From positions 1 to 36,456 of the forward strand of contig JAHCKS010000048.1 of assembly GCA_026125665.1 (NCBI GenBank): a stretch of 36,456 bases of DNA, in the 5' to 3' direction. This document shows, piece after piece, positions 1-36,456 of the stretch (positions are counted from its first letter, which is position 1; every line of letters starts with the position of its first letter). Origin of the DNA: Rubrivivax sp. (GTDB taxonomy: Bacteria; Pseudomonadota; Gammaproteobacteria; Burkholderiales; Burkholderiaceae_C). A model generated the notes under the pieces. That model saw only the letters and a list, made by a program, of their open reading frames with translations. It did no database searches and was not told the origin of the DNA. The translations under genes were made by a program, and so were the position numbers.

Positions 1-1241
1 GCCGCGACCCCGATGCCGGCGCGCACCTTCCACCCGCGCAGCCAGCGGGCCCGGTGCGCCAGCACCCACGCCGCCCCCAGCAGCAGGCCGGCCAGGGCCA
101 CCAGCGACGCCACCTGCCAGCCGAGCGCCGGCAACGCCGCAGCGTCGGCGCCTTGCGCGACGCGCACGACGTGGTTGTCGGTCAGGCCCGACAGGCCGAG
201 TGCGCCCGCCACGAGCAGCAGCACCAGCAGCCACGGCCGCGCCTCGCGCTCCTCCTTCATCGAGAGCCAGCCGAAGAAGCCGAGCCATCCGACCAGCGAC
301 AGCACGATGACGACGAAGGCCAGCGGCACACCCGGCTCGGCGAGCACGGCCACGCAGCGCAGCAGCACGGCCAGCGCGAGCGCGATCACCGGCAGCTTCG
401 CCGGCCCCGGGCCGCGGCCCAGGACGAACCGGTAGCGCTCGTGCCGCACGCACTCCATCCAGTCGTTCGGCGGGCCGAACGCGCGGTCGTTGTAGTAGTC
501 CTTCACCGGCGCGGCATGCGCCTGCCGCGGCGCCGGCGCCGCACCCGCCTGCTCGCGCCCCCACAGGAACTGGCGGCCGCCCAGCACGCAGGCCAGCCCC
601 ATGGCCAGCAGCACCACCGGGGCCACCAGCCAGCCACCCTCGTCGCGCGCCCCGGCCCACAGCGCGTCACGCGCGGCCAGCGCGCTCATCATCGCCACGA
701 CGAACGTCGGCACGATGCCGAGCACGCGCGCGGCCCCCCGGGCCGCCAGGCCGAGCCGCTGCTCGACCTTCGGGGCGTGCTCCGTGGCCACGCCGGGCGA
801 AGGCATGCGGCACGCCAGCCGCGTCCACAGCCAGCACGAGAAGGACATCGCCCACACCGCCAGCACCGACAGCATCATCGTCGGCCAGGCCCACAGCGCC
901 TGTGGCCAGCTGAACAGCCCGTCGGCGACGCCGATGGCAACGTCGCGGCACTGGTCCAGCGCCAGCGTCAGCGCGACGAGCATCGCGAGCGCCAGCAGCA
1001 CGTAGCGCGTGCGCCAGAAGAGGATGTCACCGAGCCCGCGGCGAAGCTGCGCGCGTTCGTGTTCGTCCTGCACGCCTTCGCGCCACAGCCAGCGCGCGGC
1101 AACGAAGAGCAGCGCCACGGCGGGCACGGCGACGAGCGCGAGCTTGGCCCGGTGCACCCAGGCACCGGCCTCGAGCGCGAAGCCGGGTGCGAAGGCGTGC
1201 GCCGCCACCAGCGCCAGCGCGACGGCGGCCGCGGCGAGCAT
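1..1241 (-). CDS. Polytopic membrane protein, unknown function (C-terminus beyond window)
   Basis: The frame is open from an ATG at 1241-1239 to the left edge, giving about 413 residues without a stop. It is a strongly hydrophobic protein with roughly ten predicted membrane segments. A more polar stretch near residues 245-280 (around YYNDRAFGPPNDWMECVRH) may be a loop facing water. I recognise no family. The start codon overlaps the stop of the upstream gene (TGATG, sharing the A at 1241), so the two are probably translationally coupled and may form one membrane complex. Two GTG codons lie directly before the ATG and could also serve. The frame is open upstream only to a TGA at 1307-1305, so a frameshifted single gene is another reading. 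That it is a real gene is supported by hydrophobic segment structure and codon use; the function is unknown. Confidence 0.7.
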   Translation of the reverse strand, partial: MLAAAAVALALVAAHAFAPGFALEAGAWVHRAKLALVAVPAVALLFVAARWLWREGVQDEHERAQLRRGLGDILFWRTRYVLLALAMLVALTLALDQCRDVAIGVADGLFSWPQALWAWPTMMLSVLAVWAMSFSCWLWTRLACRMPSPGVATEHAPKVEQRLGLAARGAARVLGIVPTFVVAMMSALAARDALWAGARDEGGWLVAPVVLLAMGLACVLGGRQFLWGREQAGAAPAPRQAHAAPVKDYYNDRAFGPPNDWMECVRHERYRFVLGRGPGPAKLPVIALALAVLLRCVAVLAEPGVPLAFVVIVLSLVGWLGFFGWLSMKEEREARPWLLVLLLVAGALGLSGLTDNHVVRVAQGADAAALPALGWQVASLVALAGLLLGAAWVLAHRARWLRGWKVRAGIGVA

Positions 1242-1969
1242 CACCACGGCGGCACGCCGCGGCAGGTGCGACCATCCGGCCGGCGCGCGGGGGACGGTCG
1301 CCCGTCACGGGACCCGCCGATGTAGCCGCGCCGGGCCATCGGCCAGTGGCGCGTCGACACCATCGCGGCCAGCAAGGCCCGGCCATCGAGCCGCCGCTGC
1401 CACAGCCACGCGCCGGCACCTGCCGACAGCGCCGCCAGCAGCGCGGCCACGGCGGCACCGGCGACCGTCGCGCCGCCCTCGCCGGCGCCTCCCTGAAGCG
1501 CGAGGCGGGCAAGGCCGCCGCTGTTCTCCACCAGGTCCACCGCCAGCAGCGCCAGCACGAACCAGGGCAGCCAGGCCGCGAGCCGCTGCGTCGACGCCCG
1601 GCTCGCGCCCGCGGCCATGCGCCGCGCCAGCTCGAGCAGCAGCCAGCCATACATCGGCATGAAGAGCGCGGTGTCGAGCACCCAGTACAGCCGCGCCGCA
1701 TCGGCCAGCGTGGCGTGCAGCGGGCCGGCCACGAGCAGCGGCAGCGAGTGCCAGGCCTCGCGCACGGCCTGCACTTCGGGGCGGTCGGCGCGGCCGAGCC
1801 CGAGCCAGGTCTCGGGGTCGCGCGCGCCGGGCAGCGTGAGCACCGTCTGCAGCACCACGAGCGCCAGCATGGCCAGCGCCACGCGAAGCACCATCGGGCC
1901 GAGCGGTGGGTCGCGCGGGTCCGGCGGCGCGCCTGCGGCGGGCGCGTCGAGGGGAGGCAGGTCGGCCAT
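1241..1969 (-). CDS. Membrane protein of unknown function, coupled to the downstream membrane gene
   Basis: This encodes 242 residues. The ATG at 1969 is preferred because GGGAG lies about six bases upstream; an in-frame ATG at 1999 has weaker support. The N-terminus is proline-rich, followed by about five or six hydrophobic segments, including one at about residues 23-42 (VLRVALAMLALVVLQTVL) and another in the WLPWFVLALLAVDLVEN region. The last 25 residues are arginine-rich and unlike the rest, which could mean either a cytoplasmic tail or a frame change near 1243-1305. It overlaps the next gene by TGATG. I do not recognise the family. It diverges from the kinase gene at 2190, with 220 bases between them that presumably hold both promoters. 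Confidence 0.65.
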   Translation of the reverse strand: MADLPPLDAPAAGAPPDPRDPPLGPMVLRVALAMLALVVLQTVLTLPGARDPETWLGLGRADRPEVQAVREAWHSLPLLVAGPLHATLADAARLYWVLDTALFMPMYGWLLLELARRMAAGASRASTQRLAAWLPWFVLALLAVDLVENSGGLARLALQGGAGEGGATVAGAAVAALLAALSAGAGAWLWQRRLDGRALLAAMVSTRHWPMARRGYIGGSRDGRPSPARRPDGRTCRGVPPW

Positions 1970-2189
1970 GGTCCGCTCCCGCGGGCGAGGCGCCCGCAAC
2001 GATCACGGTGCGCCTTCTACGCCCGGGCCCCGTGCCTGTCATCCACCCCGTGGCCGAGCCGCAGGCGCGGGCGCGGTACGGCCACCGTTCGCCGCGGCAC
2101 GAACAGCCCGGTCGAAGCGGCCCTGTTCCCGCCCAGCGGCACGCGGCGCGCTGCCTACACTGCCCGCGCCGCAGCCCGACCGCGACGCG

Positions 2190-4613
2190 ATGGACCACTC
2201 AGACCTCACTCGCGTGCGCCCCGGCAACGACGACACCGACGCCACGCGCGTGCGGCCGGCCCGGGGCGAGGAAGCCGGCCGAGGCGAGGACCACGAACGC
2301 ACGGTCGTGCGCCCCGCGCCGACGACCACGCCACTGCGCCCGTTGCCCCCGCTGCCGCAGCGCGCGCGGCCGATCGCGCTGCCGCCGGGCACGCGGCTGC
2401 ACGAGTACCGCATCGAAGGCGTGCTCGGCCAGGGCGGCTTCGGCATCACCTACCTGGCGGAAGACGTGCACCTGCACGCCAGGGTGGCGATCAAGGAGTT
2501 CCTGCCCGAGGAGATCGTGTTCCGCCGCGCCGACGGCCACGTGCGCCCGAGCGCCAGCGCGCACGTGCAGCGCTACCGCGACGGGCTCGCGAGCTTCCTG
2601 GCCGAGGCGCGCACGCTGGCCGCGCTGCGCCACCCGGCCATCGTGCGCGTGGCCCGCTTCTTCGAGGCGAACGACACCGCCTACATGGTGCTCGAGTACG
2701 AGGAAGGCGAGCCGCTGCGCCGCTGGTGGCCGCGCCATCGCGGCATCGGCGAGGCGCGTCTCGTCGAGCTGCTGCTGCCGCTGCTCGAAGGCCTGGCCGT
2801 CGTGCACGCGGCCGGCTTCCTGCACCGCGACATCAAGCCCGACAACATCCAGGTGCGCGCCGCCGACGGCAGCCTCGTGCTGCTGGACTTCGGCAGCGCC
2901 GCGCAGGTGGCGGCCCTGGCCGGCGACGGCGCCGTCGTCATCACGCCGGGCTATGCGCCGATCGAGCAGTACGGCCTGGGCGAGCAGGGGCCATGGACCG
3001 ACCTGTACGCGCTGGCGGCGACGTTGTACTGGGCGGCCACCGGACAGCGCGTGCCCGACGCCGAAGCACGCGCCTCGAACCCTGCGATGCACGTGCCGCT
3101 GGCGAGCGCCGAAGGCGCGGCGCGCATCGCCGCCACCGGCGCGCGCCACGGCACCGCGTTCCTCGCCGCCATCGACGCGGCGCTGGCCACCGACGCACGC
3201 CGGCGGCCGCAGGACGTGGCGCATTTCCGCCGCGCGTTGTGCGCCGACCACGCGGCGAGCCTCGGCCTGATGGCCGCGCTGCAGCAGGACGAAGCCGACG
3301 GCGCGGAGGACGATCCCGCATCGGCGGCCGCGGCCCGCGACGGCCACGCGCCGGGTGGGCCCGCCGACGTGGATCCTCGCTGCGAGCCGCGCACCGCGCG
3401 GCGCAGGCGCCGCCGCGGCCCGCCGCGCCTCGCCGCCCCACGCGACTGGCCGCTCGCCTTCAAGCTGGCGCTGCTGCTCGTCGCCACCGCGTTGCTGCCG
3501 ATGGGCCTGGCCGGCGCCTGGAACCTGCGCGGCGGCACCGAGGCACTGGCCCGCGCCGAACTGGAGAAGGTCGAACGCATCGCGCGCGGCGGGGCCGGGC
3601 GCATCGGCCAGTTCATCGCCGACGCACGCGACGTGGCGCGCGGGCTTGCGAGCGACGCCCAGTTCGCCGCCTTCCTGCAGCAGCCCGACGCGGCCGCCGT
3701 GCCGGCGCTGCAGCGACGGCTCGCGCGCCTGGTGCGCGCCGACGCCGACCTGCAGCTCATCATCCTGATGGACCTGCAGGGCCGGGCGCTGGTGGCCAAC
3801 GACGCCGACGTGATGGGCCGCAGCTTCGCCTTCCGCCAGTACTTCCGCGAAGCCTCGGCCGGCCGGCCGTACACCAGCGGCATCGTCGTCGGCGCAGTCG
3901 CCGGCGCAAGCGGCTTCTTCGTCGCCGAACCGGTGCGCGGAGCCGACGAGCAGGTGGCCGGCGTGCTCGTCCTGCGCGTGCTGGCCACCCCGGTGGCGCG
4001 CATGATCGACGAGCTCGGCGACGGCACCGCGCTCACGCCCTTCCTCGTCGATGGCGACGGCGTCGTGCTGCACCACCCCGAGCCGGCGCGCATCTACCGC
4101 AGCCTGTCGACGCTGAGCGCGTCGCAGCAGGCGGCGATCCGGGCCGACCAGCGCTTCCGCCGCGAGCGCGTCGAGTCGCTCGGCGAGCCGCAGCTGGCGC
4201 AGCTGATGTTCGCCGGTGCCGCTGCCGGACACGGCGCCTACCACTCCTCGACGAGCGCGCGCGACGAGATCGCCGGCTTCGCCGCCGTGCCCGGGCACGA
4301 CTGGCGCGTCGCCGTCAGCGCTTCGCGCCACGCCTTCGAGGCGCCGATGCGTGAGCTGCGGCAGCAGCTGTCGTGGAGCCTGGCGCTCGTCGGCGCGCTC
4401 TTCACGGGCCTGGCGCTGCACCTGGCGCGCGGCATCGTGCAGCCGGTGCGCCGTCTCACCGCGGCGGCCGACGCGCTGAAGGCGGGCGACTTCGACGGCG
4501 CACGCGTGCAGGTGACCGGCCGCGACGAGGTGGGCCAGCTCGGCCGCACCTTCAACGTGATGATCGACGTGCTGCGCCAGCGCGAGCTGCAGCGGCGCGT
4601 GCCGCCGGGCTAG
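2190..4613 (+). CDS. Membrane-anchored Ser/Thr protein kinase with C-terminal dCache-like sensor and HAMP
   Basis: 807 residues. Residues 1-60 are a charged, proline-rich tail with three T-(R/V)-V-R-P motifs (7-11, 19-23, 38-42). A kinase domain follows at about 72-350: glycine loop GQGGFG at 80-85, the VAIK lysine at 102, catalytic HRDIKPDN at 212-219 and DFG at 233-235. All catalytic residues are present, so it should be active. A basic linker leads to a membrane helix at about 421-441, an extracytoplasmic region of about 285 residues resembling a dCache sensor (VANDADVMGRSFAFRQYF), a second helix at about 728-746 and a HAMP domain to about 795. Nothing follows the HAMP. The kinase and HAMP are therefore both cytoplasmic, on either side of the sensor. 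The ATG at 2190 is chosen as the first that gives the T-V-R-P tail. The stop lies six bases from that of the convergent kinase gene. Confidence 0.88.
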   Translation: MDHSDLTRVRPGNDDTDATRVRPARGEEAGRGEDHERTVVRPAPTTTPLRPLPPLPQRARPIALPPGTRLHEYRIEGVLGQGGFGITYLAEDVHLHARVAIKEFLPEEIVFRRADGHVRPSASAHVQRYRDGLASFLAEARTLAALRHPAIVRVARFFEANDTAYMVLEYEEGEPLRRWWPRHRGIGEARLVELLLPLLEGLAVVHAAGFLHRDIKPDNIQVRAADGSLVLLDFGSAAQVAALAGDGAVVITPGYAPIEQYGLGEQGPWTDLYALAATLYWAATGQRVPDAEARASNPAMHVPLASAEGAARIAATGARHGTAFLAAIDAALATDARRRPQDVAHFRRALCADHAASLGLMAALQQDEADGAEDDPASAAAARDGHAPGGPADVDPRCEPRTARRRRRRGPPRLAAPRDWPLAFKLALLLVATALLPMGLAGAWNLRGGTEALARAELEKVERIARGGAGRIGQFIADARDVARGLASDAQFAAFLQQPDAAAVPALQRRLARLVRADADLQLIILMDLQGRALVANDADVMGRSFAFRQYFREASAGRPYTSGIVVGAVAGASGFFVAEPVRGADEQVAGVLVLRVLATPVARMIDELGDGTALTPFLVDGDGVVLHHPEPARIYRSLSTLSASQQAAIRADQRFRRERVESLGEPQLAQLMFAGAAAGHGAYHSSTSARDEIAGFAAVPGHDWRVAVSASRHAFEAPMRELRQQLSWSLALVGALFTGLALHLARGIVQPVRRLTAAADALKAGDFDGARVQVTGRDEVGQLGRTFNVMIDVLRQRELQRRVPPG

Positions 4614-4619
4614 GCCGCC

Positions 4620-6053
4620 TCAGGAGGCCGGCCGTTTCGGCGCATCCGCCGGCGGCGCCACGCGCGCCTCCAGCTCGAGGAAACGGTCGGCCAGCGCCTT
4701 CACGAAGCGTCCGAGGTAGGTGTTGGCGACGAGCTGCTCGAGCGACGCGCGGTCCACCACCACCGCCTTCACGTCGTCCAGCGCCACCACGCTGGCCGAG
4801 CGCGGCGCGTCGGCGAAGATGGCCGTCTCGCCGAACACGTCGCCCGGCTTCAGGATGCGCAGCGCGATGCTGCGCGCGCGATTGGCCGGGTCGCGCTTGC
4901 GCACCTCGCAGCGGCCTTCGGTGATGAGGTAGGCGGCGTCGGCACGGTCGCCTTCGCGCACGATCGTGCGGCCGGCCTGGAACACGTGCAGCGGGAACCA
5001 GTTGCCGCCGCGCAGGAAGGCGCGCAGCTCCTCGGCCAGCTCGGCGGCGCTCTGGTAGCGATCGGCCGGGTCGCGCGCCATCGCCTGCTTGACGATCGCC
5101 GTCAGCATCGGCGGCGGCTTGACGGCCACGCCGCCGCTCTCGTCGATCGAGCGGAACTCGCAGCGCGCCGCCGCGTCCAGCGCCTGCTCGCTCGGCCCCA
5201 TGTACGGCGCCTGGCCGGTGAGGGCCTTGTAGAGGATGGCGCCGATCGAGAACACGTCGGTGCGTGCGTCGATGCGGCTGATCTCGCCGCGCGCCTGCTC
5301 GGGCGCCATGTAGCGCACGGTGCCGGCCACCGTGCCTTCGGGCTCGGGCTCGCCGTCCACCAGCGTGCGCTCGCCGGTGGCCAGCGCGCAGCCCCAATCC
5401 ATCACGTAGACCTCGCCGAACTCGCCGACCATGATGTTGTCGGGCTTGAGGTCACGGTGCACGATGCCGCGGCTGTGCGCGAAGGCGAGCGCGTCGCACA
5501 CGCTGGCCAGGCATTGCAGGATGCGCTCGAGGTCGCGCTGCGAGGCCTGCATCGCGATGAGCTCGGTGAGCGTGCGCCCGTCCACCAGCTTCATCGTGTA
5601 GGCGGCGCGGCCGGCACGCTCGTCGAACGCGAGGTCGTGCACCGGCACGATGTTCGGGTGTGCCAGCGCGCCGGTGATGCGCGCCTCGTCGACGAAGCGC
5701 TGGCGCATCTCCGGGTCGGTGGCGAGCCCGGGATCGATGACCTTCAGCGCCACGCGCCGGCGCAGCTCGAGGTCGTACAGGCGGTGGATCGAACCCATGC
5801 CGCCGCGCGCGATCTCGCCTTCGTCGCGCAGCCGGCCGGTGGCCACGCCCGGGTGCACGACCTCGGCCTCTTCGAGCGGCCCGTGCGCCGTGGCTGCGCT
5901 GAGCGACGCGTCGTCGTGCATCGCGCCGTCGAACCACGGCAGGCCCTCGTAGCTGTCGAGCGCCGCAGCCGTGCTGCCGGTACGGCTCGCCGCCGCCGAG
6001 AGATCCTTCGCAGGGCCCGCCACGACGGTCGGTGGAACGTCTGTGCGACTCAT
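4620..6053 (-). CDS. Ser/Thr protein kinase with C-terminal cyclic-nucleotide-binding domain
   Basis: 477 residues, no membrane segment, so cytoplasmic. The start at 6053 has an excellent AAGGAGG a few bases upstream. A tail of about 70 residues precedes the kinase domain (about 75-348): glycine loop GEIARGGMGS at 79-88, VALK lysine 104, HRDLKPDN at 199-206, DWG in place of DFG at 219-221 (a variant seen in many bacterial kinases) and APEQ at 250-253. A cyclic-nucleotide-binding domain spans about 355-455. Its phosphate-binding cassette is GDVFGET plus PRSAS, with the expected Glu 409 and Arg 418, so cAMP or cGMP binding is plausible. The architecture suggests a kinase gated by a second messenger. 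Substrates are unknown; the neighbouring kinase is one candidate partner. Confidence 0.9.
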   Translation of the reverse strand: MSRTDVPPTVVAGPAKDLSAAASRTGSTAAALDSYEGLPWFDGAMHDDASLSAATAHGPLEEAEVVHPGVATGRLRDEGEIARGGMGSIHRLYDLELRRRVALKVIDPGLATDPEMRQRFVDEARITGALAHPNIVPVHDLAFDERAGRAAYTMKLVDGRTLTELIAMQASQRDLERILQCLASVCDALAFAHSRGIVHRDLKPDNIMVGEFGEVYVMDWGCALATGERTLVDGEPEPEGTVAGTVRYMAPEQARGEISRIDARTDVFSIGAILYKALTGQAPYMGPSEQALDAAARCEFRSIDESGGVAVKPPPMLTAIVKQAMARDPADRYQSAAELAEELRAFLRGGNWFPLHVFQAGRTIVREGDRADAAYLITEGRCEVRKRDPANRARSIALRILKPGDVFGETAIFADAPRSASVVALDDVKAVVVDRASLEQLVANTYLGRFVKALADRFLELEARVAPPADAPKRPAS

Positions 6054-6077
6054 CGGTCCTCCTTCGGCTCGGCCTGC

Positions 6078-6103
6078 CCCGCCGGCACACAAGGGCCGGC
6101 GGG
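6078..6103. terminator. Inverted repeat between MFS gene and kinase gene
   Basis: CCCGCCGGC (6078-6086) pairs perfectly with GCCGGCGGG (6095-6103) around an eight-base loop. No T-run follows on either strand. It lies upstream of the kinase ribosome-binding site and downstream of the MFS stop on the minus strand, so it may be an attenuating hairpin, a weak terminator or an operator. Confidence 0.3.
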
Positions 6104-6262
6104 TGCGGCAGTCGGCCGTCATCGCGAGCGTACTCCGCCGTTCGCGACGCCGCCGGGTGGTCGCGCCGGACGCCGCTTGCCGCGGCGCGGCGGAATGCGC
6201 GCGGCGCGCCGCTTCGCGCGCGGCGGGGCCGTCGGCCGCGCGGCCGGCCGGGGCACGCCGGC

Positions 6263-7600
6263 TCAGCGCCCCACCGATGCGTTGCGCTTCACGTTCAGCG
6301 CCGTGGCGATGAGCAACGCGAACAGCACCGCCACGCCCACCCACACCGCGCGGTAGTGCCCGGCGTCCATCAGCGCCCCGAAGACGAGCGGCGCGACGAC
6401 GAGCCCGGCATCGAGCCCCGAGTAGACGACACCGTAGACGCGGCCGGTGGCGCCTGGCGGCGTCGCCTGCTTGACGAGCAGGTCGCGCGAGGGGCCGGCG
6501 ATGCCCGCGCCGAAGCCCATCACGCCGGCGAGCACCGGCACCCATGCCGGCGGCCAGTGGCCGAAGGCGATGACCAGCGCCACCAGCGCCGCGAAGCCGA
6601 AGCCGGCGCCCGCCACGAGCGCCGTGCGCCGCTCGTCGCTGATGAGCTGCCCGCCGACGACCATGCCGAGCGCCCCGCTCACCATGTAGGCCGACAGGCA
6701 CAGCGCCACCTGCTCGGTGCTGATGCCGTGGATCTGCGAAGCCGCCGCCGGCGCGAAGCTCTGGATGCCGCCCAGCGCCGCGGCGAACACGAGGAAGAAC
6801 ACGAAGCAGGCCCACACCGCGGGCGCTCGCAGGAAGGCGAAATCGGAAGGCGGCGCCTCGGCCGGTGGCGCCGGGCCGGAACCCGCGCCACTGCCCCGGG
6901 CGGCGCTGCCGCCGGTGGCAGCCGACCACGTGCCCGCAGCAGCGCCCGCCTCGCGAGCCGGCGCCGGCGCGACCCTCGGCAGGGCGAGCGAGGCGCGCTG
7001 CCACAGCACGAAGGCGAGCAGCAGCCCCACCGCGGCCGCCACGGCGAAGAGCGCGACGCGCCACGAGCTCGCGGCAGCGATGCCCACCACGAACACCGGC
7101 GCCAGCGCCCAGCCGAGGCTGCCCGAGATGCCGTGCGCGGCATAGGCATGGCCGAGCCGCGGCGACTGCACGCGCGCGTTCAGGATCGAGAAGTCCACCG
7201 GGTGGAAGACGCAGTTGCCCAGGCCCGCCACGGCCATGAAGACGAGCAGCAGCGCGTAGCTCGGGCTCGCGCCGAGGCCCAGCGCGGCCAGCACCAGCAG
7301 CGCCAGCCCGCCGTAGAGCACGCGCTCGGCGCCGTGCCGGTCGACGACGAAGCCGGCGAGCGCCTGCCCGAAGCCCGAGACGACGAAGAACACCGACATC
7401 AGCGCGCCGAGCTGCGTGTTCGACAGCCCGAACGCCGGCGCGATCCACGGGAACAGCGGCGGCACCATCAGCTGGCAGAAGTGCGAACCGCCGTGCGCGA
7501 TGGAGACGACGGAGATCGTGCGCACGTCGCGCGCGCGGGCGGTGCGGGCCGCAGCGAGGCTGACGGCCGCCTCCGCCGCCGACGGGTGAAGGGCACTCAT
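6263..7600 (-). CDS. MFS transporter, fosmidomycin-resistance-like branch
   Basis: 445 residues with about twelve membrane helices in two halves. The N-terminal motif HGGSHFCQLMVPPLFPWIAP and the following GLSNTQLGALMSVFFV recall the FSR-like branch of the major facilitator superfamily, which exports or imports small organic molecules by proton coupling. The cytoplasmic D-R-H-G motif after helix 2 (VVDRHGAER) is present. The central loop, about residues 205-260, is an Ala/Gly/Pro-rich stretch of low complexity. The gene is the second of a LysR-MFS pair, 69 bases downstream of the LysR stop. It is likely linked to the catabolic island as a substrate or product transporter. The substrate cannot be read from the sequence. 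I see no strong ribosome-binding site before the ATG at 7600. Confidence 0.85.
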   Translation of the reverse strand: MSALHPSAAEAAVSLAAARTARARDVRTISVVSIAHGGSHFCQLMVPPLFPWIAPAFGLSNTQLGALMSVFFVVSGFGQALAGFVVDRHGAERVLYGGLALLVLAALGLGASPSYALLLVFMAVAGLGNCVFHPVDFSILNARVQSPRLGHAYAAHGISGSLGWALAPVFVVGIAAASSWRVALFAVAAAVGLLLAFVLWQRASLALPRVAPAPAREAGAAAGTWSAATGGSAARGSGAGSGPAPPAEAPPSDFAFLRAPAVWACFVFFLVFAAALGGIQSFAPAAASQIHGISTEQVALCLSAYMVSGALGMVVGGQLISDERRTALVAGAGFGFAALVALVIAFGHWPPAWVPVLAGVMGFGAGIAGPSRDLLVKQATPPGATGRVYGVVYSGLDAGLVVAPLVFGALMDAGHYRAVWVGVAVLFALLIATALNVKRNASVGR

Positions 7601-7669
7601 TGTGGCGATGCTAGGCGCCGCCGCCCGGTGCTGCCGGCGCAGGCTCTTGGCTCCTGCGCGCCGCCGCCC

Positions 7670-8572
7670 TCAGGCCGCCTGGCCGAGGTCGCCGCGGCCC
7701 AGCAGCAGGCTGCGGAAGTTCTGCGCCGCCGGCGACAGCGACCGGTCGGCGTGGAACAGCAGCGAGATCTCGCGCTCGATCACCGGCTCCTCGACCGGGC
7801 GGATCTCCAGGCCGAGCGCCTGCGCCAGGCGGTTCATCGCCGTCGTCATCACGGCGATGCCCAGGCCCGCCTCGACCATGCCGAGGATCGTCAGCGGCAG
7901 CTGCACCTCGAAGCGCCGGGTCAGCGCGACGCCGGCCCGTGCCAGCGCCTGGTCGAGCTGCTGGCGCACGGCGTTGCCCGGCGGCGGCCCGATGAGCGGC
8001 AGCTCGGCGATCTCGCGCCAGGCCAGGCGCTGCCGGCGCGCCAGCGCGTGCCCGCGCGGCATCACGGCGACGAAGGAGTCGGTGAGCAGCCGCTGCGCGC
8101 CGATGTCCTGCTCCTGGCCCTGCGCCGAGCCGACGCCGAAGTCCACCTCGCCCTTGCGCAGCTTGGCGATCACCTCGTGCTCGGCGACGTCGTCCACCGT
8201 CACCTTCACGCCCGGGTGCTGCACCTGGAAGTCGCGGATCACCGGCGGCAGCAGCAGCGCCGCCTGCAGCGACGCGGCGGCGATCGACACGCGGCCGCGA
8301 CCGAGCGTGCGCAGCTCGAGCGAGCTGCCGAGCACGCTGTCGAGATCGGCCATGGCCTTGCGCGCCAGCGGCAGGATCTCGGCGCCGGCCTGCGTCAGCC
8401 GCAGCATGCGCGTGTGCCGGTCGAACAGCTTGAGGCCGAGGTTCTCCTCGAGCTCGCGCACCAGCGTGCTCACCGACGACTGCGAGATGTCCAGCCGCTC
8501 GGCGGCGCGCGTGAAGTGCTGGGCCTCGGCCACCGCGATGAAGGCGCGCAGCTGGCGCAGCGTCACGTTCAT
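7670..8572 (-). CDS. LysR-family transcriptional regulator
   Basis: 300 residues from ATG 8572 (MNVTLRQLRAF), the usual LysR N-terminus. An in-frame GTG at 8596 would add eight residues and cannot be excluded. The winged helix-turn-helix is at about 4-62 (RAAERLDISQSSVSTLVRELEE), followed by a substrate-binding-like effector domain to the end. LysR proteins commonly sit divergently from the operon they control and respond to a pathway intermediate. This one diverges from the ABC transporter/hydroxylase operon beginning at 8725 and lies directly upstream of the MFS gene. By position it is the probable activator of the catabolic island; the effector is unknown. Confidence 0.92.
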   Translation of the reverse strand: MNVTLRQLRAFIAVAEAQHFTRAAERLDISQSSVSTLVRELEENLGLKLFDRHTRMLRLTQAGAEILPLARKAMADLDSVLGSSLELRTLGRGRVSIAAASLQAALLLPPVIRDFQVQHPGVKVTVDDVAEHEVIAKLRKGEVDFGVGSAQGQEQDIGAQRLLTDSFVAVMPRGHALARRQRLAWREIAELPLIGPPPGNAVRQQLDQALARAGVALTRRFEVQLPLTILGMVEAGLGIAVMTTAMNRLAQALGLEIRPVEEPVIEREISLLFHADRSLSPAAQNFRSLLLGRGDLGQAA

Positions 8573-8596
8573 CGACGGCAGGTCATCGGTGCGCAC

Positions 8597-8724
8597 TCAT
8601 CGGCTCTCGCGATCAAGTTATCCCAGTATGCCCGTTTATCGATGGCGACGACGATGCAAACATGCCTCGCACCGGGTCGCTCGGGCGCGACACGCAACGG
8701 CCGGATGGCGAAGGAGACACAGGC
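8597..8724. promoter_or_regulatory. Divergent LysR / ABC operon control region
   Basis: This 128-base region holds an AT-richer island at about 8610-8645 in otherwise GC-rich DNA. It contains GATCAAGTTATC (8611-8622) and GTTTATCGAT (8634-8643). The paired (G)TTATC elements and the flanking GATC/CGAT ends fit a LysR-type operator overlapping a promoter. I cannot assign clear -35 and -10 boxes. AAGGAG at 8711-8716 is the ribosome-binding site that sets the start at 8725. Confidence 0.4.
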
Positions 8725-9711
8725 ATGTCAGGGTTCACCCGCAGATCGATCGGGCGCTGCATCGCCGGCACGGCGCTGGCGCTCACGGGCGTCGGTGCGC
8801 AGGCGCAGGACCGGATCACCGTCACCACCACCTGGTTCGCGCAGGCCGAGCACGGCGGCTTCTACCAGGCCGTCGCCACCGGCATCTACAAGAAGCACGG
8901 CCTGGACGTCACGGTGAAGATGGGCGGCCCGCAGGTCAACGGCATGCAGCTGCTGCTGGCCGGGCAGACCGACTTCATCATGAACTACGACTTCGCAGTA
9001 CTGGCGGGCGTCGAGCGGGGATTTCCGGTCGTCACCGTCGGTGCGCCGCTGCAGTTCGACCTGCAGTGCGTGCTGACGCACGAGGACGTACGGAGCCCGG
9101 CCGAGCTGAAGGACAAGACCATCCTGGTCGCCGGCACCGGCACCACCTACTGGTGGCCCTGGTTCAAGAAGAAGTACGGCTACACCGACGCGCAGATGCG
9201 CCCGTACACGTTCAACCTGCAGCCGTTCTTCGCCGACAGGAACACCGCGCAGCAGGCGTTCGTCTCATCCGAACCGTTCCAGGCCGAGCAGAAGGGCGTG
9301 AAGACGAACTGCTTCCTGCTGGCCGAGCAGGGCTACCCCCCGTACACCGGGGCGATCACGACGACGCGCAAGATGGTCGACGACAAGCCCGATCTGGTGG
9401 CGCGCTTCGTCCGCGCTTCGATGGAAGGGTGGAAGAGCTACATGGAGAACCCGGCGCCGGCCAACGCGCTGATCAAGAAGGACAACCCGAACATGACCGA
9501 CGCGCAACTCGCCTACGGCCTGAAGAAGATGAAGGAGCTCGGCGTCGTGCACGGTCGCGAGGCCGCGCAGATGGGCATCGGCGCGATGACCGACGAGCGC
9601 TGGGAACGGACCGCCAGGTTCATGATGGAGTGGGGCCTGCTGAAGCCGGACACCGACTGGAAGAAGGCCTACACGCTGCGCTTCGTCAAAGACCTCAAGG
9701 TCATGCCGTGA
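8725..9711 (+). CDS. ABC transporter substrate-binding protein, NMT1/THI5-like
   Basis: 328 residues. The start at 8725 is set by AAGGAG eight bases upstream. The N-terminus has a signal peptide ending near AQAQ (about residue 28) and contains TRRSIGR, so export by the Tat route is possible. The mature protein begins ITVTTTWFAQAEHGGFYQAVATG, typical of NMT1/THI5-like binding proteins that capture pyrimidines, thiamine precursors, riboflavin, sulfonates or related compounds in the periplasm. It is the first gene of an importer whose ATPase start overlaps its stop (GTGA). The family and the downstream purine/pyrimidine-type deaminase make an N-heterocycle a reasonable ligand, but this is inference. 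Confidence 0.88.
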   Translation: MSGFTRRSIGRCIAGTALALTGVGAQAQDRITVTTTWFAQAEHGGFYQAVATGIYKKHGLDVTVKMGGPQVNGMQLLLAGQTDFIMNYDFAVLAGVERGFPVVTVGAPLQFDLQCVLTHEDVRSPAELKDKTILVAGTGTTYWWPWFKKKYGYTDAQMRPYTFNLQPFFADRNTAQQAFVSSEPFQAEQKGVKTNCFLLAEQGYPPYTGAITTTRKMVDDKPDLVARFVRASMEGWKSYMENPAPANALIKKDNPNMTDAQLAYGLKKMKELGVVHGREAAQMGIGAMTDERWERTARFMMEWGLLKPDTDWKKAYTLRFVKDLKVMP

Positions 9712-10565
9712 GCGCGCTGGCCACCGCCTTGCCGCCGCGGGCGCCGCACGTGGCCACGCCTCGGGTCGCTGCACGTGGCGATGGCGAAGGCCCCCCGGTG
9801 CTCGAGGCCGACCGCGTCGAGAAGACCTACCCGAACGGCACGCATGCGCTGAACGGCACCACGGTGAAGATCGCCCGCGGCGAGTTCGTCTCGCTGCTCG
9901 GGCCCAGCGGCTGCGGCAAGAGCACGCTGCTGAAGATGTTCGCCGGGCTCGAGGTGCCCTCGTCGGGCCGCATCGTGCTGCACGACGGCCACGACGCCGC
10001 CGGCCGCGCCAGCGGCCACGCGTCGATGGCGATGGTGTTCCAGGAAGCGACGCTGATGCCGTGGGCGCGCGTGACCGAGAACGTGCGCCTGCCGCTGGAC
10101 CTGGCCGGCATGCCGCGCGTCGAGGCCGACCGCCGCGTCGCCGAGGCGCTGGAGCTCGTCGGCCTGGCGCAGTTCGCGCGCTGCTACCCGCGCGAGCTCT
10201 CGGGCGGCATGCAGATGCGCGCCTCGATCGCACGCGCGCTTGCCGTGCAACCGAGCATCCTGCTGATGGACGAGCCCTTCGGCGCGCTCGACGAGTTCAC
10301 GCGCAACAAGCTCGACAGCGACCTGCACGAGCTGTGGTGCGCCCGCGGCTTCACCGTCGTCTTCGTCACGCACAGCATCTACGAGGCGGTGTTCCTCTCC
10401 AGCCGCGTCGTCGTCATGGCGGCGCGCCCGGGCCGCGTCATCGCCGACGTGCCGATCGTGGCGCCCGCGGCGCGCGACGAGAGCTACCGCGTCTCGCAGC
10501 CGTTCATCGAGAACTGCCGCGTGCTCTCCGAGCACCTGGTGCGCGCCAACCGCGGCGAGCGCTGA
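9708..10565 (+). CDS. ABC transporter ATP-binding protein (nitrate/sulfonate/taurine type)
   Basis: 285 residues starting at GTG 9708, which overlaps the stop of the binding-protein gene by four bases. All ATPase motifs are present: Walker A GPSGCGKST at 65-73, Q-loop VFQEATLMPW, signature LSGGMQMR, Walker B ILLMDEPFGALDE and the switch histidine in VTHSIYEA. The sequence resembles SsuB/TauB/NrtD-type subunits. It should energise import of the ligand bound by the upstream periplasmic protein. An N-terminal extension of about 30 residues precedes the conserved domain, and a later start is possible but no better ribosome-binding site is seen. Confidence 0.93.
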   Translation: MSALATALPPRAPHVATPRVAARGDGEGPPVLEADRVEKTYPNGTHALNGTTVKIARGEFVSLLGPSGCGKSTLLKMFAGLEVPSSGRIVLHDGHDAAGRASGHASMAMVFQEATLMPWARVTENVRLPLDLAGMPRVEADRRVAEALELVGLAQFARCYPRELSGGMQMRASIARALAVQPSILLMDEPFGALDEFTRNKLDSDLHELWCARGFTVVFVTHSIYEAVFLSSRVVVMAARPGRVIADVPIVAPAARDESYRVSQPFIENCRVLSEHLVRANRGER

Positions 10566-10600
10566 GTGCGACCGGCCCGCCACGCGAGGAGAACCACGCC

Positions 10601-11431
10601 ATGAGCGTTTCCACCCACGCCCTGCCGGCGCCCGCCGAGCCGGTGCGCTTCGGCGACCAGCCGATCGTCAGGTTCGGCGCGCCCGCGGCGCTGGGCGCCG
10701 TGCTGCTGCTCGCCTGGCAGCTCGTGTGCACGGTGTTCGAGGTGCCGGAGTTCCTGGTGCCTTCGCCGCTGGCGATCGCGCAGACGCTGGTGGCGGACTG
10801 GTCGCTGCTCTCGAACGCGCTGCTGACGACGCTGAAGGTCACCTTCCTCGCCTTCGCGCTGGCGGTGGTCATCGGCGTGGCGGCCGCGTTCGTGTTCGTG
10901 CAGAGCCGCGTCATCGAGGTGAGCCTGTTCCCCTACGCGATCATCCTGCAGGTGACGCCGATCGTCGCCATCGCGCCGCTGATCATCATCTGGGTCAAGC
11001 ACCCCACGTTCGCGATGACGATCTGCGCCACGATCGTGGCGCTGTTCCCGATCATCTCCAACACCATCCTCGGGCTGCGCAGCGTCAACCCGGGGCTGGC
11101 GAACCTGTTCAAGCTCAACCGCGCCACGCGCTGGCAGACGCTGGCGCGGCTGCGGGTGCCGAGCGCCCTGCCCTACTTCTTCGGCGGGCTGCGCATCTCC
11201 AGCGGCCTGGCGCTGATCGGCGCCGTCGTCGCCGAGTTCGTCGCCGGCACCGGCGGCACCGCGTCGGGGCTGGCCTACCAGATCCTGCAGGCCGGCTTCC
11301 AGCTGAACATCCCGCGCCTGTTCGCGGCGCTGGCGCTCATCACCGGCACCGGCATCGTGCTCTTCATGGCGATGGCCTGGCTGTCGAAGCTGGCACTGGG
11401 CGGCTGGCACGAGAGCGAGATGGGGCACTGA
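10601..11431 (+). CDS. ABC transporter permease (SsuC/TauC-like)
   Basis: 276 residues, ATG 10601 with AGGAG at 10587-10591. About six membrane helices follow a short cytoplasmic N-terminus. The binding-protein-dependent transport (BPD) domain is clear. The EAA-type coupling loop lies around FKLNRATRWQTLARLRVPSALPYFFGGLRI, where the contact with the ATPase is expected. It completes the importer begun at 8725. The next gene starts 78 bases downstream and is probably cotranscribed. Confidence 0.92.
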   Translation: MSVSTHALPAPAEPVRFGDQPIVRFGAPAALGAVLLLAWQLVCTVFEVPEFLVPSPLAIAQTLVADWSLLSNALLTTLKVTFLAFALAVVIGVAAAFVFVQSRVIEVSLFPYAIILQVTPIVAIAPLIIIWVKHPTFAMTICATIVALFPIISNTILGLRSVNPGLANLFKLNRATRWQTLARLRVPSALPYFFGGLRISSGLALIGAVVAEFVAGTGGTASGLAYQILQAGFQLNIPRLFAALALITGTGIVLFMAMAWLSKLALGGWHESEMGH

Positions 11432-11509
11432 CCCCTGCCCGGCGGGCATCGGGCGGCTGGCGGCCGCGGGATACTGCGCGCCACCGCCCGGCCCGATGGA
11501 GGACAACCG

Positions 11510-12934
11510 ATGATGCTGATCCGCGGCGCCGCCGCCGTCCTGACCGGGGCCGCGCCAGGGCCCGGTTCGCCGGCGCGCAGCGCCGCCACCGACCTGCGCA
11601 TCGGCGCCGACGGCACGATCGCCGAGATGGGCCGCGGCCTCGCCGCGGCCCCGGGCGAGCGCGTGCTCGACGCCGCCGGCTGCGTCGTCTACCCGGGCTG
11701 GGTGAACACCCACCACCACCTCTTCCAGTCGCTGCTGAAGGGGGTGCCGGGCGGCATCGACCTGACGCTCGGGCCGTGGCTGCAGGCCGTGCCGTTCCGC
11801 TACCGCGGTGTGTTCGCCGACGAGGTGCTGCTGCGGCTGGCCGCGCGCATCGGCCTCGTCGAGCTCGTGCGCTCGGGCTGCACGACGGTGGCCGACCACC
11901 ATTACCTGTACTGGCCCGGCCTCGGCTACGACCCGGCCGAGGTGCTGTTCGACGAGGCCGGGCGCCTGGGGCTGCGCTTCATGCTGCTGCGCGGCGGCGG
12001 CACTATCTCGCGCGTCCCCGGCGACGTGGCGCTGCCGCACCAGAAGCCCGAGCCGTTCGACGCGATGCTCGACGACCTGGCGCGTGCCGCGTCGCGCTTC
12101 CACGAGCGCGGGCCGCGCGCGCGACGCCGCATCGCCTTCGCGCCGACGACGATCACCGTCGCGCTGCGCCCCGAGGAGCTGAAGCCGGCGGCGCGTGCCG
12201 CGCGCGCGCTCGGCGTGCCGCTGCACTCGCACATGTCGGAGACGGTGAACTACTACGAGCACTGCGCCGAGCGCTTCGGCGGCATGAAGCCGATCGAGGT
12301 CTGCGCCGAACACGAGTGGCTCGGGCCCGACGTGTGGTTCGCGCACCTCGTGCACCTGTCGCAGCCCGAGCGGCGCCTGCTCGCCGAGACCCGCACCGGC
12401 ATGGCGCACTGCCCGCAGAGCAACGGCCGGCTGGGCAGCGGCGTGGCGCCGGCGCCGGCGCTGGCGCGCGAAGGCGGCCGCCTGTCGATCGGCGTCGACG
12501 GTGCCGCTTCGAACGAGGCGGCCGACATGCTGAGCGAGCTGCACGCCGCCTGGCTGCTGCACCGGGCCCATGCCGGCGCGGCGTCGCGCCCGCGGCCCGA
12601 GGGCGGCGGCGAGCAGGGGGCCGATGCGGTGACGGTCGAGGACCTCGTGCACTGGGGCTCGGCCGGCGGCGCCGCGGTGCTCGGCTTCGACGGCGTCGGC
12701 ACGCTCGCCCCGGGCATGGCCGCCGACCTCGCGGTGTGGTCGCTCGACGACCCGCGCCACTTCGGCCTGCACGACGAGGCGCTGGCGCCGGTGGTGAGCG
12801 GCGCGCGGCCGCGCCTAAAGTGGCTGCTGTGCGGCGGGCGCGTCGTCGTCGAGGACGACACGATCCCCGGCCTCGACCTCGCCGAGCTGGCGCACGACGC
12901 GCGGGCCGCCGTGCGGCGCATCGCGGCATCGTGA
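11510..12934 (+). CDS. Amidohydrolase, 8-oxoguanine deaminase / hydroxydechloroatrazine hydrolase-like
   Basis: 474 residues. GGAGGA at 11498-11503 precedes two consecutive ATGs (11510 and 11513); either may be used. Metal-dependent amidohydrolase motifs appear in order: NTHHHLFQ (HxH, about 67-74), GCTTVADHHYLY, HSHMSE, HLVHL, MAHCPQSNGRLG and GVDGAASNE with the metal-binding aspartate. The ADHHYL and VDGAASNE segments are close to the 8-oxoguanine deaminase/AtzB/TrzN branch, which removes an amino or alkylamino group from a purine, pyrimidine or triazine ring. Its place between an importer and a molybdenum hydroxylase suggests that it deaminates an imported or hydroxylated N-heterocycle. 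Exact substrate unknown. Its stop overlaps the GTG of ubiX. Confidence 0.87.
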   Translation: MMLIRGAAAVLTGAAPGPGSPARSAATDLRIGADGTIAEMGRGLAAAPGERVLDAAGCVVYPGWVNTHHHLFQSLLKGVPGGIDLTLGPWLQAVPFRYRGVFADEVLLRLAARIGLVELVRSGCTTVADHHYLYWPGLGYDPAEVLFDEAGRLGLRFMLLRGGGTISRVPGDVALPHQKPEPFDAMLDDLARAASRFHERGPRARRRIAFAPTTITVALRPEELKPAARAARALGVPLHSHMSETVNYYEHCAERFGGMKPIEVCAEHEWLGPDVWFAHLVHLSQPERRLLAETRTGMAHCPQSNGRLGSGVAPAPALAREGGRLSIGVDGAASNEAADMLSELHAAWLLHRAHAGAASRPRPEGGGEQGADAVTVEDLVHWGSAGGAAVLGFDGVGTLAPGMAADLAVWSLDDPRHFGLHDEALAPVVSGARPRLKWLLCGGRVVVEDDTIPGLDLAELAHDARAAVRRIAAS

Positions 12935-13542
12935 ACGCCGGCGCGCGCCCCCGCCTCGTCGTCGGCATCAGCGGCGCGTCGGGCTTCGTCTACGGCGTGC
13001 GGCTGCTCGAGCTGCTGCGCGAGCTCGAGGTCGAAGTGCACCTCGTCGTCAGCCGCTCGGCGCTGCTGACGATGGCCGCCGAGACGGCGTACAAGCTGGC
13101 CGACGTGCAGGCGCTCGCCGCCCGGGTGCACCGCAACGACGACGTGGGTGCGGCCATCGCCAGCGGCTCGTTCCGCACGCTCGGCATGGTGGTGGCCCCA
13201 TGCTCGATGAAGACGCTGGCCGAGATCGCCACCGGCAACACGGGCTCGCTGCTCGCGCGTGCCGCCGACGTGGTGCTGAAGGAGCGCCGCCGCCTCGTGC
13301 TGCTGGCGCGCGAGACGCCGCTGCACGCCGGCCACCTGCGCAACATGCTCGCGGTCACCGAGATGGGCGCCATCGTCGCCCCGCCCGTGCCTGCGTTCTA
13401 CGCGCGGCCCGGGAGCCTCGAGGACATGGTCGACCACACGCTCGGCCGCGTGCTCGACCTCTTCGGCCTCGACGCCGGCACGGTGCGGCGCTGGCAAGGC
13501 ATGCCGGGGCGCGCGCACCCGCCAGAGGCCGGCCGGCCCTGA
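12931..13542 (+). CDS. ubiX: UbiX-type flavin prenyltransferase
   Basis: 203 residues from GTG 12931, which overlaps the previous stop (GTGA). Family motifs are very clear: VGISGASGFVYGVRLLE at 11-27, IASGSF at 76-81, APCSMKTLAEIATG at 89-102, RAADVVLKERRRLVL and RETPLHAGHLRNM at 127-139, and PPVPAFYARP at 151-160. UbiX makes prenylated FMN from FMN and dimethylallyl phosphate; this cofactor is needed by UbiD decarboxylases. A UbiD-family gene is in the same island (18578-19978), so this copy probably serves that enzyme rather than, or as well as, ubiquinone synthesis. A pathway-specific paralogue of a second chromosomal ubiX is possible. Confidence 0.9.
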   Translation: MNAGARPRLVVGISGASGFVYGVRLLELLRELEVEVHLVVSRSALLTMAAETAYKLADVQALAARVHRNDDVGAAIASGSFRTLGMVVAPCSMKTLAEIATGNTGSLLARAADVVLKERRRLVLLARETPLHAGHLRNMLAVTEMGAIVAPPVPAFYARPGSLEDMVDHTLGRVLDLFGLDAGTVRRWQGMPGRAHPPEAGRP

Positions 13543-13583
13543 TCGGGTGCGGCACGCCTCACGATCGGACCTCGGCCGCAACC

Positions 13584-13606
13584 GCCTGCCGTGGCGAACG
13601 GCAGGC
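13584..13606. terminator. Perfect inverted repeat between ubiX and the hydroxylase genes
   Basis: GCCTGCCG (13584-13591) pairs with CGGCAGGC (13599-13606) around TGGCGAA, 41 bases after the ubiX stop. There is no T-run. It may be a partial terminator or RNA-processing hairpin separating the importer/deaminase/ubiX part from the hydroxylase part. The 211-base gap around it could hold an internal promoter, but I see no convincing one. Confidence 0.38.
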
Positions 13607-13753
13607 CCACACGAAACCGCGGAAGCGCGTGAAACGCGCCGTCCATCGTGTCACCCGATGGCTTTATCCATCCGGCCCGGTTGCCCGGCGGCCCCGCGGC
13701 TGCGAGCATGCGCCCATCGCCCCGGACAACGGCGCACGCAGGAGGAACCGACG

Positions 13754-14617
13754 ATGAGGCGCTTCGACTACTCGGCCCCGGCCTCGCTCGACGAGGCGGT
13801 GGCGCTGCTCGCGCGCTTCGGCGCGAAGGCGAGCCTGTTCGCCGGCGGCACCGACCTGCTGGTCGAGATCAAGGAGCAGATCCGCCAGCCCGATCACGTC
13901 ATCAACCTGAAGCGCATCCCGGGCCTGGCCACGCTGGCCTTCGACGCGGCACGCGGCCTCGAGGTCGGCGCCCTGGTGACGGTGCGCGAGCTGGAAACCT
14001 CGGCGATCGTGCAGCGCCACTACCGCAGCCTCTGGCAGGCGGCGCGCGAGCTCGGCTCGATCCAGGTGCGCCACCGCGCCACGCTGGCCGGCAACGTCTG
14101 CCGCGCCTCGCCGTCGGCCGACACGCTGCCGCCGCTCGTCGCCGACGGTGCGCTCGTGCACCTGCATGGGCCGCTGGGCCGGCGCGACGTGGCCGCCGAG
14201 GCCTTCTTCACCGGCCCCGGCCGCACGGTGCTCGGGCCCGAGGAGATCGTCACCGGCTTCACGCTGCCGCCGCCCGCGCCGGGCATGGTCAAGGCCTACC
14301 TCAAGCATGGCCGCCGCAAGGCGATGGAGCTGGCCACCGTCGGCGTGGCCGTGACGCTCGTGCGCCGCGGCGCCGTGGTGGAGCAGGTGCGCATCGTGCT
14401 CGGCGCCGTCGCACCGACGCCGATGCGCGCACGCGGCGCCGAGGCGCTGCTCGAAGGCCGCGTGCCCGACGCGGCAGCGCTCGCCGCCGCGGCCGAAGCC
14501 GCGATGGCGGAGTCCCGGCCCATCAGCGACGTGCGCGCCAGCGCCGCCTATCGCCGCCGCATGGTGGGGGTGTTGACGCAACGGGCCGTCTCGCAGGCCC
14601 TGGAGGCCGCGCAATGA
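13754..14617 (+). CDS. Molybdenum hydroxylase, FAD-binding medium subunit (CoxM-like)
   Basis: 287 residues, ATG 13754 with AGGAGG at 13740-13745. FAD-binding motifs are AGGTDLLVEIK at 30-40 and SIQVRHRATLAGNVCRASPSAD at 102-123. The domain order is that of xanthine-oxidase-family medium subunits, which pass electrons from the iron-sulfur subunit to an acceptor. The protein lacks the roughly 40-residue insertion that carries a [4Fe-4S] cluster in 4-hydroxybenzoyl-CoA reductase, so that enzyme is unlikely. It forms one unit with the next two genes through ATGA overlaps. Confidence 0.92.
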   Translation: MRRFDYSAPASLDEAVALLARFGAKASLFAGGTDLLVEIKEQIRQPDHVINLKRIPGLATLAFDAARGLEVGALVTVRELETSAIVQRHYRSLWQAARELGSIQVRHRATLAGNVCRASPSADTLPPLVADGALVHLHGPLGRRDVAAEAFFTGPGRTVLGPEEIVTGFTLPPPAPGMVKAYLKHGRRKAMELATVGVAVTLVRRGAVVEQVRIVLGAVAPTPMRARGAEALLEGRVPDAAALAAAAEAAMAESRPISDVRASAAYRRRMVGVLTQRAVSQALEAAQ

Positions 14618-15117
14618 GCCAGCAGACGATCCGGCTGACGATCAACGGCGAGCCGAGCGAGCTCGTCGTCGAACCCTGGCGCAGCCTGCTCGACGCGCTG
14701 CGCGTCGAAGGCGGCCTCACCGGCACGAAGAAGGGCTGCGACGTCGGCGACTGCGGCGCGTGCACCGTCGTCCTCGACGGCAAGCCGGTCAACGCGTGCC
14801 TCGTGCTCGCCGTCGAGGTCGAAGGCTGCGACCTGCGCACGATCGAGGGCCTGCAACCCGGCCCGGGGCAGGTGCACCCGCTGCAGGAGCAGTTCATGCG
14901 CTGCGGCGCGGCGCAATGCGGCTTCTGCACGCCCGGCGTGCTGATGATGGCCAAGGCGCTGCTCGACGACACGCCGCGGCCCACCGAGGCCGAGATCCGC
15001 TTCGCGCTCGCCGGCAACATCTGCCGCTGCACCGGCTACACGAAGATCATCGAGGCGGTGCGGCGCACGGCCGAGGAAGACACCGAGGAAGACACCGAGG
15101 AAGGAGCCGCGGCATGA
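14614..15117 (+). CDS. Molybdenum hydroxylase, 2x[2Fe-2S] small subunit (CoxS-like)
   Basis: 167 residues from ATG 14614, overlapping the previous stop (ATGA). The plant-type [2Fe-2S] ligands are Cys 42, 47, 50 and 62. The second cluster, in the helical domain, uses Cys 102, 105, 137 and 139 (QCGFCTPG and ICRCTGY). All eight are present, so both clusters should form. The C-terminus carries an acidic repeat (EEDT-EEDT-EEG) encoded by a duplicated 12-base unit just before the start of the large subunit, an unusual tail for this family. Confidence 0.94.
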   Translation: MSQQTIRLTINGEPSELVVEPWRSLLDALRVEGGLTGTKKGCDVGDCGACTVVLDGKPVNACLVLAVEVEGCDLRTIEGLQPGPGQVHPLQEQFMRCGAAQCGFCTPGVLMMAKALLDDTPRPTEAEIRFALAGNICRCTGYTKIIEAVRRTAEEDTEEDTEEGAAA

Positions 15118-17440
15118 ACGCCAGCGTCGAAGGCGAACGCGCCGCGCTGCGCGAACCGGGCGGGTTCAGCGTCGTCGGCAAGCCGGTCAGGCGCGGCGAC
15201 CTGCTGGAGAAGGTGACCGGCGCCGCCGTCTACGCCGGCGACCTGCGGCTGCCGGGCATGCTGCACGGCAAGACGCTGCGCAGCAACGTCGCGCACGCGC
15301 GCATCGTGCGCATCGACGCCAGCCGCGCCCGCGCGCTGCCCGGCGTGAAGGCGGTGCTGACGCACGAGGACGTGCCGCGCGTGCTGCACTACGGCTCGCC
15401 GCACCCGCGCTCGGCCTCGTGCACGAAGGACCAGTACATCCTCGACACCAAGGTGCGCTACTGGGGCGAAGGGGTGGCCGTCGTTGCCGCGACGAGCGAG
15501 GAGATCGCCGAGGAGGCGCTCGCGCTGATCGACGTGCAGTACGAGGCGCTGCCGGCCGTCTTCGGGACCGACGCCGCGCTCGCCCCGGGCGCGCCGCTCC
15601 TGCACGACGTCGGCCCCGGCGGCAACCTGGTGCAGCCGCCGGTGCGCGTGCAGCGCGGCGACATCGAGCGCGGCTTCGCCGAAGCCGACCTCGTGCTCGA
15701 GGGCGTCTACGAGACCGGCCGGCCGACACCGGCCTACATGGAGCCCAACGTCTGCGTCGCTCAGTGGGACGCCAACGGCAAGCTGACGATGTGGAGCTCG
15801 ACGCAGACCGCGTTCATGGTGCGCGGCATCCTGGCCGAGGTGCTGGGGCTGCCGCTGAACCACGTGCGCGTGCTGGTGGACCACATGGGCGGCGGCTTCG
15901 GCGCTAAGCAGGACCTCTTCCAGCACGAGTTCCTCTGCGCGCTGCTCGCCAAGCACACCCGCAAGCCGGTGCGCATGGAGTTCACGCGCAAGGAGACCTT
16001 CCTCGGCGGGCGCTCGCGCCACCCGTGCCGCATCCATCTCAGGCAGGGCTTCCGGCGCGACGGCACGATCACCGCACGCCAGGCGCGCCTGGTCTACGAC
16101 TCCGGTGCCTACGGCTCACACGGGCCGGGTGTCACCAACGTCGGCACCGCGTCGCTCACGTCGCTCTACCGCTGCGAGAACGTCGACCTCGAAGGCCTGT
16201 GCGTCTACACGAACAACCCGATCGCCGGGGCGTTCCGCGGCTACGGCGTCGTGCAGGCGTACTGGGCGCTGGACCTGCAGATCGACGAGGCGGCCGAGCG
16301 GCTCGGCCTCGATCCGGTGGCGATGAAGGCCAGGAACGCCGTGTGCGCCGGCGACATCGCGCCTTCGGGGCATGCCATCGTCGGCCACGGCCTCGAGGAC
16401 TGCATCCGCCGCGGCGCGGCCGAGGTGGGCTGGACGACGCGGCGCCCGCCGAAGCGTGCACCGCAGGGCCCGCTGCGCTACGGCTGGGGCATCGGCTGCG
16501 AGATGCACGGCTCCAGCGCCTACCCCGGCATCAAGGAGCAGGGCAACGCCATCGTCAAGCTCAACGAGGACGGCAGCGCGACGCTGCTCACCGGCGCCGC
16601 GGGCCTGGGCACCGGCGCGCACACGGCGCTGGCGCAGATCGTCGCCGAGGAGCTCGGCCTGCCGTTCGAGCACGTGAGCGTGGTGCATGGCGACACCGAT
16701 GTCGTGCCGTGGGACATCGGCGCCTTCGCCAGCCACACCACCTTCATGGTCGGCCGTGCGGCACAGATGGCGGCGCAGCAGGTGAAGGCGCAGATGCTCG
16801 AGCGCGCGGCCGCGCGGCTCGAGGCGCCGGCCGCGGGGCTCGCCGTACGGGACGGCGTGGTCCGCGTCGCCGCGGAACCCGCGCGGTGCATCACCGTGCG
16901 CGAGGTGATGATGCCCGCGCGCGGCATCCCTTCGGCGCACCTCGTCGGCCACGGCAGCTACACGCCGACGAAGGCGTACTCGTTCGCCGCCCACTTCGTG
17001 GAGGTGGCGGTGGACACCGAGACCGGCCTCGTCGAGGTGCTGCAGGTGGTGCCCGTGCACGAGTTCGGCCGCGTCATCCACCCGGTGGCCGCGGCCGGGC
17101 AGATCGAAGGCGGCATCCAGCAGGGCATCGGCCACACGCTGACCGAGGATCACCTGGTGGACCCGAAGACCGGCCGCAGCCTGAACGCCAGCTTCGTCGA
17201 CTACAAGATGCCGCTCGCGATGGACATGCCGCCGATCCGCACGATCATGCTCGAGACCGCGCCCGACCCCGGCGGGCCCTACGGCGCCAAGGGCATCGGC
17301 GAGGACCCGATCATCGCCATCGGCCCGGCCATCGCCAACGCGGTGCATGATGCGATCGGCGTGCGCTTCCGCGCCTTCCCGATCACGCCTGAGAAGGTGC
17401 TGGCGGCGCTGGCCACACGGCCGCAGGAACAGGAGCACGC

Positions 17441-17444
<4 letters not shown>
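15114..17444 (+). CDS. Molybdenum hydroxylase, molybdopterin-binding large subunit (xanthine dehydrogenase family)
   Basis: 776 residues from ATG 15114 (ATGA overlap; AAGGAG just upstream). It begins with the a/b hammerhead domain ([21 protein letters not shown]). GGGFGAKQD at about 262-270 and [14 protein letters not shown] near the C-terminus are the molybdopterin-cytosine-dinucleotide/molybdenum-centre motifs; Glu 730 is the expected catalytic base. The segment [10 protein letters not shown] replaces the AYRCSFR active-site loop of true CO dehydrogenase, so this is not CoxL. The family hydroxylates N-heterocycles or aldehydes at a carbon next to nitrogen, with water as oxygen source. With the neighbouring deaminase and decarboxylase, ring hydroxylation of a heteroaromatic acid is the best inference. 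Confidence 0.92.
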
Positions 17445-18481
<1,037 letters not shown>

Positions 18482-18556
18482 AGGGCGCACCCGGCGGGCA
18501 CGAGGCGCCCTGCGGCACGCGCGGCGGCTGCACCCTCGGCGCCAGCCTCGGCGCCC

Positions 18557-18576
18557 GCCGGACCTGCGCGTCCGGC
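18557..18576. terminator. Hairpin between convergent operons
   Basis: GCCGGAC (18557-18563) and GTCCGGC (18570-18576) form a seven-base stem with a six-base loop, directly against the stop codon of the UbiD gene (18578-18580 on the minus strand). It sits in the 96-base gap between the two convergent operons and could stop transcription in both directions. The downstream T-run is only two bases on the plus strand. Confidence 0.4.
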
Positions 18577-18577
18577 T

Positions 18578-19978
18578 TCAGCTCCGGCCGAGAATCTGCC
18601 GCGCGCGCTCCAGCGCCTGCACCGAGATCTTCGCCAGCACGCCGTCGAAGTCCTTGCCGCGCGTCGCGTCCAGCCCCATGCGCGACGTGGTGCCGGCACC
18701 CGACGCCGACGGGTCGAGCGCGCTGCCGGGCAGCCCGTCGATGACCATCAGGTCGCGGTGCGGCTGGAAGTGCGTGGCCAGCGCCCACAGCACCTGCTCG
18801 TCGCGCGTCACGTCGACGTCGGCGTCGACGGCGATCACCGTCTTCAGGTACGGGTCCCAGCCGAGCAGGCCGAGCATGACCTGGCGCGCCTCGCCGTCGC
18901 GCATCGGCTTGAGCGCCACGTAGGCGTGGAAGTGCGTGCCCGAGTTCGGGTAGTGCAGCGCCGTGACGCTCGGGAAACGTGCCCTGATCTTCTCCACCAT
19001 CTCCGACTCGCGCGGGATGCGCGCGAGGTTCAGGTGCTCTGCGGCGTTGCCGCCCAGCACGTCGATCAGCATCGGCCGTGCGCGGTGCAGCACCGTCTGC
19101 ACCTGCAGCAGGTTGTTCGTCGAGCGGTTCGACGAGTAGCCGGTGAACTCGCCGAAGGGGCCCTCGTCGGCGCGCGCCGCGGGGTCGATGACGCCCTCGA
19201 GCACGTACTCGGCACCGGCCGGCACGCGGATGCCGTGCTTCGGCGTGCGCACCACCTCGAGCGGCGCGCCGAGCAGGCCGCCGGCGACCTCGCGCTCGTC
19301 GGCGCCGAAGGGCAGCCGCGCCGAGGCGGCCAGCATCACGAGCGGGTGCATGCCGACCACCATCGCCACCGGCAGCGGGCGGCCGCGCTCGGCGGCCAGC
19401 TGCAGCAGCCGCCAGAGATCCCCGCGCGAGTGCAGGCTCGTGGCCAGCGCGTCGGGGGCGTGCAGCATCGAGCGGTGGTAGCTCATGTTGCCCGCGCCGG
19501 TGTCCGGGTGCTCCGCGACGATGACGGCGTTGGTCACGTACGGCGCGCGGTCGCTCTCGAAGTGGCGCAGCATCGGCACGAGCCGCGCGAGGTCGACGTC
19601 GCCCTTGCCGCCGTCGTGCACGACCTCGGTCACCGGGCCCGCGGCCACCTCGCGCGGCGGGCAGGCGCGGCGCGAGCGCGCCTGGTAGGCCTCGTGCAGC
19701 TGCGCCGGCGCGACGCCGAACCAGTGCGCGATGCGCTCGCGCGAGCCGAAGAGGTTCGTCGCCACCGGCACCGGGGCGTCGGTCGCCAGGCCCTCGACGC
19801 GCTCGAACACGAGCAGCGGAGCGCGGCCCTCGCGCTCGAGCGCCGCCGCGACGGCCGTGATCTCCTGGTCGGCCGAGACCGGGCCGGCGACGACGAGCAC
19901 GTCGTCGGGCCGCTCGGCGCGGTAGCGGGCGATGAACGACTGCGCGTCCTGCGGGGCGGGCGCGCCGGCGGCGGCCAT
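18578..19978 (-). CDS. UbiD-family prenyl-FMN-dependent (de)carboxylase
   Basis: 466 residues, ATG 19978, starting two bases after the stop of the upstream amidohydrolase. UbiD-family features are present throughout. NMSYHR gives Arg 169, and DEGPFGEFTGY gives Glu 272 and Glu 277, whose spacing of five matches the Arg-Glu-Glu triad known in Fdc1. HLNLARIPRESEM and THFHAYVAL are also typical. These enzymes need prenylated FMN from UbiX and catalyse reversible decarboxylation of aromatic, heteroaromatic or alpha,beta-unsaturated acids. The presence of ubiX in the convergent operon supports pathway use rather than ubiquinone synthesis, as does the sequence, which is not close to canonical UbiD. 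The substrate is unknown; an aromatic or N-heteroaromatic carboxylate is inferred. Confidence 0.9.
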   Translation of the reverse strand: MAAAGAPAPQDAQSFIARYRAERPDDVLVVAGPVSADQEITAVAAALEREGRAPLLVFERVEGLATDAPVPVATNLFGSRERIAHWFGVAPAQLHEAYQARSRRACPPREVAAGPVTEVVHDGGKGDVDLARLVPMLRHFESDRAPYVTNAVIVAEHPDTGAGNMSYHRSMLHAPDALATSLHSRGDLWRLLQLAAERGRPLPVAMVVGMHPLVMLAASARLPFGADEREVAGGLLGAPLEVVRTPKHGIRVPAGAEYVLEGVIDPAARADEGPFGEFTGYSSNRSTNNLLQVQTVLHRARPMLIDVLGGNAAEHLNLARIPRESEMVEKIRARFPSVTALHYPNSGTHFHAYVALKPMRDGEARQVMLGLLGWDPYLKTVIAVDADVDVTRDEQVLWALATHFQPHRDLMVIDGLPGSALDPSASGAGTTSRMGLDATRGKDFDGVLAKISVQALERARQILGRS

Positions 19979-19980
19979 CG

Positions 19981-20895
19981 TCAATCCACCATCGCGTAGC
20001 TGTCCTTCAGCCGCGCCTGCGCCTGCTCCATCGTGCGCGGCGGCGGGCTCGTGCGGATGCCGCACATGCGCGCGATGTTGTTGCCCATGTAGTCCTCGAG
20101 CCCGTCCTCGTCGAGGCCGATGCCGTGCGGCGGCGGCCGACACAGCATCTCCAGCTCGCGCAGCCACATGCCGGGCTCGTTGGGCGGGCTGTCGGTGCCG
20201 AAGACGATCTTGTGCCGCGGCAGCTGCCGGGCGAACTCGGCGATGCGCGCCTGGAAGCACCAGCCCGATTCGCAGACGACGTTCGGCGTGTCCATCGCCA
20301 TCCAGAATGCCTCGAAGCTGTAGTTGCCGCCCGTCTGGATGCCGAAGTGGCCGATGATGAAGTTCACCATCGGGAACTCGCGGATGATCGGATAGAACAT
20401 CGTCGGGATCGTGAACGGCCCGTCGCCGGTGTGGATGAGCACGACGATGTTGTACTTGGCGCACATCTTCATTGCCGGGCGCAGCCAGTCGAGCGCGCGA
20501 TCGGGCCGGTAGCCGTGCATGTTGGCGTGCAGCTTGATCATCTTGAAGCCGTATTCCCTGTGGTGGTGCTCGATCTCGAGCGCCCCGTTTTCCGGCCCCC
20601 AGCGCGGGTTGTAGGTGAAGTTGCCGATGAAGCGGTCGGGGTACTTCTGCGTCAGCTCGGCGATGTAGGCCATGTAGTCGCGGATGCCCTCGCGCCCGCG
20701 CCGGTTGCCGTCGCGGTAGCCGGTGTTGCCCGGCGGCGGCTGGATGAAGCCCATGTCGATGCGCCGCGGCTTGCCGTTGATGATGTACGGCCCGTCCATC
20801 AGCTTGAGCATGCGCTCGCCGTTGAACGGCGTGCCGGTGTGGCGCCAGGCCTCGTCGACCAGGTTGGTGGGGTGCAGGTGGGTGTCGATGATCAT
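19981..20895 (-). CDS. Amidohydrolase_2 (ACMSD-like TIM barrel), canonical metal site
   Basis: 304 residues beginning MIIDTHLHPTNL. The metal-site set of the ACMSD/resorcylate-decarboxylase family is complete: HxH at 6 and 8, His 123 in KLHANMHG, His 155 in HTGDGP, His 183 in GHFG and Asp 235 in FGTDSPPNEPG. This superfamily includes zinc- or manganese-dependent decarboxylases and hydrolases of aromatic or cyclic acids. It has a paralogue directly upstream (20977-21921) of nearly the same length with about half of the residues conserved, and UbiD directly downstream. It is likely a second decarboxylase or a ring-opening hydrolase in the same pathway. Confidence 0.88.
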   Translation of the reverse strand: MIIDTHLHPTNLVDEAWRHTGTPFNGERMLKLMDGPYIINGKPRRIDMGFIQPPPGNTGYRDGNRRGREGIRDYMAYIAELTQKYPDRFIGNFTYNPRWGPENGALEIEHHHREYGFKMIKLHANMHGYRPDRALDWLRPAMKMCAKYNIVVLIHTGDGPFTIPTMFYPIIREFPMVNFIIGHFGIQTGGNYSFEAFWMAMDTPNVVCESGWCFQARIAEFARQLPRHKIVFGTDSPPNEPGMWLRELEMLCRPPPHGIGLDEDGLEDYMGNNIARMCGIRTSPPPRTMEQAQARLKDSYAMVD

Positions 20896-20976
20896 GGTGC
20901 TTGGGCTCGGTGCGTGCGCGGTCCGTGCGCGGTGCGTCGGCGTCGTGGCGTCGTGGCGGCGGTGCGGCGGTGCGGC
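20896..20976. repeat. Short degenerate tandem repeats between the paralogous amidohydrolase genes
   Basis: Three adjacent pairs of direct repeats fill most of this gap: CGTGCGCGGT(C/G) twice at 20913-20934, CGTCGTGG twice at 20941-20956, and CGGCGGTG twice at 20957-20972. They look like slipped-strand duplications. No function is assigned. Confidence 0.5.
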
Positions 20977-21921
20977 TCAGTACAGCGGGATCACCGGCTG
21001 CGGCGCCAACCCCTGGCCCTTCTCGCCCAGGCGCGCACGCGCCTCCTCGAAGGTCTTGGGCGCCGGCGTCGGCTCCAGCCCGACCATGCGCGCGATGTTG
21101 TTGCCGAGGTAGTCCTCGAGCGTCGCCTCGTCGAGGTTCAGCCCCTGCGGCGGGTTCGTGCACAGCACCTCCAGCAGGCGCAGCCACATGCCCGGCTCGT
21201 TGGGCGGTGTGTCCGTGCCGAAGAGGATCTTGTGCCTGGGCAGCGTCTTGGCGAACTCGACGATGCGCGACTGCAGGCACCAGCCCGATTCGCAGTAGAC
21301 GTTGGGCAGCTCCATCGCCCACTGGTAGGGCTCGAAGCAGTAGACGCCGCCGGTCTGCACGCCGAAGTGCGCCATGATGAAGTCGACCTGCGGGAACTCC
21401 TTGATCATCGGCACCCACTCGGTGGGGATGCTGTAGGGGCCGTCGCCGGTGTGCAGCTTCACCGGCACCTTCAGCTCGGCCGCCTTGGCCAGCGCCGGGC
21501 GCACCCAGTCCAGTGCGCGGTCCGGGCGGTAGGCGTGCATGTTGGCCTGCATCTGCACCATGCGGAAGCCATGCTGCCGCACGTAGCGTTCCATGCCGTC
21601 GACCGCTGCGGCGACGCCGCAGCGCGGGTTGTAGACGTAGCAGCCGATGAGGCGCTCGGGGTGCTTCTTCACCGCCTGCAGCACGTAGGCGTGGTAGCGG
21701 TCGATGCTCTCGGGCCCGGTGAGCTCGCCGTCGGTCCAGGTGTAGATGGTGTTGCCCTGCGGCGGCTGCACGAACGCCTTGTCGATGCGCCGCGGCTTGC
21801 CGTTGACCCAGTAGGGCCCGTCCATCGTCTCGAGCAGGCGCTCGGTCGTGTAGGGCTCCCCCTCGTGCCACCAGGCGAGGTCGACCTGGTCGGTGGGGTA
21901 GCAGCTGATGTCGATGATCAT
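20977..21921 (-). CDS. Amidohydrolase_2 paralogue with degenerate metal site
   Basis: 314 residues, ATG 21921 with GAGGA upstream. It aligns end to end with the canonical protein encoded next to it: shared blocks include MDGPY..NGKPRRID, ANMHxYRPDRALDW, HTGDGP, HFGxQTGG and FGTDTPPNEPGMWLR. The N-terminal HxH is replaced by Ser 6 and Tyr 8 (DISCYPT against DTHLHPT), and the third histidine by Gln 125. His 157, His 185 and Asp 237 remain. A normal binuclear or HxH-anchored metal site therefore cannot form. It may be a non-catalytic partner of the canonical paralogue, or an enzyme with a changed mechanism. It is the first gene of the leftward operon. Confidence 0.87.
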   Translation of the reverse strand: MIIDISCYPTDQVDLAWWHEGEPYTTERLLETMDGPYWVNGKPRRIDKAFVQPPQGNTIYTWTDGELTGPESIDRYHAYVLQAVKKHPERLIGCYVYNPRCGVAAAVDGMERYVRQHGFRMVQMQANMHAYRPDRALDWVRPALAKAAELKVPVKLHTGDGPYSIPTEWVPMIKEFPQVDFIMAHFGVQTGGVYCFEPYQWAMELPNVYCESGWCLQSRIVEFAKTLPRHKILFGTDTPPNEPGMWLRLLEVLCTNPPQGLNLDEATLEDYLGNNIARMVGLEPTPAPKTFEEARARLGEKGQGLAPQPVIPLY

Positions 21922-22000
21922 CGCCTGTCCTCGTCGGGCCGGGAAACGGGCCGGTGCGGCGATGCTGACAGCCCCGGCGGCCCAAGCCAACCGAGCGGCC

Positions 22001-22029
22001 GCAATAAATCCATCGCGCGGGCCGATCAA
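22001..22029 (-). promoter_or_regulatory. Putative sigma-70 promoter for the amidohydrolase/UbiD operon
   Basis: On the minus strand TTGATC (22029-22024) is separated by 17 bases from TATTGC (22006-22001). This is a fair -35/-10 pair in a locally AT-richer stretch, 80 bases upstream of the ATG at 21921. The 218-base region to nadA on the other side should also hold the nadA promoter, for which TACCAT at 22098-22103 is a weak -10 candidate. Confidence 0.4.
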
Positions 22030-22139
22030 GCGGCCTCGTCGCCCCGCTGCCGGCGCGGCATCGCACGGCGCCTGCGGTGGGTCGCGCCGGGCTTCGCTAC
22101 CATGCGACCTCGCGGGACCCCCCGGCACCGGCCAAGAGC

Positions 22140-23252
22140 ATGAGCACCGTCACCTACGACTACACCCGCCAGGACGCCGCCGGCGTGTGCAGCACGCACC
22201 ACGCCTGGGCCCGTGTGCCGCCGCCGCTGGCGCCCACCGAGAAGGCCGCGGCGCGCGAGCGCGCGGCGGCGCTGCTGAAGGCGCACGACGCCGTGCTCGT
22301 GGCGCACTACTACGTCGACGGCGACCTGCAGGACCTGGCGCTCGCCACCGGCGGCTGCGTCGCCGACTCGCTCGAGATGGCGCGCTTCGGCCGCGACCAT
22401 GCCGCGAAGACCCTCGTCGTCGCCGGCGTGCGCTTCATGGGCGAGACGGCGAAGATCCTGAGCCCGGACAAGCGCGTGCTGATGCCCGACCTCGAGGCCA
22501 CCTGCTCGCTCGACCTCGGCTGCCCGCCGGAGGACTTCGCGAAGTTCTGCGACGCACACCCCGACCGGCAGGTCGTCGTCTACGCGAACACCAGCGCCGC
22601 GGTGAAGGCACGCGCCGACTGGATGGTGACGAGCTCGTGCGCGCTGGCCATCGTCAGGCACCTCGAGGAACAGGGGCAGAAGATCCTCTGGGCGCCCGAC
22701 CGCCACCTCGGCCGCTACATCCAGGAGGAGACCGGCGCCGACATGGTGCTGTGGCAGGCCGCCTGCATCGTGCACGACGAGTTCAAGGGCCTGGAGCTCG
22801 AGCTGCTGCGCAAGGAGCACCCGAAGGCGATGATCCTCGTGCACCCGGAGTCGCCGAAGAGCGTGGTGGCGCAGGCCGACGTCGTCGGCTCCACGACGCA
22901 GCTGCTGAAGGCGGTGGTCGAAGGCAGCGCCACCGAATACATCATCGCCACCGACAACGGCCTGATGCACCGCATGCACCAGCTGGCACCGGGCAAGACG
23001 CTGATCGAGGCCCCCACCGCCGGCCGCAGTGCCACCTGCAAGAGCTGCGCGCACTGCCCGTGGATGGCGATGAACGCGCTGCAGGGCGTGGTCGGCTGCC
23101 TCGAGCGCGGCAGCGGCGAGGTGCTCGTGCCCGAGCCGACGCGCAGCCAGGCGCTCGGCTGCATCGAGCGCATGCTCGACTTCGTGAAGCGCAACCCCGG
23201 GGCGCTGGCGCCCGCACGCAGCGGCTTCGTGCGCAACATCGGCGCGGCGTGA
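22140..23252 (+). CDS. nadA: Quinolinate synthase
   Basis: 370 residues from ATG 22140. NadA condenses iminoaspartate with dihydroxyacetone phosphate to quinolinate using an oxygen-sensitive [4Fe-4S] cluster. The three ligands are Cys 122 ([10 protein letters not shown]), Cys 209 ([11 protein letters not shown]) and Cys 306 ([10 protein letters not shown]). Their spacings of 87 and 97 match those known for E. coli Nad[13 protein letters not shown] near the N-terminus and TSSCALAIV are further family motifs. It overlaps nadC by GTGA, and nadB lies 3.7 kb downstream on the opposite strand, so the de novo NAD pathway is nearly all local. Confidence 0.96.
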
Positions 23253-24184
23253 CGGTGTCGCCGAGCCCGCGGTCCTCCGGGCCACCCACCGAACGGGCGG
23301 TCCGTGCCGCCGAGCGCGACGAGACGCTCGAAGAGGCCCGCGCGCGCAACGTGCGCGACGCCCTGGCCGAGGACATCGGCACCTGCGACTGGACCGGCCT
23401 GCTCGTGCCGGACGCGGTGCGCGTGCGGGCCCGCGTCATCGCCCGTGAACGCGCCGTGCTGTGCGGCCGCGCCTGGTTCGACGACGTCGTCCGCGCTCTC
23501 GACGCCACGGCCATGCTCGACTGGCAGGTCGACGAAGGCGCCTGGATGGCGCCCGACGCGGCGGTGGTCTTCGTCGAGGCCGGCGGCCGGGCGCTGCTGG
23601 CCGCGGAGCGGCCCGCGCTCAACTTCATCCAGCTGCTCAGCGCCACGGCGACCGCCACCCGGCGGCACGTGGACGCCGTGGCCGGTGCGTCGCCCCTGCC
23701 CCAGGGCTGCGCCATCCTCGACACGCGCAAGACGATCCCCGGCCTGCGCCTGGCGCAGAAGTACGCGGTGCGCGTGGGCGGCGGCCAGAACCAGCGCCTG
23801 GCGCTGTGGCACGGCATCCTGATCAAGGAGAACCACATCGCGGCGGCCGGCGGCATCGGGCCGGTGCTCGCGGCGGCGCGTGCGCTCGACGCAGGCGTCG
23901 AGATCCAGATCGAGGTGGAGACGCTCGCACAGCTGGACGAAGCGCTTGCCGCCGGCGCCACCAGCGTGCTGCTCGACAACTTCGACCTCGCGCGCATGCG
24001 CGAGGCCGTGGCGCTGGCCCGCGCGCACGGCGGCCGGGCGCTGCTCGAGGTGTCGGGCAGCGTCGAGCTGGCGCAGCTGCGCGACATCGCCGCCACGGGC
24101 GTGCACCGCATCTCCATCGGCCGGCTGACGAAGGACGTGAAGGCGGTGGACTTCTCGATGCGCGTGCTGGGCTCCGTGGCCTAG
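23249..24184 (+). CDS. nadC: Nicotinate-nucleotide (quinolinate) pyrophosphorylase
   Basis: 311 residues from GTG 23249 (overlapping the nadA stop); GTG 23255 is an alternative. NadC converts quinolinate and PRPP to nicotinate mononucleotide and CO2. Family motifs: [10 protein letters not shown] at 40-49, [12 protein letters not shown] at 120-131, [17 protein letters not shown] at 158-174, GGGQNQR at 177-183 and LIKENH at 191-196. The residue before the conserved Arg 183 is Gln where many NadC proteins have His (NHR); this may be a lineage variant. The first 25 residues are variable and may be a longer start than is used in vivo. Confidence 0.95.
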
Positions 24185-24189
24185 CCGCG

Positions 24190-24203
24190 CCGGCCCGGGC
24201 CGG
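24190..24203. terminator. Short GC palindrome after nadC
   Basis: CCGGCCCGGGCCGG is self-complementary and lies six bases after the nadC stop. As RNA it could form a five-base stem with a four-base loop. No T-run follows, so terminator function is tentative. Confidence 0.25.
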
Positions 24204-24302
24204 GCTCCGGCAACGTGGCACGCGGCGTGCCCGCGGCACCCTACAGGTGGCGCGCGCGCGGCCGATAAGCGAGCCGGGACGACAACGACCGCGAGGCCCG
24301 CG

Positions 24303-24593
24303 ATGAACGCCGACTTCACCTCCGTGCGCAACCACAACGAGCGCGCCGTCTTCGACGCCGTGCGGCGCGGCGCCGCCCGCTACCCGGGCGTGGCCGACAG
24401 CCCCGAGCTGCTGGCCGACGTCGCCTGCGTGGCGCTGAACCGGCTGCCGCCACGCTACATCCGGCACGAGGTGGACTTCGTCTTCTACCTCAGCGAACGC
24501 GAGCGGGCCGAGAGCGAGCGCCACCTGGCCGAGGCCGTGGACTACGCCTTCGGCTTCGTGCAGGCGCGCACTGCGATGCGCGCCCGCGCCTGA
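24303..24593 (+). CDS. ComFB-family small protein
   Basis: 96 residues. The core LLADVACVALNRLPPRYIRHEVDF is the signature of the ComFB (late competence development) family, usually short cytoplasmic proteins of alpha-helical fold. Only one cysteine is present, so the cysteine-bound zinc described for the Bacillus protein is not expected. Cyanobacterial ComFB-type proteins have been described as cyclic-di-GMP receptors; whether this one binds it cannot be judged here. It lies 118 bases after nadC and 21 bases before the GNAT-like gene, so it may be transcribed with either. Confidence 0.75.
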   Translation: MNADFTSVRNHNERAVFDAVRRGAARYPGVADSPELLADVACVALNRLPPRYIRHEVDFVFYLSERERAESERHLAEAVDYAFGFVQARTAMRARA

Positions 24594-24614
24594 GGGCGCC
24601 GCTGCGGGCAGGCC

Positions 24615-25247
24615 GTGTACCTCGTCCGCCACGACCTGGCGCTCGTGCATGCCCCGGTGCTGACGCCGATCCCCGAGCCCACGCCGGGGCTGCGGCTCGA
24701 GGAGCTCGGTGCCGGCCAGCTGGCTGAACTCGAGCGCACGTACGCGCGGATCGGCCATCGGTACGCGGCCGGGCCGCTCGAACGGCGCTTCGCCAACGGC
24801 TTGCGCTTCGGTCGCCTGTGGGTCGGGGAGCGGCTTGCCGGCTCGCTGTGGGTGGTGCACGACGCGCACCGCTACATCGACGAGCTGTGCTGGCGGCTGC
24901 TCGTGCCGGCGCGGCAGTTCTGGCTGCGCGACGTCTTCATCACGCCGGCGCTGCGCGGGCAGCGCCTGTTCCTGCAGATGCTGCACGCCGTGGCACGCGA
25001 GTGGGTGCCGGGCTTCGAGGGCGCCTGGTCCGACGTGGACTGGGGCAACACGGCGTCGATGCGCGCGCACGCCGCGGCCGGCTTCGCGCTGCGGCATCGC
25101 GTGCGCGCCGTCGACGTCGGCGGCCGCCTGCGCTGGCGCGACCCCGCGATTCCCTGGCCGCTGCCCGCGCGTGACCTCGTGCCGCACAGGCGCTGGCTGT
25201 GGCTCGGTGGCGAGCGCCTGCGCCGGCACGCCGAGTGGGTGGCCTGA
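24615..25247 (+). CDS. GNAT-like acetyltransferase fold protein
   Basis: 210 residues from GTG 24615. The central part fits the GNAT fold: a strand LWVGERLAGSLWVVHD, then LRDVFITPALRGQRLFLQMLHAVAREWVPGF (acetyl-CoA-binding region, with R-G-Q-R-L near the usual Q/R-x-x-G-x-G/A position), then DWGNTASMRAHAAAGFALRHRV, the common N-x-x-S-x-x-x-x-x-x-x-G-F ending. The acceptor is unknown. It is probably cotranscribed with the ComFB-like gene and ends just before a bidirectional terminator shared with nadB. Confidence 0.7.
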   Translation: MYLVRHDLALVHAPVLTPIPEPTPGLRLEELGAGQLAELERTYARIGHRYAAGPLERRFANGLRFGRLWVGERLAGSLWVVHDAHRYIDELCWRLLVPARQFWLRDVFITPALRGQRLFLQMLHAVAREWVPGFEGAWSDVDWGNTASMRAHAAAGFALRHRVRAVDVGGRLRWRDPAIPWPLPARDLVPHRRWLWLGGERLRRHAEWVA

Positions 25248-25256
25248 TGCATGACC

Positions 25257-25298
25257 TGACGCGCGGCCGCGCCGGCCCCTCGGCCCGGCCGCGCGTCA
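25257..25298. terminator. Bidirectional terminator between GNAT-like gene and nadB
   Basis: TGACGCGCGGCCG (25257-25269) pairs without mismatch with CGGCCGCGCGTCA (25286-25298), a 13-base stem with a 16-base GC-rich loop. The right arm includes the nadB stop codon (25298-25296). The position between two convergent genes, nine bases from one stop and overlapping the other, supports termination in both directions. T-runs are absent, as is common in very GC-rich genomes. Confidence 0.6.
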
Positions 25299-26969
25299 AC
25301 GCTCGCGGCTGCGCGCCGGCCGGGTCAGCACCGTCGGGAAGCTCACCGGCAGCGTCTGCGGGAAGTCGCGGCTGTAGTGCAGGCCGCGGCTCTCGTGCCG
25401 GTGCAGCGCGCTCTGCACGATGAGCTCGGCGCACTCGACCAGGTTGCGCAGCTCCAGCAGGTCGCGCGTGACGCGGAAGTTGGCGTAGTAGTCGTCGATC
25501 TCGCCGCGCAGCAGGCCGATGCGGTGCAGCGCGCGCTCCAGGCGCTTGGTCGTGCGCACGATGCCGACGTAGTTCCACATCAGCAGGCGCAGCTCGTCCC
25601 AGTTGTGCGCGATGACGACCTGCTCGTCGGCGTCCTCGACCTGGCTCTCGTCCCAGGGGGGCAGCGCGGGCGGCGTGCCCGGTGCGGCCGCGAGGATGGC
25701 CTCGGCGCAGCTGCGGCCGAGCACGACGCACTCCAGCAGCGAGTTGCTGGCCAGGCGGTTGGCGCCGTGCAGCCCGGTGTAGGTGGTCTCGCCCACCGCA
25801 TAGAGCCCCGGCAGGTCGGTGCGGCCTTCGAGGTCGGTGACGACGCCGCCGCAGGTGTAGTGCGCCGCCGGCACCACCGGGATCGGCTGGCGCGCGATGT
25901 CGATGCCCAGCGACAGGCAACGCCCGTGCACGGTCGGGAAGTGCGACTTGAGGAACGCCTCGCCCTTCTGCTCGACGATGGGCGTGGCGTCGAGCCACAC
26001 GTGGTCGAGGCCGTGCTTCTTCATCTCGAAGTCGATGGCGCGCGCGACGATGTCGCGCGGCGCCAGCTCGGCCCGCTCGTCGTGCGCCGGCATGAAGCGC
26101 TGCCCGCCGGCATCGCCGGGGCCGGTGCTGGGCAACAGCAGCTTCGCGCCCTCGCCGCGCAGCGCCTCGGTAATGAGGAAGCTGCGCTCCTGCGGGTGGT
26201 ACAGGCAGGTGGGGTGGAACTGGATGAACTCCATGTTGCCCACGCGGCAGCCCGAGCGCCAGGCCATCGCGATGCCGTCGCCGGTGGCGGTGTCGGGGTT
26301 GCTCGTGTAGCGGTAGACCTTGCCGACGCCGCCCGTGGCCAGCACCACCGCCCGCGCGGGCAGTGTCTCCACGCGGCGCCGGTCGATGTCCAGCGCGTAG
26401 ACGCCGTAGCAGCGCCGAGCCACCGGCGCCTCTCCCGCGGCGGCGGCCTCCCCACGTTCCAGGTGGCGGCTGGTCACGAGGTCCACGGCCATCCAGCGCT
26501 CGCGCAGCACGATGCCCGGGTGGGCCCGGGCCCGCTCGAGCAGCGCGTCGTGGATGGCCTTCCCGGTCGCATCGGCGGCGTGCGCGATGCGCCGCACGGC
26601 ATGCCCCCCCTCGCGCGTGAGGTGCAGGCCGAGCGGCCCCTGCGGATCGGGCGAGAACGGCACGCCCGCCTCGACCAGCCAGCGCACCGCATCGGCGCTG
26701 CGCTCGGCGATGTAGCGGGCCGTGTGTTCGTCCACCAGCCCGGCGCCGGCGTCCAGCGTGTCGTGCACGTGCGAATCGACACTGTCGTCGCTGCCGAGCA
26801 CGCCGACGATGCCGCCCTGGGCCCAGGCCGTGGCGCCTTCGTCGAGCCGGCGCTTGGCCAGCACCACCACCGGGACCCGATCGGCCAGATGCAGCGCGGT
26901 GGCCAGGCCGGCCAGGCCGGCACCGACCACCACCACCGGCGCGCCGCCGGCCGAAGGCTTCGTGTTCAC
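25296..26969 (-). CDS. nadB: L-aspartate oxidase
   Basis: 557 residues from GTG 26969. NadB oxidises L-aspartate to iminoaspartate, the substrate of NadA. The FAD dinucleotide fold is VVVVGAGLAGLATAL at 12-26. WAQGGI, NMEFIQFHPT, LITEALRGEGA, HYTCGGV and GLHGANRLASNSLLE follow in the order seen in the fumarate reductase/succinate dehydrogenase flavoprotein family, and the C-terminal helical domain with LELRNLVECAELIVQSAL is present. The arrangement, convergent with nadA-nadC across two unrelated small genes, is a split NAD cluster. TAGAAT at 27106-27101 on the minus strand is a possible -10 box. Confidence 0.96.
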   Translation of the reverse strand: MNTKPSAGGAPVVVVGAGLAGLATALHLADRVPVVVLAKRRLDEGATAWAQGGIVGVLGSDDSVDSHVHDTLDAGAGLVDEHTARYIAERSADAVRWLVEAGVPFSPDPQGPLGLHLTREGGHAVRRIAHAADATGKAIHDALLERARAHPGIVLRERWMAVDLVTSRHLERGEAAAAGEAPVARRCYGVYALDIDRRRVETLPARAVVLATGGVGKVYRYTSNPDTATGDGIAMAWRSGCRVGNMEFIQFHPTCLYHPQERSFLITEALRGEGAKLLLPSTGPGDAGGQRFMPAHDERAELAPRDIVARAIDFEMKKHGLDHVWLDATPIVEQKGEAFLKSHFPTVHGRCLSLGIDIARQPIPVVPAAHYTCGGVVTDLEGRTDLPGLYAVGETTYTGLHGANRLASNSLLECVVLGRSCAEAILAAAPGTPPALPPWDESQVEDADEQVVIAHNWDELRLLMWNYVGIVRTTKRLERALHRIGLLRGEIDDYYANFRVTRDLLELRNLVECAELIVQSALHRHESRGLHYSRDFPQTLPVSFPTVLTRPARSRER

Positions 26970-27152
26970 CGCGCGCCTTGCCTCGCGGTGCCGACGAAGA
27001 TCGCGCAGGGAAGATCAGGCACCAGGAGCATGGTGGGTGGCCGTTGCGGCCCGGCCATGGCATCGACCGAACGCCGGCGTCGGAAAGCGACAACCTGCCG
27101 ATTCTAGGGAGAGCGGCGCCGGGCCATCTTCGCCGCGCCCCTCGGTCCCGCC

Positions 27153-27158
27153 TATGAT
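27153..27158 (+). promoter_or_regulatory. Putative -10 element for the LC7-domain gene
   Basis: TATGAT, 72 bases upstream of the start at 27230, with TTCGCC at 27129-27134 as a weak -35 at 18 bases. On the other strand TAGAAT (27106-27101) is a -10 candidate for nadB in the same 260-base divergent region. AGGAG at 27217-27221 is the ribosome-binding site for 27230. Confidence 0.3.
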
Positions 27159-27229
27159 GCCCGCTGCGAGCCCACCACCCCTGCGGGCCCCGCTCGCCCG
27201 ACGAGCGTATCGGGCCAGGAGACCCCAGG

Positions 27230-28582
27230 ATGAACCGAGTGCGCGACGAAGAGCCGTGGCCCGACACGATGCGTCGCGGCCGCGCCGAGGACCGCGAGCC
27301 GCTGTCGCGCGAGGAGCTGCTCGCCCCTTCGACGCAGGTGGTGGCCGACCGTGACGTCTATCTCGGCCAGGGACAGCACGACGTCGGCCGGCGCATATCC
27401 GACGACCAGGTCGAGCTCTTCGCCACCGGCGACGCGGCGCCCTCGCTGCAGCGCGAGCTCGAGCTGCACGCGAGCGAGTACATCGCCGTGCACGACGTGG
27501 GCGCCAGCGCGTCGCTGCGCCTGCTCACCGGGCTGGCCGGGGCCGCGCATGCCACGGTGCAGAAGCTCACCATCCGGCGCCAGGGCTACGGGCTGGCCCT
27601 GGCGGTGCTGCAGTTCGTCGAGGTGCCCCTGGCCGCCGGCGGCGTGGTGCGGGTCTATTCCACCGAAGCCAGCGCCGACAGCCCGACGCGCCAGGCACTG
27701 GCGCGCACGCTTCTGGCGCACAGCCGACTGGGCGTGCTCATCACCGGCGAGGTGCCGGCGCATGCCGTCGCGGCGGCGCTGCAGCCGTTGCGCGAGGCCA
27801 TCGCGCGCGGGCCCTGGAGCAACCGCGAGCTGCTCATCGTGCCACTCGGCTCCAGCGGCGCGCTGGCTTCCCAGTCGGCAGCGCTCTCGGCGGGCACCTC
27901 GGTCGCGGTGCAGATCACGCCGCAGGCCGTCAAGCCCAAGCACATCTGGACCTTCGTCGCCGGCGCCTGGAACCGCCTGAACGGCGCCACCGGCTCGTCG
28001 CGTGCGGTCGAGGCCGATATCGAGCGGGCCGTGCCGCGGCCGCCGACGCCGAGCAGCGAAGCGGCGACGCAGCCCGGCGCGCTGCACAGCGGCCCCGGTT
28101 TCGCGCCGACCGTGCAGGCCGGCCTCGGCCCGACGCCGCCGGCCCTGTCGGGCGCCGCCAGCAGCGCGCCGGCGCTGGCCGCCGCCGCGGCACTCGGAAC
28201 GGCGCCCCGCGCCATGCCCAGCCCCGGCGGAACGAGCTGGCAGGACTACGTCGACCGGTGCATGGCCATCAAGGGCACGGTCGCCTGCTGCGTCTTCGAC
28301 ATCCACGGCGCCAAGCCGCTGGCGCACGCCGGCGTGGCGCCCTCGGCCGAGCGCCTGGCGCACCAGGGGGCCAACCTGCTGACGTCGGCCCTGGACGGCT
28401 CGCGCGCGCTCGGCCTGGGCTCCAGCCAGCCCGAGCTCTCGCTCAGCACGAGCGGCCACCACCTCATCCTGCGCCCCGTTCCCGGCCATCCGGGCGTGGC
28501 CGTGCACATGGTGCTGCTGGCCAGCGCCGGCAACCTGACGCTGGCGCGCATGCAACTGGAGCGGGTCGAAGCACCCCAGTGA
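27230..28582 (+). CDS. Two-part cytoplasmic protein with C-terminal roadblock/LC7-like domain
   Basis: 450 residues, ATG 27230 with AGGAG eight bases upstream. Residues 1-250 contain no motif I recognise; they begin with a charged stretch and then form a probable alpha/beta domain (strands such as ALAVLQFVEVPL, LGVLITGEV and RELLIVPLGSSG). A linker of Ala, Pro, Ser and Gly covers about 260-335. Residues about 335-450 (WQDYVDRCMAIKGTVACCVF, SAERLAHQGANLLTSAL, HHLILRPVPGHPGVAVHMVL) resemble the roadblock/LC7 fold, which in bacteria acts in small-GTPase and polarity systems such as MglB. No GTPase partner is encoded nearby. Function not known. A strong hairpin follows the stop. Confidence 0.7.
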   Translation: MNRVRDEEPWPDTMRRGRAEDREPLSREELLAPSTQVVADRDVYLGQGQHDVGRRISDDQVELFATGDAAPSLQRELELHASEYIAVHDVGASASLRLLTGLAGAAHATVQKLTIRRQGYGLALAVLQFVEVPLAAGGVVRVYSTEASADSPTRQALARTLLAHSRLGVLITGEVPAHAVAAALQPLREAIARGPWSNRELLIVPLGSSGALASQSAALSAGTSVAVQITPQAVKPKHIWTFVAGAWNRLNGATGSSRAVEADIERAVPRPPTPSSEAATQPGALHSGPGFAPTVQAGLGPTPPALSGAASSAPALAAAAALGTAPRAMPSPGGTSWQDYVDRCMAIKGTVACCVFDIHGAKPLAHAGVAPSAERLAHQGANLLTSALDGSRALGLGSSQPELSLSTSGHHLILRPVPGHPGVAVHMVLLASAGNLTLARMQLERVEAPQ

Positions 28583-28586
28583 AGGA

Positions 28587-28609
28587 AAGGCCGGGCAGGT
28601 CCCGGCCTT
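28587..28609 (+). terminator. Intrinsic-type hairpin after the LC7-domain gene
   Basis: AAGGCCGGG (28587-28595) pairs perfectly with CCCGGCCTT (28601-28609) around CAGGT, four bases after the stop. The stem ends in AA/TT but no longer T-run follows. The remaining bases to 28867 hold no gene I can support and no clear promoter; the promoter of the two-component operon must lie there. Confidence 0.6.
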
Positions 28610-28867
28610 GCGCGTGCTCGGTGCACGACGCGCGCGAAGACGGACTCCCCCTTCTCCCACGCCGACCGGTTCACGTCCGCGCCCAGGGCCTTGCGCTTCG
28701 TGCGCGAGCTGCCGCGCCGAACCGGGCAAGGAGCCGGCCCCTCGGGATGTGACGACGGTGCCGGCACCCACCCGCGACACGCACGGCCGGCAGCGGCAAT
28801 CCGGGGTATTCGCGATGTCCGGTGCAGCCCGTCCGGCCGAATACTCGCTGCTGCGGAAGATCGAGCC

Positions 28868-29536
28868 ATGCGTGTCCTCATTGCCGAAGACGAGCACCGC
28901 CTGGCCACGTGGCTCGTGCGCGCGCTGGCGCAGAGCGGTTTCCAGGTCGACTGGGTCGACGACGGCCGGCTCGTGCGTCGCAGCCTGAAGCAGACGGCCT
29001 ACGACGCGCTGATCCTCGACCTGGGCCTGCCTGGTGTCGGCGGGCACGACGTGCTGGCCGAGCTGCGGCAGGCCGACATGCGGCTGCCGGTGCTGATCCT
29101 CACCGCCCGCGACTCGCTGATCGAGCGCGTGAGCAGCCTGCACGAAGGGGCCGACGACTTCCTCGCCAAGCCGTTCGAGATCGCGGAGCTCGAAGCGCGG
29201 CTGGTGGCGCTGGTGCGGCGCGCGCGCGGCACCGACCGGCCGCGCTTCGCGTGCGGCCCGCTGCTCTACGACAGCGGCAGCAAGCGGTTCACGCTGGCGC
29301 ACGAACCGCTGGCGCTGACGCCCCGCGAGCACGGCGTGCTGCGTGCGCTCATCCAGCGCAGCGGCGAGCCGTTGTCCAAGCAGGAGATCCTCGAGCGCGT
29401 GTTCTCCGACGGCGAGGACGTGCAGCCCGACGCGATCGAGGTGCTGGTGCACCGGCTGCGCAAGCGCCTGCAGGCGAGCCCGGTGGGCATCCGCACGCTG
29501 CGCGGGCTGGGCTACGTGCTCGAGTGCGGGGAGTGA
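28868..29536 (+). CDS. OmpR-family response regulator (TctD/QseB-like)
   Basis: 222 residues from ATG 28868. The receiver domain has the acidic pair at 8-9 (EDE), phosphoacceptor Asp 51 (LILDLGLPG), Thr 79 and Lys 101 (AKPF). The DNA-binding winged helix spans about 130-220 (LTPREHGVLRALIQRSGEPLSKQEIL, IEVLVHRLRKRL, RTLRGLGYVLE). It is closest in feel to TctD/QseB regulators. The sensor kinase gene overlaps its stop (GTGA). In related bacteria TctD/TctE pairs control tctCBA transporters; a tctCBA set lies 4.8 kb downstream, so this is the likely target. Confidence 0.93.
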   Translation: MRVLIAEDEHRLATWLVRALAQSGFQVDWVDDGRLVRRSLKQTAYDALILDLGLPGVGGHDVLAELRQADMRLPVLILTARDSLIERVSSLHEGADDFLAKPFEIAELEARLVALVRRARGTDRPRFACGPLLYDSGSKRFTLAHEPLALTPREHGVLRALIQRSGEPLSKQEILERVFSDGEDVQPDAIEVLVHRLRKRLQASPVGIRTLRGLGYVLECGE

Positions 29537-30948
29537 CGCTCCGGGCGCTGCACCGCCACAGCCTGCAGCGCACGCTGCTGGTCGTGCTGGCCGGCGGCAT
29601 GCTGGTGGTGCTCGGGGTCGAGCTGGCGCTGGCATGGCGCACCGCGGCCGACGCCGCCGACGCCGCGTACGACCGCTCGCTGCTCGGCGCCATCAAGTCC
29701 ATCGACGCGAACATCTCCACCGCCAGCGGTGGCCTGGGCGTCGAGCTGCCGTACCGCATGCTCGAATTCTTCGAGCTGACGGCCAGCGGCTCGGTCTTCT
29801 TCCGCGTCGCCACCGAAGACGGGCTGGTGGAGATCGGCGACACCGGGCTGCCCCCGCCGCCCCGGCCCCTGGTGACGGGCCAGCCGCAGTTCAACGACAC
29901 GGCCTACCTCGACATGCCGGTGCGCATGGGCAGCTACGCGCGCGCGCTGGACCGTCCGCTGGCCGGCCTGCCGGGCACGCAGCGCGTCGTGATCCAGGTG
30001 GCCGAGACCCGCGGCTCGCGCGCGCAATTCACCGGCAAGCTGCTGCGGCAGGCGCTGTGGCGCGACCTCGTGCTGATCGCGGTCGCGTTGCTGCTGCTGA
30101 TCGGCGCGGTGCGCTGGGCGATGCGCCCGCTCGCGCGCCTGAGCCAGGAGGTGGAAGCGCGGCCACCACACGACATGACGCCGGTGGCCACCGCCGGCAT
30201 CCCGGCCGACGTGCGACCGCTCGTCGCGGCCATCAACCACCACATCGACCGCAACCGCCGGATGGTCGAGGCGCGGCGTCGCTTCATCGACGACGCGTCG
30301 CATCAGCTGCGCACGCCGCTGACGACGCTGGGCACGCAGCTGGCCTACGCGCAGCGCGAGACGGATCCGGCGCTGCTGCGCGACGCGCTGGCCGCCGTGA
30401 AGCAGCAGCTCGACGAGGCCATCCGGCAGACCAACCAGATGCTGACGCTGGCGCGCGCCGACAGCATGGACCTGGCGCGCGAGCCGCTGGACCTGGTGGC
30501 CTTCGCCGAGGAGCTGACGCGCTCGTGGTGGCGCGAGGCGCGCGAGCGCGACATCGATCTCGGGCTGGAGGCACCGCCGGGCCCGGTGATCGTCTCGGCG
30601 CACCCCGACCTGCTGCGCGAGGCGGTCGCCAACCTGCTGCACAACGCGATCCGCTACACGCCGCACTCCGGCCACGTCACGGTGCGGGTGTCGAAGGCGG
30701 GCGGCCAGGCGGTGCTCGAGGTGGTCGACTCCGGCCCCGGCATCCCGCCGGCGGAACTGTCGCGGGCCGGCGAGCGCTTCTTCCGCGCGAGCAACGCGAG
30801 CCAGCCCGGCTCGGGGCTGGGCCTGGCGATCGCGCGATCGATCGCCGAGCGGCATCGCGGCCGCCTCGAGCTGGACGCCGCGCCCGGCAGCAGCGGGCTC
30901 GTGGCGCGGGTCGTGCTGCCCCCGGCCGCCGCGGCCACCGCGGGCTGA
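29533..30948 (+). CDS. Sensor histidine kinase (TctE/QseC-like)
   Basis: 471 residues from GTG 29533, overlapping the regulator stop. A membrane helix at about 13-35, a periplasmic domain of about 135 residues of the TctE N-terminal type (FFRVATEDGLVEIGDTGLP), a second helix at about 178-196, a HAMP-like linker, then the dimerisation domain with phosphoacceptor His 257 (FIDDASHQLRTPLTTL). The ATPase domain has the N box (ANLLHNAIRYTP, 366-377), DSGPGIP (399-405) and GSGLGLAIA (427-435). All catalytic elements are present. It probably senses an organic acid in the periplasm and phosphorylates the adjacent regulator. Confidence 0.93.
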   Translation: MTLRALHRHSLQRTLLVVLAGGMLVVLGVELALAWRTAADAADAAYDRSLLGAIKSIDANISTASGGLGVELPYRMLEFFELTASGSVFFRVATEDGLVEIGDTGLPPPPRPLVTGQPQFNDTAYLDMPVRMGSYARALDRPLAGLPGTQRVVIQVAETRGSRAQFTGKLLRQALWRDLVLIAVALLLLIGAVRWAMRPLARLSQEVEARPPHDMTPVATAGIPADVRPLVAAINHHIDRNRRMVEARRRFIDDASHQLRTPLTTLGTQLAYAQRETDPALLRDALAAVKQQLDEAIRQTNQMLTLARADSMDLAREPLDLVAFAEELTRSWWREARERDIDLGLEAPPGPVIVSAHPDLLREAVANLLHNAIRYTPHSGHVTVRVSKAGGQAVLEVVDSGPGIPPAELSRAGERFFRASNASQPGSGLGLAIARSIAERHRGRLELDAAPGSSGLVARVVLPPAAAATAG

Positions 30949-30961
30949 GTGTCGCCGCGCA

Positions 30962-30985
30962 CGCCGCGGGCTGAGAGCCGCGGCG
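30962..30985. terminator. Hairpin between convergent sensor kinase and amidohydrolase genes
   Basis: CGCCGCGG (30962-30969) pairs with CCGCGGCG (30978-30985); CT and AG inside extend the stem past one bulged G to a GAG loop. It lies 14 bases after the sensor kinase stop in the 83-base gap between convergent genes and could serve the plus strand or both. Confidence 0.45.
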
Positions 30986-31031
30986 CAGACCACGGCGGCT
31001 GCGCCCCGCGCTTGGCGGCCCCGGCCTGACG

Positions 31032-32060
31032 CTAGCGCCCGTGCCGGCGATAGAACGCGAGCGCGTTCCTGAACATCACCTTGTCGCGCACGTGCTTGCC
31101 GAACGGCGCCAGGTACTCCTCGGCGACGGCGATCTGCGCCTCGAAGGTGCCGTGCAGCTCGATGACGGGCCAGTTGCTGCCCCAGATCAGCCGCTCGGCG
31201 CCAAAGGCCGTCATCAGCACGTCGAAGTGCGCCTTGTAGGCGGCCAGGTCGGTGGGCGAGGGGAACACGACGTCGCCAGGCGCGTACATGTCGTAGAACG
31301 ACGAGAACTTCATGTGCAGGTTCGGGCACACGTCGGCCAGGCGGCGGACTTCGAGCTCCCACGTCGGGTCCACCGGCGGCGGGCCCTTCGCGCCGCCGAG
31401 GTGGTCGATGATGATGCGCAGGTCGGGCACCGCGGTGCACAGGGCCTGCACCTGGTCCTTCGGGTTCTTCGTGCCGCGGCTGATGATGTCCAGCGTCATG
31501 CCGCGCCTGGCCAGGTCGCGCAGGCTCGCGAGCTGCGCCGGGCTCAGCGTGATGCCTTCGGGCGGCCCCGTGAGGTAGCCGCGGATGCCCACGAAGCGCG
31601 GGTCGCGTGCGAAGCGCGCGAGGTCGCCGGCGAAGGTCGGCGCGCCGATCTCGAGATTGCCGACGAAGAACGCGTAGAAGTGGTCGTGCCGCACGAGGTC
31701 GAGGATCCACTTGTTGTCCTCGACGATGCCGCTGGCCTCGACGATGCCGGCGGCCACCACGCCGTTGGCGCGCGCCATGGCGGTGTAGTGCTGCGGCAGG
31801 ATGTCGCGAAAGATGGGTCCCTCGGCCGGCGTGGGCCACGGCACGCCGCCCGGGCGGGTGACCTGCCAGAAGTGGATGTGCGTGTCGACGATCGGGCGCC
31901 GGCCGGGCGGCGTGGCGCGCTCGGCGTGCTCGATCGCCATGCGCAGCGCGCGCTCGCCGTCGTCGCCGGTGGCGCGTACCGCGGGGGCGAAGGCCATGCC
32001 CGCCACGGTCGCCACGGCGGCGGCCCAGCACATCAGGCCTTTCCTCGATGTCCCCTTCAT
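31032..32060 (-). CDS. Exported metal-dependent hydrolase, amidohydrolase_2 / COG3618 type
   Basis: 342 residues, ATG 32060 with AAGGAG upstream. A Sec-type signal peptide (KGLMCWAAAVATVAGMAFAPAVRA, cut near residue 30) sends it to the periplasm. The hydrolase domain starts at IVDTHIHFWQ (His 61 and His 63). DHLGG carries a further metal-site histidine. The C-terminal motif is GSNWP, with Asn where other members have the metal-binding Asp (GSDWP); I recall Asn occurring in a subset of this family. COG3618 proteins include lactonases of sugar acids and pyrone dicarboxylate. An exported lactonase next to a sugar-acid-type dehydrogenase and a TctCBA importer suggests hydrolysis of a lactone outside the cytoplasm before uptake. 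Confidence 0.82.
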   Translation of the reverse strand: MKGTSRKGLMCWAAAVATVAGMAFAPAVRATGDDGERALRMAIEHAERATPPGRRPIVDTHIHFWQVTRPGGVPWPTPAEGPIFRDILPQHYTAMARANGVVAAGIVEASGIVEDNKWILDLVRHDHFYAFFVGNLEIGAPTFAGDLARFARDPRFVGIRGYLTGPPEGITLSPAQLASLRDLARRGMTLDIISRGTKNPKDQVQALCTAVPDLRIIIDHLGGAKGPPPVDPTWELEVRRLADVCPNLHMKFSSFYDMYAPGDVVFPSPTDLAAYKAHFDVLMTAFGAERLIWGSNWPVIELHGTFEAQIAVAEEYLAPFGKHVRDKVMFRNALAFYRRHGR

Positions 32061-32244
32061 CTGTGTCTCCTTGTGACGTTGAACGGGGTGCGGCTCGAGA
32101 GCGGAAGGACAAGCGGCCGCGCACCGGCGACGGCGAGGCCGGGCGCGGCAGGCGGGAGTTCGCGGCGGTGCCTCGAGCACCGCACCGCCGCGCAACAGCG
32201 GAAAGGCGAATCCGCAAGCCGGCGCGGCCGGAGGGGCGGCGGCT

Positions 32245-33114
32245 TCAGCATTCGACGATGGCCTTGACGACGCCCGCAGCGGGGTCGAGCAGGCCCGGGA
32301 AGCGCGCGGGCACCTCGGCCAGCGCCATGCGGTGCGTGTCCAGGCCCTGCGGCACGCGGCCCTCGCGCATCGCCTGCAGCACCGTCGCCAAGTCGTTGGC
32401 GGTGGCGTTGCGGCTGGCCAGCAGCGTGGTCTCGCGCTTGTGGAACTCCGGGTCGCTGAATCGGATGTCGGCCTGCACCACCGAGATCAGCACGTACGTG
32501 CCGGCGTGCACCACGAAGCGCAGGCCGCGCTCCATCGCGGCGGCGTTGCCGGTGGCATCGAACACGACGTCGAAGAACTCGCCGGCGCTGAGCGCCGCGA
32601 GCGCTTCGGCGTCGTGTTCGCCCTGCGGCACGCAGGCCGCGGCGCCCAGCCGTTCGGCGCAGAACGCCAGCCGGTCGGCACGCGATGCGAGCGCAACGAC
32701 CGTGGCGCCGCGCAGGCGCGCGAAAGGCAGCGCGCCCGTGCCGATGGGCCCCGCGCCGATCACCAGCACGCGCTGCCCGGCCTGCACCTGCGCGCGCCTG
32801 ACCGCACGCGCGCCGATGGCCAGGAACTCGACCATCGCCGCCGGGTCGAGCGTGATGCCCTCGGCCTTGACGTAGACCGCGTCGCCCGCGGCCAGGCGAC
32901 CGCCGCCCGGCGCCTCGGCGACGGTGGCCGAGACCTCGTGCCCCATCGCGCGCGGATAGCTCAGGTACGGCTGGCGCCCGGCGAAGATGTGCAGGTCGGT
33001 GCCGCAGACGCCCACGCGCCTGACGCGCAGCAGCACCTCGCCCTCGGCCGGCACCGGCACCGCGCGCTCCTCGGCGCGCAGCTTGCCCGGCGCCTCGCAG
33101 ACGACGGTCAGCAT
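32245..33114 (-). CDS. Zinc-type alcohol dehydrogenase (L-galactonate dehydrogenase-like) lacking the structural-zinc lobe
   Basis: 289 residues from ATG 33114, about 50 shorter than usual for the family. The catalytic zinc ligands are present: Cys 37 (VGVCGTDLHIF), His 59 and Glu 60 (MGHEV), and Glu 96. The NAD-binding fold is VLVIGAGPIG at 116-125. After GDAVYV (77-82) the protein jumps directly to KAEGITLDPAAMVEFLAIGARAVRRAQ, skipping the stretch that normally carries four cysteines for structural zinc and the GVHxDGG segment. The frame is intact, so this is a clean in-frame loss. Normal relatives oxidise sugar acids or polyols. The enzyme may be inactive, unstable, or a different oligomer. 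It diverges from the GntR gene. Confidence 0.85.
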   Translation of the reverse strand: MLTVVCEAPGKLRAEERAVPVPAEGEVLLRVRRVGVCGTDLHIFAGRQPYLSYPRAMGHEVSATVAEAPGGGRLAAGDAVYVKAEGITLDPAAMVEFLAIGARAVRRAQVQAGQRVLVIGAGPIGTGALPFARLRGATVVALASRADRLAFCAERLGAAACVPQGEHDAEALAALSAGEFFDVVFDATGNAAAMERGLRFVVHAGTYVLISVVQADIRFSDPEFHKRETTLLASRNATANDLATVLQAMREGRVPQGLDTHRMALAEVPARFPGLLDPAAGVVKAIVEC

Positions 33115-33413
33115 TGCCGCGCCTTCGGCCCGCGAACGGTTCGCGCGTGGCCGCCCCCCGCAGCCGCGGCGCAGGCGGCAGGCGGCGTGGCGTCCAGGTG
33201 CCTGCCGATGTTCATGCGGGGCTCCCCGAGGGCTCGAGCGGGTCGGACCCGTCTTGGTCGGATCAATTGGCCAATTCGTTATGTATGGTAAGGCCACCTT
33301 ACCTATTCGGGAAGTAGGGGTCTTACCAATCCGCCCACGGCCGGGGCACCGGTGCGGGTCCCGCGCCGCGGCGCTCGATAATGTTTGCGTTGGCGAATCC
33401 CGCCGCGACGCCC
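33115..33413. promoter_or_regulatory. Divergent dehydrogenase / GntR control region with several palindromes
   Basis: The part nearest the dehydrogenase (33115-33235) is GC-rich with no recognisable signal. From 33240 to 33330 the composition turns AT-richer and holds four symmetrical sites: GGGTCGGACCC (33240-33250), AATTGGCCAATT (33265-33276), GGTAAGGCCACCTTACC (33287-33303) and GGTCTTACC (33319-33327). Two contain GGT-N3-ACC, the core bound by FadR-type GntR proteins. This is the likely operator of the regulator encoded at 33414. Exact promoter boxes are not clear. Confidence 0.55.
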
Positions 33414-34109
33414 ATGGCCATCCAGCTCAAGCCGGTCGAGTCACGCCGGCTCTACCAGCACATCGCCGACCAGATCCGCGAGCTCATCGACCGCGGCGGC
33501 TTCGAGGCTGGCGCGCGGTTGCCGCCGGAGCGCGACCTGGCCGTGCAGCTCGGCGTCTCGCGGCCTTCGCTGCGCGAGGCCCTCATCGCGCTGGACGTCG
33601 AAGGCCGCGTCGAGGTGCGCAGCGGCTCCGGCGTCTATGTCTCCGCCGCCCGGCCCGGGCCTGCCCCGCAGAAGACCGCCGCCATGGGCGACAGCCCGAG
33701 CCAGCTGATGGAGGCGCGCTCGGTGATCGAGGGCGAGGTCGTCACGCTCGCCTGCGCGCGCATGACGCCCGAGCCGGTGGCGCGGCTGCGCCGCATCCTG
33801 CAGGACATGGAGGCGGCCATCGAGCGCCGGCGCGCCCGCGTCGACCTCGACCGCGAGTTCCACCTCACGCTGGCCGAGATGAGCGGCAACCCGGTGCTGT
33901 CGCGCCTCGTCGGCACGCTGTTCGACGAAAGGCACAGCCCGATCTCGGCCAAGATCAGCTCGCGCTTCGAGACCACGCGCACCTGGAAGGCCGCGCTGCA
34001 GGAACACGAGGCGATCCTCAAGGCGGTCGAGGCGCGCGACCCCATCGCCGCGCAGGCGGCGATGCGCGCCCACCTCAAGGCTTCCGCGCTGCGCTGGGTC
34101 GGCGAGTGA
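33414..34109 (+). CDS. GntR-family regulator, FadR/FCD subfamily
   Basis: 231 residues from ATG 33414 (MAIQLKPVESRRLYQHIADQI); an in-frame ATG at 33381 would add eleven residues and neither has a strong ribosome-binding site. The winged helix-turn-helix is at about 12-77 (LPPERDLAVQLGVSRPSLREAL, VRSGSGVYV). The FCD effector domain follows at about 97-225, with probable metal-site residues in DLDREFH (His 150), EHEAIL (His 198) and RAHL (His 220). FCD regulators usually sense a carboxylate or sugar acid and repress neighbouring catabolic genes. Here the targets are probably the divergent dehydrogenase and exported hydrolase, and possibly tctCBA downstream. Confidence 0.92.
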   Translation: MAIQLKPVESRRLYQHIADQIRELIDRGGFEAGARLPPERDLAVQLGVSRPSLREALIALDVEGRVEVRSGSGVYVSAARPGPAPQKTAAMGDSPSQLMEARSVIEGEVVTLACARMTPEPVARLRRILQDMEAAIERRRARVDLDREFHLTLAEMSGNPVLSRLVGTLFDERHSPISAKISSRFETTRTWKAALQEHEAILKAVEARDPIAAQAAMRAHLKASALRWVGE

Positions 34110-34182
34110 AGGTGGCGAGTGCAGGGGCCGCGCCGGCCATGCGGCCGGCCGCCCGCGCCCCGGCGGCGCCGGGCACCGCGGG

Positions 34183-34213
34183 TTCACCCTGAGCCTTTGG
34201 CGCATCGGGTGAA
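34183..34213. promoter_or_regulatory. Inverted repeat upstream of tctC
   Basis: TTCACCC (34183-34189) and GGGTGAA (34207-34213) are perfectly inverted around 17 bases, 79 bases before the tctC start and 74 bases after the GntR stop. The spacing suits an operator or a weak terminator; I cannot choose between them. Confidence 0.25.
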
Positions 34214-34291
34214 AGCCGGCTGAAAGTCGGCCTTCGATAACGTGCCTCCATGCCCCGCGTCCCCGCGGGAGCGAACGATGAAGGAGACACG

Positions 34292-35305
34292 ATGGACACC
34301 CGCCCCGCGCCCCACCCGACCCCGCGCCGCGGCCGCCAGGCGCTGCTCGCTGCGGCCCTTGCGCTCGCCGCCTCGGCCAGCACCGCCGGCCCGCTGGACA
34401 AGACCGAGTGCATCGCCCCGGCCAAACCAGGCGGCGGCTTCGACCTCACCTGCAAGCTGGCGCAGGGCGCGCTGATGGAGACCCGGCTCATCGCCGACCC
34501 GATGCGCATCACCTACATGCCCGGCGGCATCGGCGCGGTGGCCTACAACGCCATCGTCGCGCAGCGGCCGGCCGAGTCGAACACCATCGTCGCCTTCTCG
34601 GGCGGCTCGCTGCTCAACCTCGCGCAGGGCAAGTTCGGCCGCTACAACGAGAACGACGTGCGCTGGCTGGCGGCCGTCGGCACCGACTACGGCGCCGTCA
34701 TCGTCGCCGAGAGCTCGCCGTTCAAGACGATGGCCGACCTGGTGGCGGCGGTGAAGGCCGATCCGGCCAAGGTCGTCTTCGGGGCCGGCGGCACGGTGGG
34801 CAGCCAGGACTGGCTGAAGGCCGCGCTCACCGCGCGCGCCGCCGGCCTGAACCCGCGCTCGATGCGCTTCGTCGCCTTCGAAGGCGGCGGCGAGGCGCTC
34901 ACCGCGCTGCAGGGCGGGCACGTGCACGTCTACGCGGGCGACGCCTCCGAGGCCGCCGAGCACCTGAAGGCCGGCGCGAAGATCCGCCTGCTCGCGGTGA
35001 TGGCCGACAAGCGCCTCGACGGTTCGCTCGCGAAGGTGCCCACCGCCCGCGAGCAGGGCCTGGACATCGAGTGGCCGATCATCCGCGGCTACTACCTCGG
35101 CCCGAAGGTCAGCGACGCCGACTACAAGGTCTGGGCCGACACCTTCGGCAAGCTGATGGCGACCGACGCCTTCAAGAAGGTGCGCGCCGAGCGCGGGCTG
35201 TTCCCGTTCGACAAGACCGGCGGCGAGCTCGACGCCTACGTCAAGCAGCGCGTCGCCCACTACCGCAAGCTGGCCGCCGAGTTCGGCCTGAACGTCGCGA
35301 AGTAG
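34292..35305 (+). CDS. tctC: Tripartite tricarboxylate transporter substrate-binding protein
   Basis: 337 residues, ATG 34292 with AAGGAG at 34281-34286. A signal peptide follows a basic N-terminus with RRGRQ (cleaved near residue 34), so Tat export is possible. The mature protein has the Bug/TctC pattern: IAPAKPGGGFDLTCK at the ligand entrance, MPGGIGAVAYNAIV, FGAGGTVGSQDWL and a C-terminal Asp/Glu-rich helix. It binds a carboxylate in the periplasm and delivers it to TctA/TctB. Many Burkholderiales carry dozens of free Bug proteins; this one has both membrane partners, so it is probably the dedicated binder. Ligand unknown. Confidence 0.93.
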   Translation: MDTRPAPHPTPRRGRQALLAAALALAASASTAGPLDKTECIAPAKPGGGFDLTCKLAQGALMETRLIADPMRITYMPGGIGAVAYNAIVAQRPAESNTIVAFSGGSLLNLAQGKFGRYNENDVRWLAAVGTDYGAVIVAESSPFKTMADLVAAVKADPAKVVFGAGGTVGSQDWLKAALTARAAGLNPRSMRFVAFEGGGEALTALQGGHVHVYAGDASEAAEHLKAGAKIRLLAVMADKRLDGSLAKVPTAREQGLDIEWPIIRGYYLGPKVSDADYKVWADTFGKLMATDAFKKVRAERGLFPFDKTGGELDAYVKQRVAHYRKLAAEFGLNVAK

Positions 35306-35363
35306 CCGACGCTGTCGCCGCCGCGGGCCGCACGGTGCCCGCGGCCGTCACCGGAGATCTCCC

Positions 35364-35810
35364 ATGAGTGACCGCATGCTCGGTGCGGCCTGCGTGGCGC
35401 TGGGCGCCGCCATGGCCTGGCACGGCAGGGGCTATGCCGCGCCCATCAGCTACGAGCCCGTCGGGCCGAGCGCCTTCCCGCTGCTGCTGGCCGGGCTGCT
35501 GTGCCTCGGCGGTGCGTGGCTGGTGGTGCGCCCGGGCCCGCACGCCAGCGGCCTGAGGCTGGCGCAGGTGAGGACGCTGGGCATGGCGCTCGCCGCGGTG
35601 TTCGCCTACGCGCTCTTGTTCCAGTGGCTCGGCTTCACCGCGGCCACCGCCCTGATGGCGCTGCCGGTGGGCATCGCCTTCGGCGGCGGCTGGAAGCAGT
35701 CGCTGGCCGGGGGCGTGGGACTGGGCCTGCTGCTGTACCTGATGTTCGACAAGCTGCTGGACGTGGTGCTGCCCACGGGGCTGCTGTCGTTCGTGCTCGG
35801 GGGGCGCTGA
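35364..35810 (+). CDS. tctB: Tripartite tricarboxylate transporter small membrane subunit
   Basis: 148 residues, ATG 35364 with GGAG at 35353-35356. Four membrane segments are visible (about 5-20, 38-55, 68-88 and 108-140), with the FAYALLFQWLGFTAATALMALP stretch typical of TctB. TctB is the small integral subunit that pairs with TctA. It lies between tctC and tctA as in other tct operons. Confidence 0.92.
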   Translation: MSDRMLGAACVALGAAMAWHGRGYAAPISYEPVGPSAFPLLLAGLLCLGGAWLVVRPGPHASGLRLAQVRTLGMALAAVFAYALLFQWLGFTAATALMALPVGIAFGGGWKQSLAGGVGLGLLLYLMFDKLLDVVLPTGLLSFVLGGR

Positions 35811-35834
35811 CACATGAATGCCCCACGCTCACGT

Positions 35835-35865
35835 CGTTCACTGCCCCCCGAGGGGGCGGTGAGCG
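35835..35865. repeat. Long hairpin element between tctB and tctA
   Basis: CGTTCACTGCCCCC (35835-35848) pairs with GGGGGCGGTGAGCG (35852-35865) around CGA. Twelve Watson-Crick and two G-U pairs give a 14-base RNA stem. It resembles extragenic hairpin repeats I recall from Comamonadaceae genomes. Inside the operon it could stabilise or limit the tctA part of the transcript. Confidence 0.6.
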
Positions 35866-35892
35866 CCTTCGCAACGGCCGGGTGGTGCTGAC

Positions 35893-36456
35893 ATGGCCGA
35901 GACCCTGCAACACCTGCTCGCCGGCTTCGGCGTCGCGCTGTCGGCCACCAACCTCGCCGTCGCGGCGCTCGGCGCGCTCATCGGCACCATCGTCGGCATG
36001 CTGCCGGGGCTGGGGCCGATCAACGGCGTGGCCATCCTGATGCCGCTCGCCTTCGCGCTCAAGCTTCCGCCCGAGACGGCACTGATCCTGCTGGCCGCGG
36101 TCTACATCGGCTGCGAGTTCGGCGGGCGAATCTCGTCGATCCTGCTGAACGTGCCGGGCGACGCCGGCGCGATCATGACCGCGCTCGACGGCTACCCGAT
36201 GGCCCGCCAGGGGCTGGGCGGCGTGGCGCTGTCGATCTCCGCGTGGAGCTCGTTCGTCGGCTCGGTGGTGGCCACGGTCGGCATCGTGCTCTTCGCGCCG
36301 CTGCTGGCGCGCTGGGCGCTCGCCTTCGGGCCGGCCGAGTACTTCGCGCTGATGTGCTTCGCCTTCGCCTGCATCACCGGGCTGATGGGCGACGCGCCGA
36401 TGAAGGCCGCGCTGGCGGCGGTGCTGGGGTTGTCGCTTTCCACCGTGGGCCTGGAC
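35893..36456 (+). CDS. tctA: Tripartite tricarboxylate transporter large membrane subunit (C-terminus beyond window)
   Basis: ATG 35893, open to the right edge (188 residues seen; the family is about 500). The TctA signature is clear: GTIVGMLPGLGPINGVAILMPL at about 33-54, then AAVYIGCEFGGRISSILLNVPGDAGAIMTALDGYPMARQG, which is the most conserved part of the family. TctA forms the transport channel driven by an ion gradient. The gene starts 82 bases after tctB, separated by the hairpin element. Confidence 0.94.
   Translation, partial: MAETLQHLLAGFGVALSATNLAVAALGALIGTIVGMLPGLGPINGVAILMPLAFALKLPPETALILLAAVYIGCEFGGRISSILLNVPGDAGAIMTALDGYPMARQGLGGVALSISAWSSFVGSVVATVGIVLFAPLLARWALAFGPAEYFALMCFAFACITGLMGDAPMKAALAAVLGLSLSTVGLD

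What the first reader, a model, noticed from the sequence alone, without database searches (positions are those of the whole stretch)
7670..21921. A candidate undescribed catabolic island joining UbiX/UbiD, a molybdenum hydroxylase, a ring deaminase and paired amidohydrolases
Two convergent operons and a divergent LysR-MFS pair hold an NMT1-type importer, an 8-oxoguanine-deaminase-like enzyme, UbiX, a three-subunit molybdenum hydroxylase, a G3E metallochaperone, a UbiD-family decarboxylase and two amidohydrolase_2 proteins. Seen directly: all key motifs and the tight operon structure. Known: UbiX supplies prenyl-FMN to UbiD; hydroxylases of this family act on N-heterocycles. Inferred: import, hydroxylation, deamination and decarboxylation of one heteroaromatic acid. 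I do not recognise this gene set as a characterised pathway.
Basis: partly seen in the sequence, partly recalled or inferred. Interest (0 to 1): 0.75.

Follow-up and report, generated by a model that had tools for sequence, protein, structure and literature searches.

The report
Likely pterin-breakdown gene cluster
A conserved but patchily distributed set of bacterial genes probably takes up pterins (the ring found in folate and insect pigments) and turns them into the ordinary purine xanthine, which would give genes to a pathway whose enzymes have long been orphans.

Summary
In detail: all genes named lie at the stated coordinates, intact, in two convergent operons. The set is no local accident: in all 56 related loci held with at least 20 kb, both amidohydrolase_2 genes and a ubiD lie together, with cobW in 55, ubiX in 45 and a molybdenum hydroxylase in 52. 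The key clue is the deaminase: 54% identical to PDB 2paj, which nests in its clade; 2paj is (recalled) the isoxanthopterin deaminase. Related loci add xanthine-permease-type (NCS2) importers, and in two alphaproteobacterial MAGs the deaminase lies in one operon with a true xanthine dehydrogenase. I read it as pterin catabolism: deamination, C6 hydroxylation to tetrahydroxypteridine, ring contraction by the amidohydrolase_2 pair to xanthine-8-carboxylate, and UbiD decarboxylation to xanthine. That is the 1960s Alcaligenes pathway (recalled), for whose cycloisomerase, EC 5.5.1.3, I found no gene in the open papers searched. One member of the pair has lost the HxH metal motif in all 78 copies aligned, suggesting a catalytic plus non-catalytic heteromer. 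Substrate and every step are inferred; nothing was assayed.

The parts
6263..7600 (-). MFS transporter, possible importer or exporter; its link to the cluster is weak (1 of 56 full-flank related loci has it)
   Evidence: PF07690 153.6 bits; matrix
7670..8596 (-). LysR-family regulator, divergent from the import/catabolic operon
   Evidence: PF03466/PF00126; orthologue at 50% or more in 18 of 56 full-flank loci
8725..9711 (+). NMT1/THI5-type ABC substrate-binding protein
   Evidence: PF09084 106 bits; 58% orthologue in one operon with abcA, abcP, deaminase and xdhAB in L144
9708..10565 (+). ABC transporter ATPase (named by sequence; not scanned itself)
   Evidence: ORF and overlap; L144 orthologue 58%, whose ORF hits PF00005
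10601..11431 (+). ABC transporter permease (named by position and relatives; not scanned itself)
   Evidence: ORF read; L144 orthologue 69%
11510..12934 (+). Isoxanthopterin-deaminase-type amidohydrolase
   Evidence: NF009059 648 bits over cut-off 543; 2paj E 2.6e-160, 252/464 identical; tree
12931..13542 (+). UbiX flavin prenyltransferase (makes prenyl-FMN for UbiD)
   Evidence: TIGR00421 and NF004685 over cut-off
13754..14617 (+). Mo hydroxylase FAD subunit
   Evidence: XdhB-like profile match, below every equivalog cut-off listed
14614..15117 (+). Mo hydroxylase 2Fe-2S subunit
   Evidence: XdhC/4-hydroxybenzoyl-CoA-reductase gamma-like, below every cut-off listed
15114..17444 (+). Mo hydroxylase molybdopterin subunit, proposed pteridine C6 hydroxylase, not the housekeeping XDH
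   Evidence: PF02738, PF20256, PF01315; 313 bits against TIGR02965 (cut-off 849.5); GGGFGAKQD in 39 of 39
17441..18481 (+). G3E/COG0523 GTPase, proposed metallochaperone for the amidohydrolase_2 pair or UbiD
   Evidence: PF02492 and PF07683; present in 55 of 56 full-flank loci
18578..19978 (-). UbiD-family decarboxylase, proposed xanthine-8-carboxylate decarboxylase
   Evidence: PF01977/PF20696/PF20695; TIGR00148 279.8 over 244.85; best PDB relative 6h6x 143/401 identical; R169, E272, E277 conserved
19981..20895 (-). Amidohydrolase_2 with full metal site (HLH, H155, H183, D235), proposed catalytic subunit of the ring-contracting enzyme
   Evidence: PF04909; motifs in 81 of 81; AlphaFold2 model and ACMSD-type fold
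20977..21921 (-). Amidohydrolase_2 paralogue without the HxH motif (SCY), proposed non-catalytic or differently acting partner
   Evidence: PF04909; CY in place of HxH in 78 of 78; model and fold

Best explanation
A pterin (pteridine) catabolic cluster. A pterin, most likely isoxanthopterin or pterin oxidised to it, is imported. The deaminase removes the 2-amino group (isoxanthopterin to 7-oxylumazine). The three-subunit Mo hydroxylase hydroxylates C6, giving 2,4,6,7-tetrahydroxypteridine. The amidohydrolase_2 pair opens the oxamide-like pyrazine ring by metal-dependent hydrolysis and lets it re-close as an imidazole, giving xanthine-8-carboxylate (net isomerisation; the activity named tetrahydroxypteridine cycloisomerase, EC 5.5.1.3, recalled). 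UbiD, with prenyl-FMN from UbiX, removes the carboxylate to give xanthine, which the cell's ordinary xanthine dehydrogenase consumes. The G3E GTPase delivers metal. Shown here: gene identities, conserved linkage, deaminase kinship to 2paj, linkage with xanthine dehydrogenase and NCS2 permeases, intact or lost active-site motifs. Inferred: every substrate, the order of steps, the heteromer and the metal role.
For: Deaminase: 54% identical to 2paj; 2paj lies inside the clade of the window enzyme and its cluster-linked relatives (95/87 support); APTT in 35 of 39 aligned cluster deaminases and APTS in the other 4, where two solved 8-oxoguanine-type deaminases have APCS. PMC5270733 (passages read) states that Sargasso Sea relatives of 8-oxoguanine deaminase act on isoxanthopterin and pterin-6-carboxylate. 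Linkage: ah2b, ah2a and ubiD 56 of 56, cobW 55, ubiX 45, Mo hydroxylase 49 of 56 in flank plus 3 cut by the locus edge. Two unrelated Mo hydroxylases replace each other, never both (0 of 56). NCS2 transporter in 39 of 56; the three representatives scanned pass the xanthine-permease cut-off, the more distant 40-49% group was not scanned apart. Operon SBP-abcA-abcP-deaminase-xdhA-xdhB in L144, and deaminase-xdhA-xdhB divergent from moM/moS/moL in L143. True XDH in 20 of 20 cluster genomes that I picked from the 80 loci and in the own genome. The Mo subunit carries Gln where the own XDH has Glu in GGGFGGKE, 39 of 39, so it is not an XDH copy. UbiD's closest solved relative is 6h6x, recalled as a furan-dicarboxylate decarboxylase, i.e. 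acting on a five-membered heteroaromatic acid like the proposed imidazole acid. The enzyme classes match the recalled steps of McNutt's pathway one to one.
Against: No enzyme here or in a relative was assayed. That 2paj is the isoxanthopterin deaminase, and the McNutt pathway itself, are recalled; no paper that I could read confirms either link. In the deaminase tree the one 8-oxoguanine deaminase included falls, with weak support (84/81) and on a very long branch, between the 2paj clade and the more distant cluster deaminases of Ralstonia, Paraburkholderia and Caballeronia, so those may differ in substrate, although they are nearer to 2paj by identity (48-52% vs 38-44%). XDH is near universal in the genus (53 of 60), so its presence does not discriminate (8 of 9 ah2a genomes vs 45 of 51 others). 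The amidohydrolase_2 fold relatives are mostly decarboxylases, not cyclic-amide hydrolases. Three loci (L060, L065, L071) have no Mo hydroxylase nearby and none close to moL in their genomes (at most 34%; altL was not searched genome-wide). In Sinorhizobium/Ensifer, Paracoccus siganidrum and Ponticoccus the deaminase at hand is a different, cytosine-deaminase-like protein.
Confidence: 0.5

Rival explanations
1. Pterin-6-carboxylate (folate oxidation product) route: the deaminase makes lumazine-6-carboxylate, the Mo hydroxylase oxidises C7, UbiD removes the C6 carboxylate, and the amidohydrolase_2 pair opens the pyrazine ring hydrolytically. Same cluster, same kind of substrate, different step order.
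For: PMC5270733 passage: such Sargasso Sea enzymes also deaminate pterin-6-carboxylate. PMC9513972 (parts 1-3 of 5 read) leaves the fate of deaminated folate products open and names lumazine-6-carboxylate as a candidate intermediate. Variovorax, the folate-degrader genus of that paper, appears among the cluster carriers (L057, L063).
Against: Leaves 7-oxylumazine needing further steps and gives the xanthine dehydrogenase and NCS2 linkage no clear reason.
Confidence: 0.17
2. The cluster degrades a modified or damaged purine (for example an oxidised guanine or a 7-deazaguanine acid) rather than a pterin; the deaminase and NCS2 permease reflect purine chemistry.
For: NCS2 and BMP-type transporters and XDH linkage fit purines as well. 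8-oxoguanine deaminase is the next nearest named family and falls between two groups of cluster deaminases in the tree, weakly supported.
Against: The deaminase misses the 8-oxoguanine cut-off (354.6 vs 532); a separate 8-oxoguanine deaminase (642.6 over 532) exists in a genome with the cluster (G462, L141) and a separate guanine deaminase in the own genome. A purine needs no ring-opening pair before UbiD.
Confidence: 0.15
3. The amidohydrolase_2 pair is a second decarboxylase or a hydratase (ACMSD-like chemistry) and UbiD acts on another acid, so the cluster degrades a carboxylated N-heteroaromatic.
Against: Two decarboxylases for one acid would be redundant; does not explain the deaminase-XDH operons.
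Confidence: 0.12

Closest known systems
Isoxanthopterin deaminase (PDB 2paj; Hall et al. 2010, recalled; cited in PMC5270733 and PMC11121863)
   Same: 54% identity over 464 aligned residues, same clade, same NTHHH and APTT motifs
   Different: Known from marine environmental DNA (PMC5270733 passage); I know of no pathway or cluster assigned to it
Isoxanthopterin pathway of Alcaligenes (McNutt and Damle, 1960s; EC 5.5.1.3; recalled, not read)
   Same: Four activities (deaminase, oxidase, cycloisomerase, decarboxylase) match the four enzyme classes of the cluster
   Different: Known as activities; to my knowledge without genes for the last steps
HMF/furoic-acid (hmf) cluster with UbiD (HmfF), UbiX (HmfG) and Mo hydroxylase (HmfABC); recalled
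   Same: UbiD, UbiX and a three-subunit Mo hydroxylase; UbiD 36% identical to 6h6x
   Different: No acyl-CoA ligase seen among the genes of 7670-21921; has a deaminase, an amidohydrolase_2 pair and a G3E GTPase
Folate degradation in Variovorax sp. F1 (PMC9513972, parts 1-3 of 5 read)
   Same: Pterin deamination as a catabolic step; same order of bacteria
   Different: Only carboxypeptidase G and a different pterin deaminase; pteridine ring fate left open
Purine catabolism (XDH, guanine and 8-oxoguanine deaminases)
   Same: Enzyme families and transporter families overlap; proposed entry at xanthine
   Different: No UbiD/UbiX or amidohydrolase_2 pair in that pathway as I know it

Membership tests
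Isoxanthopterin deaminase (2paj type) | Closer kinship to 2paj than to 8-oxoguanine deaminase | tested here: met
   window enzyme: 486 vs 254 bits, 54% vs 39%; 2paj inside its clade, 95/87
Isoxanthopterin deaminase (2paj type) | Substrate-contact residues (a Gln, a Tyr and two Thr, recalled without numbers) | tested here: inconclusive
   Gln73, Tyr132 and Thr213 conserved in at least 98% of 39, Thr214 in 35 of 39; that these are the published residues is not verified
Isoxanthopterin deaminase (2paj type) | Activity on isoxanthopterin | not testable with these tools
   needs assay
8-oxoguanine deaminase | Score over NF006055 cut-off | tested here: not met
   354.6 vs 532 bits
UbiD decarboxylase | Three UbiD domains | tested here: met
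   PF20695, PF01977, PF20696
UbiD decarboxylase | Catalytic Arg-Glu-Glu (R173/E277/E282 of Fdc1, recalled) | tested here: met
   R169, E272, E277 conserved in at least 98% of 79 sequences
UbiD decarboxylase | prFMN supply by UbiX | tested here: met
   UbiX 12931-13542 over TIGR00421 cut-off; ubiX in 45 of 56 full-flank loci
Xanthine dehydrogenase proper | Score over TIGR02965 cut-off | tested here: not met
   313 vs 849.5 bits; the genome's real XDH scores 1198
XO-family Mo hydroxylase | Ald_Xan_dh and two MoCoBD domains, with the GxGE glutamate | tested here: met
   GxGEDP in 39 of 39
Amidohydrolase_2 / ACMSD family | Fold | tested here: met
Amidohydrolase_2 / ACMSD family, 19981-20895 | HxH, His, His, Asp metal ligands | tested here: met
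   81 of 81
Amidohydrolase_2 / ACMSD family, 20977-21921 | HxH metal ligands | tested here: not met
   CY in place of HxH in 78 of 78; later His, His, Asp kept
Tetrahydroxypteridine cycloisomerase EC 5.5.1.3 | Conversion of tetrahydroxypteridine to xanthine-8-carboxylate | not testable with these tools
   no sequence of this enzyme known to me; needs assay
hmf furoate cluster | Furoyl-CoA synthetase (AMP-binding ligase) | tested here: not met
   no AMP-binding hit among the proteins of 7670-21921 that were scanned; the ABC ATPase and permease were not scanned

The most novel reading that the evidence does not exclude
The cluster is the genetic basis of complete pteridine-ring breakdown to xanthine. 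It contains the missing gene pair for tetrahydroxypteridine cycloisomerase, built as a metal-bearing amidohydrolase_2 plus an obligate HxH-less paralogue that contract a pteridine to a purine, and a UbiD enzyme acting on a purine acid, and it has moved horizontally among beta-, alpha- and gammaproteobacteria, partly on megaplasmids.
Probability: 0.42. Interest if true: 0.85.

Novelty: new variant of a known kind. Interest (0 to 1): 0.72.

Why it matters
Pterins from folate, molybdopterin and animal pigments are common in nature, yet the fate of their ring in bacteria has no described gene set that I could find (searches; open PMC papers only). If right, this names genes for an enzyme known as an activity since the 1960s (recalled), gives UbiD a new substrate class, gives a purpose to the isoxanthopterin deaminase found in marine DNA, and joins pterin and purine catabolism. 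It can be tested in Sinorhizobium meliloti 2011, of which a 1.68-Mb replicon (NC_020560, pSymB by recall) carries the ubiD; the full gene set was read on pSymB of strain ml45.

Tried and rejected
Hmf-type furoate pathway: considered because of UbiD, UbiX and a Mo hydroxylase; rejected for lack of a CoA ligase and presence of a deaminase and amidohydrolases. Housekeeping xanthine dehydrogenase for 13754-17444: rejected. 8-oxoguanine deaminase: rejected for the window enzyme. Correlation of ah2a with XDH in the genus: tried, not informative. Spread to Actinomycetota: at first suggested by locus L106, labelled Enemella evansiae (Actinomycetota); rejected because 17 kb of it is 96.4% identical to the Ponticoccus plasmid stretch L127, so that record is probably mislabelled or contaminated, or at best a very recent transfer. 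Other neighbours of the core in related loci: 49 unlabelled proteins of 142 candidates were scanned; among the 25 of 55 families shown no further purine or pterin enzyme recurs, one purine-type (PF02133) permease appears once. Orthologues of the NCS2 permease in the own genome: none by TIGR03173, so the window would rely on the ABC or MFS transporter. Finding Alcaligenes faecalis itself was not possible with the capped scans. No heteromer was modelled, and the cytosine-deaminase-like alphaproteobacterial deaminase could not be compared with the pterin deaminase Arad3529 because I had no sequence of it. Families absent from the fold lists are not counted as excluded.
Full report
What is there. 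The window (73% G+C; contig C211 of a draft genome of 6.28 Mb in 268 contigs, 88.6% complete) carries two convergent operons at 8725-18481 (+) and 18578-21921 (-), with a LysR gene at 7670-8596 (-) divergent from the first and an MFS gene at 6263-7600 (-) behind it. The ABC ATPase and permease were not scanned and are named by sequence and by relatives. The gene downstream, 22077-23252, is nadA and belongs to NAD synthesis, not to this unit.

Is it a unit? ah2a (19981-20895) was used as bait. In the family, 7 of 399 genomes including the own carry it (E 1e-20 or better), at 86-92% identity in the other six, each with a second copy at 58-63%; in the genus 9 of 60 including the own, one of them only as a partial match. 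So it is rare and patchy but very well conserved, as expected of a horizontally moved accessory trait. A scan of named species genomes gave 237 encoding stretches, of which the tool kept the best 80 as loci: Rubrivivax, Ideonella, Massilia, Janthinobacterium, Ramlibacter, Variovorax, Cupriavidus, Ralstonia, Paraburkholderia, Caballeronia, Burkholderia, Rhodoplanes, a MAG labelled Devosia, Ensifer, Paracoccus, Pseudomonas and others. One record is labelled Enemella, an actinobacterium, but 17 kb of it is 96.4% identical to a Ponticoccus plasmid, so I do not count it as spread outside Pseudomonadota. Among plasmids, 91 records carry ah2a, 63 of them Sinorhizobium; 92 carry the UbiD, in the same genera.

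Gene content. I counted only the 56 of 80 loci with at least 20 kb; 24 shorter ones, the single Pseudomonas locus among them, were left out of these counts. ah2b 56, ah2a 56, ubiD 56 (40-42% identical in three Rhodoplanes loci), cobW 55, ubiX 45. The Mo hydroxylase is of the window type in 30 and of an unrelated two-subunit type in 19, never both; three more carry the second type cut by the locus edge (L047, L054, L066), giving 52 of 56. Of the other four, the Devosia-labelled MAG (L091) has the window type elsewhere in its genome (L143), and L060, L065 and L071 have none close (at most 34%; the second type was not searched genome-wide). A deaminase of the window type (45% or more) lies in the flank of 30 of 56 and a cytosine-deaminase-like one in one more, the Enemella-labelled L106. 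Of 16 genomes searched whole, 14 had no window-type deaminase in their flank; 12 of these carry an orthologue elsewhere (51-61%), for example about 2.4 kb past the end of locus L078 in Cupriavidus, and the other two (Ensifer L117 and L106) carry the cytosine-deaminase-like protein. Importers: an NCS2 permease in 39 of 56 (52 of 80; 35% identity or more); the three representatives scanned pass the xanthine-permease (pbuX) cut-off, the more distant group was not scanned. Elsewhere NMT1 ABC or BMP-type ABC. Eight of 56 have none of the importers that I sought.

The deaminase is the clue. Its best solved relative is 2paj (E 2.6e-160), 252 of 464 aligned residues identical, against about 1e-66 for 8-oxoguanine-type deaminases. 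A maximum-likelihood tree of 38 cluster deaminases, the window one, 2paj, one 8-oxoguanine deaminase and one guanine deaminase puts 2paj inside the clade of the window protein and its neighbours (16 rows, 95/87; the root was set at the midpoint for drawing, and the 2paj branch is long). Against my reading, the same tree sets the 8-oxoguanine deaminase, on a very long branch and with weak support (84/81), between this clade and the deaminases of Ralstonia, Paraburkholderia and Caballeronia; by pairwise identity those are nearer to 2paj (48-52%) than to it (38-44%). From memory, 2paj is the isoxanthopterin deaminase of Hall et al. 2010, found in Sargasso Sea DNA and active on isoxanthopterin and pterin-6-carboxylate. 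The passage that I could read (PMC5270733) confirms the activity of such Sargasso Sea proteins but not the PDB code. PMC11121863 (passages) describes isoxanthopterin deaminase in insects and cites the same work.

Link to xanthine. In a MAG labelled Bradyrhizobiaceae (G411, L144) the order SBP-abcA-abcP-deaminase-xdhA-xdhB is one operon, with 58, 58, 69 and 54% identity to the window's four genes and 46 and 53% to the own genome's true xdhA and xdhB. In the Devosia-labelled MAG (G410, L143) deaminase-xdhA-xdhB lies divergent from moM-moS-moL of the window type (65, 70, 72%), with a GntR regulator between. Both deaminases are 53% identical to 2paj. These are two of the genomes looked at; in the others for which XDH places are known, the two lie apart. 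In the genus, XDH lies on the same contig as the cluster in two genomes (G441, G462). True XDH is present in 20 of 20 cluster genomes searched, a set that I picked from the 80 loci, and in the own genome beside guanine deaminase. Because XDH is common in the genus anyway (53 of 60 over the cut-off; 8 of 9 with ah2a, 45 of 51 without), presence alone proves nothing; the operon linkage is the evidence.

Mechanism proposed. From memory, McNutt and Damle described in Alcaligenes: isoxanthopterin, deamination to 7-oxylumazine, oxidation to tetrahydroxypteridine, isomerisation to xanthine-8-carboxylate (EC 5.5.1.3), then xanthine. The cluster has one candidate of the right chemistry for each step: deaminase, Mo hydroxylase, the amidohydrolase pair and UbiD. 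The pair fits the isomerase because C6-C7 of tetrahydroxypteridine is an oxamide: hydrolysis of one amide and re-closure of the amine on the other carbonyl gives an imidazole carboxylate. This part is chemical inference. The paired, co-conserved but HxH-less paralogue suggests a heteromer; ACMSD needs an arginine from its neighbouring subunit (title of entry 4ifk), so an HxH-less partner could still serve the site.

Literature. Nine open-library searches on pterins, tetrahydroxypteridine, xanthine-8-carboxylate and UbiD clusters found no description of this gene set in their listings, and one search sought Arad3529; subscription papers are not covered. PMC9513972 (parts 1-3 of 5 read) follows folate degradation to deaminopteroate and asks how bacteria break these products down further. 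PMC5941619 (one passage) merely lists tetrahydroxypteridine and xanthine-8-carboxylate as two assignments of one urine mass.

Verdict. A pteridine-type substrate is well supported (I would put it near 0.7); the exact order and the identity of the cycloisomerase and decarboxylase near 0.5. On re-checking I withdrew the claim of spread to Actinomycetota and added the tree result above; I left the odds as they were, since neither bears much on the mechanism in the window.

Noticed in passing
window 1617-4613 (+) and 4620-6230 (-): Two protein-kinase-domain proteins, one with Cache and HAMP domains and one with a cyclic-nucleotide-binding domain, next to the MFS gene.
   Followed up: no
window 22077-23252 (+) and 25296-26969 (-): nadA (quinolinate synthase) and an FAD protein (FAD_binding_2 and Succ_DH_flav_C, perhaps L-aspartate oxidase) flank the cluster; nadA also sits beside the ah2 pair in 3 of 80 related loci.
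   Followed up: partly
window 33381-35305 (+): GntR/FCD regulator followed by a TctC-type receptor, probably an unrelated uptake locus.
   Followed up: no
L126 25802-27097 and L127 2531-3829: In Sinorhizobium and Ponticoccus the deaminase of the cluster is a cytosine-deaminase-like protein (68% identical to each other), a candidate for a second, unrelated pterin deaminase.
   Followed up: partly
L109 4049-6346, L145 357-2417: An unrelated two-subunit Mo hydroxylase (isoquinoline-oxidoreductase-like by recall) replaces the XdhABC type in 19 of 56 clusters, plus 3 cut by the locus edge.
   Followed up: yes
L106 1-17382: A genome record labelled Enemella evansiae (Actinomycetota) is 96.4% identical over 17 kb to a Ponticoccus alexandrii plasmid, probably a mislabelled or contaminated assembly.
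   Followed up: yes
G410 (MAG labelled Devosia): This genome has 35 matches to the window's Mo subunit at E 1e-60 or better, an unusually large set of Mo hydroxylases.
   Followed up: no
L148 4670-6012 (Cupriavidus necator UYPR2.512): The deaminase matches in two pieces in this genome, perhaps a frameshift or an assembly error.
   Followed up: no
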